64,000 bases of DNA. Source: Actinostola sp. cb2023. Taxonomy: Eukaryota > Cnidaria > Anthozoa > Actiniaria > Actinostolidae. The notes under the pieces were generated by a model that saw only the letters and a program-made list of their open reading frames with translations, had not been told where the DNA came from and did no database searches. The position numbers and the translations under genes were made by a program. The stretch is taken from positions 1-64,000 of the forward strand of contig JAUJYZ010000450.1 of assembly GCA_033675265.1 (NCBI GenBank), in the 5' to 3' direction. This document shows positions 1 through 64,000 of the stretch, one piece after another; the stretch's first letter is position 1, and the number at the start of each line of letters is the position of its first letter.

Positions 1-479
1 ACCCCCTCCAAAGTCCTTGCCACAACCCCGTTTGTGGCCTAACTTTTCACACCACAGTATGCACCACACTTCTACTTTTAGGAGACGTGCTTCAAACAGA
101 TGCTAGGTATGACACCCAGAAGTGCACCAACAGTCGCCCTTGTAGATAGCCAGCAAAAGACCCAAAAGATTGACTTGATGTGCGATCGGATGGAGATTCC
201 TTTGAAGTAACCTGGCCCTTATTGGTCCAGGGCGTTTAGGTAAGCGTGTGATAGGCAAGTCAGGCGATGGACGGTTTCTCTAAATTGACAGTCCCTAATT
301 CCAATAACGGGTACCGGGTAAAAAGCAAAGGAGCCTTTTGTTGCAAATTGCTGGTCTGTTGTGTGAAAGAACCTACTGAAGGGTATTAAAGCTTGCTTGG
401 GGAACGTCCTCAAGGGAGCGCTTTGGAAAACAATGACGTCATCTCACAAGCCATGGACAAGCTAAAATACTCGAGTCGA

Positions 480-3260
480 CCCAAAGTTTAAGGGACACGC
501 AAAGGGTGGCAGAACTTGCTGATGAGTCTTCGAACATGCAGGGAAAAAACCCTACTCACGATGGATTACCTTTCAATGAGCATTGAGATCCGCAGAAGCC
601 CCTCTGCCAGATACTGGTGGAGACGTTTGCCAGGTTTATCTTGCACTCGCGCTGGCTAAAAAAGGTAAATCCCCACACCCCCCAATAAAAGTTTAAGGAT
701 AATCGTCATTCCTACCCTTGCCGATGGTCATTAGTTTAGTTACAGACGCCGTCAACAAGCCCTCCGACCCAGTCTTCGGAAAGGGGGACACTAGCACCTA
801 CTGTTAAAAGAAACACATCGACTAGGGAGGAGAGTAGGAGAGTAACAAGAGTCCCAATCGAAAGAAACACGGGCAGCCACGCTGTCCAGTCTGGTGCCTC
901 CAAGTACTCTCGCAACCTGCTTGCACGTCAGTTATGCCTGTGCCAGAGTGAGTAAATCCGTCCTTTACGCCACACCCACCGACCCTTGCATTCAATTGTG
1001 CGGAGGCACCCACTACTTGACACAGTGGCAAGGACTTCAAGGCACTTCGGGTAAAGGAACGTCTATATCCTTTATTCAATCCAAGAGGGTGACTATGTGT
1101 TTAACTGTTTTTAAACCTGGCCACCTGGGCAAGGACTGTCGGAGGCCATTTTGTCTGTAAACATCGATGGATGTGTTCCAAAGGCACAGCAAGTTTCTAC
1201 ACTTGCCAACCCAGCCAACTCAAAGAAGCTGAAGTTACACGCCCAACGAGGGATGTAGCAGTGCCGCCAACCTCTGGACCGGACCCAACAGTTTCTGCGT
1301 CCAGTAACTTTTCGTTGTGAGGAGAAGGAGAAGTTTGCACTCCCTATTGTTTGCTGTTCGTGTTAGAGGCAAAGGTCTTGGTAATTACGTGGATACCTAT
1401 GCCCTAGTAAGACCCTGGTGGCACAAAGTGGTATGTGTTCGGAGAGGCTTGCCCACCTCCTGGGTGGTCCCAAGAGGAACTATAAAACAACTGTAATCTG
1501 TCTACTATCCACGAAAGTAAAACACCCCCTGTGAAGGCGGATGTTGTCAAACCTACAAGTTTCCCAACATAAATGGTGGTCCACAGTTTTTGACATGAGG
1601 GGGGGGAGTAATGGTTCGTCCTTCATTAAATGTTGGGTTCTGGATAACTTGGCTACACACCCAACCGACCTCAAGAAAAAGTGCCTCACCTGAAAAGATA
1701 TTTACATGGCCTAAATTGGATTGCAAATGAAGGGTCCATCTTGCTTTCATTGGACAAGACACTCCTGACCTTACATTCCCAGGAGGAGACACGAAGGGGG
1801 AAAGCCTGGGCGAGCCGTACGCTTGTCTCACTCTGTAAAACGTAAACCAGAAACTGAAACATTGAACGTCAACTAGAAAGCACTTTGGAAGTTGGAAGAT
1901 GATCATCGAGATGGACACCCTAGGGCTTTGTCCAGCAGTTGACAGGAAAGGGCCTTTGGACACTTGGAATGACCCTCAGTGAAGCCCTTTGTTACACCAT
2001 CACTACCACGATGGACATTACCGTTTAAAGATAGACCATACTAATCTGCCAAACAAACCCGCCGTTGGCCGGAACATCGTCGTCTACGCCTTCTTGGGGA
2101 AACAGGCTTCAGAGAAGACCCAGAAGTTATCTGGAAGGGTATACTGCAAGCATGGCACGAAAACTCCTCGACAGAGGGTATGCTGAAGCTGTTCCACGGA
2201 TGAGAACCTGAAAGGCAAGAGATGGGCTTACCACCTGGTACTTGCCTCATTGTCACCATCCATATATGATGTGTTGCTGCCAAATATTAGAGGTGTGTCT
2301 TTGACAACGACAAGGTCCATCAAGGGACCCGATATGACAAAGGGGCCTAGTCGGTGTCCTGCCTGCGTGTTCAGACAAGGAACCAATAGCTCTGATGGCG
2401 GGGACATAGAAGGGGGATATTCCACCAGGTACGGGTAAGTAGAAGGCCGATCGTGATGCCCTTCGCTTTCCCTCTGGTGGAGAAATGGAGACCCAAAAAA
2501 CGAGACACCGATGACATACCGTATGACAAACCCACCTCTTTGGTGGGAGTGGTGGTCGCCAGTTTTGTGCGAATTTTTTGCCATGAAAAAGATGTGCGAA
2601 AGGACAACGCAGAAAAACTTCGACCCAAATACAATATCCACTATTCATCAAACAATTTTTTTTAATGTGGCGATTGCCTCAAGTCTGGTGCCTCCCATGA
2701 GGAGGGCAGTGAGACTAGTGCACGAATTACGGGGACAGTTGCTATCTAATGGCTAGCCTTCCACCTTGACTAAGTGGGTTCAGTGTGAGGCCCTTTTGTA
2801 CTGAGAGCCAAAATACTATTCAAGAGCCTTTGCAGAAAATAAGGTGTGGCTGGGGGGACGACCCCCCATGCCAGGCGAGGAAAAAAGGGGGACCAAATGG
2901 AGCCGGTGGCTACAAGATGTGCCATTGATCCAGAACTTGGATGTGCCCCGTTGCTTGAAGCCTGAAGGCTTTGAAGTAGAGTCTGCAGAACTGCATCATT
3001 TCGCAGAGATGCTTCGGAGCATGGCTATGGAGCTGGTCCCATACCTGAGGTTGGTACGACACCACTGGAAACCCCTCATTGTTCCTTTTCTTCATGCTCG
3101 AAGTCTCCGACTGGCCACACTTAAAAGGCACCACCATTCCCTCGAATTTAAGAAATTAGCAGCAGCAGCTGTCCTGATGACTCGTCGCGTGGTTTTGGAC
3201 AGCTGCTGAAGTAGTAGAAAGCACCTCTAGGTGGCCCATGGTCCACCTTTTCCTCTGGAA
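480..3260 (+). pseudogene. Decayed BEL/Pao-type LTR retrotransposon polyprotein
   Basis: Short in-frame islands in shifting frames line up in BEL/Pao order. A gag-like LP.L..rW segment lies near 620-660. A zinc-knuckle remnant (PGHLGKDC) lies near 1110-1145. A protease-like stretch (VRGKGLGNYVDTYAL) lies near 1350-1400. Next comes the conserved pre-RT block with LPNKPAV near 2050. RT-like pieces follow: a GPDMTKG segment near 2325, an FGG.WSP-like segment near 2530-2570, a VDDCLKSV-like zone near 2660 and LVHELRGQLLSNG near 2720. Many frameshifts and stops make it non-functional. No LTR pair is visible, so the 5' end may lie outside the window. Its base composition is visibly more GC-rich than the DNA that follows. 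BEL/Pao is judged from motif order, not one strong match. Confidence 0.6.
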
Positions 3261-3373
3261 AGAGACGAAGAATGCATGGCCACCTCAAGGGCCAGAGTTT
3301 TTCAAATGCTCAAAGGACCCATTGAATAGGCCTTCTTACAACATACAAAAATAATTTAATTGCTGTAATGCAG

Positions 3374-3410
3374 GTATTATTATTATTATTATTATTATTT
3401 TATTATTAAT
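3374..3410. repeat. (ATT)n microsatellite
   Basis: Perfect ATT trinucleotide run, with a short A/T-only tail. It marks the 3' side of the BEL/Pao-like region. Confidence 0.95.
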
Positions 3411-4078
3411 CCGCAGAAAGAGTTGAGCAGGCCAAGTTACTTCAGTTTTATATCAGAGAGTGGTCAGTCACGTAGAAGGCAAAACACCAACAAGAAGTGT
3501 GTTAGGAGCAAAGCACAGGTAGGAAAAAGAAGAGCAGAGACTATAAAAAGCAGCAAACAGAAATACATGGAGGGAGTCAGGAAGAACCAGAGACCAATTG
3601 GATTGATAGAAACATTAGATAAAAAAGTAAAGTAGTATGATACATATAAAGGGATAGACAACTCTAAAAAGCTAAACCACACCATTGTCTTTCCTAGGTT
3701 GTACAAAAAAAAAAAAAAAAAACCCTTCTCAAAATTAAAATTGAAAAGTCGGGAACACCAACATGGGACAAGATCTATAGCTGTTTATTATAGTAAGGGG
3801 GTTTATGGGAAAGAAGAAGAAATATAGGTCTATTTATAAAGCATCCTCCCCTATTAAGGCGGTCCTTTTAGTAAGAAGCAGGCTGTTCGTATAACTGCTT
3901 CTAGCTGCTCAGTTTTCCTAGACTTGTACCAATATCATAAACTCATTGATGGTATTAAAGGCTATTGATATGATGTAAGTTGTGTAGTGTGCGTGAAAAT
4001 AAACTATCTGTAGTGATTTTACCAGAACAACCAAAATGGTTTAATGTGCTGCTATCGCAATCTCGAAGAGGCTTCTGT
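3411..4078. other. AT-rich spacer, no gene recognised
   Basis: Short open frames only, none with recognisable motifs. It includes a poly(A) run at about 3705-3721, which may be the 3' tail of a retrotransposed insert; I could not identify the body. Confidence 0.5.
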
Positions 4079-4355
4079 AAAAGGGGGACTAGTTATGTAA
4101 ATCGTTCAAAATTTGATTTTTAGCTGAAACTTCAACTGAAATAATCTCAAGGATCCATAACAATCCATACAAAGGGTTGAGTCAGTTGACGTCCCACTGG
4201 GCACCTCTAAAAGATTCATAAAAATGCATTTACTTCCCATTGGAATTTTTTGAGAAAAACAATAAAACCAGTGATTGTAATGGGTCTTTGAGAATATCTC
4301 AGTGAAGTTTCAGCTAAAATCAAACTTTGAACGATTTACGTACTAGTTCCCCCTT
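4079..4355. mobile_element. MITE-like element with ~75-bp inverted ends
   Basis: The left arm (4079 to about 4155) begins AAGGGGGACTAGT and its reverse complement occurs at about 4283-4355 with scattered mismatches. TAA flanks both outer ends. A 3-bp TAA duplication is compatible with a PIF/Harbinger-mobilised MITE (family TSD is TWA), but neither terminal sequence matches the two Harbinger elements in this window. No ORF inside. Confidence 0.7.
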
Positions 4356-4360
4356 TAAGG

Positions 4361-7090
4361 TTAGACAAATTTTTACCTTACATATGATATATTGACATTT
4401 TGGTGATTGCTTATTACATTTCATGCTGCTTTAGGAGGGGATGGTGCTCCCTTTGGTAGGATGAAAAAACCTGCTTGCTTTTGGCTTTTGGGAGTCTCCC
4501 GAGTATGGAATTAAGATCACCAAACAGCTCATTAAAGGGACATCTGAGAATCGAGAAAGGACTGTATATATCCTTTTTAAAAACTTGTGCTGATCAAAAC
4601 ATACCATATTAAAATTTAGAATTATCAGAACTACCGAAAACGACATGAAGATGTTTAGCATATTTTGGCAGATGTCCAACACAAGCAATAAGCTCAGAAG
4701 CAATGGAGACATTTGCAAAAACATGCATCTGACACAGGAAAAAACCGTTGGGACTTACAACCAAAGTATCATTAGTAGCACGTCTGTGGAAAAACTACAA
4801 AAAAGTATCGAAAACACGAAATTTCAGGAAACACAAACTAAAAACTATGATAATTGGAATAGAGAAGAAGTAGACAAGAGTTGCTCCCCATTGGTATCCA
4901 ACCTAATTGACAGAGCCCATTTTTTTGAGCCTTTTACATTTAAAAAACAATGGCTTGTGCTTTAGGCAAAATAGATATGTAATAATGTTTCATATATTTT
5001 TGTACATGTTCCTACAAAACAACTACTCCATTTTATAGGATATGTTGATGTTTCTGAGATCAAAGTGGCAATCTTTTCTAGATTAGTAAAAAAGGGTGAT
5101 TAAATGGTTTAATGAAACAATGGGAAAATGGAAAAAACAGTTTGATTACCGCTTTTACAGGTAAAGATTCCAGAATGTTTATGTTATAATGTTATGTATA
5201 TAATGGATGTCCTTGATTAAAACCACGAAAGATGCATATTTTTTAAGCTTCATGCTCTTATTTTTTGTTTGTTTTTTTTTTTTTTGCCTTGCCCCTTGAA
5301 GTGAGCTTTAAAGAGCTTTGTAAGAATTATTTCCCTGTTTCACACTGGGTTTTTTTTAGGTAAACTCCACTGCATGGACCCTTGGTCCACATTTTTTCCA
5401 GCACACACAGAGGGAATATGGTGTGGGTCTAGGCCATTGGAATTCTAATGGGAGGGTAGGGGAGGCTAAGCACTTGGCAAATTGCTAAATATAGCAAACA
5501 AACACAATATACAACACTGAAGCCACTGGAAGCAAAACTCTTTCGCCATGAATTATCTCACTCATTTGCTTCGTCCAAATCTCTATTGGTTTCCTATATT
5601 CCCCCAAAGAGAACTGAAGACTCAAATTTTATTTCTACTGAAATAATGGTAATTAATGGAATGAATAAAGTATTATTAATTTTTTTTTACTGTGGTCTTG
5701 AGTACACGGTGGGCATAAATGCGGCCCGAAAAAAATCGTTTCTTTGAAATTTTTGGAAGGAATGAATGAATGAAATGAAAAAACCTTTAATTAGAAAAAA
5801 ATTCAGGGTAGCTCTGTGTCAGCAATAAAAAAAATCGCCTGTTATCAATTGGAAAAAATCGAATAATTGACAGTGATGCACTTAAAAACCCGTTGATATT
5901 CACTATGCTCTACTTCGTTCATTATCGTGATAACTCTAAAATCGAAAACTGGACAAATGGGGGGGACAAATGCAACCAGAGTTAAAAACTTTAAAAAAAT
6001 TTAATTCCCGGGAAAATTTGGCGGGAAATAATTCATTAACAAAACATTTATTATCTAATTAAATTGCAGGTACAAGATTTGACAAAGAACAATGGACATC
6101 ATTTGTGGATTTAGAGTAAGTAAAAAACTCAAGGAAAATTGTCGCCTTGGCGACAACATTTGCAGTGGAAATGGGCGGGACACTGGCATATCCAACACAG
6201 AGCAATTTTAGAAGGCAAAACACAGCAACTTTTGCAGTTGATGTGTATGCTTTTTGGTGTAGTTAAGGGTGAGGGTTTATATACGAAGACAAGAAAAAGG
6301 CATGGGATGGTAAAAACTGCTGCAGAAAGTTAGGACTGCCATTGCCGGAATGCCACAGATACCCACAGTACTCAGGACATCCCAGAAGCATGTTCCAATG
6401 TGTCATAAGGAGATGTTTCCAAAAAAGGTGCTTCTCCGTGACCCTCCTTTTCAGAAATTGGTTGCCATATGTGCAAAAGGGTGTGTTAGGTGGGACATTT
6501 GGTAATAAATGGACCATGTTCAGTTTATTTTATATTTTGATTTCATGGACTCCATTCCCTTGACCAAGAATAAATTGTTTTTATGTTATGGAAAGGTTTA
6601 ATAATTTCTTTCGATTTTGCTTGAAAAGATGGATGCTTTAACACATCCCATTATCCTTGCTTGTGTGTCTTCATCCCACTTTTTCAGGGACTATAAAATA
6701 AGAGTTCACGAAAACACAATGATAATAATAATAATTATCAAGTATGCTGGACTTAAAAAAATAGAGTACAAAAAACAACTAAAAACGCGCAACGTTTGTT
6801 TTGCACCCAAATTAGTAATTAAATAAATTAAATAATTAACTAATTAAAACCAAACAACAGGAAAAACAATAGTACAGTGCAAATATTTAGAGTGATTCCA
6901 ATAAACCTGGGCACTAATAATTAGCTTGTCAGTGTTTCAATAGATAAAAAAAAGAACAAAAGAAAACAAAAGAGTGAGTGTCTAAAAGTTGTTATTGGTG
7001 TAGATAGTAATGCCCAGTGGGTTTATCACTCTATATCCGTAAAAATAGATAGCTAACTGTTCACCTGTCCCCACCTATCTTCTACGTACG
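4361..7090. other. AT-rich intergenic DNA, no gene recognised
   Basis: Low-complexity AT-rich DNA with short open frames that carry no recognisable domain. A small AATG-type run lies at about 5760-5778. An open stretch around 6140-6560 on the plus strand may be an old coding remnant but shows no diagnostic motif. Confidence 0.5.
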
Positions 7091-7099
7091 CGCCAATAA

Positions 7100-8030
7100 A
7101 GTAAGAGGGCGCATAAGGGCCTCAAAACATCCTCTTCCATTTAGTCTTTGTTTCTGGCTTGCGCATCGGTAACTTCCATCCCAGGACTTTCCAACACAGC
7201 TTTTGCTCTCTCTTTTCTCAAACGTTCGTCGCCATGTAGTTTTTTGGCACACTTCCCTTTCTCACCTCCTTCCCTTCTGGTTGCCCATGTAAGTGCCATT
7301 TGCACAGGTTGTTCGTGTTCCTTTCTGAGGCGTATGACCCAAAGAACTTCCAACCTTCTCCGTCTCACACTTCTCCACTTAGTCATTTCAATGTTGGGCC
7401 CTTTCCAGTAATTCTTTCATGCAGATCTCTTATCTTGCCATTTTAACCTCATTATCCTTCTTAGACAGCGGTTTGAAAATACATCCCAACTTTTTTCTCA
7501 TCGCTTTGTTCAGTTTCCATGTTTTCGCATCCGTACAGAAGTAACGGGTTTTTTTTTATCAGGTCTTATAGAGCCTGATCTTCGTCTTCCTCTTGATGTT
7601 TTGCTAGTGTTTCAGAGGTTGAATAAGCTCGCAAATGTTTTCCTCCTCGATTTTCCCCATTCTTAACTTCATGTCTTCCTCGCCTCCTCCTTGGCTTTGT
7701 TCATTGTACGCACCAAGATATGTGAATTTCTCTACAACTTCTACTGGTTCTTCGTTCACTGTAATGTTTTCACTACTTTTTGCATTCACACGCATTGCTT
7801 TACACTTCTTCGACATTTAATTGAGGCAGTTCGTACATGCATTATCTGTTAGCTTTGCTGGTTGATGAGATCAGAAAGCTATGTCGTCAGCAAAGTCGAG
7901 GTCTTCAAGTTTTTTGTTGCCAGTTTCCATCTTAAGTCCCGTTTCCTTTCGGCCTGGAGTTGTTCGCCTCATTGCCCAATCTATGATCATTAGAAATAGA
8001 AATCCTGGACATGTGCAACCTTGCACACAC
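7100..8030 (-). pseudogene. 3' part of a non-LTR retrotransposon (RTE-like) reverse transcriptase
   Basis: Read on the minus strand, the DNA runs from the RT catalytic block to the C-terminus. A DWAMRRTTPG-like segment (about 7990-7950) is followed by LEDLDFADDIAFL (about 7905-7870), which holds the catalytic FADD box. Next come an NVEEFTYLG-type thumb region (7816-7604) and a C-terminal block resembling ..RRRRLE..W..RLRKEH (7386-7141), with a final ALCP-like end near 7110. Frame changes and stops separate the blocks. The order and spacing fit RTE-type LINEs. The 5' part (endonuclease) is missing, as is typical of 5' truncation. Confidence 0.75.
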
Positions 8031-8359
8031 TAATGCACAAATGGCACACACGTTTTGGGGTTTTCGGGCTGGAGATCACCAGAATCTGAGGGTAAAACAC
8101 TTTAGATGAGTGTTTCTGAAGAACACAAGATCATTTTTGACCGAGAGCCAAACGTAAAACATTTCGATGGTGGCTTTTTTTTTTCAGAATCATTTGGGGT
8201 TGCCTTTCTATTTCAACAACCTCATCGTAATTCAAGCTATTCTTCGGAATACGAAAAAAGTAAGTTTATGTATAGAAATTCCAAAGCAGCGCTAAATAGT
8301 CTTTTGTCAAAGGAGTTGGGTGAGAAAACTGGGTTTAAAGAAGAAAAACTGCGCATTCT
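8031..8359. other. Spacer before the TTAA element
   Basis: One plus-strand open frame starts with ATG at 8106 and closes at 8363, exactly at the TTAA boundary. It has no recognisable domain and no supporting splice or promoter signal, so I do not call a gene. Confidence 0.4.
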
Positions 8360-8377
8360 TTAAACACGAAGTTTCGG

Positions 8378-8385
8378 TATAAAAG
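8378..8385 (+). promoter_or_regulatory. TATA box in the left terminal repeat
   Basis: TATAAAAG lies 14 bases inside the left end of element F. The same motif lies at the matching place in the right terminal repeat, facing inward. It is well placed to start transcription near 8408. Confidence 0.45.
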
Positions 8386-8408
8386 GACGTGGGGCCCCAG
8401 GGGTTTGT

Positions 8409-9498
8409 CACCTTCAGTTGTCACTCAGCCGTCGTGGTGGCTCACATCTCTCTTGCTGATGGGGACCGCGGCCCCCTTTTTTTGAGCAGTAAACTCTTGG
8501 ATTTTTGTTTTGTTATCAGTTTATTCGCGACTTCTAAATCGACTTTTTATTTAATCCAAGAATGTCGAAGGAAAGCCTTGGTAAGTGTGTCCATGACTAT
8601 GTAAATTATTTCGTATCTGATAGTTTCATTGTTTTATTTTGTATTGATTTGAACAAAAAAACTGAGCCGCAAAACGCGCGAAGATTCAAAGTTTTCCGCT
8701 CCACTGAAAACGATGTGCACATGGTTTTATATTTATGATATAAATTACCGTAGAAATTCGTATCGAAGAAAAGGGGACAAACTGATAGAGAGATAATAAG
8801 AAAGCCCACTGTTTGCAAACGCAAAATATCAATCAACAGAGAAGAAAGTTCAAGAGGCCGAAGCTAGGTAAAGTCCAAAACATACCTGACTCGACGAAAA
8901 CTCGTTCGACTAGTCAATCTGTCCAAGTCAGTTTCACTATCGAAAGGAGTTCCATCGGAAAGGTCGGGATTCCGTGTAAAAGCCCCATCGAATTCTTACC
9001 AATCTACAATTTTATATAGGACATTGGGTGTGATATATTACAATGAAAACTAACGAAATACTGAACACAGAACTCCAAACAAGGAGCTGCACTTAGAAGA
9101 TGGTCCGATCGTCTATCTATCACGTACATCATTTTGTTGAATCGGTTTTTTATTCAAATCATCTCCTCTAATCTTTCTTTCAGGAGGTCAAAGCCAGAAA
9201 GAAATTGGAAAGTCCCAAGCTTGGAGCCAAACTGGGACACATCAAAGTCCAGTATTTTTTAAAATACGAAACACTTTGCTATATAGTCGTCGAAAAATCA
9301 ACCAAAACCAGAAGGACCACTGACCCAGCCCGAAGTGCCAATTCTGCCTTCAATCTCCTGCGGTTGTTTCAGACGGAAAGACCCAAAGGAGCCCCAAATG
9401 TGAGAAACCATGGCAAAGTAGTTGAAAGGAATATAGATGTTTTACAGCGCATATTGTCTAATGTTGCAAGATTGTGGGAAAAGACGTCGATGACATGA
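8409..9498 (+). CDS. Possible two-exon gene, function unknown
   Basis: A TATA motif is followed by an exon-like stretch ending at 8580 with a strong donor (GTAAGT at 8581). A good acceptor (pyrimidine tract plus CAG at 9181-9183) follows about 600 bases later. In one frame the exons join without a stop (..ECRRKAL then EVKARKKLESPKLG..) and stay open to a TGA at 9498. That frame has no ATG in the first exon. The ATG at 8562 (MSKESL) uses another frame and gives a product of only about 52 residues. No domain is recognised; the C-terminal part is basic. The splice signals may be real but the protein is uncertain. Confidence 0.25.
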
Positions 9499-9499
9499 C

Positions 9500-12400
9500 G
9501 AAGAAAGAAGAAATTAGGCTGGGTCACATCGGGGACGATGTCAGAGAAGGGGTCAGCCGAAAATGTGTGGTGGAATGATCCCACGGCGGGCCCCAGACCC
9601 TCGAAAAAAACGTCACGTTCGCCAGACAAAGTTGGCCAGCGGTTTTAGCGCATAAATGTAAAACAAAATGGCGTACGTGTATAAACATGTGGTGAGGTCT
9701 TAGGAAGCATTTTGTTCAGCGGGGAAATTGACGGGAAAAATGAACGAGTAAAATATTTCTTTTGGTGAAGAATGGTGAAAACAGTTAATTGAGTTTGTTG
9801 TTGGATCTGGGTTGGGAAAGGAAATAGGCCCTCCATGATGTTATTTTGTTAAGGGAAAAAGCAGCAACAGGACTTCTGCTATTCGAATCGTGAAATAATA
9901 GACTTCGGTACTTCCATGAAGAAACACTCGATTTTAATAGCCGGTAAGTTTCTCTGAAATATCTCCTCTTTCTTTGTGCCCTACAGTATTTTTAGGGGTT
10001 TTTTCATGGTTGTAAATGATAAACTTCATCGTTAAAATATATTTTTGCTCTTCAACGGTAAATCTAGCAAATGGAAATGACCAACTACATATATAATGAC
10101 TGTTACAGTAACAATACCATTGTTTTATCTCTTAAGTTTCATATGCAGCGGCGACATGAGTAAATTTGTTTTTTTAACTACAATTTTTATGTATGTTTTT
10201 TCTTTAGGTTACTGTACTGTAGGTCTTAAAAACGTCAAGAAACTTGAGTGGTACAAACTTGTAGGATCTTTGAAAATAAGCTTATATTAATTTTAAAACT
10301 CATTTAAAGCTTATTTAAATTTATTAATTCAGTTCAAAAATTATTAGTCTATTGTTCTGCAAACTGAGGTGATGGTACATGTGATGATATATATATGTTA
10401 TGGTTTGTTGTTTTCGACAACATTCAACATTATGTTTCTTGACTATTTATTAAATAGTAGGTGTGGTGGTTAAAAATTAAAATTATAAGATTAGCAGGCA
10501 CAGCAATAAAAGCCCTAATTAGGCATTTATTGTTTGGAATGAGTAGAAGGAGTAGTATGGCAACGTCTCATTTTAGGGAGGGAAAACACTTGGTACATGT
10601 ACATGCACACAGATGGAATGAACGCAATAGTACAATAATAATTATAATACAATTATTTGGGTACTACCAGTACCCTTCAGTCTTTGTTTATGGTGTTCAA
10701 ATTCTGAGTTCAGGTGATTCATCTGGCCACTTACATGTACAAAACATTCTCAACTTTCAATAAAGTTAAATACATTTCAGAGTGTGTGTTGACGACAAGT
10801 TTCATTATGTGTAGGGCTCATTGTGAGGCAAGCAAGTGTTACTACCATAGTATTTGAATACTTCCATTTTCAAACGTGGACACATATAAGCATGCAACAA
10901 ACAGACTTAGATTATAAGTTAGTCATACTTTGGCTTGTGTCACGTACACTCCTATAACATACTTCTTTTTTACCCCAGTCATGTATATTTAAGTCAATGC
11001 TATTGTATAGACTGTAAAAACTGTAAGCTGCCGTTCATGCATGTCTGCAATGAATCTTGAATTTGATGTCACTGTGTCGTGTGGACTAACACTCTAGCTT
11101 ACAGTCAACTGAACAAGTTAGATGAATTGCTAATCAGTACTGATTAAAATGTAAAATAAATTTTGGGAAAGGTAAAAAATGACCAAACTGGTAATAATCA
11201 GAAATATTTGAAAATGGCCTCAAATAGTGTTTATCATATGAGTAAATTTATAAGAATACCACAATCCTAAAACAAGACATGGACAGTATTTATTTAATTT
11301 TATTTATTTATAATAATAGAGTACGAAAACTACTATTGCATGCAATATTTTGTTCTAAATAGCACTAATTAAACGAGGATATAAAATATCAGTATTTAGT
11401 ACTAATAATACTCTTATATTTATGTTGCATGGTATAAGTTTGTTTGTACTCTTAAGTTTGTGGACTTTGTGTCCTAATGTAAATCCATAGACTACTGCAA
11501 TGATTGGTATTATTACAAAAACATAAACAATTATTGTTATATTTCAACTGCAAAATATTATGCAAAATAGTACACAAGGGTATTGTATGTAATGATATTT
11601 TATATGGATTAATTATATTTAATTATTATAACAGCATAAATGGAGTAACATAAATAAATATAATTAATCAGATAACTTATCTGTTAGTTACTGTCACCAT
11701 TATTTAGATGGAAAAAACTTGTCACAACTTATACTAGTTGATTTTGATATTTCTGCAGTTGCAATTGTAACCAATAATTTATTGGTCGACACCAATAGAT
11801 CAAACTTTACCTTACTTCACTGTGGAATTATTTAAAAAACGGTATTTATTAGTTCGAAAAAAACCAGGCTAAGTATTGGGTCTCACATGCAGTAGAGAAG
11901 TGTTCATGGGGTGAAGAGAGTTTTCACTGTGAAAAACAATAGTTATGTTCATGTCAGCCTGTTTATAGCATATCAAGTTTTCAGACTACCCATATTTGTA
12001 TTTTTGAATATCTCATTTATATACATGCAATGACAAATATAATATAATTACTTTTATGTCAATAAAAATATAATTTGTCACAGGGCATATGGTACATACT
12101 AGTAAACTTACATCGAATATACACATTCATTGTTCAGTACAGTTCAATTTTTAATTGTACACAGTACATTCATGTATACAGTTTTACTTTACAAGATAAG
12201 CTTAGGTTTTTTCATCAGTATTATAACCCTTTATCAATACACATTTATTTCCTCGGTGAGGTTTCGGGGTACAAACATGGCCTAAAACTGCATGGCTAAA
12301 GTAAAGTTACAGGAGGGAAATGGAAAAAAAATGTTAATTCAGAAATTAAATTTTCCTTGCTGAGCTGATTTCGCGCGTCACAACCAACAGCACATGAGAC

Positions 12401-12770
12401 CTATAACTAGCTCTTTTAATGCATCCACAAAAAAAAAGATGAATGATCTCCCCTCATTTACCATTATTTGCTTTCTAACTCTTTTTGTTTACTTAGTTTT
12501 CTAATTCTTGCCTAATAGACTTTTCCATTACAGTGTTTTTGATTAGCGATGACTCCTTATCTCTTCGTAATTTGGCGACTTGTAAACGCGGCAGCGTTTG
12601 AAAACTTACAGTTAAAGTAGTGAAAATTTGACCAAAAGCAACCGCTCATGACAGAAAATCAAAAACTAAATTCAAAAAACTAAAACGATAACAATTTTCA
12701 AACAACTATCGAGGATTCAAAATGTGTTTATTTCATTTACAAAATAATTAACACGGCGAAAATTTACCAA
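9500..12770. other. Long AT-rich interior of element F, no gene recognised
   Basis: AT-rich DNA with short open frames only. A stretch near 11385-11440 resembles sequence inside the small inverted repeat at 19561-19698, so it may be a diverged relative. No coding motif, tRNA or long hairpin was seen. Confidence 0.5.
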
Positions 12771-13100
12771 GGGTCAAAAATATGCCCTTCAAATCAAAAT
12801 CTTCAGTTTTTCAAAATCCAGGACAAAAACGACAATCATATAAAATCGCTTTTCAATATTTACCCGTCGAGTTTGGTACCAAAATGGACATCCAATCCAG
12901 GGAAGGCTTCGTCCTCTTCCTGTCTTCCAATTGTTATTCGGAAAAACACGATCGACATACGAGGCTCCGAAAGAGAAGTCGTTTTGCACTCGTGAAATTC
13001 GTTCCCAGACTCCCAAAATATGCGCCCGTCCAATATGGCGGCTGGTTACACTCGAAACGTGCTGTTTTACGAAGCGCGCGGGCCCGCCGTGGATGTCAGA
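12770..13100. repeat. Dispersed repeat R1, copy 1
   Basis: About 330 bp resembling 26060-26390 in the same orientation. Shared landmarks in order are GGGTCAAAA..ATGCCCT, a run ending CGAC(A/G)TACGA(G/A)GCTC, GTTCCCA, CCGTCCAATATGGCG and a GCGCGCG tract near the right edge. Identity is moderate, so the copies are old. Neither has a convincing ORF. Confidence 0.65.
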
Positions 13101-13392
13101 TCTAGATGGCCCAAATCCACCTGGAGTTCCATACATGGGCCACAAACGTTCATGAGTATTAGTGTACATGTCAGCACAACCAGCTGTTGTATCCACACAT
13201 TTAGTATGATGTTTCATTTGTATATATTGAGATACTTGTTATGTTTATTTCAAGAATAACATTCTGTAAATATTATGAAAAATGTAGACAAATAAAAGTG
13301 ATACATTTATTTGGAAACAAGAATCCTTTTTTTGTGTTTAGAATAATAAATATAAATATACAATATACATAAATCATCAATAAATGAAGTAA

Positions 13393-13536
13393 TATTTACA
13401 ATATATATATAAGAATAAAACAGTTGGATGGAATGGTTGACCAGAAATGATCCTACAATACAATATATATATATATAAGAATAAAAAAAAACAGTTGGAT
13501 GGAATGGTTGACCAAGAAATGATCCTACAATGTAGT
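13393..13536. repeat. Tandem duplication of a ~75-bp unit
   Basis: Two nearly identical units each contain ACAATATATA..AAGAATAAAA followed by CAGTTGGATGGAATGGTTGACC and ATGATCCTACAAT. They lie just 3' of the minus-strand transposase stop codon at 13665. Confidence 0.85.
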
Positions 13537-14259
13537 TGCTAGTATTTACAATATATATACATGTAACAACAATGAATAATCAGAAAAATGAATTGAAATA
13601 TATTTCCATCCCATTCTTTATATATTTACATGAGAAAACAAAAGAACCACATCAAGAAACAAGTTTAGAAAAAAAAATTCAACCAAATTGAGTTTCTGAA
13701 ACCAAAAGATTTTGGTTTCAGAATTCTGACAGGTGCCATCCTGTCAGGATTCCTCGAGTACTGGTGGTACTGGCAGCTGCTCACTTCCCTGTTGACATTT
13801 TCATTCTGTGAAATGGAAATTACAAATCATTAGAGAATTGTGATTTGGACCAACATTACACAAGGTTACATTTACCCAGTCAAGTGCTGCCAACTGTATC
13901 CTCATTTGATATGTTTCATCTCCAAAGTTCAGGCGCTTGGGTGCATACACCAGGATAAGGTTATGGAATGACTCTATCCAATAGGTGTCACGACACTAGA
14001 TTGTAGAAAAATTATACAGATTATTAAAAAACAGATGCAGTCGTTGGATCATATTTGTTTTGGGTGCAATAAACAAAACACTGACATTTAGTATAATTAC
14101 ACAGTTGAATATAAAGATACATGTGCTCTGATTACTCTTGCAGATTTACATCCGGTATAGATTTACATCTTGTTTAGATAAATTTAATCAAGTGAAGACA
14201 TGAATTTGGCAGCCTTCACTTAATCATCAGTAAAATTCTCCATTAATCACTTTGCCTTT

Positions 14260-14345
14260 GACAAATCAGGGGCGTAGCCAGGATTTTCCATTGGGGGGTC
14301 ACACTCCATCGTTCACCACCAATTCCCTCCCCTCCCCTCCCCCAA
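14260..14345. repeat. Short repeat-like patch (AGGGGCGTAGCCAGGATTTT)
   Basis: The phrase AGGGGCGTAGCCAGGATTTT followed by a G run, and GGTGCGGATCCAGAA nearby, look like terminal consensus sequences that recur in many invertebrate repeats. I recognise the style, not the exact family. A G/C-rich patch extends to about 14475 and lies in a transposase intron. Confidence 0.4.
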
Positions 14346-14700
14346 ACAGGTGCGGATCCAGAAAAGAAGGTGACTGACTTCAGAGGGACTGTGGGGCTTG
14401 GGGGTTTGACGACTGCCGAAGGTGGGAGTATCTAGGGGGAGCGGGGGCGGCTCAGGGGGGAGCGGGAGCGGCTCCCCGAAAAATTGAAATTGAGGCAAAA
14501 CAATATTGCTCTTACATTCATGTAATCTGCAGGGTAGCGATAAATGTTTAGTAGAGGTGATCCCTTTTTCAAATGCAGTTATGGCTTTCACATCCGTTAG
14601 TCTTTTCTTGGAGCATATGTACTCTGGTTGCTGACATCTAGATTCAGTTGGGCAAATCTTGATGGAAACCCTGAAGTTCAGGAAAGAATCAGCTACAGTC

Positions 14701-14905
14701 TGTGGTTCTAATTGTGAACGGTTCTAATTGTGAACACTGTTCAGTTCATGTGTACCCTGGGTAACAGAGACTATTAGTTTATCTCTCTCTAAACTCTACG
14801 AGAGTGCCTATGGCTCGAGAGAGAAAAAATAATAGTCTCTGCTACCCAGGGTACACATGAACTGAACAGTGTTCACAATTAGAACCGTTCGCAATTAGAA
14901 CCACA
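14701..14905. mobile_element. Hairpin MITE (~80-bp arms)
   Basis: The left arm TGTGGTTCTAATTGTGAAC.. (14701 to about 14780) is matched almost perfectly by the reverse complement at about 14828-14905. Each arm repeats the TCTAATTGTGAAC phrase. No ORF. It sits in an intron of the minus-strand transposase, just upstream of an acceptor site. Confidence 0.85.
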
Positions 14906-14961
14906 TACTGTACATTATAGTAGAGATAAATGTTATTGCCTATGTTGAGGATATACTGCTG

Positions 14962-15061
14962 TATAGAGTCGTTTTCATATGAGTGGGAAACCTGATGATG
15001 GCGCGATACGGTCACGGCACGAACTGTACCTACTTCCCACTCATACGAAAACGACTCTATA
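14962..15061. mobile_element. Small palindromic MITE with TA ends
   Basis: TATAGAGTCGTTTTCATATG and its reverse complement (one mismatch) bracket a short loop. The TA at each end would fit a Tc1/mariner-type target duplication. Confidence 0.75.
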
Positions 15062-16535
15062 TTAGGGGGGTATTGTACTTTGTACTAGGTTTTCTGTGAC
15101 ATTGATCACTATGTTCAACCCTAGCTAAATATTGTGACTGTTAGTGAATCTATTTGGCAAAACACATAGCAAACAGGTTCATGTCCTGCCAAAACTCATG
15201 AAACTCACCTGGTAATGCTTTGAAATGTTGAGCAGATCTTTTTGAAAAAAATGGTTGTGTCACTATTGTTATTTTTCATAACAAAGTAAAAGTGAGTCTT
15301 TGTGGCTTTCACTAAAATAATACAAAATTAGCAATTATCAGCAAAAAGTTTAGCATCGATTTATATACATGACAAAAAGGATGTTCTATTTGATATACAC
15401 AATGTGTTTGGGTAAATGTGTATTAAACCTTTGTCAGACAATTCACTGAACCACAGTTTTCCTTCATCTCTTTTAGTCCGAGTCGAGTCGTGAGGTAAAT
15501 ATGTAGCACTACTCACTGACACTGAGGGAATAATAATAATAATTGTTTTATTTTAGTATAGACCATACAAGTGAATAGCCAGTCAAATATACATTGTATA
15601 TACAGTAACTTATTTTCAAGAAGAAAGAGACACGCTCACAAAATGTTTTGCTTGGAGGTGAATAATATGTAAATGTATATTTAAACACACCATGATCATA
15701 TTCCAAACTCATCAAGCAACGCTTTGGTCATAGGGGGTTTCCCTCGATGCAGCAGAACGCATATCCTTCTTTGACCAGTTCACTGTATAGATTACTTTGT
15801 TGTTACTGTAGCATGCAAAAGGCAGTATTAACAATCCACCTGTTACTGTATGGCCTAGCTAGAGATTAAACTAACCCTACCCAATTGCATATAGGTTAGC
15901 AAAAATCCTAGATGCAGATGTGTTCCTTGTGGTTACACATATACAGGTATATCCATGCAGGGAAGAACATACTACATGTAGTTAATTTGGAGGACACAGT
16001 TATAGCTATAAAATAGCCAACAAATATTATAATTATACCAGATTGCTCTTCATTTACAATATGGTATATCCTATAACATGATACATGTGATGTTCCAAGT
16101 GCATACTCACTTATATGACAGTGCTGATACAGTTGTATGCTGTGCTGCTCTTCCAGAGTCATGGCGTGCATCTGTTATCACAATCTACAATAATAATATC
16201 ACAAAGTTAAAATATATATAATTCAAAGAGATGTACACTTGTTACTTCTTGATTCACATATAAGTGAAAAAAAAGGTAAATTATAAGCATGGTGTACATG
16301 TACATGTAATAATAGAACAGAAAATGCATTTTTGATTGAGCACTTACATCACCACCTGCATCTATGTAGCTGGGGGAGGACTGAATTTCCTTTCTGATCT
16401 CTTCAAGGCTGTCCTCGTAGACCTCAGAAATGCTACTTTTGTAGCCTAATTTGGTGTACACTGGAAGAGATTCAACATATTTACATGCGATACATATTTA
16501 TTCATAACTCGTCTAACTATGATGTACATGTCATA

Positions 16536-16738
16536 TACCGTAGAAACCGGTTATTAGCCCCCTTCCGGTTATAAGCTCCCTCCCGGTTAGTTCAGTTTTT
16601 CAGACATGTTTTTGTTCTCCCTTTTGTAAGCCCTCGCCCCACCGGTATATACGTCCCCAGATTATAAGCCCACCACAAAGCCCTTACGAAGTTATATAAG
16701 CCCAGTGCTTATAACCGGGTTTTTATAAGTCTACTGTA
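16536..16738. mobile_element. MITE with TACCGTAG-type ends
   Basis: Left end TACCGTAGAAACCGGTTATTAG and right end (reverse complement) TACAGTAGACTTATAAAAACC..GGTTATAAG form imperfect inverted repeats around a CCC/GGTTATAAGC-rich core. TA borders suggest a Tc1/mariner-mobilised MITE. It lies in an intron of the minus-strand transposase. Confidence 0.65.
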
Positions 16739-18121
16739 TTGTAAAAAAGTACCACACCTGTGTCAAGGAAACTGTGTTCAATATCTCCAAGAGACGAAGC
16801 AGTCATAAAGTTCCTGTACTGAGTTTCTGACATCCCAGAGCTTGTGAAGGCATGTATGACTCTACATCAATAAAAAGAAACAGGTCACAAAAATATATTA
16901 TTGCAAAAATACACCTGCATGTAATTATATTTATCAGAGTAAATATAAAAGAGTAAATATAAAAGGTATAAAAACTATAACACGAAAGGAAAGATCAAAC
17001 ATGTAATCAGTATGCTTTGAATGCCTACCTCAAGTTTACAATGAACTTTTCTTTGACACTTGGCGAACTAAACCACACAAGTTCGTGGTTGTCAAAACAA
17101 TTCAGAGATATTCGTCCAGCATGGCCTCTTCTTGTTAGCTTTGGTGTTGAGATCAGATCAGCAGCTCAGCTGAACACAAAGGGCAGTTACTTGATTTCTG
17201 GAGGTGCTTTATGAGTCGTCCAACTGATGCGCAGCTAGACAAAAAGTATTCACCACGATCTTCTTCCAGGGGAGTGTGGATTTGGAATACTTTCTGTCTA
17301 GAAGTAAAACGAGAAGGCGAAGGTCGAACAGGAGTATTAGGGCACGGCCATGTATTTGTTGAAGGAGAATAATAAAAGCCAACAGGAGAAGAGGACGATG
17401 GAGTACGAGGCAATGGTGATGGAGTGCGAGGAGAGCGAAACGGCGACGATGAAGGCGACAACGAAGGAGAGACTCTGTTTTGCTCTAACAACACCGACGA
17501 CTCAAACACGTTCAGGATCGAATTCAGCCACTCTACGTTTGTTGAACACTTTAATGCTCTTTTGCTCAAAAGGACTCTTCTTTTCAGATCTTCAAGAACA
17601 CTCTCTTGAGCGGCTGGCACTTCAAGCTGGACAGCATATCTACAAATTACTCGCTTTACTTTCTTCTTCTCCGACGTGATTTTGAATTTTCGCGAAGCTC
17701 GGGTGCTTTTATACTCAAGCCAGTGCATAGATAAATGGGTAGAAACTGCTTTTATAACGTATTTGGGGCTCAAGATATCGAGCAGAATCAGAGAACTGGG
17801 CAATATCGACAATCGAACGTGGTTGGAGGGTCCATTTGGGCGGGAAATTCAATTTTTTGAAGTAGTCACTCGATTTTGTCGCAATTCAGACAATATTTCA
17901 TACAAATTTTGATAGCTGTAGAAACAAAGATATCATGGCAATGATTTTGACTACTTAATCGATGTTCTTACACCAATATAACGATTTTATTCAACATATC
18001 ACGAACTTTTTCTCTCTGCCTAGAGACTGAACCGCCATTTTTTAAGTATAAGAAATTCAAATTTTTCCAGGTGTGAAGGGGAGGAGGAGCTATCCCTTTT
18101 ATAGCGGAATTTCGTGTTTAA

Positions 18122-18195
18122 GAATAACATGTGCTAGTAAGCTCTTTCAGAGTGTGGCACAGAAGAGAAGTTTAAAATTAGGCTTCTAAAAATCA
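18122..18195. other. 74-bp gap between two TTAA elements
   Basis: Only 74 bases separate the TTAA at 18118-18121 from the TTAA at 18196-18199. Nothing else is visible here. Confidence 0.6.
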
Positions 18196-18892
18196 TTAAG
18201 ACGAAATCCGCCAGGAGATCGAGTGATATTCGCGGTCAGCGGAATAAAATCCCACTAAGCATTGCGCGCTCAGTCATCAAATATTTTGGGGGAATATGAA
18301 AGCAGCCATCTTATATTTGCAGAAGCGATTGGCAAGATTTGAACTATTCTCTCGGTTTATGTGCAATTTTCGAGACAAAAAGGTATCAAAGTTATATTTG
18401 TTGTAGTTTGTATTGCTAGAAGTCCGATGTATTCCTTAAAAAGCGTATTTCGGCTGTGTAAATCAGGAAATTAAACGTGGGCTACCATGCGACTAAATTC
18501 ACAGTACAGATCAGTGCATGGACTCCAACAGATGACTGAAAACCAAGCCATATTATTTACCGACACATACCAATATAACAGGTAAAATGTTTGCTTCGAA
18601 TGTACAATTCTTTGGTTAGGTTGTTTACTGCAGTAAATCTATTTCAATCCGATGTTTGTCCTGTCTTGATTACTATTTCCCTGGGCTGCTTCCGGCGGGA
18701 GATTTCGGCGGGAACACTCGCACGCGCGCGTCTGTTCATCAATTTAAATGGCTTTTGAAAAACAAACAAAGTCTGAAGTCTGGTACATGGTTGGTATGTT
18801 ACTTTTCGGACCATCAAAATCCACCACTTTTGCTGTTTTACCTACCACAAGATAAACACCCTAGTATTAAAAGGGCTCAGTACTCAGTAGAA

Positions 18893-21800
18893 ATGTCAAG
18901 TGGAAGCTGCTCCGAATGTGGACAGAATTTTCAAGACAAGGAATTGAGACCCATTACAGGTTTTCCCCTGAGTGAAAAGCGAGTTTGTTCAAAGTGTCGC
19001 TGGGCAATTGAACATACGTGCAGAGTTAAAGGTTGTAAGACTCCGAAATCAAAGGTGAAACTACTTCCGCTTCCTGTAAGGTTGAGTCAGTCCACTCAAG
19101 TTGTCCAACAGAGTATTTTAGCCAAATTTGAAATGTCAGTATTGACAAAATATTGCTGTAAATCATGTTACAATAAGTTACATGCAGCTACAAGAGAGTT
19201 TGGATCTCCATCAGATGAAGAGCACTCTCGAGAGCATGCTGGCAAAAAAAGGGAGGCCTTGTGTTTCTTACAATGATGCATGTAGGAAGACACAAACAAA
19301 AATAGAAAAAAAAGCAGCCAATGCATTTCTTGAGAGCATGGTAACATTAAAAGAAACAATCAGTAATATTTCTGGAGACTGTGGTGAGGAGTTGTTTAAT
19401 GTTACCATGGGCAAGATGAATGAAACACCTGATAAGGTAATTAAAGGGGGTCTCATCGAGCCCGATAATAATTTAATCGATGCTCAGTGCTTTTGGTTTG
19501 CCTTGTTGTGCACACGATTCATCACCTACAGTTATAATAATAATAATTATTATTGAGTTGAGTGCAAACACTAAATCCATGCAACATTTTGCACTGATTA
19601 GTACTAAGTAACACAATGAAACATTAGAAAACATTTGAAATATCAGTATTTCGTACTAGATAGTAATATTTATAGTGCATGGATTTAGTGTTTTCACTCT
19701 ACAGAACCATTATCTTGACAACATGTAGTGCAATAAATAAATTTCACACATACACATGAAAAACATTGGAAACAGCATTGCAAGGGTTTGTCATGATGAT
19801 GACTATATTTACAATATTGTATTGTCATGTTTCACACATCGAGTGTATATATTTTTTCTAGCATCAACAGTCAATGCCTTCTGTCAATAACAACATCTTT
19901 GAAGGACTTACATCAGCCTACATGTATGCACAGGCCAAAAGTGAGAGAATAAAGATTCTAAGCTCTGTAGCACCACACATGGATAATAAGACTTTGCAGA
20001 CACATTTTTATTGTATTGAAGATGGCCAAAAAATATGCTGTACACCATATGAAATGACAAAAGCACGGGTTCACTATCAACAACATGGCGCAGCTGTTTC
20101 TGCACCCAAAGAACCACCAACACACTACATGAGAATTTCTCCAGATAGCTTGGCTTTCCTTATTGATTTCCTTCATAGTCCTGAGTGTACTGAGAGATCT
20201 TCCTACAAAACTGCTGATTGCAGTGGAAAAAAGAAATCTTGGTTAAGTGATCTCCTTGGAAGTGGCACCCAACCAGTCTTGCACCTAAAACGGAATAAGG
20301 AAAAAACTATTTAGTATGTACAAAGAAGAATGTTCAAAACAAAGTGAAATACCAATAGGGAGAACTCTTTTCTATCAGGGGTTGGAAGCAGGCAATTTCC
20401 ATCAACTGGTTGAAATGGCTGGTCTTTGTAATATCTGCACCGAAAGTGGAGCTGAGAACTTTGAAAAATTAAATAAGCTGGCAGAAAGAGTAGAATTACA
20501 CTGGCTAGAAAATAATGAAAGGGAATGTCCAATTCCAGATATCAAGACAAGAGCCAAAGGCCTAAAGGGTTATTTGTTGTCAGATTACACAAACAACTTG
20601 AGAAAGCATGACGAGTGTGCTAGCCACTGCATAGAGTGGTGTTTAAATGATGCACCAACTTGTGCAGATGAGAAGCATACAAACAGTTGCCCTAACTGTA
20701 ATGAGCGATGGCTACTAGTAGAAAGTCTGAATAACATTGTGAAGCAACTGAATTGTCCCTCGGATGAAAAGGATTCCTTGCTTTCTGAAATCATGGATAT
20801 AGATGAGAATCTGTCAAAATACATGTCACATCTTATACGGGGCAAACACCAGAGAGAATGTTACATAGAAGAAATGAAGAATCTCAAACCAGGGCATGCT
20901 GTTGGTGTGTGCGACTATATGATGAAGCTCATGTTTAAAAGGCTGTATGAGCCCCAGAGAGAATGGTTTGGAAAAAAAGGTGCCTCTGTGCATGGAGTCA
21001 TGTTTTTGTTTCGAGAGGAGGAAGATGGACCGATTCTAACAGAGTACCACGATGCCATCAGCGAGACAGACGATACACAGAATTGGTTCTTTAGTGCTAG
21101 CTGCCTTGAAGAGAGTGCCAAGAATATGAAAGCTCTACATCCTGAAATCACCTCCCTGTCTATGTGGTCTGATAATGGTCCTCATTACAAAAATTCAAGT
21201 TTGATAATATGGTTACAAAAATTCAAAGAACTCACTGGTATACATCTCAAGAAGTTCTCCAATTTTGAGGCCCAAAAGGGTAAGACAAAGTTGGACAGTC
21301 ATTATGCAACTCTGAAATTTGCTCTACGTCAACACATGAAGGAAGGACATAGTGTCATGTGTGGTGAAGATATTGTACAGGGAACTAAGGACAGACTCAG
21401 AGGAACACATGTGTATCCCATAGATATAAATCGTCAAGCTGAGCCACCATCTGCCAAGACACTGGCTGGAATTTCACAGTATGGTGATTTTGAGTACACA
21501 TCTAATGGCATTGTAATGAGAGAAAACACAAACATCGGAGAAGGGAAGCTTTACACCAATGCGAACCTCAACAAACACTTTAAGAATGACATTAGTACTA
21601 CATCAGCATCAACTGATTTTGACATCACTTATGCCAAAACAGTCAACAAATTGCTTCCAAAAGGGCCAAAATCAAAGGTACAACAGCATCCAGTGGAAAC
21701 TACAAAATGTACCAAAGAAGCAGCTAGAATGCCTAATGAAACTCTAAAGGAATGCAAGATTTGTGGCAAACAATTTCTTCGCCCTGGAAACATCAACCGA

Positions 21801-22238
21801 CATGAAAACAGTGGTGCGTGTAACATAAATAATAATAATGAAAAAAGAGTTGTCATATCACGCACATCAAATTATTCAACATGCGATACAAAAAATCCCG
21901 CAATCATCAATTCCGTTAGTAAAATCCATCAACAAGCAGGAAAAAAGAAAAGTGCTGAATGCACCTCTGAAATACACGAGGAATGGACAACAAGTTTAAA
22001 AGGAAGTGCTCAAAGGCGTGCAACCAAAAGAAAAGCAGTTAGGTTTACAAATGAACAAAAAGAAATCATGGAAAGATGTTTTGATTCTGGAATTACGAGC
22101 AAATCTGCACGATATACACCTCTTCAGTGTCAAAAAGAGATGACAAAACAAATTGGACCCGATCTTACCTTGAAAGAGAACCAAATCAGATCTTATTTCA
22201 GTAGGCGTCATGCAAAACATGCTGTAAAAGAGGAATAG
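18893..22238 (+). pseudogene. DDE-like / C2H2 / homeodomain-like transposase, copy A
   Basis: Start ATG 18893 opens a Cys-rich N-terminus (CSECG..CSKCRW..CRVKGC..CCKSC), probably zinc-binding. Exon 1 ends at 19436 (GTAATT donor); exon 2 starts at 19862 after a TTTTTTCTAG acceptor, in matching phase. In the long frame from 20316, likely catalytic residues are D200 (VGVCDYMM), D286 (WSDNGPHYKN) and E318 (NFEAQKGKTK), followed by a conserved D..ATLK..R....GH block. A C2H2 finger starts at residue 480 (CKICGKQF..NRHENSGAC). About residues 575-635 read like a homeodomain (KAVRFTNEQ..NQIRSYFSRR). Lesions: a frameshift between 19200 and 19262 and a one-base shift at about 20312. Likely transposase of element A. 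Same architecture as the gene at 52700-61312. Confidence 0.75.
19561..19698. repeat. Small inverted-repeat insert in the intron
   Basis: Arms of about 24 bp (AGTGCAAACACTAAATCCATGC and its near-perfect reverse complement) enclose about 90 AT-rich bases. It lies within intron 1 of transposase A. Confidence 0.75.
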
Positions 22239-22697
22239 ATCAGATGTAAACGTTTGTATCATTATTCATGTACGAAAGGCATGTTTGTGGTGCTTTTTTA
22301 CTCACAAAAATCAGTGCCTACAATAATTATCAATTATTCGCCAAAGGCGAAGTCATTATCAGAGATTATTATTCAATTTTCATATATTGTACAAATTCCG
22401 ATCTTCTGGTTGGTTGATTTGTACCACGTGACGTGTGGTAATGACGTGACAACAGTGGCGACGTCATTATCGTGGTGTATAAGCCGTGGTGTAAGCTTTT
22501 ACTCCACGGTATTAGTATTAGTTAGTATTAGCTTGCCTCTGCAATGTATACAAATTGAATAATAAAAATGTTAACGCCCTCTTTGCTTGTGAGTTATCGG
22601 GCTTTTATTACCTTCACTCGTTCACTAACTGAATTAACTCGAAATTTTCTCATACTGCACTCGGCTACGCCTCGTACAGTATTTAAATTTCTCATTA
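22239..22697. other. 3' flank of transposase A
   Basis: No gene is seen. A dense GTGACGT/GTGGTA patch at about 22420-22510, with several ACGTGACG/GACGTCA-like motifs, looks promoter-like, but no following ORF has recognisable content. Confidence 0.35.
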
Positions 22698-22856
22698 GAC
22701 TGCAAAACAGTCCCTACTTCTTCGCGAAACTCTGTCGAGAAGAGTTGAAGTTTGATCGAGTCATTGGGGTCTATTCTCTCGCAGCCCCAATGATTCTATC
22801 GAACTTCAACTCTTCTCGACAGAGTTTCGCGAAGAAGTAGGTGCTGTTTTGCAGTC
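22698..22856. mobile_element. Near-perfect 159-bp hairpin MITE
   Basis: Arms of about 72 bp begin GACTGCAAAACAG and pair with almost no mismatch around a 15-base loop. TCATT occurs next to both ends (TCATTA before, TCATTC after), a possible short target duplication. The high arm identity points to recent insertion into element A. Confidence 0.85.
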
Positions 22857-24608
22857 TCATTCATTTTTAGTGAACTTGTGCAGGTAAATCCCGATGAAAC
22901 CATCCCGATAACCCACTAGTTTACAAAGGTAAACTAATTGGGGACACCTATTTACATACAATAGAAAAATTATAAAACTAGATATTTACTCATAGATAAA
23001 ATTTACTCATACATTGTATGTTAGTTGTCTACAATTTCATAAAGGAAAAGTCAGATAATACTACTGAATTTCATAACATTATGAAAAGTTTGCTGTGGTT
23101 GGACAGGTAATATAAAGTAATATTATTTGTATTTCATTCTATGCATCCTTTTTAGATACATTGTATACAATATATATACTGTATTTACAAGTAATAAAAA
23201 AATATTTGCAGAATGGAGAATGAGCTGAAATGTGGAATGCATGTCCAGATAAATCGAACTATCATTTCGATCCTTCGCTTTACCTTCAACCTGCTGGTTA
23301 CACGTAACTGATTTGAAATTGACAAGTGTTGGGTTTTGCAAGTGCAAAATTCCATTGAGAACCTACAAAACAGCGAGCTCGTAAACACAGTGGTGTTGCT
23401 TCGATTATCTTAGAATTCACAGGCCATAAAGAATATATGTCACTTGCTCTACTGGTTAAATACTAAGCTGTTCCAATTATAACTAGTACGATTTTCTAGC
23501 ACTGAACAAAAAATATGACTAACGCCGTTGGAATTCGAAAATGAGCAATCGAGTTCGCACGCAAAAGCCAGTTCCTTTGAAGGTATAATAAACGTGTCAG
23601 AGTCGAATTGCGTGGTCAAGATACTGGACACCCTTAGTTCTTTTGAATAAGCAAGATTCTTCTATGTCTAGCTTCATATTTGTGCATTTTTGTCAAAAAT
23701 TCGCAACGCCCTCAAAACTAAGAAAACAACGTCTGTTGCAATAAGGCATAGCAACTCTCATTCGCAGTTTCACTGTCCGGTGTTGCCCAGATTTACAAAT
23801 ATTTGGCTCAAATTTATTCGTTAATGTCAAAATAAGTATATGTATTATTTCCAACTCATTCCAAGTAGGCTGACTAGCACAACACATTACCAACAGCTGG
23901 CAAATGATCTAAAATTCCAATGAACTTTCGCAGTTTCGGTAAGAACTTGTAAAGAAAATTGAAATGGCACCAAATGCCAATAAAACTCGGCGAATATAAT
24001 AAAATGACCATCAAATGAAAATAAAATTACTTAGTTTTACTAAACTACGAAGTCTTGTGGAATTTCTTCTCATAAAGAGAAAAACAATTGAATGCAGACG
24101 GCTACCATACCGAGGCGTTCAAGATGGCCATGTGCCTTCACTGCTTCAGGATAGATATGACGATAATACTCATTCTACCGTACTACACAGCCTTTCCTAC
24201 TAATACCGAGACATTCATAGATCTCAAACGTTTTTTGTCCAACAAATAATATATGTGTACAATGTATAGATTACTTACCGTGTGGAGTTGTTTCCCCAAC
24301 TAGAAGACGAGTTGGCGAGGTCGTTCCGGTTCTTGTCAAATCGTCATATACCAAAAACATCTCCTAAACTCAATTCGTTGGGCACAGAAGCTCATCATAT
24401 CTCGGCTACTTCAACATGACAGTCCCTTTAGTGATCTGAAGTTCTTAAAACTGCGATCGTATTCGTATTTTAAACAAATTCACGGCAAGAATGTGCTTCT
24501 TGTTCAGAACTGACAGAAGCACGCGACTAGGTTGTGTTTGGGAGTTAAAGCGCAATGCATTGTGGGATTTTATTCCAGGCCCTACTCGATCTCCTGGCGG
24601 ATTTCGTC
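22857..24608. other. Right part of element A, no clear gene
   Basis: A minus-strand open stretch at about 23347-23160 has a possible acceptor and donor but no known motif. Other open frames are short. The last 75 bases are the right terminal repeat. Confidence 0.4.
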
Positions 24609-24612
24609 TTAA

Positions 24613-25226
24613 TAATTCATGGACAATTGGACCAATCAGTTTTGTCCAATCGGTTCATGAGGTAAGCGATGGATTGTCGTCGGCAATTAACGTTACACAT
24701 GATAACAATAAAGACCCTTTAGAATGTTTCAAAGAGGACGCAACTGATGATTTATTGTTACAACTTGATATTCCAGATATTGTGATTGTAGCTATCTTTC
24801 AGGGTTAGATGTTGTTAGTGATGAAATGTTGGCTGGAATTAGTATTTCAATTCAGCTGGTGATTTCAAGAATATTCAAAGTAGCTCTGGTAGTTCGATGA
24901 CTGTGCTACGCAATCCAGTGTTTGAAAATTGTTCAATAACATCAATAAGTAATTTATATTTGTAATATATATGAGAAGAGAAATAAAGTCACTTTATTTT
25001 GTGTTGAATATATTATCAAATGCAGAAAAATAAGGAATAATAACATTTGCTAGATTTCAGTGGTGTCACAATGTTTTTTTTAAATAGATCGGGGCTGATA
25101 AAACTCTAATGAATAAAAGATTGGTGTTTTAATGAGATTTTAAACTGATAATATATTAAACTTTAAAGCTAGATTTTGGTTCTGAGTTATCATATATCAT
25201 CCATCCAATACGACCATAGAGATAAT
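24613..25226. other. Spacer between element A and the CACTA-like remnant
   Basis: A plus-strand open stretch (about 24640-24808) ends in an acidic tail, but no domain is recognised. The rest is AT-rich. Confidence 0.4.
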
Positions 25227-27487
25227 GAAGTTATGTGAGCCGAGGTAAAGTACTCCAGATTTCATATTCTAGGAAAGCAGAATTTCTGATATTCCTCAGC
25301 TTTTCAATGACCTTTTATCAAAACCGGAAGGCATTCGACCATCTTTTAATTCAGATGTCCATGCTACAGACTCTTTTTTCAACTTTCTTGGGATCAAGTA
25401 GTCCTTCTTCGACAAACCAATCAATTTCGTTCTTGATTACATTTAAGGGAAGGGCATGATGGATATCATATACTAAATCTATAAGAACATTGAAACCATA
25501 TAAAGGATAAAGTTGGTGTAGAATTGACAAACCCATAAAGAAGAAAGTTCACCTTGTATTTCAGTCATGATGTCAATTTCCAAAACTAGATTTCTTTGCT
25601 CATAAGGATGAATTCGATTTTCTCCATAGTACATCTGACTTATGATCTGCTGTTGGGAGCTTTTGCCCTTGAACTTTACATCGTCTGCAGGGGTCTACAG
25701 ATAGCAGGGTAATCGCCAGTAAAACATAGCAGAATATGTCTTCTCCTATCTATGCTACTTGAATGATTATAGTATTGCTACCAGGATCACAAGAAGGACT
25801 AACCTCAATGCCTTGAATAAAGCCATCCTTTATTTTATCTACAAAAGGCTTCAGAAAGGGATCAAGCAAATGAGGATTTCCATTGGGAAGTAACAATTCA
25901 ATGAATATTACAGAAAAATAACAGGAAATTACAGGTGTACCAAGCGAAATCAAAGTCGAAAATAAAAAAATAAAAAGAACACGATAACAGACATATCTTC
26001 AGCTTTCGAACAAGCATAAATTCATTTTGACAACAGTTCAGACGACAAAAATAAAACAAGGGTCAAAACATGCCCTCTATTAAAAATATCGAGATTGAGG
26101 GAATCTCGCGAAAGCGACATCTTGAAAAAAAATATTTTGTTGTCAAACTCCCGCCATCTTTGACATCAAAATGAACAGCAACCACAGCTCGGTCTTTTGC
26201 CGCCAATCGATTATTAATCGGAAGAGAACGAACGACGTACGAAGCTCTGAAAAACTAGCCGTTTCGCAATCGTGAAAAAAACGTTAATTCGTTCCCAAAC
26301 CTCTATATTTGTCTCCCGTCCAATATGGCGTATGTCACCTCAAACCCCGGTATTTTTGAGCGCGCGCGTGCCCTACGTGTAAGTTTCTTGGATCACCATT
26401 CACATATTGTACTTCGTGAGTAAACATATTATAGCATAAAGGAGATTCTAACCTTTTCAATTCTAGGAAACCCGGTATGTTTACAGTGCTCTCGATTGTT
26501 TCTGCTGTCACCACACCTACATACGTGGGATCTGGACACACAGCTGGCAAAAGCCATGACGCATCAGGATCTCAAAACCATGCTAATTCACGGAATTGAT
26601 CTCCGTCCCAGATGTCGTTTTTGTTTTCCCATGTTGTTTCTCTTTTAAGCCAATGCTCTTTTTCTTCCCAGTGTGCAAGGATTTATTTCTTTGTTTCCTC
26701 ATTTTGAAACCATTTCTGTATCTTTTCTTTTAAACCCAGATAGAAATATCGCGCTTTCCCTTTCCTACCACAATGTCTACATTTATCTTGACTACTTTCC
26801 ATTACATCCCAACTTCCATTATATACGTGTTTTTCTGTGTTTCCTCGTCGTTTAGCTTTCTTGCGACACTAGCAAATGAAATATTCCTTTGGGTCGCGGT
26901 AACCGTAATCTTTCAGTAGCATTTGCACTTCACCCCAGCTATTTGGCCACGCCGCATTCACAATATCAGGGTCATATTTGTCTCCAAGAACTTCACAGTA
27001 TGATTTCTTTCAATACAAGTGAATTTCCTCAAAGTTCTTGATTGATCCCCTTGTGCTTTGTATTAATTGCATGGCTTCAAGGATTACCTCGGTTACAACT
27101 TTCTTCAGTTTAAAATTCTCACTGTCACTTTCAGCATTAAAAGAATCGTCACTTTCTCCTTCATTATCGCTTGTCGTTTTCTAAGATTGCATCACTGTCA
27201 ATGTCCATCACGTCCTCCGAGTTATCCGATAGCTGATCAGTCCCGGTTCCTTCAATATATTGTGTTTCATTTAAGTATATTTGTACATCATCGGGCTCAC
27301 GGTTGTTATTGCTGTTTATTTCTCTCAGTATTTTCTGTTGTGTTTGCCAATGTCTCAACTCTGTAGTTCTAGGCATAGCTTTGCCGTTACATCTATTGCA
27401 TGGGTAATGGACATGGTTATAAGATTTTTCGGGGCAGCAACAGTTCCTTATTTCTGTTCTTAGCCAATTCCTAGAAGAATTCATCAC
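25227..27487 (-). pseudogene. CACTA/EnSpm-like transposase pseudogene
   Basis: Three blocks on the minus strand follow the TNP2-type order. The N-terminal block starts at about 27487 (MNSSRNWLRTEIRN) with paired Cys motifs (HYPCNRCNG) and an acidic tail ending in a frameshift at about 27165. The next block (about 27125-26335) contains YLGLKEKIQKWF, a HWEEKEHWLKRE segment, DIWDGDQFREL and WLLPAVCPDPTYVG. In-frame stops lie at 26683-26685 and 26572-26574. The third block (about 25910-25350) contains PFLKPFVDKIKDGF, then a YDIHHALPLNVIK segment where family members have a D..H motif. R1 repeat copy 2 separates blocks two and three. CACTA terminal repeats were not found. It cannot encode a full protein. 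Confidence 0.65.
26060..26390. repeat. Dispersed repeat R1, copy 2
   Basis: Diverged relative of 12770-13100 in the same orientation, sharing GGGTCAAAA..ATGCCCT, CGACGTACGAAGCTC, GTTCCCA, CCGTCCAATATGGCG and a GCGCGCG tract. It lies between two blocks of the CACTA-like pseudogene and overlaps the edge of one, so it is either an insertion or an intron. Confidence 0.65.
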
Positions 27488-27728
27488 GAGAAATAATTCC
27501 CGCCAAATTTTACATTATTACTGCTGCCAAAAACCCAAGCATACAAGCATCACGTGTTTATCCATCATCTTACATCGCAAGCACGTTTTGTTGGACCAAT
27601 CAAATCAGTCCACATGACAGAGGGATGCTTATGACACTGCACATGCGTTTCCCTCGATTTTGAATTATCATTTGTTCGAGAAGAGATAGAAGTATTACGA
27701 GTATTTTAACAGCGGGCGTCAGCTGAAA

Positions 27729-27819
27729 ATGGACGAAGCCATTGATAACTGGGACATCGAAAGAACTGTGGAATTCTTATCTGGGATCTTTAATGTTGAA
27801 ATCGCAAGAAATTTCAGAG
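27729..27819 (+). CDS. Possible first exon of a SAM-domain-like gene
   Basis: ATG at 27729 opens 30 codons (MDEAIDNWDIERTVEFL..FNVEIARNFR) followed directly by a strong donor, GTAAGC at 27820. The W..E.T..FL..IF....ARNF pattern resembles the start of a SAM domain, a protein or RNA interaction module. It is divergent from the CACTA-like remnant, with about 240 bases between the two starts. Downstream exons were not identified with certainty; an acidic open stretch at 28836-29079 could belong to it. This is the only part of the window that could be host-like. Confidence 0.35.
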
Positions 27820-27960
27820 GTAAGCTTTAATAGAAAATTACAGCATTTGGAATTGTAACGGCCAAATGTGAAGAGAGTGAGCTTATCATCTATTTGAGTT
27901 AATACAAGTAATGGAGTTCAGTATTTTTTTCACAAATTGCCAATGAGTATTACTAGTATT

Positions 27961-28271
27961 AAAGAAGAAATAACCCACGTTACAACACACTTCAACCACT
28001 ACAGAAAAATCTGAGCCCCAGGTGGGAAACGAACCCACGACCTGCCGATTTTCTAGACGGAATACATAATTCTGATGTTTTTAGTATATGTCACGTCACT
28101 GATATATTCAGTGCTATATCACACTCAACCCTCAGATAATCATAGTGTCCAGTAGCTCAGTGGTAGAGCAACCATCTAGAAAATCGGCAGGTCCTGGGTT
28201 CGTTTCCCACCTGGGGCTCAGATTTTTCTGTAGTGGTTGAAGTGTGTTGTAACGTGGGTTATTTCTTCTTT
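27961..28271. mobile_element. Hairpin element with ~100-bp arms containing a tRNA-like sequence
   Basis: The left arm (27961 to about 28060, beginning AAAGAAGAAATAACCC) is matched by the reverse complement at about 28171-28271. Within the right arm and loop lies a tRNA-like stretch (28145-28218) with an A-box (TAGCTCAGTGGTAGAG) and a B-box-like GGGTTCGTTTCC. The left arm carries its antisense 3' half. Pol III boxes are typical of tRNA-derived SINEs; here they sit in a fold-back, as if two SINE heads were joined or a MITE captured one. No clean target duplication seen. Confidence 0.75.
28145..28218 (+). other. tRNA-like (Pol III promoter) sequence
   Basis: An A-box-like TAGCTCAGTGGTAGAG and a B-box-like GGTTCGTTTCC lie about 40 bases apart. 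The acceptor stem does not pair well and there is no clear anticodon arm, so this is a tRNA-derived repeat head, not a working tRNA gene. Confidence 0.6.
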
Positions 28272-28577
28272 ATTCATTTATATGTATAAATACTATTTCT
28301 ATCTATGTATTCCCGCGTATATATCATTTAGATACAAACTCATACACAAAATATTCCCCCATCACTTATCTAATGATTTGTCCCTTAGCAACAAGTGGTA
28401 TACCAGTGTAGAAGCTAATTAATTATCAAAATCATCGAACTGAGCACCAGCTGCCAAAAAATTGCAAAAATCACTATAAATTTGAATTTTCGATAATGTG
28501 AACATTTGGGCAGCTCTAAATTAATGGTCACATGACATTCAAATTCTTCATAATTTTACTGTGAAGCATTTGAAATA

Positions 28578-28655
28578 ATTTGAAATAAAGAGCGCTCGCA
28601 TACAGACAAAAATAATACAGACAAAAATAATGTATGCATGCGCTCTTTATTTATA
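28578..28655. repeat. Short hairpin with an internal tandem repeat
   Basis: ATAAAGAGCGCTCGCATAC and its near reverse complement flank two copies of ACAGACAAAAATAAT. Confidence 0.65.
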
Positions 28656-28749
28656 TTCGTGTATAACTACTACCGTTGAACGTCGTTCCAAACATTGTAC
28701 CCTGATGATGGGCGCTGAGCCCAAAAGCTTGGTAATAAATTTTACATTT

Positions 28750-29570
28750 ATAAAAGGTTGAAGATGCCAATTAATAATAATATTACATCAACCTACAAAG
28801 AAACACTTTTAAGTGTTAAAATGATTACATTAGCCTGGCAAAAGTAGCCAAGTCAAACACAAGAATGAAAGTGGAAAAAAAGGGAAATTACTTAGACCTG
28901 CTGTGTATGATCTCCCTCTTATAGAGTCTGATGATGGTGGAGACACTGACATAATTTCTTCTGATATAAATGAGGATGTATATAAAACTGATGATGATGA
29001 TGTCAATGATACTCTGGTATTGTCATCACAGGCATCACGAAAGGGCTTTTCTTTTTTAAACATCATAGTAGTGACTTGAAAATAAAAAAATAAAAAATAT
29101 TAAAAGTGAAATTGTTGTATTAGTGTACACTGGGGATCGAAGCATGGAGCAAGTAACACGAGAAGTGTTGATAAAAATACTAAAGAACCTAGGAGGAATG
29201 GTGTCACTAGTAAAACGCCTCAGATTAAAACAGCTTATTAAGGTTGTAGCAGTTAAGCTGATTAATAAGAATTTTGTGCAAATAGTGCAAGTTCAGGAAA
29301 AAGAGAATTTCTTTAATTTAAAACGATCTCATTTAAAAAAGGTCTAAATAGAGTATGCTATACCTGTGATCATGTAGTAGCCAGTTAGTGTTAAAACTAT
29401 CCGCACAAATAGTCATGGGAGCCAACATGTACAATTATTATAAGTTTAATTATGATTATTGTATTCTATGCATCTTAGCTTATAGATCAGTGTACACTAG
29501 TAATTCATTTTACTCTTTGATAAATTGCAAGTTGATATTTGAATTTGTTTTGCATATTATTTTAATATCC
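28750..29570 (+). other. Coding-like remnants, unidentified
   Basis: An open stretch at 28836-29079 encodes an acidic, Asp-rich segment (LIESDDGGDTDIISSD). A second at 29123-29346 is Lys/Leu/Val-rich. They use different frames, and neither has a motif I can name. They could be exons linked to the SAM-like exon upstream or decayed transposon ORFs. Confidence 0.3.
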
Positions 29571-29574
29571 TTAA

Positions 29575-30214
29575 AGACTCTCCGTCGACCGACATGCTTT
29601 GGGGGCGCTCATTGTAATTTCGTATGATACGAAATTCATCCTTTTCTCGGTATGGAAGGTATCAAGTTATAATCTGTTCGAATCCTCTTCATCTGTGAAG
29701 TTCTTATCACTTTGGTTCTCCGAGAACATTCTCTAAAGTATAGTCTAAGTTTTGATTCTTCTATTTGTTTGAAATAATGGTTTTGAGTGAGAGATCCAGC
29801 CTGTTAATAAGAGTCGTTTATCTTAGAATCTAGTCAAGATGGCGGCCAAACCTAAAAGACGAGTAGGCCCAAAAGACCAGTAATATACCTAAGGGAATCT
29901 CTCCGAGGACAGTAGTGGAGAAGTAGAACAAATAGTCAAGGTTAGTTCCAAACTGACGGATAGTGAATTTGCTGAAATTTTGCTGCAGTAATATTGGTTC
30001 TGTGCTGACCCTGAATTTCTGCCGATACATGTATTTTCGATCTCGAATTAAATGTTCTATAAATAATATTTTTTCAGCTCCTGTCCAGCTAACCGCCCAA
30101 AAGAAAGAGGTAATGGTATTCAAAGCTTGCTTTCATCCAGACGAAGAAAAGTCAAGTCAACGCAATCAAAACAATAACAAACGCCCGCAAAGCATGTCGG
30201 TTGACGGAGAGTCT
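29575..30214. mobile_element. TTAA-flanked non-autonomous element D (640 bp)
   Basis: TTAA at 29571-29574 and 30215-30218 bounds the element. The ends are inverted repeats of about 30 bp (AGACTCTCCGTC(G/A)ACCGACATG..), with one mismatch in the first 25 bases. No transposase is encoded; the longest open frame (starting inside at 29963) has no recognisable domain. It would need transposase from a larger TTAA element, but its termini do not match A, B or F. Confidence 0.75.
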
Positions 30215-30282
30215 TTAAATATAAGGTGTGCCTGACGATATAAAAACATGAAAAATTAATATGAATTGTACAAGATTGGAAT

Positions 30283-30560
30283 GACCTTTATTGGGACCAA
30301 CTTGAGAATTTTGTACACATACCCAACCTTGTTAATTAATATAATGGGAACTAAAACAGCTCCCTACTTCAACTTTTCTAGGGATCAGTTTGTTTGATGC
30401 AGACCCAAACTTGGTAATAAACATGGGAACTAGAATATCTTCCTACTTCACCCTTTATTGGGACCAGCTTGTGTCATACCACACCCAACCCTGGAAGTGA
30501 ACATGGGAATTATATAATTCCCTATTTTTATACTCATTGGGAAGTTGTATCATTTTAGAA
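30283..30560. repeat. Three tandem copies of a ~95-bp unit
   Basis: Recurring landmarks in each copy are TTATTGGGACCA(A/G)CTTG or CTAGGGATCAGTTTG, then an ACCCAA(C/A)CTTGG-like phrase, then AACATGGGAACTA and TTCCCTA/CTCCCTACTTC. Copies are diverged. Confidence 0.7.
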
Positions 30561-31230
30561 ATTTGGGAAAAGCATATTTCAAAATCCCAAGTCTATCCCA
30601 TTATAGGAATTGATGTTTTTTTCCTGTGTAAGTAATGATGCACGTGATGCGAAGTTGCACAATGCTTTCTAAGAGGAGTTCCATCATTTAAGTAATTGTT
30701 TGCGGTGTCCTGGAAGGTCGATTATGGACTCAGACTCTTCTCTAAACTATAGGTAATTTAAAAAAAGTTGTTCATGTTAAGTGACCTTTTAAAAGTAAGT
30801 TCGACGTTGGACCCAGTTAGATTCGACTGACTGAATTCGGGCCGACTTTCAATACGACTAGAGCAGTCATGTTAAAATGTATTTCAAACGGCGATTTTCA
30901 CTTGAACCGATCTAAATGCCAAAGTTCCACTGACCAAATACAGGAAAGATCTCATTCTGAAATTCATTTTTATATTTACATATTTTTAACTCCTTAGCGT
31001 CCTCGATTCATCCATTTTTCTGTCCTCCCCTACGTTCTTTGTTAATTTCATTGCCATCCATTCACTTATTCATTCTTTCACTTTAGCCCACTTTCGATAC
31101 CTTAGTTGGTTGATTGGCAGAATCGAGGCTTCAGAAAAACAAATTGAGAATGCTAAACAGTGTATTTCCCCGGACTGGAGCCTCGATTCTACCCACATAT
31201 TGTTAGTGATCAATCAACCCCCAAAACGCT
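30561..31230. other. Spacer with an imperfect inverted repeat
   Basis: Mostly unremarkable AT-rich DNA. An imperfect inverted repeat at about 31108-31219 (GGTTGATTGGCAGAATCGAGGCT against AGCCTCGATTCT..ATCAATCAACC) could be an old MITE or part of the Gypsy 5' flank. Confidence 0.4.
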
Positions 31231-33960
31231 TTTATTCCAATGCAGCCTGAGCAGCGTTTGGCTTCTATGTTGCCAGAAATGCGAAAACGGAATGGATTAG
31301 GGGATCTGCCATTGCAATATTGTATTGTACGACAATGAGGCTGTGAACGCAAAATTATAGAAATGCAAGGGCAAAAAGCCTGAGATCTGCCAGAGTTTAT
31401 CGATACAGTACAACGTTTCGTCGAACAAGATCATAATTGTGTACAAGCTGCCTTTGCAGGGGAAGGAGAATAGCGATTGATAGATGGATTTCATCACTTC
31501 CATGTCGGTGACAAGTAGTGGTCGATGACTAGCCAACAGAGGAAAAGCCACCAAAAAAAGTTCCAAGAGTTATCCGCCAGTTACCTGTCAACAATACACT
31601 CGAACTCCAGCAACAATGCCGCCCAACTACCGGGACAAACTTCTCAAAGAAGTCTCAATTTCAGATTCAATTGTCGACACTATCATAACGAAGGCCAAAG
31701 AGATCCGATCAAGCAAATTATATACGTTACTGAGAAATTATATACGTTACTGAGAAATTTGTTAGCTCCAGTGAAGCCAGCCCAGCGAAGTATTAAGGAA
31801 ATCGTTGAATTATTGCAGAAACATCTGTCACCTAACATTGTGCCTTTGGGACTAGTTTGAATGATTCCCTGCGTGATAGGCTGGCTAGTCTGTGGAATAA
31901 GGAATGAAAGTATCCAAAAAAGATTACTTTCAGAAGCAGAGTTAACATTTGACAAAGCGCTGGGAATCGCGATTGCAATGGAAACCGCTGTTAGAGATAC
32001 TCTGGAATTACAGAACAAACCAGAACCATCGCCGATTAGTGTGAATGAAATAAAGGCTCACCCTAATTCTAGCCCATAAAACTTCACCCCAAGTAAATGT
32101 TTTAGATGTGGGATGTCACATAATCCCCAGGAACGTGATATGTCATAAGTGCCAGAAAAGGGGACATATCCAAGCCGTTTGTCGTTCTGGAGGGAAACAG
32201 AAGGAAGAAAAAGGGGTCCACACTTTTGAAGATAGTGATAGTGATGAATATTCAGAGTTTATGGGATGCTTAGAAGTGAATAGCATAGAGAAAAATCCTA
32301 GTAATGTCATATGGGTCCACCCTGATGTTCAAGGGAAAGTTCTTAAGATGGAAATGGATACTCGGTCGGCTGTGTCTGTCATTCCTTTTGAACAATATAA
32401 GGAACATTTCAGTGAACTGAAATTAAGGAGGAGTCATATGTCCCTAAAAACTTATACCGGGGAGAAAGTATACCCAAGTGGATGATAGAGTGTGATGTTA
32501 AGCTTAAGGGCCAGCACAAGAAATTGAGTTTACAAGTGGTTGAGACTCCCGGGCCAGCACTGTTAGGCCGTGATTGGCTGAATGAAATTAAGCTGGACTG
32601 GGGTGAAATTAAAACCCTTAAAGTGCTTATGAAGCTTATTTTTCGAAAATCGATTACATATGAAATGAATAGTGGGATTTTTCAGTGTTTTGTGATTTGA
32701 GCTTCGTATTTGCGAGTTATAAAGGTTTGAAATCGTGATATGCTAATTCGGTGACGTCTAAGGAGGCATCATTTGTTATTCAAAAGCGCCCCTTTGCAAA
32801 TCATTGACATTTTTTTAATCTGGAAAAAGTTTTCTACAACTTATATAAATGATGTTTAACTTTTTTTCTATTTCATGCGAGGGTTGTCTACAGAACCAAA
32901 AGATGCCAAGCACAGCACCCGTGCACCCTTGGGAGTGGACCACCACCCCATGGCAACGTATACATATTGATTACGCTGGTCCCTTTCAAGATTCCATGTT
33001 CTTGGTAGTTGTCGATGCACATAGTAAGTGGCCCGAATTGATTCCTATGAAAACTACAACAGCGGCCAAGACCATCGAAGCTTTGAGGACCTTCTTTGCA
33101 CAATGTGGGATCCCTGAACAGATTGTAAGCGACAATGGTCCACAGTTTGTTGCAGAGGAAATGCAGTATTTTCTCAAGTCAAAAGCAATCAAACATATCT
33201 GTTCAGCACCGTACCATCCAGCTACGAATGGTCAGGCAGAACGTTCAGTTCAAACCTTCAAAAGTGCACTACGCTCCATGAGTGAAAGTTCTAAACCAGT
33301 GAAGGAGAAGTTAGCAAGGTTCCTGATAGCCTACAGAAATACTCCACACTGCACTACAGGTGAGAGTCCAGCGATGCTTATGTTTGGAAGACCTCTGCGC
33401 ACCCGCTTGGATTTGGTGAAACCCAACTTGAACAGAAAGATGGTGAACATGCAGAGTGAATAAAGCATGCATGCAGCAGTTGCTAAAGGAAACCAGACAC
33501 GACGGTTGGAGGTTGGAGATCCAGTCATGGCACGTGATTACCGAGGAAATCTCAAGTGGAGATCAGGATTAGTGATTGAACAGACAGGTCCACTTAAGTA
33601 TAAAGTTCAAGTGGCACCAGATATGATTTGGCAAAGACATATTGATCAGCTACGTTCCACCTGCGTGACAGGAACAGCAGTACAACCAAAGGTTTCCAGT
33701 CCCTGCTGGGAACCTCTACAAGTGCTTCCAAGTGAAGTGATCACACCCATGAACCCCCTAGTACCAAGTCCCGTGGTGATATCTGTACCAGCAACACCGG
33801 CACCAGGAACCCCGACACGAGCAACATATGCAGCCGTAGTGGCTTCACCCAAAGAATAGCCCCCATCCGAGGTTACTCCATTGATAGTACCTGAAAGGCG
33901 TTACCCCGAGAGCATTCGTAAAGCACCTGACAAACTCAACATTTAAACAGCCAAGTGGAC
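31230..33960 (+). pseudogene. Ty3/Gypsy-like polyprotein lacking reverse transcriptase
   Basis: Gag-like blocks (31525-32080; KLYTLLRNLLAPVKPAQRS, RLLSEAELTFDKALGIA) lead to CCHC knuckles (FRCGMSHNPQ near 32106; CHKCQKRGHIQAVC near 32150-32190). A protease-like region has the active site changed to DTR (near 32356), followed by LLGRDWL (near 32565). Then RT and RNase H are absent: only about 200 bases separate protease from the integrase part (32849-33463). Integrase keeps IDYAG, SDNGPQF and GQAERS around its likely D, D and E residues. A C-terminal GDPVMARDYRG segment (33467-33859) is in another frame. A perfect 20-bp tandem duplication (31715-31754) shifts the gag frame. Not functional. Confidence 0.85.
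31715..31754. repeat. 20-bp perfect tandem duplication in gag
   Basis: The unit AAATTATATACGTTACTGAG occurs twice head to tail. Twenty bases is not a multiple of three, so it breaks the gag frame. Confidence 0.95.
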
Positions 33961-34034
33961 TGAACATTGAGCATTAGACATTGCTAACATTGTATATTCA
34001 TTTAGTATTGGTCACATTTGTGACAACTTATATT

Positions 34035-34300
34035 TTGTCTGGAGGAGATGTTATGTACTCCCGGGATCCCTGTGTTATTGTATGGTCAGCGTAACGAATA
34101 AAGTGGATGCACGCGCAACCTGGACCGCCATTTTGTCAATACATAATATTCATGTTGATTAAATGGCTTCGATATGAATTTTTTTCTCTGGGTATTATAT
34201 TTCGTGTGTTTAAAGTCAGCGAGCTTATTTTTTCGCGAGGCTCGCGAATATAAGTACGAATAAGGTAATCTCAGAGGATTTCGCCGTTCATCTATAATCA
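34035..34300 (+). other. Probable Gypsy 3' LTR remnant and Rep gene 5' flank
   Basis: A purine-rich GGAGGAGA tract (a possible polypurine tract) is followed by TGTTATGTACTCCC, a plausible LTR start with TG. AATAAA follows near 34098. No matching 5' LTR was found upstream of gag, so the LTR call rests on this context only. A TTCGCGAGGCTCGCGAA palindrome lies near 34233, just upstream of the Rep-like gene. Confidence 0.45.
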
Positions 34301-34309
34301 CATGTAATC

Positions 34310-34900
34310 ATGGAAGGGCTGCGAAGTCGACAGCAATGCACGGTATATTTGGTGACATACAGCCGTGCGAATCTTCAAAAAGTACCCAGTAGGGAGGTTT
34401 TTGCCGCTTTGGTAGTGAATGCATTCGAAGAACTTGATGTTGCGAAAGTTGCACATTGGGTTGTAGGTCAAGAGGATCACAAATATAGTGAGGAAAGTTG
34501 AGAATTCCGTACGCACTATCACATGGCCCTCAAGTTGACACGTCGAGCAAGGTGGTCTAGAGTAAGAGAAAAATTGCTGTCCTCAAACGACATTCGAGTG
34601 AATTTTAGCTCCACGCATAACACCTACTACAGTGCTTACAAGTATGTGATCAAAGAGGATAAGAACTTTCTTTTCACAACCAGTCACCCTCAGCTCAATG
34701 ACCCACCAGCGACCGAAAAAGCGATACAAGCTAAGAAAGCTAAACGAACGACGAGAAAGGCCAAAGGGAAGAGGAAAGAGCGTTATTCCACGTTTGATGT
34801 TGTTGAAATCATTCGTAAACAAAGTATAAAGTGTAGACTAGAACTCATTGGCCTGGCTATGAGGCAAAAGGTGGAAGGAAAGACCACATTAGCAATGTAA
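34310..34900 (+). pseudogene. HUH Rep endonuclease half of a Rep-helicase gene, truncated
   Basis: ATG 34310 opens a 196-codon frame with one in-frame TGA at 34499-34501. Residues around 15 (VYLVTYS) resemble Rep motif 1. HYHMALKL just after the internal stop fits the HUH metal-binding motif 2. YSAYKYVIKED fits motif 3, with YVIK giving the catalytic Tyr and Lys. A Lys/Arg-rich linker follows, then a helical AMRQKVEGKT end. The frame closes at 34900, before the helicase domain that should follow. HUH Rep proteins nick single-stranded DNA to start rolling-circle replication. The SF3 helicase half of the same kind of protein occurs separately at 63340-63999. It may derive from a parvovirus- or CRESS-like virus or a Rep-based transposon. 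Confidence 0.7.
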
Positions 34901-35285
34901 TTGTTGACTACAAAGACATGTGACCAGTTTAAAATACGAGTCGCAGACGACAAACTTTTTATCGAGTTCGAGGTATTTGGATATCCTGAAGAAACATTCT
35001 TTCAAGTGTTTTATATAGCTTCTCAAACCATTAATAATTAGGATCACAAATTTATTTTCTTTGTGTTGATCTCATGAATTATTATAATAGTAATAGTAAT
35101 AATACCAGTAATAATCATAATTTTTACAATCCAACCTCGTAGCCCAAAGGGCTAAAATATGCTGGTATTTATAACTTTCCACAATATAGTTCATTTGAAA
35201 ATGAAATTATTAATGAGATTCAGAAATATGATACAGATAAATACACGTATATAGGACAGTATCACGATTTTCAAGTCACTTTGTT
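34901..35285. other. AT-rich spacer after the Rep fragment
   Basis: No helicase-like sequence continues after the Rep stop. It includes an ATAATAGTAATAGTAATAATACC-like run near 35080-35105. Nothing else recognised. Confidence 0.45.
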
Positions 35286-35287
35286 TT

Positions 35288-35331
35288 ATTTTGAGACGTC
35301 AATATTTTGTGGTATTGACGTCTCAAAATTA
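35288..35331. repeat. Short perfect palindrome (GAGACGTCAATA type)
   Basis: ATTTTGAGACGTCAATA and its exact reverse complement enclose TTTTGTGG. The same phrase (CAATATTTTGTGGTAT, then a TCTCAAAAT end) occurs in the larger hairpin at 36293-36458, so the two look related. Confidence 0.8.
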
Positions 35332-36292
35332 CCGCTCGCGATTTGCTCACAGGATATGATTGACAGCGAAAATGACATTTTTTTGGTATCTGGCATTCAA
35401 CTACAATGCGAATGCAGGAATGTTCTTCGATTTTTCAAGGAAAATTCAAGGTTATTCCACAGTAAAAAGGAGTTTCTACAATGCAGTATTATCAGTATTA
35501 TGTTATGTGTATAAACAAGGGAAGCTACGGTCGTAGTTAAGGTGAGAAATGATTCTGTCAAACCTCATAAAGGCTCATTCACAGCTAAAATTTCATTTCA
35601 CTGCGAAAGCTACGAACACTCCAGTTTCTTGATAAAACTTGATGCTGTAAAAGTGTAAATTACATGATGAAAACCTTGATCAGTTTAAGACAATAAAACA
35701 GTTATTATAATTATTTGGTCGTTTAATTGTTTATTGCAGAATAACATTGAATGAAGTTGAATGAATTTACAGTGAAAGTTGTTCTTTGCCCTGAAAATCC
35801 GGCCAATCTTGTAGAATCTTGTGCTTAATTTGCCGTCTTTTGAGCTATTTTCCACCCTGCATTGGACTTGACGTCGACTGACATATTGCAGTCACATTTG
35901 CCCTTGTATATACAGAAGATTGAGGGTTAAAACATCGTTGAATTTTCACGAAATTATATTTACTGAATCGATTCACTTTCAATCCGGCGAACCGTACGAT
36001 AAACTTTGGATTGGTTTTCATTCGCTTTTCTGCCAAAATAAGAGATGAAATGCTTGTCATGACATAAAAGAGGAAGCTTGTCAATAGTTCTTTATAATCA
36101 CTATCATGTTAACTTGTTTAAATTGTCATTTAAACTTTTTTTTAAATCTTTTTGTACTGAAAACAGTTTTCAAAAACTTCAATCGTCGCCACGTCAACGC
36201 GCGAGGTGGTGAGAATTAGAACAAAATCAGAATGCTTTCCTTGTTATTTTATTAGTTTTTCTTGCGAATTATTGTAGAATCGTGATACAAAC
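35332..36292. other. AT-rich DNA, no gene recognised
   Basis: Short open frames only; nothing recognisable on either strand. Confidence 0.5.
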
Positions 36293-36458
36293 CTAATTGC
36301 GATTTTGAGACGGCGATAACAAAAAATATTGACGGCGTTGGTAGAAAATATATTCCGTATTGGGCTCCGTCGCTGCGCGACTCCGCCCAATACGGAATAT
36401 ATTTTCTCCCAACTAGCCATCAATATTTTGTGGTATCGTCATCTCAAAATCGCAATTA
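36293..36458. mobile_element. Hairpin MITE related to the 35.3-kb palindrome
   Basis: CTAATTGCGATTTTGAGACG and its imperfect reverse complement form the outer arms. An inner, near-perfect stem (AGAAAATATATTCCGTATTGGGC) folds around a GC-rich loop (CTCCGTCGCTGCGCGACTCC). Confidence 0.8.
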
Positions 36459-36950
36459 GTTTATAGTACTCCGGTACAGTACTCCACTTAAAAATTTCCC
36501 ATTTCGAGGGAAATCAGTTGTCCCATGACATTTTTTCTGTGGTGGCTGCAGAATCATAATTATCCAGTCTGTTTTCGCGGAGAAAATGACAGTACTCCAC
36601 CAAAATCATTACTATCAATAAGTAAAATATAATTTTAGTTATGTAGTAGGTGGAGTACTGTTTAAAATACGCTTAAAATAAACTATTTTGCAACTTAAAT
36701 GTCACATATACAACCTTGCATGTATTATAACAGAGACCGAGAAAGTAATGAATTAGATAGCGTTTTATTGTGAAAAATTCCAGCAAACGGATGGAGTACT
36801 GTTCAGTGTTCATGAAACAAGTTATAAATAGCAGTATGATTGACAGCTAGATTATCAGTGCAGAAAGAAAGATCCCACAGTAAAATTAAACAACAATATG
36901 CTGTGGCCTTTATAATAGGCAATAAATGTCAACAAGAATAAGCTATTTCT

Positions 36951-37503
36951 TTAGTATTTTGTTCTAACCCCGTTTCTCTGGATCACAGAGTCAATTCGCG
37001 TCGGTAAACTTGCGATTGTTCGATCTATTGTCGCTATGTCCACGTCATCGCAACAGCGAAAAACGCATTCTTTAAATTGTTCAAAAGTTTCCTTTTCAAT
37101 TCTCATAACCAATGCTTGTTCCTCTAAGCGTCTCTTTGACAAGTGGAAGACATTCTCGATTGGGTTTAAGTCAAGCGAACGAGCAGGCAGGCGATGTAAT
37201 TCAGCCTCAATTTCATCCAGGGCTAACATCGCTTTTTTACTCGTTTGTCTTGCGCATCTTAAGTACCATTAAACGTTTGCCCCTTGCACTAAGTCTAGGC
37301 TGTGGTCCTGGGTTTTTCTTCATCACTCCATTTCCTTCCCTTCCTTCCTTCACTTCATGAAGGCTTCTGTTGCAGATGCGATGCGCTGATGATTTGGATA
37401 TTCCACACCTTTGAGCAATGTCTCTTAAACTGATTTTGCCTTTTTCTCGAAGGAAAAGGGCATAGGCCTGCGTAAAAGCACTTAATGCTCTCGCCATATT
37501 CAA
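36951..37503 (-). pseudogene. Tc1/mariner transposase with central deletion
   Basis: The N-terminal part (about 37500-37237) encodes a paired-type helix-turn-helix (ISLRDIAQRCGISKSSAHRI). The next open frame (37229-36951) encodes the C-terminal end, with LPARSLDLNPIENVFH carrying the third acidic catalytic residue. The two catalytic Asp-bearing blocks normally between them are absent, consistent with an internal deletion of several hundred bases. It cannot make an active transposase. The C-terminal half resembles the Tc1-like gene at 50146-50808. Confidence 0.85.
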
Positions 37504-37733
37504 TGATCGTTGTGCAATGCACAGCTAAAGAGCATTTGATATCCTACCAATTAGGACAATTGAACCTTACATCATATTTTTTATGTGGCAATTAGAACAT
37601 TTGAGTAAAGGCTACAAATTTGTAATAAAATATAGCATTTCACGACAGTATTGATATATCGGGGATAATTTCGAAGCAATAATACCATTCGCATAGTGCA
37701 TCATTTCAATTTCTGGAAAAAATTTTTTTAGGG

Positions 37734-37925
37734 CAATCGTGGAATAATTACATTGGGACACCTGTCACTCACGTGACTTCAAACTCCGCGCGCAGTACTG
37801 TCACGTGACATCAGCGCGCAGGGCTGGATGGGAAGTGGGGGAGGTGGACATTGGAGTATTTATATGGCTAAAGGAAAGAAACCCAGAATGGGCTTCGGTG
37901 TCCCAATGAACTATTCCATGATTGT
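37734..37925. mobile_element. MITE with CAATCGTGGAATAATT-type ends
   Basis: CAATCGTGGAATAATTACATTGGGACACC and the reverse complement of the right end (CAATCATGGAATAGTT..CATTGGGACACC) are imperfect inverted repeats of about 30 bp. The core carries CACGTGAC/GTCACGTGAC boxes and a CGCGCGCAG motif. Confidence 0.75.
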
Positions 37926-39170
37926 ATATGTATTTTGTTCTTACGATCATTGAAATTTACAGTTAAATAACTAATTTCGAAATTTCCCAATGGAATAACG
38001 TAATTCAAAGAAGTCAAAGATTAAACAAATATTACTCCTTCTATGTTAATGCTTTCAACAATCCGTTTCCGATATTCATCTTCTTATTATCTGGTCTTTC
38101 ATTTTCAATACATAAATAAAATGTATTCCTTATCTTTAAAATCGTCAAAATGTTGCAAAGTGTAGTGACATCATAATATCGATGTTTTACGTCGGAAATG
38201 TACCAAAATATTCTCCATTATGACGATATCACTCCATACCCGAAATTTGGTTGAAAAATAATTTTTGGGAGAAAAGCTATGATGAAAAATGCATTGTCTG
38301 AAAAATATGAGCGATATCAGGGATGGTTTGGCCCCAGATTGTGCATAGCTAACAATTGACATTTACCTTGCGACATATTGTCTAATTGTTATCCTCCGCA
38401 CCCTCCCACGTGAAAAATTAAATTATCAGCTACCGACCCTCCTCTTCCTCCCATGGGACCAATTGATGAGAAACTGTTAATGGTAGCGTGACATGCCGTT
38501 CATGTCGATGACTGACATTTGCCTTGTTAGTGACCCCGTAACTTTGTAAATATGTAACTCTCTAACTTCGTAACTCGTAACGCTATATCCAGGGAGCCAC
38601 TAAAATCAATGTCTTGAAGCTTTCTTATAATCTGTTAACATGACAAGCCATCTTCATTATGCATTTGTTCGATTTCTGGCTTATCTGTGCAGTTATTTAC
38701 AACATTTTTGTTTAGTCTGAATTGTCATTATTGTATTCTTGTACAGTATATCAGTCCATGCATTCAATGCTATATAATTAATAGTGATAATAATAATAAT
38801 AATAATAATGATGATAATGAAATCTAGCTCACAAAATAATAGCAATTCTGTTGCAAAAACATTGCACTTGGGAGTCTAGATTATAATTATTGTATGATTA
38901 TATGAGTCATGTTGAATGCTAGCATGCTTTGCAGACAATTTTTTTCTACGCTCAGAAATCTCGCCAAAAATATAGCTGAAGCAAGGCGCTAACTAGTTTG
39001 TAATATGCATATCGTGACGTAATACAATAAAAGGTAATCTATCCAATCAGGAGCTGTGCTAGAAAACTTCGCGAACTATTACACCCATTCGGAAGAATAT
39101 TCGTGCGAAAATAAAACAATGTAAAAACGCTTTTGTCGTACGAAATATTTCCTATTTTGCTTAGACAAAC
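37926..39170. other. AT-rich DNA with an (AAT)n run
   Basis: Contains an (AAT)n microsatellite at about 38795-38812. The last 150 bases, with a CCAATC box and GAAAATAAAAC, may be the promoter of the gene that follows. No other gene signal. Confidence 0.45.
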
Positions 39171-40143
39171 ATGGAAATAATTATAACTCCCCCTTGGTGA
39201 AAACGAATGTTTCTTGTGTAATGATTATTCTGAAAACGTATGGGTATGGGTTTACGGCAGAAGTAGCCTAAACATTGGAGAGCTCATTCAACGAGCAATA
39301 TATGTCGATCTTTCCTCCTTTCAAAACAAATCTCAAATATTTGTATGCCGAAAGTGCTGTAAAACATTGTACAAGCTTCAACGATTACAAGGATCAGTTG
39401 ATGAACTCTGTTCAGATATATTAATACTTTTATTGATTCACAATCACAAGTACGGGTCAGAAGGATACCGGCCAAATCACAAGAGTCTGCAATTCACCGA
39501 AAATGCATATTTTCCTCTTTCTGGTGTTATTGTCAAAGGTTCAGAAGACACACATCCATTTCAATCCACACAGAGTCTACCCGTCGTCAGTGTTTGTGCT
39601 ACAGTTATTGCGCACCATGTCATTCCTCTGGCTTGTTCTACGCCAAAGTCAAAACGTAAGGACAATAGGAATCAGAAGAATGTCAGAGATAATAACTTAT
39701 ATCAGTCTAGTACACAAGTGACAAGTACCACTCTAAAACCATAAAAAGGATTTGATCGGCGAACTTGCATCTTTGAGTAAAGCTATCATGCATGGTTCAA
39801 CGCCAAATCCAGATAAAATAGCACGAGCTGTGATGAAGAATGATTATTTGTGCAATTCTGTTGAGAACTAGGTCCTTCAAAAGCTGCCATTGCAATTAAA
39901 TCAATTGTGTGCCATGAAAAAGCCAGTGCTCCTTAGACAAACTGACAAAGACGCACTGCTCAATTTCAGCCTTGTGAAACTTTGTGAAGAATGGAAAGCA
40001 AGAGCCCCACTCTTCTTTTCTGTACTCATGTCTTGTGCTACTAATAATAACAACGTCAAATCTAGGTTTTGGCTACCACAAATGTGTGCACTTGCTACTG
40101 TCTTTGGTGTAATAATGAAAACCAGATCAGCAGCGGTAAGATA
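39171..40143 (+). pseudogene. Unidentified Cys-finger gene fragment (DUF6589-type N-terminus possible)
   Basis: ATG 39171 (MEIIITP) is thrown out of frame in a C5 run near 39190. The frame then reads ECFLC..VW..GRSS, then IFVCRKCCKTLYKL, a two-plus-two Cys pattern like an N-terminal zinc finger. After a stop near 39742, further blocks in other frames read LIGELASLSKAIMHG and a segment with KLCEEWKARAPLFFSVL. The last block resembles sequences that precede DUF6589 domains in multi-copy invertebrate genes. No DUF6589 domain is visible downstream, so this is a 3'-truncated, frameshifted fragment. The family name is low confidence. Confidence 0.4.
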
Positions 40144-40688
40144 ATGGATTCAAGGAATACTCCCCCTCAAAAAGTACAATGTACATTAATTATTATTCTT
40201 GACATAAGCCAACATTTCACCAGAAACACACCCTTGAGATCCCATGGGGAAAACCCAGAGCTCTGGGGACACTTGCTTCGCAGCTTATAAATGGGCTAAA
40301 CCTATACTTCTAAATTTTAGAAAGACGGGTTCGGCCCAATCTAAATTACTTCATCCATCACTACAATAAAACCAACGCTCATGTGTCGAGGACATAATAA
40401 TCCACATGTGTTGGACTCTTGAGTAACATGAAGTAAAGCCTGCTTTCAGGTTAAACATAACTCGGGACAGAGTGGTATTGCTTCTACTCTGTCCAAGGTC
40501 CCAGTGGTTGTTATGTGAGGGATGATCAGTGAGACAATACAAATATCCAGTCTAATTTTCCCGCCGGGAAATTAGACAATGGATTTCTGCATTGTCTTAC
40601 TAAATGTCCCGGTCAGAAAATTGGAGAAGGAAGATTTAGTGGTTTGTATGTCCCTGGAAGAAACAAAGGAAACCGAGGTGATCAAGGT
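40144..40688. other. Spacer with no recognised gene
   Basis: Short hairpin-like phrases (for example TTGAGATCCCATGGGGAAAACCC near 40230) but no ORF with recognisable content. Confidence 0.45.
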
Positions 40689-40865
40689 ATTAGAGAGTGT
40701 TAGCAATAAGACCGAGTTCGAGATCGAGTACGAGTTCCACTTGTACTCGTACTCGTAGTTGAAAGTTTTCAGTTAAGCATCACGTATCGAGAACGAGTAC
40801 AAGAAAAGATTATTAAGGGATATAATCCTCGTTTTGGCGCCAATTTTGATTTTTTATCGGTGAAT

Positions 40866-41396
40866 ATGTCACTAAGAACCGTCCAGGAGAGCCTTCTTCT
40901 AAGTTATGGACTAGACCTGCTAAATGAAGAATAATTTTGTCTCCTTTACGATGCAAACGATACCAACTACCTTCTGTTTGATCACGGACAATACTCTAGA
41001 TTTGCACTAGATGAAGTCTCAGAAGAGGAGTGTTTGACCAGCTTTCGTTTTAGCAAATTGGATATTCCGTACCTTGCCCATGTTTTGCAGTTACCTGACA
41101 GATATAAATGTGCTAATCGCACTACAGCAGGAACAGAAGAAGCCTTGTGTATCCTCCTGAGAAGATTTGCATATCCATGCCGATACATTGACATGATGCC
41201 TCAGTTTGGGAGGTCTTTACCCGAATTAAGTCTCTTGGCGAATAAAGTGCTAAATAACATTTACGAAGATCATGGACACCTGCTGACAACTCTTGATCAT
41301 CCATGGCTGACACCAGCTAATTTGAGGGAGATGGCTGACGCCGTACACGCTAAAGGGGCTGCGCTTCAAAACCGCTGGGGATTTATTGATGGCACG
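40866..41396 (+). pseudogene. Harbinger transposase exon 1 (element H1)
   Basis: ATG 40866 (MSLRTVQESLLLSYGLDLL) opens the frame; an in-frame TAA lies at 40932-40934. The rest matches the N-terminus of the intact Harbinger transposase at 56974-56315: FRFSKLDIPYLAHVLQLPD, LLRRFAYPCRY and GAALQNRWGFIDGT, where the Asp of FIDGT is the first catalytic residue. The exon ends at a GT donor (41397). No exon encoding the second Asp and the Glu follows. Confidence 0.85.
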
Positions 41397-41541
41397 GTAA
41401 ACATGTATTAAAAATCTACAACATATTTTATTAAGAATACAATTCTCAACCTTCTCTTGAGCCATGTTATCACCATAACATTTTGAACGTCGGCACCCAA
41501 GCAACGACATTTCCATATTTCAACACTGATCTAAATCACTA

Positions 41542-41623
41542 GGCTCGATTTCCAGCCGTGGTGGTTTCGGTGCACCCGCGAAAATCGACAAAAATCGACA
41601 AAAATCGGGCTGAAAACCGAGCC
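41542..41623. mobile_element. Very short (82-bp) MITE with direct repeats
   Basis: The ends are 16-bp inverted repeats (GGCTCGATTTCCAGCC and a two-mismatch reverse complement). Flanking direct repeats CTAAATCACTA occur at 41531-41541 and 41626-41636, two bases beyond the right end. An 11-bp duplication is longer than in Harbinger or Tc1 and nearer MuDR-type lengths. AAAAATCGACA is repeated in the core. Confidence 0.7.
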
Positions 41624-41633
41624 TACTAAATCA

Positions 41634-42303
41634 CTAGCAATAGAATTGTTCCCACATAGGGCCTTTCACCCTCAATCGCCCAACAACCCCTGAAACATGA
41701 CACTCTGATTTGTCAGCATTTGCATCATGACATTTTGCTGCTGTTGTTGTTGTTTCAGTTCCCCCTCTTTGCCTCAGCTCCTTGTCAGTATCCATTTGCT
41801 GCATCTTCACCTCCATACTCTCCCTTAAGAACTGCAAAGTATCTTGAGATTTTCTTCGGCTTGATTTTCTTGGGCTCTCATCTTCGTCAGTTGAGCTTTT
41901 TCTCTTCTTTGTGGCAGAATGAGTTTCCATAGCTTTCTGTCTTATGTCACTAGCTAAGGCTTTGTCTTGCTCTTGCTTTTTCTTTTCACTATCCAAATCC
42001 TCTGTTGTTTCTGCTAATCGTTCCTTGATGTCTTCACATAGCTGCATAAATTCAGCATATTCAGCATCAATTCCGGAAGCTTTTCTTTCTTCCTTGTCTT
42101 TCTTGTCAAATTCCTCCATAATCTTTTGGAATCTGTCTCTGCAAGACCTCTGTGACACTTTGAACTCATACTGAGTGTTGGAGTTGAGGTTGTCTGCTAT
42201 TAAACTCCACACCTTTCCTCTCTGAGTACTGGATTCCCTATGATGATAGGGTTCCTGGTTCAAAACCTCCCGCAGCAAGCAAAGATTGTGGGGTCTTTTC
42301 CAT
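41634..42303 (-). pseudogene. Myb/SANT-like accessory protein of Harbinger H1
   Basis: Minus-strand frame homologous in layout to 53876-54550: NLCLLREVLNQEPY, then an RGKVWSLIADNLN helix, a CRDRFQKIMEEF helix, Lys/Glu-rich linkers and an SPRKSSRRKSQDTLQFLRES segment. In Harbinger elements the SANT/Myb-like partner helps the transposase enter the nucleus and bind the ends. The likely start ATG (42303) is one base out of frame with the body (a C run near 42290). The C-terminus diverges. Confidence 0.75.
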
Positions 42304-42524
42304 ATAAACAGTTTTCTTTTCCTGCAACGGATAAAAAAATTAACCACAGTTGGCTATTTTGCTCGAGATTGACGTGTATTCATTTTGTTTCACTATACTA
42401 TGATGTCTACAGTTTGTGTCTATGATAAAGGTAAACACACTTACACAGATATAAATGCAAACTAGCGAATAAACTAGTGGGCTGCGTCGGTGTGTAATGA
42501 TACAAAGCTGGGTAAAAGGTAAAC

Positions 42525-42620
42525 AGTAACCGTGTAAAAAATAGTACAGTACTTAACTTTATTGACGTTTCGAGCCTTGGCCCTTCGTCGAAATAAGAAG
42601 ACTTACATTTACTCAGACTG
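42525..42620. repeat. Possible Penelope-like repeat scrap
   Basis: The phrase TTGACGTTTCGAGCCTTGG, followed by CCCTTCGTCGAAAT, resembles the terminal sequence style of Penelope-like elements. It lies inside the Harbinger H1 element. No coding part is present, so this is tentative. Confidence 0.3.
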
Positions 42621-43124
42621 GACTGAGTCGAATAGACGATCGAGTTGAAAGGGAAAGAAGTTCAATCAAGAAATCATCAATGAATGAAAATACTTACGCT
42701 ACTACAGAGGCCATATGGTAGCTGTTGATGAAAGGGAGAAAAATCGATTCATAAGTATGATAGCCAGTTCAAGATAAACATGGCATGGATTCTGAAAATA
42801 TTTATATTCAACACTCTCGAGTGAAATTCAGACTTGATTGCATTTTTTAAGCAGAAAACTCGAAGAAATACTCTCAAACTCTTTGGTAAAGATTTGAAGC
42901 GATAAATGAGTGCATATTCACGAGAGAAAATGGTGAAAATAAGATTATATTTACCTTGGCAATAGTCGTTCTATCCACTACGAGTTTTCGATTTAATCTC
43001 GTCGTAGTACAACTGGCGTGAACGAGTTCGGCACGTGCTCCTGCGCAGAACCCATGAGCAGTACTCTCAGTGAAAAAACTCGTACTCGATCTCGAACTCG
43101 GTCTTATTGCTAACACTCTCTATT

Positions 43125-44477
43125 ACATTCAGATACAATCATCTATTAGATCTATATGAATTAACTAATTTTACTTAGTTTAGTTTAGAAGGCCACAAGT
43201 GTATCAGTCTCACACTGTTTAGTGTCAACCTCAGAAAATAAAGTCGTATTTTTATTAATAATAATAATAATAATAATTGACATCAATAGATCGATCAATT
43301 CTTTTTCAGCTTCCACCTTTGTATGCTGTCTTAAATTCGGGGTGTTTTCAGGAGTATAGGTAAATCTAGAGCAATACAATCATAGCTGCATTTATGAATT
43401 AGACATTATTTTTATACAGTCAATCTCGATAAGTTTGCCCCAAAAAAATATATACACATATACACACATAACTGTCACGTGACCGTATATACAGAAATTA
43501 GTCTATTATGTGAGGTGTGCAGTCAGTACCCTCAGCGCGGGCTTCCTGTGTTTCTACGCGGGCTTCCTGTGTTTTCAACGCTCATGCGCACTCAAATGAC
43601 CGCCATGTGAATTCCTTTATGTTCTAGTTAAAGCGTTGTTTCGTCATCGAAATCGTTCAGCAATCACCACCAAACAAACCATCTGTTTGAGCCTGTCAGG
43701 GTAAGACTTTCACAATAGTGCAATTATTCAACCAGAGTAGTTTTTCTTTCATTATTTAAGTATATTTTATGATTTTGGCATACAATCTCTCGACTCCTTC
43801 AGTTAGGCAACAAGTCTTTCGGCCTCACTTACACTTCATCTTTGTATTATTTTCCATGATTTATAGGCCTTTTGTCTGATTAAACGAACTACAGTTACCA
43901 AGAATCTGCCTCGTTACAATTGGTATTCATTCGCGTGATAACATTTGATACGCAATGCTGGCCTGTTCATTCAGTAACGAATCGACATACACTCATAAAT
44001 GTTTCGAATTCTGGAATAACTTTTTAACTGGAATAACGTTCTCCAATACGTACTTGCAAGTGGAAATGGATTAGTTTGCAAGAGTGAATTTAGTGTATAT
44101 AATAATGGCTCAACATCTTTTCAAGTTCAAAAGCGCAATGTATAAAAATATAAAAACAGCAACGTCGCTTGTTGAAAGTAAGACAAATGACATTCTTTCG
44201 TTGTTTACATTCTTTGGTGTTTGCCTCATATACTGAGCTATATTACGTGAGGCAAAAATATCACATAGGTTAACTTGTTTTAAAAGAGCTCATATTCCAT
44301 TATGCCTAAAGCGACCTCTATCTACCTTAGATGCAGAATGATTTGGCACAAAATCTTTCTTACCAAGTCATTTGATGGCTCAAAATATTTTCAAGTTCAA
44401 AAGCGCAACTTACGTGGAATGTTCCGCCTTCTTTTAGTGAAGAAAGCTGCCTGATCAATACACAAATCACATTTTCT
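43125..44477. other. AT-rich DNA with simple repeats
   Basis: An (AAT)n run lies at about 43255-43277. A 19-bp unit (GCGGGCTTCCTGTGTTT) is duplicated near 43535-43575. A direct repeat (ATGGCTCAA(C/A)AT..TTTTCAAGTTCAAAAGCGCAA) occurs near 44104 and 44372. No gene recognised. Confidence 0.5.
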
Positions 44478-44481
44478 TTAA

Positions 44482-44980
44482 AGTGCATATGACATGAACA
44501 TTTTTATTGGCCTCAATTATGCAGATTATTGGTAGTATCAAAGAAAACATAATCAATTTTCTGTAAAATGATTGCTTTGAAAGATATTTTCGAAAAATAC
44601 ATCAGCTGTTATGACGTCACTTTGTTTGAAGAGCCTCAAAAATAAACCAAAATATTCATACTTTTGTCCGACGATAAGACAAAAACATAAACAGGTAAAG
44701 CTTCTAACTTTTTTGCAGTTTAAAGTATTATATCTGTACTTTTAATCTACTTCAAATTGTTTGTTGTTCTTTTCGTTTTCTAGTACAAAAAGCGATCGAT
44801 ATGTGCCATGATTTCAATGAAACCAGGGTGCGATCAAACAACGTGACGTCACACTTCGCAACATGTTTTTCACAAATATCTCTAAAAGCAATAATTTAAT
44901 CACAAATTCTTTGTGATATTATTATTTCCATCACTAATCTATGTTATAAAATGAAATTAAAAAAAGGTGTAATATGCACT
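44482..44980. mobile_element. TTAA-flanked non-autonomous element E (499 bp)
   Basis: TTAA at 44478-44481 and 44981-44984 bounds short inverted ends (AGTGCATAT(G/T)ACA, about 13 bp). The interior contains GTGACGTCA-type boxes and no ORF. The inverted ends are short, so the call rests mainly on the exact TTAA pair at both borders. Confidence 0.6.
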
Positions 44981-44984
44981 TTAA

Positions 44985-45500
44985 AAGCGCAATTTAAACA
45001 GTATAAGGTCATGCATGCATTAATTTTGACTTTGCACAAAACGAGACAACTGATAAAATATTTCCAATACATATTAAGGCATGATTTGTTTGATGGACTA
45101 TAAACATGTCATTATCACCCATTTACTTCGCTCTTCGACTCGAAATGGCACCTGAGCAGTTTTTACCATTGGTCGAATTTCGTGTTCTGGATTTTGAAGA
45201 AGAAAAGTAGCTACAGAGTGAGACGATGCAAGCAGTATCAAAATTAAAATCACCTAGGATATTGTTTCAGCTCAAAGTTTGGCTATGCCTTCACGAAACA
45301 GGTCAACTCCTCACTTTCTCATGATTCTACAAACTCATGTTGTGTCAAAATCACCTAAGATGTTTTTATTTTTGCTCGAGCATGCGCTATATCAAAAAAC
45401 TCGAGATAGTTCTTCTACGTGAAACTATCAGTACGCTTCTTTGCTGTTGGTTTTTGATTTTTGGGCCAATTTGATGCTAGGAGCACTACATTTCAGAACT
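44985..45500. other. Spacer before the Penelope fragment
   Basis: No gene recognised. The sequence from about 45180 could be decayed retroelement DNA but shows no motif. Confidence 0.4.
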
Positions 45501-45507
45501 GTTATTA

Positions 45508-45640
45508 CATTTGCATGCAATGCTTTGAAGACGTGCTTTTCCTCTGATGATCTTTCTCTATCGAGCCCACAATATTCCTTCTACACCCAGAGAAAGATCA
45601 TCAGAGGAAAAGCACGTCTTCAAAGCATTGCATGCAAATG
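45508..45640. repeat. Perfect 52-bp inverted repeat at the 5' end of the Penelope copy
   Basis: CATTTGCATGCAATGCTTTG.. at 45508-45559 is the exact reverse complement of 45589-45640, around a 29-base spacer. The right arm is the start of the Penelope coding region, so the left arm is an inverted copy of it. Confidence 0.9.
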
Positions 45641-46188
45641 GCTACCCCACACATTTTCTAAAGATCTACAGACCAAATAAACAACAGTCCAACCAACAAT
45701 CACCGCAACAAGAACAACATGAACGGCGGGGTTTCGTAGTACTTCCGTACATCCAAGGGATTTCAGAGAAAATAACCAGGACCTTAAGCAAATTTAACAT
45801 AAGAGTCGTGCACAAGCCAGTACACACTATCTCGTCTATACTCAAGAAACCCAAGGACAGGGGAGACAGAGACGCCACTACTGATGTCATCTACCGCATT
45901 GGATGTAAAGATTGTGATAAGTGCTACATAGGGCAGACATCACGCGCCTTAAAAACACGTATCAAAGAACATATTAAAGCCGTGTTCACACTCGACCGCA
46001 ATTCTTTATTAGCCAAACATCACATTGAAACGGGCCACCAATTCAACTTCGAAGATGCCAGGATCATCGACCGTGAATCTCAATGGCGCAAGAGACTTTT
46101 CTTGGAAGCGTGGCATTCTATGCGTGAATGCAACTCAATTAACGAACATGTTTATTTCCCTTGTGTATATAACAGTTTGTGTAAATGA
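45589..46188 (+). pseudogene. 3' part of a Penelope-like element with GIY-YIG endonuclease
   Basis: The frame (open from about 45547) encodes the end of the RT/linker region (VFKALHANGYPTHFLK; LPYIQGISEKITRTLSKFNI). It is followed by a complete-looking GIY-YIG domain: VIYRIGCKDCDKCYIGQTSR, then LKTRIKEH and an EAWHSMRECN end, with a stop at 46186-46188. GIY-YIG nucleases cut target DNA for retrotransposition of Penelope elements. The reverse transcriptase core is missing (5' truncation). A GAAACGTCC phrase in the 3' flank fits the terminal style of these elements. Confidence 0.85.
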
Positions 46189-46475
46189 TCCACATTATCA
46201 TAGCCTGTCATAACATCGCTGCTGAGAAAGGTTGTAGCATCAACCGAAACGTCCACATTAAATTTCTAGTCAGTGACAACATTTCTAGTTTTTCATTTTT
46301 CATGTATGATACATGTTTGCTATAATTTTCAAAAACTCATGCATAATTAATGAGCAATTCGTCCGATCAGAAGGACGAAATCCATCACGTACATGTACCT
46401 TTATACCTGGTATGCACTCCTTATTAGTATTCTTTATATTAACGAATTCTAATAAAGATGGCTTTATATATATAA
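46189..46475. other. 3' flank of the Penelope fragment
   Basis: No gene recognised. Confidence 0.4.
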
Positions 46476-46740
46476 AGTCGGAAGTGTACAAAACGAAGAC
46501 CGAAGACGGAAGACCGAAGACTGAAGATGGAAGACCCAAAAACGAAGACCCCCTAAAAATCGACTGAAATGACCTGAAATCACTCGAAATTGTGATTCAA
46601 CCTCAAAATTTGTAATAAATAGACACATTTGCGATAATCAAGCGATTTGAAGGGGGTCTTTATAGGGGGGTTTTATAGGAAACCCCCCCAAAACTACAAA
46701 ACGAAGACCACCTCCAAAATCACGAGAAATGCCCTGAAAA
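46475..46740. repeat. GAAGACCGAAGAC-rich low-complexity tract
   Basis: Repeats of (CGAAGAC)/(GGAAGAC) with CCCCCTAAAAA spacers occur at about 46490-46560 and again near 46700. A short hairpin (GGGGGGTTTTATAGGAAACCCCCC) lies at about 46664-46688. All bases look non-coding. Confidence 0.6.
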
Positions 46741-47229
46741 TCACCGAGAACTTTGAACTACCAGCATAAATATCGCTGAAGGTCCAAAATCAGCGAAGAA
46801 AAGAGTGCATAATTCACACTAGCCCTTCTAGAAGGCCCAAATCGACAAATTAGCACAAAGGGACGACGTAATCGCCCAAAGAGCATGATAGGAAGACAGA
46901 AATCCCCCCCACCTGAAACATGCAGTAGCCAAAAAGAATGTAGTATGCAGTATAAGACTGACATTGGTCTGAAACCTCAGTATCGATCACTCAGTAAATT
47001 ATGGACTTTCTCCACGGTATTATAGAGTTCAACCGCAATAGGTGTTCAAATACTGAATAGGAATAAGATTGATCATCATAGCTAGCATTATAGGAATTTT
47101 ATAATGTTTTACGGTATATTATGTAAATAGTAAATCAATAAATTTTCGTATTTAATCTTGTAGTATTTAGTTTTAATTTAAGTATTATTACTTGCTTTAT
47201 TTAATTTTTCTTTGTTTCGTTTGCATTAT
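46741..47229. other. Spacer before the SWIM-type fragment
   Basis: AT-rich toward the right, no gene recognised. Confidence 0.4.
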
Positions 47230-48611
47230 CACCCACTTTTAGAGAGAGCGAGGGAGAATTTATAGCAATGTGAAAGACAGCTACTTGGAAAAGACGAGAA
47301 ATACACTCCCAAGTACTGGATGTACTTGAATAGTAACAGAAAGATGATTAGGACCCATATGGTGGACAAGGCAAGACGCAAGGCGGATATGGTGGTGGAA
47401 AGCTGTGGCAAAAAGATGCTACACAAATTGTTCCGATTCTATGAACAATGTAATGAAAGCCGCAAAGATCACTTTCCTAAAGCAGCACGGTACCTCTCAA
47501 CAGTTGAGTAAAATTCAATTCACACGTCACGTATTCAAAGTAATACATGACCATCAGTTAGAAGAACTACAGTCAGCAGTGGCTGGTGTAAGCGATGAAT
47601 ACATGATGGCTGACTGCATCAAGTACTTGCAGGTACCAGCAGACATCTGGTTTGAATGGTCGCCTCAAATGAGAAATGACTACATCGAACGGGTACAGAG
47701 GTTGTCCATGGAGGACATTTTCCAGAAGAAAGAGGAATCCTGGCCATGTCTCGACACCATTGGAAATGGTAATAATGGTTCTGAGTTTAAAGACCTGGAG
47801 GTTGATGTTGCCAGTGTCCTCTCTGATCACTTCGATTACTCAAAAGAGAACGCTACCACTCTAAAGAGAGAAGTGCTTAACTTAGTTAACCATCCAGCAG
47901 CCATTTCCACAGGAGGAAATGTCCACAGGAGGAAATGCAAAGTTTGAGGTCGCCAGTCAAAGCGCAAAGAATGGGTGTGTACTTGTAACGGTTTACAGCG
48001 ACCATGTGGCTTGTCTTTGTGGAAGGTACCGACATGATAACATTTGCAAGCACTCAATTGCTGTGGCTGCACGTCAGTCCATTCTTTCGGCTCACTTTGA
48101 ATTTCTCAAAAGGAAATCAAAGAAGGGTGGTAAGGGTCGTACCGAGCACGATGTAAATAAGAACACCGCAGGTCAGAAGGGGGCTAGAAACCAAAACACA
48201 TATAGGCCAGAAAGAGGTAGTAACAAGGAAGCGAGCTCCAAACTGGCAAACCAACCTTTTACAGAAATCCACCACAATGAAAACCTGTTTATTCTGATGT
48301 TCCTGCCGAAAGATGCCAAGACATACAAGTCGTGCGCAACTGATTTCTGTCAGCGAAAGAAAGTAATCCCTTTCGACATGTTTCTTGCGCACAAAGAATG
48401 CTGGTTCTATGCTGTAGATGGTGATTGGTCAAAACGCAGAGCGTCGAACAAAGAAACAACCCGATACTATCACACAATGAAGAAATGCATCATTGAAAGG
48501 TTTCCATACTTCAATTGGAACTACGTCGAGATTGCCCCAAGTGTTGCCAATTCCCTCAGTGAATCACACAAGAAGTACCTAAGAAGCGAGTTTGATGACG
48601 CAAACGTGTGA
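47230..48611 (+). pseudogene. C-terminal part of a SWIM-domain (MULE-like) transposase
   Basis: The first frame (about 47420-47947) encodes MNNVMKAAKITFLKQHG, an FTRHVFKVIHDHQLEEL segment and IKYLQVPADIWFEW. The second (47919-48611) encodes a SWIM zinc finger (VACLCGRYRHDNICKHSIAVA), with the CxC..CxH ligands, then a Lys-rich linker and a C-terminal domain with CATDFCQRKK and RFPYFNWNYVEIAP. SWIM fingers lie C-terminal to the DDE core in many MULE transposases. A perfect 16-bp tandem duplication at 47906-47937 breaks the frame between the two parts. The catalytic DDE part is absent upstream, so this is a 5'-truncated relic. Confidence 0.75.
47906..47937. repeat. 16-bp perfect tandem duplication in the SWIM-type gene
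   Basis: TCCACAGGAGGAAATG occurs twice head to tail. The extra 16 bases shift the frame by one. Confidence 0.95.
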
Positions 48612-49260
48612 TTAACGACATGTACGAGTTTATAAAGAACAATAGAGAACCCCCCATTCAAGTATGTATGCAACAGTTCTTCCTCCTTTGTATACTATAA
48701 ACACCGTTCATGTTTATGAACGGATTTGTTTAGTATAATTTTATGCCTTCCGTCCACACTTATTGAAACGGTCACTAGATATGACAGGAAACGAATGTTC
48801 AAGCATTTTAGTTATAATGCATGTTTAGATAATTTCGTACACTTGGCCAGCCAGCTTTGTATGTACTCATTGTTTCTTTCACCACAAATGTATCTAGTTA
48901 GAATATCAGTAAATGTAAATCAACAAGCGTTAACTCGGGAACTGATATCATGTTTGCAATGATTCTCCAGCATGAGCCTGGACTCCATGAAATCCGTTGG
49001 AATATGAATATTCGCTACTGCTTTATCTCAAAGTTTTCGATTATTAAATATTAACTTGAAATGATTATAATCATCCATATTCCACCAGGGTCACACTTTT
49101 TACTTAACTAATTTTATTGAAATACCATCGTAAGTACATTAGCTGGCGTTTGAAGTTTGAAGTGAGGACCGGTCATAAAATGAAAACCGGCTGAATTGAA
49201 AGTGTAAACTCTAGCACTGCCTTACATATTTCGGAGAATATGTTTGCTTTAATAGCTAGC
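48612..49260. other. Spacer after the SWIM-type fragment
   Basis: No gene recognised. A short inverted phrase (ACACCGTTCATGTTTATGAACGG) lies near 48700. Confidence 0.45.
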
Positions 49261-49421
49261 TACAGCGTTCGACAAAAGTCCACGAACACTTAGCTCTACA
49301 GTGACCCCCTTTCCCCCAGTACAAAGTTGCGTTTCAATCTGCTGCGCTATGATCATTTGCTAAGTCTTCAACATTGGGAACGGGGGTAGGGGGTGTTCGC
49401 GATACTTTTGTCGACCGCTGT
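49261..49421. repeat. Inverted repeat with GCGTTCGACAAAAGT ends
   Basis: TACAGCGTTCGACAAAAGTCC..CGAACAC and the imperfect reverse complement at 49395-49421 (AGACAGCGGTCGACAAAAGT..) form arms of about 28 bp. It lies about 300 bp upstream of the Tc1-like transposase. It may be an old terminal repeat, but no matching right end was found beyond 50808. Confidence 0.55.
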
Positions 49422-49717
49422 CTGAGGACAGAAACCATATCTGGTCAATATCACACAGCTAATTTGACGTGTTATCGTGACTCCGATAGGAACTGGAGAA
49501 GCGTTACACGTCACTACAGGTATAATGTGTGGTCACATAGAAGCATCAAAATGACGTTGTTTCTAGAAGCGAATAACTCTAAACTAATGACGTCTTTTTG
49601 CGAAATATATAATCAACCGATTAATGTCGACATCCGCTAGTATAATGCGTATAAACGCAGAACGTCTGCACAGTGAAAAACAAACGATTTTGTCCGACAG
49701 CGTGATACATATCCGAT

Positions 49718-50808
49718 ATGGTGGCTACTAAAGTAAATGACGAAGAAAAAGCTTATATGAAACTTCTCGATAGACAAGAAAAACTATCATGCCGAAAAAT
49801 TGCCAAAATATGCAAGCGTTCACCATCAACTGTACTGAAAGTGATAAGAAGTTCTTTGAGGCCCACAAAATCATCAAATGAAAAGAAATGTCATTTAGGT
49901 CGTCCACAAAAGCTTACTGATCGTCAAAAGAGGACAATAATACGTGCACTGTATCTGCTGAGAAAACGTGAAGGGAACTTCACTGTGAAAAGAATAATGA
50001 AGGAAGCTGGTATATCTCCAATGGAAGTATCAGTACGTACAGTCAGCCGTTTGTTAAATAAGAAAGGGTTTTTCTATTTAGTGGCCCGCAAAAAGGGCTC
50101 GTTACAGATCTTGATAGAAAGAAGCGACTTGCTTTTGCAAGACGGATGAAAAAAGCTTTTCCAGAAAACCTTTGGACTGATTATATAGCGTTTTACTTGG
50201 ATGGTGTGTCTTTTGTACACAAAACGCGTCCGTTAGATCAAGCAACAGCACCAAAAGGAAAGATTTGGCGTCGGAAGGCAGAGGGATTGAGTCCCGGCTG
50301 CACTGCCAAAGGCCAAAAGAGCGGAACCGGAGGAAATCTCGTAAAGCTTATTGTAGGTATCTCACATAATGAAGGAGTAGTATTGTGTGAAAAATATGAT
50401 AAGATGAATGGTGAGTTTTTTGCTAGTTTCATTGACAAACATTTTGAAGAGGCATTTAGAAGAGCAAACAAAGGACAGACACGCATGTGGATTCAAGACG
50501 GGGACCCATCACAAAACAGTGCAAAGGCAAGACAGGCTATGACTCGCGTCAATGCAGAACTGCTACATATTCCACCAAGAAGTCCTGATCTGAATCCAAT
50601 TGAAAACTTCTTCAAAAGGGTCATGGATACCTTACACGATGATGTAATCGAGATGCGTATAGAACGAGAAAACTATGAGCAATTTACCGAAAGAGTAAAG
50701 CGAACGATCATGGGGATACCTCTAGACGCAATAAACACACTCATTAACTCTATGAACAGGAGAATCGACGCAGTTATTAAAGGCAAAGGCAAACGACTTA
50801 AGTATTAA
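49718..50808 (+). pseudogene. Tc1-like transposase, full length with one frameshift
   Basis: The frame begins at MVATKVNDEEKAYMKLL (49718). It has a helix-turn-helix (LSCRKIAKICKRSPSTVLKVI), a second DNA-binding half with GRPQKLT, then IMKEAGI..VSVRTVSRLL. The frame shifts at about 50090, where an A run is one base short. The C-terminal frame (50146-50808) has FYLDGVSF and IQDGDPSQNS (the two Asp) and PDLNPIENFF (third acidic residue). Apart from the single-base lesion the gene looks complete, about 360 residues, the usual Tc1 size. Terminal repeats were not confirmed. Likely relic of a recently active element. Confidence 0.9.
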
Positions 50809-51495
50809 ATACTTTATTTTACAATGAACAGTCCTGATGGTAACACAGGGACAATAAATAATTGACGGCCTACCGATATAGCTATCAACTTGTAAGCAAT
50901 GAACGTCAGTGAGTTTTCTTAATAAATTTGGTGTTGTTGATAAAAATGATCAAATTTGTTCTATGTACACACAATAGTGATTATAGTAGATCTAAATAGA
51001 GAATCAGTATATCTTATAAAGACTAGAGTAGATATGAAGTTATATTTTATCGTTTCTTTGATAAACATACTGCTACAAGGGATGTTATTTTTAGATCACT
51101 TAGCCGTATGGTTGGCTTGGTTGACTGACATGTTGATTTACCGTCAACCGTTCAATATACTACGCTCTCTAATTCTTCTCCCTTCACATACGACTCCTCA
51201 AAACATTAACAGTGCAAATCTCTGGAGGTTACTAATGTATGTAATAGTAAAAATAGATGTATAACACGAGAATTTAAGGCAAATAAGGCCATGGTTAAGT
51301 GAATGGTTAAGCTGCACTTATTTAAAGTATACATTAAGTATCAAATTCTTTATCTCAACAGTCAGTGCAGTTAACCATCGAAATTTTGCTGTCCGACGGA
51401 CAGCAAACGTACTATTGTGGTAGTATACATTTGGTATGAAAGTAGAATATCGATGGGGAAACATTCTATTATCTAAATGCAATTAATTTGCGTTC
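50809..51495. other. Spacer between the Tc1-like gene and element B
   Basis: AT-rich, with a short palindrome CTGTCCGACGGACAG near 51390. No gene recognised. Confidence 0.5.
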
Positions 51496-51499
51496 TTAA

Positions 51500-52106
51500 G
51501 AGGGAATGTCCACTAAGACCAAGCGAAATCAAATATATATGGCACATGTCGAAAAATTAAAACTCTTCATATTTTGTCCAAAAATACCCTATTATAGTCT
51601 TAGAAACGTGGTGGGGTTTGTTTGTGAAAATATTTATTTAAACGCCAGAAAATTATAAAAATCCGTGACGACCCCGCGTACCTTGAAAACACACGAAAAA
51701 TCGCGAGTCATACCTCCTCGTAAACTTCGCTATTTCTACTTCGCATCAGACTAAAACCCTATTTTGAGTTTAGAAAGTCGTAGACGAAGTGTTTATGAGT
51801 AATTCTAATCCAATTATAAAGCTGTGGCTTAATTGTAAAGGTCACGGCGAATCGCTAAAAATCGCTAAAATTTGACTCCTCAAAATTCTTGTTTTGGAGC
51901 AGTTTTTCAAAATAAAGTTTCCCCTCCCGGTAAAATTATATTTCACTTGAAATGTTGATTTTTTGAAAGTAGAAATGCTACTGTAAAAGGGCATATGAAA
52001 ATCATTTCCGGGCTTTTTGTCAGCGCTGAAAAATAAATATCTTAAAATGCCACTAATCACACATCAATATGTCAACAGTCGGCCCATACTTTGGACCAAA
52101 TAACCG
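51500..52106 (+). repeat. Left terminal inverted repeat of element B
   Basis: Inverted partner of 62634-63241. The outer end reads GAGGGAATGTCCACTAA next to TTAA; the inner limit is ACCAAATAACCG. It includes a non-coding open frame that is mirrored almost exactly in the right repeat. The close identity of the two repeats suggests a younger age than element A. Confidence 0.9.
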
Positions 52107-53875
52107 AAAGCTTGGCGATTTCTTCTATTTTTCTTTGGTATTCAGTTGAAAACAAGAGTTGTTGCGTCGTATTTAGCTGCCCTGAAATATCAGGGTCCAT
52201 AAATATATCAGTCTGACCTCTTGTTGACGTGCGAGGTCAACAATATCATTTGGCATCGATTACAATGAGTACTCAAGTTGAAGCTATTGAGATATCACAA
52301 AGTGTATTCAATATAAACGACTCATTAATATAATTATTTTGCATTTGAACTTTTCAAGCATTGATTGTGATCCCTTTCTGAAGAAATTTGTAAAATGATA
52401 CTGTACATAAAAAGAAATCGACTTGTATCATTGCCGGGTAAGAAAGCTAATTTATGCAATTAGTTGCCGGGAAAATTAAAAAATGATTGGCAGATAATGT
52501 TAGTCCGCTTGTACAAAACAAACTATAGGTTGAATTCGATCCATAATCGGTTATAATTTATCAAGAAAAGTATTAGAGTTTCGTCAAAGTTAAATATATA
52601 GTGGATCTGCGCTTTACCGTGAAAGACCGTATGGGTGAATGGACGTCATTTGTTCCTTTCAAAAGCTAGTTGGAGGCGTTTGCGCAACGGACAAGCGGTA
52701 TGAACGAGCAGTTGTTGTTCCATTATTGTCATATTTCAGAACACACTCGCAGTGTTCCAATCGATGACATTGACTCAGAAGTAGAGCTCATTTTAGCACG
52801 TGCCTCAGTATTCACATTCCCGCGTGATATTTCGACGTGGACCATCTGTCCAGCTCATCGTTCCTCTTTGGGAATTGGCTGGCGCAGAGGGTCTAATCGG
52901 TGACGGGTTCCACCAGGACTCTCGAAGCATGCACCGAAAGGCAAGCCACGAAAAGCAGACCGTGGTCTACGAAAATCAGAATCCAAGGCCATCTTGCGAC
53001 ACACTGGAGTCTTTGTGTCAGTTGGTTCTGGTAAGTATATACTACTAGTGATAATATATAGAGTAGAAATGATCAAAACACTGGCACTGAATTGATATCG
53101 CGCCTCATTCCCTTGATGGTGATCGCTCATAATGCTTAGCCGGTGACGTCATTTCGTTTATCGGTCGCAGGTATATGCAGAGACTGTAGGCCCGTTATTG
53201 CTAATCAGCTAACTGATACCACCAAGAAGACACCAATTGAGGACATCACTGAGAACATCGCAAGCATTTCCTTGGTAAGTCTAGATATATCACCTCTATG
53301 GTATTCTTTCAACCTCTCTTAACGTCCACCTCTGTAACGTCCTATATTTATTAGGGACCTTAAGCACCGACGACGAACGCGAGGACGTCGACGACCGGAA
53401 GTAATTTTTTCGGCTTTGGCGCTACTGCGCATGCACACCTCGTCGTCCACAAGTCCAGAACGTGAGAACGCCGTGTTTGCCGTCCTGGAGAGAACGTGAG
53501 TATTTATCCTTGATTTTTACCCTGAGAATTGGTTCTAAGGGGAAAATATCTAACTAAGCAGCTTCAAGAACTCTTCATTAGTATGTTTATTGATTGTTGT
53601 CTTTCAAATCAGTTTCAAAATGTTAAATTTTCACTTTACATTTCGCTACCTTCCATAGACACTCGTGACAGTAGAGTTGTATAAAACGAACAAGTGGCAA
53701 TGTTTTTACTGTCTTTAGAGTAGAAATGGGGCCCCATGTTGATACTTTATATCACCTTTTCATTCCAAAATTGACAATTCAAATTTTCTTGATAGTCTGA
53801 TGGGATTTGTTTTCAAAATTTAAAGCGAAAATCAGGCGAAGAAATCGCTAAACTTTGCATTTGTTTTCCCAGGTA

Positions 53876-54550
53876 ATGGAGTGGTCTGAGAAACACGATA
53901 TTGCACTTTGCAGAGAGATTTTAGTCATGGAACCATTCCAGTTCCCGTACCGAAGCAAAGAAAGAGGAGAAGTGTGGAACGAAATTGCGAATAACTTGAA
54001 CGGATTAGTGGAACTGAAATTTAAAGTTACTAAGCATTCCGTCAGAGACAGACTAACTTTGTTGCAAGGAAAATACAAAGGGAAAATGAGGCAGGCGGAG
54101 AGAGCTTCGGGTATCGATTGTGAAGAGACAGAGTTGGATCAAGCGTTAGAGGAGATTTTGGAGAAAGAGAGGGTAGCAGAAGACTTGAAGGATTTATCTT
54201 ATGGCAAGAGAAAGGCTGAAAAGGCTGCTGCAGAGGAACACAGGAAGCAGGCTTGTGAGCGTTTGGGGGAAACAAAACAGAGGAATGGAAGTAAGCTTAC
54301 TGAGAAAGATGATAGCCCACCAAAACCGAAAAAATCTAGGAGGAGCACATCTGATGCTGTGGAGTATCTGAGAGAGAAATCAGAACGGGAAAGCGAGTGG
54401 AAGAATCAGGAGTTAGAATTGAGAGCCAAGGAGCAAGAAGCTAATAAAGATTTACAAAAACAACAGCTTGAGATGATGAAAGCATTCATGCAACAGCAGC
54501 AGCAGCAGAACCAAATGCTGATGGCCATGCTTGCACAAAAGAGAAGCTAA
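53876..54550 (+). CDS. Myb/SANT-like accessory protein of Harbinger H2
   Basis: ATG 53876 follows a TTTTCCCAG acceptor, suggesting a 5'-UTR intron. The 224-residue product starts with a trihelix/SANT-like fold (MEWSEKHDIALCREILVMEP; RGEVWNEIANNL; HSVRDRLTLL), then Lys/Glu-rich coiled coil, SPPKPKKSRRSTSDAVEYLR, and a Gln-rich tail. In Harbinger elements this partner binds the transposase and the element ends and brings them into the nucleus. Only mild divergence from the H1 homologue; no lesion. Confidence 0.88.
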   Translation: MEWSEKHDIALCREILVMEPFQFPYRSKERGEVWNEIANNLNGLVELKFKVTKHSVRDRLTLLQGKYKGKMRQAERASGIDCEETELDQALEEILEKERVAEDLKDLSYGKRKAEKAAAEEHRKQACERLGETKQRNGSKLTEKDDSPPKPKKSRRSTSDAVEYLREKSERESEWKNQELELRAKEQEANKDLQKQQLEMMKAFMQQQQQQNQMLMAMLAQKRS

Positions 54551-55467
54551 ACTAGCTCTTATACATGTACTCCATGAAGAGATGTTGAGTTATATATTTT
54601 TAGATTAAATATATTAATTGTTAGTTGTTATACTTTAAAAGTTACATATCATTAATTATGTCCCAAGAAATGCCATGTTGCTGTATAAGAATGATTATTG
54701 TGAAGCATGACATTTTTTTCTAGTTGAAGGGAAACTCAGTTTACCAATGATGACAGTTTCATACTTTGTAGTTAGATAAAGGAATATTACTTTTTAATCA
54801 GAATTGTTGTTCTGTTATATATGGCTTATAAATCATGTAATTATTGTTCTCTTATGGCTTGCAATCACTAACAGTAAAAGCTATATAAACCTTAATGTGA
54901 GATGATAATTATTTCAGAAATTGCAAACATGTGTTTACTATACTGCAGAGTCATTTACATTACTTCAAATCAATTAAGCACAGCATTCCCAGTTATTCTA
55001 TGTTATTGTATAATGTTCAAATTATAATTCTATCCTAGATTTTTCAAATAAAACGTTGTGTGGATAGCAAGCGTTCAGTGCCTGGAGCTTGGTATCTATA
55101 ATAATAAACTTTATTTTACAAGGGAAAAACATATCACAGCTTCAGCTGAAAAACTTATGGCCCTTCTAATCTAAAAATATAAATATAATTTTAAAAAATA
55201 TAAATATTTATATTAATTATTTAAAATGCCACTCCATACATTATACAATGCTTGCCTTAGAACTTATTGTTTTTAATCTTTGTTTGAAAAGAATGAAATC
55301 TATTGTGATTTGGTACATGAATACCCAAAACCTGTTCCTCAGGAAATGTAATTTGCATGATTGTATGAAATGTTACAAACCATAAGCTTTTATCATATTC
55401 ATTGCTACACTGGGAAATGCTTTTATATATACTGAGTCAAGGAACTTTTACATGTACAGTGACTAAT
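54551..55467. other. Interior spacer of Harbinger H2
   Basis: AT-rich DNA between the two convergent genes, with AATAAA signals (for example at 55048). No further gene. Confidence 0.6.
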
Positions 55468-55968
55468 TTAACTGAAGTACTCGTGAAGTGTGGGTGGCTC
55501 CAAATCAAAAAATTGTGAGGTCTGATTCCCATACAGACAGGTAAGGGCATTTCTAAGGAGAGCAGAAACCACATACATTTTGCCAACACTACTCAGCCCA
55601 ATCTTTAAATTCTTCTTAAAGTCAATGAATTTGAAATAAGTGGCAATGTCATTGAACAACCATTCAACTGACTCTCGCACAGTGCTCATTGAATGGTTGA
55701 AGTCCATCATTTGGGGAGTCAAGCCTTGATTTCTGAATGGTGCCTGTATATGTATCCTTAGGGGGTAAGCAGGGTCACCGTATAGACAGAATGGATTCCC
55801 TGCTTGTGAATGAGCAAACATCTGAAGCTGGTTGAGAAGACTTGAATCTGCAAGCATGCCTGCATCATGCTTCCTCCCCTTTAAGAAAATAGAAGTGACA
55901 TGCACATAGCATTAGCAGAGTCCCAGTTAGAGAAGTAAACAAAATAAAACAATGTAATTATGATAAAC

Positions 55969-56004
<36 letters not shown>

Positions 56005-56974
56005 GTACTAATATGAATTGTCCAATAAACTATTATTATGATTATTATTTGTATCATTCTTATCATTCTTATTAATATTCTTATTCTTCTTCTTCTTATT
56101 ATCATCATTAATATATTATTATTATTATATATTATCATCATTATTATTATTGTATTAGACTACTGTATAATTCATGGTAAAAAATCACTCTACTCAGGGA
56201 ATGGAATTAAAGCAACAAGATGAAATAATTGGATGAATGAATAAAAGTAATACTAAGTGAATGAATGAAGGGATGGTTGAAATAAAATGAAATACACCAA
56301 CATATCTCACCTACTGGTCCATACATGTTTCCTATAATACCATTTGGTAGGGCCACACACTGAAACTTGAGGGCATGCACCCTTTTGTGTCCATTATAGA
56401 GCATCCTCTGGTTTGTGCCTGGCCTACATATTGGTCGAACGGTCCCGTCTATGAATCCGAAGCAATTATGTAATGCAGCTCCCTTTGCAGTAACAGCATC
56501 GCTATAAATTTGCAGGGCAGCAGGGCTGAGAACAGTGTGATTCCACTGGGTTAGTCGATGGTTATGAGTGGTGTAAATAAAGTCAAGCACGTCGTTACTG
56601 ACCATGCTGAGAACTGGGACAGGCATACCAAATCGTGGTATAATGTCACTGTATCTGCATGGGTATGATAACCTTCTAAGCAGGATACAGAGACCTTCCA
56701 TACCACTGACAACACTTCGTTGATCACAAGTGAAGCTATCAGGTAATTGCAAAACCTCTGCAAGAAGTGGCAGGTCTCGTTTTCTGAACCTGAACTCAGC
56801 CAAACATTCGGCATCGTTCATGTCTTCGAGTGACAGCCTGTTGTATTGTTCATGACAAAAAATCGGGTTTTTTGGCGTGAACTCTTCAAAGAGCAGCAGT
56901 AATTCTTCATCATCTATTGCACCAAAATCATGGCTTAAAAGTAATAGCTCTTGTAGCTCGTGAAATGAAGGCAT
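55468..56974 (-). CDS. Harbinger transposase of element H2, two exons
   Basis: Exon 1 runs 56974-56315 (ATG 56974, MPSFHELQELLLLSH) and exon 2 runs 55878-55468. The join uses a GTAGGT donor and a TTCTTAAAG acceptor, which keeps phase and gives 356 residues, the normal size. Motifs: PLLAEVLQLPDSF, LLRRLSYPCRYSDI, FGFIDGTVR (first catalytic Asp), KRVHALKFQ, GRKHDAGML, CLYGDPAYPL (second Asp) and VRESVEWLFNDI (Glu). The next GT, three bases on, would shift the frame, so the stated donor is preferred. No stop or frameshift is seen. It catalyses excision and insertion into ATT or TWA sites, working with the accessory protein. Confidence 0.9.
55967..56160. repeat. ATT/CTT-rich microsatellite in the transposase intron
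   Basis: A run of ATT repeats to about 56004 is followed by mixed ATTATT/CTTCTT sequence. It lies within the intron of the Harbinger transposase. Confidence 0.85.
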
Positions 56975-57217
56975 GATGAAAATAAAACACCGTTTATACA
57001 GGTTCTCGGTTTGTTTACCTGACACGTCCTCGGCGACACGTCGACGCGCGCGCTTAACATTTCAGTTTTCCCGCCGAGGACGACGTTCTCGACCCAGACC
57101 TCCGACGGATCTCGCCGTTGTCGTCCTCGCATTCGTCGTCGGTGCTTAAGGTCCCTATTGTCACCTGCACAGCAACAACCTCTGCACAACTGAACGACCA
57201 AAATAATATTCACAACG

Positions 57218-57916
57218 GCCACCTGCACTTCATAGCACTACTCAACGACCACCCCTTCATAGCACTACGCAACGAACACCTCTACACAACGACCACCTCT
57301 ACAAAACGACCACCTCTACACAACGACCACCTCTACACAACGACCACCTCTACACAACGACCACCTCTGCACAATGACCACCTCTACACAACGACCACCT
57401 CTACACAACGTCCACCTCTACACAACGACCACCTAAAAACGACCACCTCTACACAACGCCCACCTCTACACAACGACCACCTCTACACAACGACCACCTC
57501 TACACAACGACCACCTCTACACAACGACCACCTCTACACAACGACCACCTCTGCACAACGACCACCTCTACACAACGACCACCTCTACATAGCCACCTCT
57601 ACACAACGGCCACCTCTACACAACGACCACCTCTGCATAACAGCCACCTCTACACAACGACCACCTCTACACAACGACCACCTCTATACAACGAACACCT
57701 CTACACAACGACCACCTCTACACAACGAACACCTCTACACAACGACCAACTCTGCACAACGACCACCTCTACACAACGAACACCTCTACATAACAGCCAC
57801 CTCTACACAACGACCACCTCTACATAACGACCACCTCTGCACAACGACCACCTCTACACAACGAACACCTCTACACAACGACCACCTCTACACAACGACC
57901 ACCTCTACACAACGAA
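57218..57916. repeat. Minisatellite, 17-bp unit ACAACGACCACCTCTAC
   Basis: About 40 units with scattered variants (AACGTCC, GAACACC, CAGCCACC). A long open frame read across it (repeating STQRPPLHNDHLY) is a by-product of the repeat and not a gene. Upstream of the Harbinger insertion, at about 53316-53335, similar phrases (AACGTCCACCTCTGTAACG) show the array once continued across the insertion point. It lies in intron 2 of transposase B. Confidence 0.95.
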
Positions 57917-60900
57917 TTTTTTTTTGTGCACACTTCGTTGCGTGTGGCTGGATTTTTCTGTATCAAATGGAAACCATGCGCTAGCTGTTCTGTACGGGCC
58001 AGATGTTTAATTATTTTAAACATTATTTTGTAGGATACAGCGCCAAGCACTCCTGTTACTCCAGGAGGGAGTTTTTACCTTCCCCCATGTGAGGCCACTT
58101 CAACTGATATTAGTTTTGATGATACGGCTAGAAGCAAGCCTCTAGACTCTCTCAACTGCTATTTAGAATCCAGAGATGTTAGCCCAATCAGATCCCAGCT
58201 ACACACCTCCTGGGAAAAGGCAAGTGCAAGAACGAAGCGGTACTACACACGGAAGGCAGGACAAGGTGTGGCAGCTGTGCTACAAGATATCAGCACACAT
58301 GAGACAGGCCCTCTGTTCAATGCACTGTGTTCTTCAGATGGGCTGCGTCAACAGCTATCAAGTGATGAAGATTCTAAAGGAGACAGTATAGATAACACGC
58401 TCATGGAGGCCCTTGCCGAGTGTTACCAGGCAGCCAGCAGCTGGGAAACCCGCCGGCAGATACTGTCCATTATGGCAGATAAGGTACGCTACAGCAAAGC
58501 CCTACGGTACATACCAGGTCTGACAAAATATCGGTATACAGAAGCGAAACGTCACTGCGTAGCCTATGGCAGAGGCGTGCCAGTCCAGTCTACAAGAGCA
58601 CCCAGGACAGACGTCACCACCCCACAAATAGAACATTTCATATTATTCATTACCAGCTCGCACATCGTGCAAGATCTGCCATTTGGAGAACGGTCGATAA
58701 TGCTAAGCACTAAAACAACCCTCAAGATCCCAAATGTCATCAGAATGATGATACCTGAAAGAGTAGTGAAACAGTACTTGGCATACTGTGAGGAATCTGG
58801 TTTCAAGCCGTTGAGTAGAAGTACACTTCTACGTATTCTTACTGTCTGTTCAGCCTCCGTCCGTAAGTCATTACAAGGTCTGGACTATGTCAGCTCGGCA
58901 GGTGCGCAGGCATTTGAAGATCTGTTTGATGTCGTGGAGAGACTTGGTGACGCGGGTAAAGGCATGGGCTGGACCAAGGATTTGCAGAGTCGACTACGAG
59001 CCGCAAAGCGCTACCTCAAGAATGATTACAAGGTAGACCATATACTATGCCGTCGTCTTGTGCAGCTTTATTATGTTTGCAAAACTTCTCATCCCTTACC
59101 AAATATATTGGGTGCATTGTGGGTAATTGACATGCTCTCAAATATAGGTATCAAAAATGAGGTAGATAACACCATTGGTTATTTGTTTAAACGGTCTACT
59201 CCACTGTAACATTCGAGACTGAATGAGTAACAATTATCCACTATGTACCCTATATTTGGGGAGTGTTCAGGCTTTCTCAGTGGAAATCGTTGTTAAAGAT
59301 ACTGGGCCTCTGGCTTGTATACTGCTCATAATTGCATTGTGGGTACATCAGTCACGTGTAAACAGAGCAGTAAGATTAACAGCCGCATGGTTTAATTCTC
59401 AATTACAGGTGCATGTTTCTCAAGTCGCCACTGTGACCGACCACTGCAGATTGTTTGCTTTAAGCGATCCGAAGGACGCCGCCTTCCAAGTTGAATGTGT
59501 CGACCACAATCATAATGACTGCTGTGATCGCTGTGACTTATTGGCAGCAACTCTCGACGAGATAGAGTTGGCACTGGTTGCACAGGCAGATAACTTACCG
59601 ATTGGTGACAACGAGGAGCTGACGTTCACAGTAAAGCAGGCGAGAATGAACATCACATCCTGGAAGGCACATATTCTGCGCTCCATAAATCAGGACGCTG
59701 CAAGAATTGACGTATTGGAGTCGCTTGACGAGTCTTCGGTATTAGTCGTCCAGGACTGGGCCATGAAGTACTTGCCAAGGAAATACCGCGAGAGCCAAAC
59801 TGATTGGTTTGGTAAACGCGGTATTCCTTGGCATATTAGCGTAGCGTTTAGAAAGATTGGCGAACAGTTTGAGATGCTAACGTTTTGCCACATCTTCCAG
59901 GCCTGCAGTCAGGATAGTTCTGCAGTCCTCGCAGTGATGGCAGACGTCATCCAGCAACTCAAGGCCATCATGCCCGACTTGAAGACAGTGAGTTACCGAC
60001 AAGACAACGCTGGATGCTATCACTGCGGGCCACCATAGTTTGTGCAAGCACACTGGGAGTGAATCTGGACGTGACGATCAAGCGGCTGGATTTTTCCGAC
60101 CCTCAAGGAGGAAAAGGAGCCAGTGATCGTAAGGCAGCGACTATAAAATCACATATGCGTATCCACTTGAATGCAGGCCACGACATTGAGACTCCAGCTC
60201 AGATGTATGATGCTGTCCTATCGTCCGGTGGAGTTCCATCCTTGAGTGTCACCCTCTGCGAGTCTGTCACAGGTCCTCCAATGGCCAAATATAAGATCGA
60301 CGGTGTTAGCTTAATCTCTAATATAGAGTATTCAGCTGAAGAAGGAATCCGCGTGTGGAGAGCGTATGGTGTTGGACCTGGCAGGCTGATATCCACTGAC
60401 CCTCCGTCATTAGATGGCATACCATCGCTAACAGTAGTCCAGGCCAACCCAAGCTCATTCTCCACCGTGAAGAGACGCACGACAACAAGTGACACCAGGG
60501 GCGTTGTCCAAGAGGAACAAAGTGATGAAGATCATGCAAGTACAACATCAGGCGAGATGCTTTTTACCTGTCCAGAGGAAACCTGTACAAAGACATTCCT
60601 GAGACACTCGTCTATGATGCGACACCTGGATTGTGGGAAGCACCAATGTACTTTAGAGCACGAGACCCTACTGGACAAAGCTGCACTAGAGTACGCGGAA
60701 CAGCTGGAAGGACACTCTACAATGGTACCGGTTGTAAGTATGGCCAGCAGAGGTCCAAGTGAACACCCACAATCAATGGGCTGGGCCCTGAAGTCTAGCG
60801 GGTCACGTAGGGCTAGGTTCACCCAAGCACAAAAGTCTTACCTGACTGCAAAGTTTAGGCTTGAAGAGCAGACCGGACACAAGGCAGATCCTGCATCAGT

Positions 60901-61312
60901 TTCACGGTCGATGATGTTTGCAAAGGATTCCAGCGGCAGCCGACTATTCACCAGCGACGACTTCCTCACTGCAAACCAGATTACGAGCTTCTTTTCACGC
61001 CTTGCTTCAAAGAAAAGCCTTGCGGATGACCAGCAACAAGATGACATAGAAGTCGCCGCACATGAGGCCGGGATTGAAGAAATAGTAAACGAGGTCATGT
61101 ACGAGTTGGTTCCCAAGCATCCTATCATATTCGATGTTTATAATCTGTGCGAGCTTGCTTCGAAAAGAAAGCTGAGTGAGTTTTCTATTGCAGTCCTAAA
61201 GGACATCTGTAACTCTTTTGGAATTGACACTGCAGACATAACAGTAAAGCGCAAAAAGCCATACATAGACAAAATACAGTCACTTTGCCATATGTGTCCA
61301 TGCCAAGAGTAA

Positions 61313-62633
61313 ATGCTTTTCCCGAGCTACAGCTGAGTCACAGCACAGGTAGTTAAGCCATTTTCTTTTTGACGTTCTGAGAGTATGTGGTTGTGTTTTA
61401 GTAGAAGAAAAAAATCGAGCAATTTTCCAAGTGTTATTCAAGACAAAGAATACTTGAAAACATTGCTCTATTTTATTGATTGACGTAAATCTGATGTTTC
61501 CACGTCCAATATAGAACTGTGGTAATAGCAAGAAGCTGACTTGAAAATTTGACAACAAAAATGAAGAAATAGAAACGCGCGCACGTGCTATATTTAGAAA
61601 ACGTGGGGACTGATCAGAACACGAGAAAGTAGCGGAGTGCTTCTAGACACGATCAGTCCTCAGGTGCTCTACTGATTGCACAGAGCACATGGGATAACTT
61701 TGATATTTCTTTGATTATGATTTTAAGGAAATTTTTCAATCTTGTTTGTTACTAAAATGTTGGAATATCTGCGTGCGGGTGCCTGTGTGCTCTTATAAAG
61801 CAGATTTCATACTGACTAGTTAAAAAAAAAAACTACGGCAGCCGTGATGATTTAGAATTTCGAATGAATCCGTGCTATGACCGTGTTGTTATTATTATTG
61901 TGCCGTGCGCCGTGGTTTCGCGTGCGTTGGCTACAGAACGGTACGTTTCCAAGTATATAGATATTTTGCTTTCTACGAGTTGCCTGCGAAAACATATGCT
62001 GACTTCCAGCAACGCAGGCTATTTTCTTTTGAAGTTGGCCGCAGCCAGCAGATACAAAAATTATTAGTGACTTGCATGGGTCCCGCGGGGAATCGGTGAA
62101 ATGTACATTACAATTACTCCTGGTCCAAAGCTCTGGGTACATTTCCAAATACGTTTTTGTATATTTAAGGTTATAATATGTATTCGACAGAAGCTTTACA
62201 TGTTCGTTTTGTTTTGCTCTGTGTATTTATGACTAGATTGATTCAAACAAAATCAGAGCAGGGGAAAATTTAAATGAATCAGTTTTAAAATGCGTGACAT
62301 TCATTGCGTGACTTTACACCACCAGTAGACACTGAAACTATTATTGCACGCACATGTTTAACTTTCAAAAGGAACTAAATCATCCGAGAAAATAGTTTTG
62401 AAACATCTAATAAAGTAACTTTCACTGATTTGTAAAATATAATTATTTTAATTAATAAATCAAGGCAAAGGAAATGTGGTTGATTGTAACTGACAATAGT
62501 ACGTTTTGAAATACAGTATTACGTACATGCACTAATATATTGTTGACACCGAACGTCAACAAGGCCAGCTATCATATAAAATATATTCCTATTAATTCTA
62601 CAAAGCTCATTCAAAGCTAACTGTACGTAAGAA
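61313..62633. other. 3' part of element B, no gene recognised
   Basis: The stretch after the transposase stop has short open frames only. No polyadenylation signal stands out. Confidence 0.45.
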
Positions 62634-63241
62634 CGGTTATTTGGTCCAAAGTATGTGCCGACTGCTAGTAGTTGTTGACATATTGATGTGTGATTAGTGG
62701 CATTTTAAGATATTTATTTTTCAGCGCTGACAAAAAGCTCGGAAATGATTTTCATATGCCCTTTTACAGTAGCATTTCTACTTTCAAAAAATCAACATTT
62801 CAAGTAAAATATAATTTTACCGGGAGGGGAAACTTTATTTTGAAAAACTGCTCCAAAACAAGAATTTTGAGGAGTCAAATTTTAGCGATTTTTAGCGATT
62901 CGCCGTGACCTTTACAATTAAGCCACAGCTTTATAATTGGATTAGAATTACTCATAAACACTTCGTCTACGACTTTCTAAACTCAAAATAGGGTTTTAGT
63001 CTGATGCGAAGTAGAAATAGCGAAGTTTACGAGGAGGTATGACTCGCGATTTTTCGTGTGTTTTCAAGGTACGCGGGGTCGTCACGGATTTTTATAATTT
63101 TCTGGCGTTTAAATAAATATTTTCACAAACAAACCCCACCACGTTTCTAAGACTATAATAGGGTATTTTTGGACAAAATATGAAGAGTTTTAATTTTTCG
63201 ACATGTGCCACCCACCGCTCGAAGTTAGTGGACATTCCCTC
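62634..63241 (-). repeat. Right terminal inverted repeat of element B
   Basis: Inverted, nearly identical copy of 51500-52106. Outer end CACTAACTTCGAGCGG after the shared GAGGGAATGTC, then TTAA. The patch that differs from the left copy lies about 20-35 bases in. Confidence 0.9.
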
Positions 63242-63339
63242 TTAAAGCTCTTTCTGTAGAGTGTTCTACAGTGGTTAACTTGGGTGGTCTACCATCGACC
63301 AGTTAACCATTGCTAATTAGCCTATTGTTGTTATCCGGC

Positions 63340-63999
63340 TTACTTCAGAATCAGCTGGGCAAAACAACGTGGACACGCCGGTACATTGATTTGTTCGTCC
63401 TCGGGTATCTGGTAATTAAACCTAAATACTTTCCATCTGCAACGCATCATTTCACTCTCTCTCTCGTCAACATTTCCACCCCGAACGAATATGATCTCTT
63501 GCTTGCCGGTGCAAAATATAGGGGTATCTGAATTAAAGGTGATATCCTTCGCATAGTGGCACTTGGGAGCTGGTAAATGGTCAGTTTGCCCTTCCAGAAG
63601 CAAAAGCATGTCATGCCAGGCCAGTACCTGTGGAGACCATCGAAAGTCATTCAGAAATAGAACTTCTGCGGTTTCCGCTCCAACCCAGGCGAAGCTACTT
63701 GTGGCAGGATTTGTAAATGTGTTGTAAATAGTATTTAGTGGATTTAACAGAAATGTCTTTCCGCAATTCGCCGGGCCATTTACCATTACATTCCTGTATT
63801 TTCCTCTTCCCTTAACTAGCAGGTCCTTTACGGCACTGGCAAAGCTGTTATGGGTTATTCCGTTGTTGGAAAGCACTGATTTAGCCATTGTAAGCCATTT
63901 TCCTTCGCATTGATCGGCACATTGACCCTCTAATGATTTTTCTAACACCTGTAGACGAGTAAGTCGTTGTCTTTCTAGTTTCACTTCAGCCTCCTCCAT
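63340..63999 (-). CDS. SF3 helicase half of a Rep protein (partial, runs off the edge)
   Basis: A 219-residue frame on the minus strand reaches the window edge and ends at a TAA (63340). It has VKDLLVKGRGKYRN, then Walker A (GPANCGKTFLL), a Walker B-like FLNDFRWSPQ and a later DTPIFCTGK (sensor-like), which is the SF3 helicase set. The C-terminus has paired Cys (CPRCF). SF3 helicases unwind DNA in the Rep proteins of small viruses, and this fits the missing half of the HUH gene at 34310-34900. The frame continues beyond the window, so the N-terminal endonuclease may lie outside. No lesion is visible. It lies about 100 bp outside element B. Confidence 0.8.
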   Translation of the reverse strand: MEEAEVKLERQRLTRLQVLEKSLEGQCADQCEGKWLTMAKSVLSNNGITHNSFASAVKDLLVKGRGKYRNVMVNGPANCGKTFLLNPLNTIYNTFTNPATSSFAWVGAETAEVLFLNDFRWSPQVLAWHDMLLLLEGQTDHLPAPKCHYAKDITFNSDTPIFCTGKQEIIFVRGGNVDERESEMMRCRWKVFRFNYQIPEDEQINVPACPRCFAQLILK

Positions 64000-64000
64000 A

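Follow-up and report, generated by a model that had tools for sequence, protein, structure and literature searches.

Positions 51496 to 63245 of the 64,000-nucleotide stretch of sea anemone (Actinostola sp. cb2023) contig JAUJYZ010000450.1 that we analysed (the window) raise the question whether a gene enclosed by long inverted repeats belongs to a transposable element or is a host gene trapped between them, and, if it is a transposable element, of which group. The preliminary description had placed here an 11.7-kb element with two nearly identical inverted repeats of about 607 bp and TTAA immediately outside both, and reading the borders directly confirmed each of these points. The segment, hereafter element B, occupies 51500-63241 (11,742 bp between the TTAA copies, or about 7.9 kb without a nested Harbinger-like element), and its borders are as follows:

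51496-51499, no strand: TTAA, left target-site copy (direct reading)
51500-52106, plus strand: left terminal inverted repeat, made up of a 17-bp outer block, a divergent spacer, a 538-bp block and a 31-bp inner block (repeat scan and alignment)
62634-63241, minus strand: right terminal inverted repeat (repeat scan and alignment)
63242-63245, no strand: TTAA, right target-site copy (direct reading)

The inverted termini measure 607 bp on the left and 608 bp on the right, and 591 of 621 aligned columns are identical (TTAA counted in; 19 gap positions). At their core lies an ungapped block of 538 bp (51540-52077 against 62673-63210) with 2 mismatches, and the likeness of the two termini is far beyond chance. 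The ends are bipartite: the outermost 17 bp are identical (GAGGGAATGTCCACTAA), the spacers that follow (23 and 14 bases) hardly align, and the long repeat comes next, with a 10-nt indel between the 538-bp block and the inner 31-bp block. That the inner arms are almost identical points to their recent homogenisation or origin and should not be taken as a clock. The window's 64,000 bases contain 356 TTAA sites, and at this density TTAA at both ends of B would be expected by chance in about 3 of 100,000 cases. Compared with the rest of the window, the terminal repeat had no match beyond its own two arms (E 0.01).

Between the termini we modelled a gene of four exons, the second and third of which are separated by an intron holding foreign and repetitive DNA:

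52700-53030, plus strand: transposase exon 1, Cys/His-rich N-terminus (tblastn with protein P0005, 54% over 107 residues)
53171-53274, plus strand: transposase exon 2 (GT/AG borders; match to P0001, 97.7% over 44 residues)
53352-57157, no strand: nested Harbinger-like element in the intron between exons 2 and 3 (42-bp inverted ends, 93%)
57265-57915, no strand: 17-bp minisatellite of 38.6 copies in the same intron (repeat scan)
58034-59032, plus strand: transposase exon 3, N-terminal helical part (GT/AG borders; P0005, 54% over 297 columns)
59409-61312, plus strand: transposase exon 4, catalytic domain (relatives by tblastn, GT/AG borders)
60569-60643, plus strand: C2H2 part of exon 4 (a label that is weak by model)
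60812-61015, plus strand: homeodomain-like part of exon 4 (alignment of families A and B, and reading by eye)

The end of exon 2 is disputed, as the gene model of P0001 continues to 53304, beyond the donor chosen here. The three catalytic Asp codons lie in exon 4 at 59754, 60003 and 60125. This copy is broken by an in-frame TGA in exon 1 (52901-52903), by a frameshift at about 60029-60032, after the codon of the second catalytic Asp and before that of the third, and by the nested element. Two proteins of Actinostola sp. cb2023, P0001 and P0002, read through the frameshift point. An assembly error in the window may lie behind such a defect. As read, B lacks a full enzyme and would therefore be mobile only with the help of an intact relative.

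The nested element accounts for about 3.8 kb of the 11.7 kb. Its minus-strand open reading frame (ORF) at 55468-55911 matches DDE_Tnp_4 (PF13359; E 6.6e-10), and a plus-strand ORF at 53852-54550 looks Myb/SANT-like by eye and has no Pfam match. A Harbinger insertion is expected to give a 3-bp duplication; none was recognised by eye at the borders of this one. Elsewhere in the window, 53-bp inverted repeats at 40684-43129 surround an ORF with a Myb_DNA-bind_4 match below the cut-off, and a second ORF in this interval resembles by eye the Harbinger-like ORF at 56207-57061, so this is probably a second Harbinger-like element. Two overlapping ORFs at 49706-50808, with helix-turn-helix and DDE_3 matches, look by eye like a Tc1/mariner-like transposase split by a change of frame, and an integrase core (rve, E 9.7e-17) at 32849-33463 looks, again by eye, like the remains of a Gypsy-like retroelement. 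The ORF at 45529-46185 matches GIY-YIG with 22.4 bits, slightly short of the Pfam cut-off of 22.6 bits.

Judged by conservation and predicted fold, the gene of B encodes a DDD transposase with an RNase H fold. Each of the three aspartates is kept in 39-40 of 40 family-B and 15-16 of 16 family-A sequences (A being a related element in the same window, described below). The predicted structure of a homologue has an RNase H-type core and, among solved structures, aligns best with retroviral integrases, at 8-13% sequence identity; Foldseek on its own gave a weak signal, with none of 364 matches at E <= 0.001 and a best value of 6.7e-3. The likeness to the retroviral integrase core is thus one of fold, and B is a transposon, not a virus. 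Retroviral integrases also carry a DDE triad, as opposed to the DDD of B.

Domain models covered the protein sparsely. Pfam matched a single C2H2 finger in 5 of the 40 proteins of family B and 5 of the 16 of family A, and the Pfam homeodomain model reached E 0.0014 in the ORF of A, below the cut-off, and had no match in the pieces of B. A Pfam family covering the transposase core was absent from all 13 matches for family A and, for family B, from the best 25 of 27 and the best 25 of 55. In NCBIfam, two families matched 2 of 40 and 1 of 40 family-B members (best E 0.0059 and 0.00043), and we took these matches to be due to chance. Four of the 40 family-B members weakly matched Pfam DUF7869 (best E 0.069), possibly a distant link. 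Searched against the sequences of solved structures, the family-B alignment gave 27 matches at E <= 10, among them 3k17 at E 0.6; the others are all zinc-finger proteins.

The gene family is large, with 329 proteins matched; the 120 family matches listed include at least 9 from Oculina and at least 12 from Actinostola. A protein search with the family-A profile returned 37 proteins, 36 of which had been found before and one of which (P0159) was new; these include two Oculina entries and one Actinostola entry, and none bears a transposon name. In viral contigs, 18 and 68 pattern matches for the two families gave no confirmed member, nor did 25 pattern matches for family B in genome contigs. A tblastn search of phages with one 464-residue piece found no match. 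Records near the source genome may have been left out of these collections.

The second copy of this gene type in the window lies in an element with inverted ends of its own:

18200-24608, plus strand: element A, a related TTAA element (own inverted ends, homology to B)

Element A is flanked by TTAA at 18196-18199 and 24609-24612. Its ends consist of a 34-bp match across the TTAA, unequal spacers and a further short stretch of conservation, which together give 79% identity over 77 columns, and its catalytic Asp codons are at 20913, 21171 and 21294. The preliminary description had proposed that the proteins of A and B be aligned; carried out as a profile comparison, this showed the two families to be homologous (probability 100, E 1.8e-68, 778 columns). 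It had also claimed a common order of parts, and the succession of a Cys/His-rich start, a W-F-G-K motif, three aspartates, a C2H2 part and a homeodomain-like part is indeed found in both, although by model the C2H2 and homeodomain-like labels are weak. The Cys-rich start of A, on an exon at 18893 that is presumably joined to the catalytic exon, differs from that of B. The termini differ as well, as had been stated: the left ends of A and B, the only pair compared, gave no match at E 0.01, and both start with TTAAGA. The earlier argument that two such elements with one gene type are hard to explain by host-gene duplication is strengthened by the profile homology and by each element having its own inverted ends and TTAA, and these comparisons support reading A and B as two transposons that target TTAA and share a gene type, and not as duplicated host genes.

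Close relatives in the same organism bear on this question too. The best named matches to both A and B are proteins of Actinostola sp. cb2023. P0001 is 98.6% identical to B over 207 residues of one piece and 99.5% identical over 381 of another, and P0002 is 99.0% identical over 381 residues; around the first catalytic part, a region in which the gene model of P0002 is different, its identity drops to 57% over 227 gapped columns. For A, P0126 of the same organism is 99% identical over 45% of the query, and longer protein matches are 65-66% identical. P0001 and P0002 lie on separate contigs (the longest being 282,212 and 132,897 bases). These could represent separate loci or the two alleles of one, and the window's own locus, as found in another assembly, could be among them. 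In P0002 (QZH41_000987) the transposase is followed by a stretch of 20 residues and then by EF-hand sequence; the 20 residues match the translated B terminal repeat at 85% identity (E 2.7e-8 when searched locally in a small set, 8.6e-6 against the window). This gene model is likely either an annotation artefact that fuses transposon and host gene or an exonised insertion. Because it carries both transposase and repeat peptide, gene and B repeat stand together at one more locus or allele in the public records.

This junction argues against the reading that B is a duplicated host gene caught between inverted repeats of other origin, such as a pair of MITEs, as do the TTAA at the outer edges of the repeats and the size and DDD type of the protein family. 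Solo copies of the B repeat, which would speak for such an arrangement, may exist elsewhere in the genome; we nevertheless regard it as very improbable.

If B is a transposon, its TTAA target brings to mind two superfamilies. According to PMC2872659, piggyBac elements have CC[C/T]T ends and termini of 12-19 bp. B shares the TTAA, but ends in GAGG and has termini of about 607 bp, and we give this assignment practically no credence. The piggyBac Pfam model is absent from all 13 matches for family A and from the best 25 of 27 and best 25 of 55 for family B. Kolobok comes closer: the definition given in PMC9587614 comprises TTAA, 5'-RR...YY-3' ends and a C/DxxH motif between the second and the last acidic residue, and the TTAA and GA...TC ends of B agree with it. 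The motif, however, is missing from all 39 family-B sequences counted and from 14 of the 15 of family A (one row per family was dropped from this count because D2 or D3 was not acidic), and membership in Kolobok is improbable. B thus departs from each of these superfamilies in a defining feature.

A better fit is offered by the Sola superfamily. Its published traits are terminal inverted repeats of 11-1124 bp, a size of mostly 2-9 kb with some elements above 15 kb, a DDD transposase and a 4-bp target-site duplication. In B, the termini and the overall length, with or without the nested element, fall within these ranges, the DDD transposase is indicated by conserved sites, model and fold, and the 4-bp duplication can be read as the TTAA at both ends. 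Within Sola, Bao and colleagues are reported to have described in 2009 a group, Sola3, that uses TTAA and has 5'-GAG ends. B has both TTAA and 5'-GAG ends, and A begins with GAC. We think it probable that B is a decayed cut-and-paste DNA transposon of the Sola3 group, an assignment made by fit to descriptions. This fit takes in neither the bipartite ends, whose spacers are unequal, nor the C2H2 and homeodomain-like parts.

The literature passages we consulted contained neither a description of this gene type nor a statement that Sola3 uses TTAA. PMC9976928 and PMC5753468 name Sola3, PMC5199201 has both Sola3 and TTAA but ties TTAA to piggyBac, and PMC2836005 has neither Sola nor TTAA; PMC5704228 tabulates AT, and not TTAA, as the site preferred by moth Sola elements whose group is not stated there. 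For corals, it has been reported that Sola-3 makes up 0.26-0.75% of three genomes and is enriched in certain regions of the Acropora tenuis genome, and we infer that these coral elements and the present family may be the same thing.

Less probable, but deserving some weight, is the alternative that A and B belong to a TTAA-targeting DDD superfamily of their own that has yet to be described, in which a Cys/His-rich start, a C2H2 finger and a homeodomain-like end are set on an integrase-like core between bipartite ends of very variable length, with members in anthozoans, lancelets and a crinoid. It draws on the core having no Pfam or NCBIfam family among those shown and on Sola3 having been compared by description. 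Against it stand the published Sola traits, all of which B displays where they can be tested, and the fact that Sola-3 is already annotated in corals, where the present family occurs too. B thus seems to be a further family of a kind already known, not something new.

The analysis itself shows the ends, the TTAA, the gene, its catalytic residues, the predicted fold and the close relatives of the gene; the Sola3 label is a probable one. An intact relative would probably bind both ends through zinc-binding, C2H2 and homeodomain-like parts, probably recognising the outer 17-bp block together with the inner repeat. Its DDD core would then cut at the border between TTAA and GAG, if the chemistry is as we suppose, and joining the excised segment to another TTAA would give the 4-bp duplication.

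Since no Pfam family among those shown covers the core, members of this gene family are recorded as hypothetical proteins or within chimeric gene models. Elements A and B provide defined ends and target sites with which the family can be annotated in cnidarian genomes.
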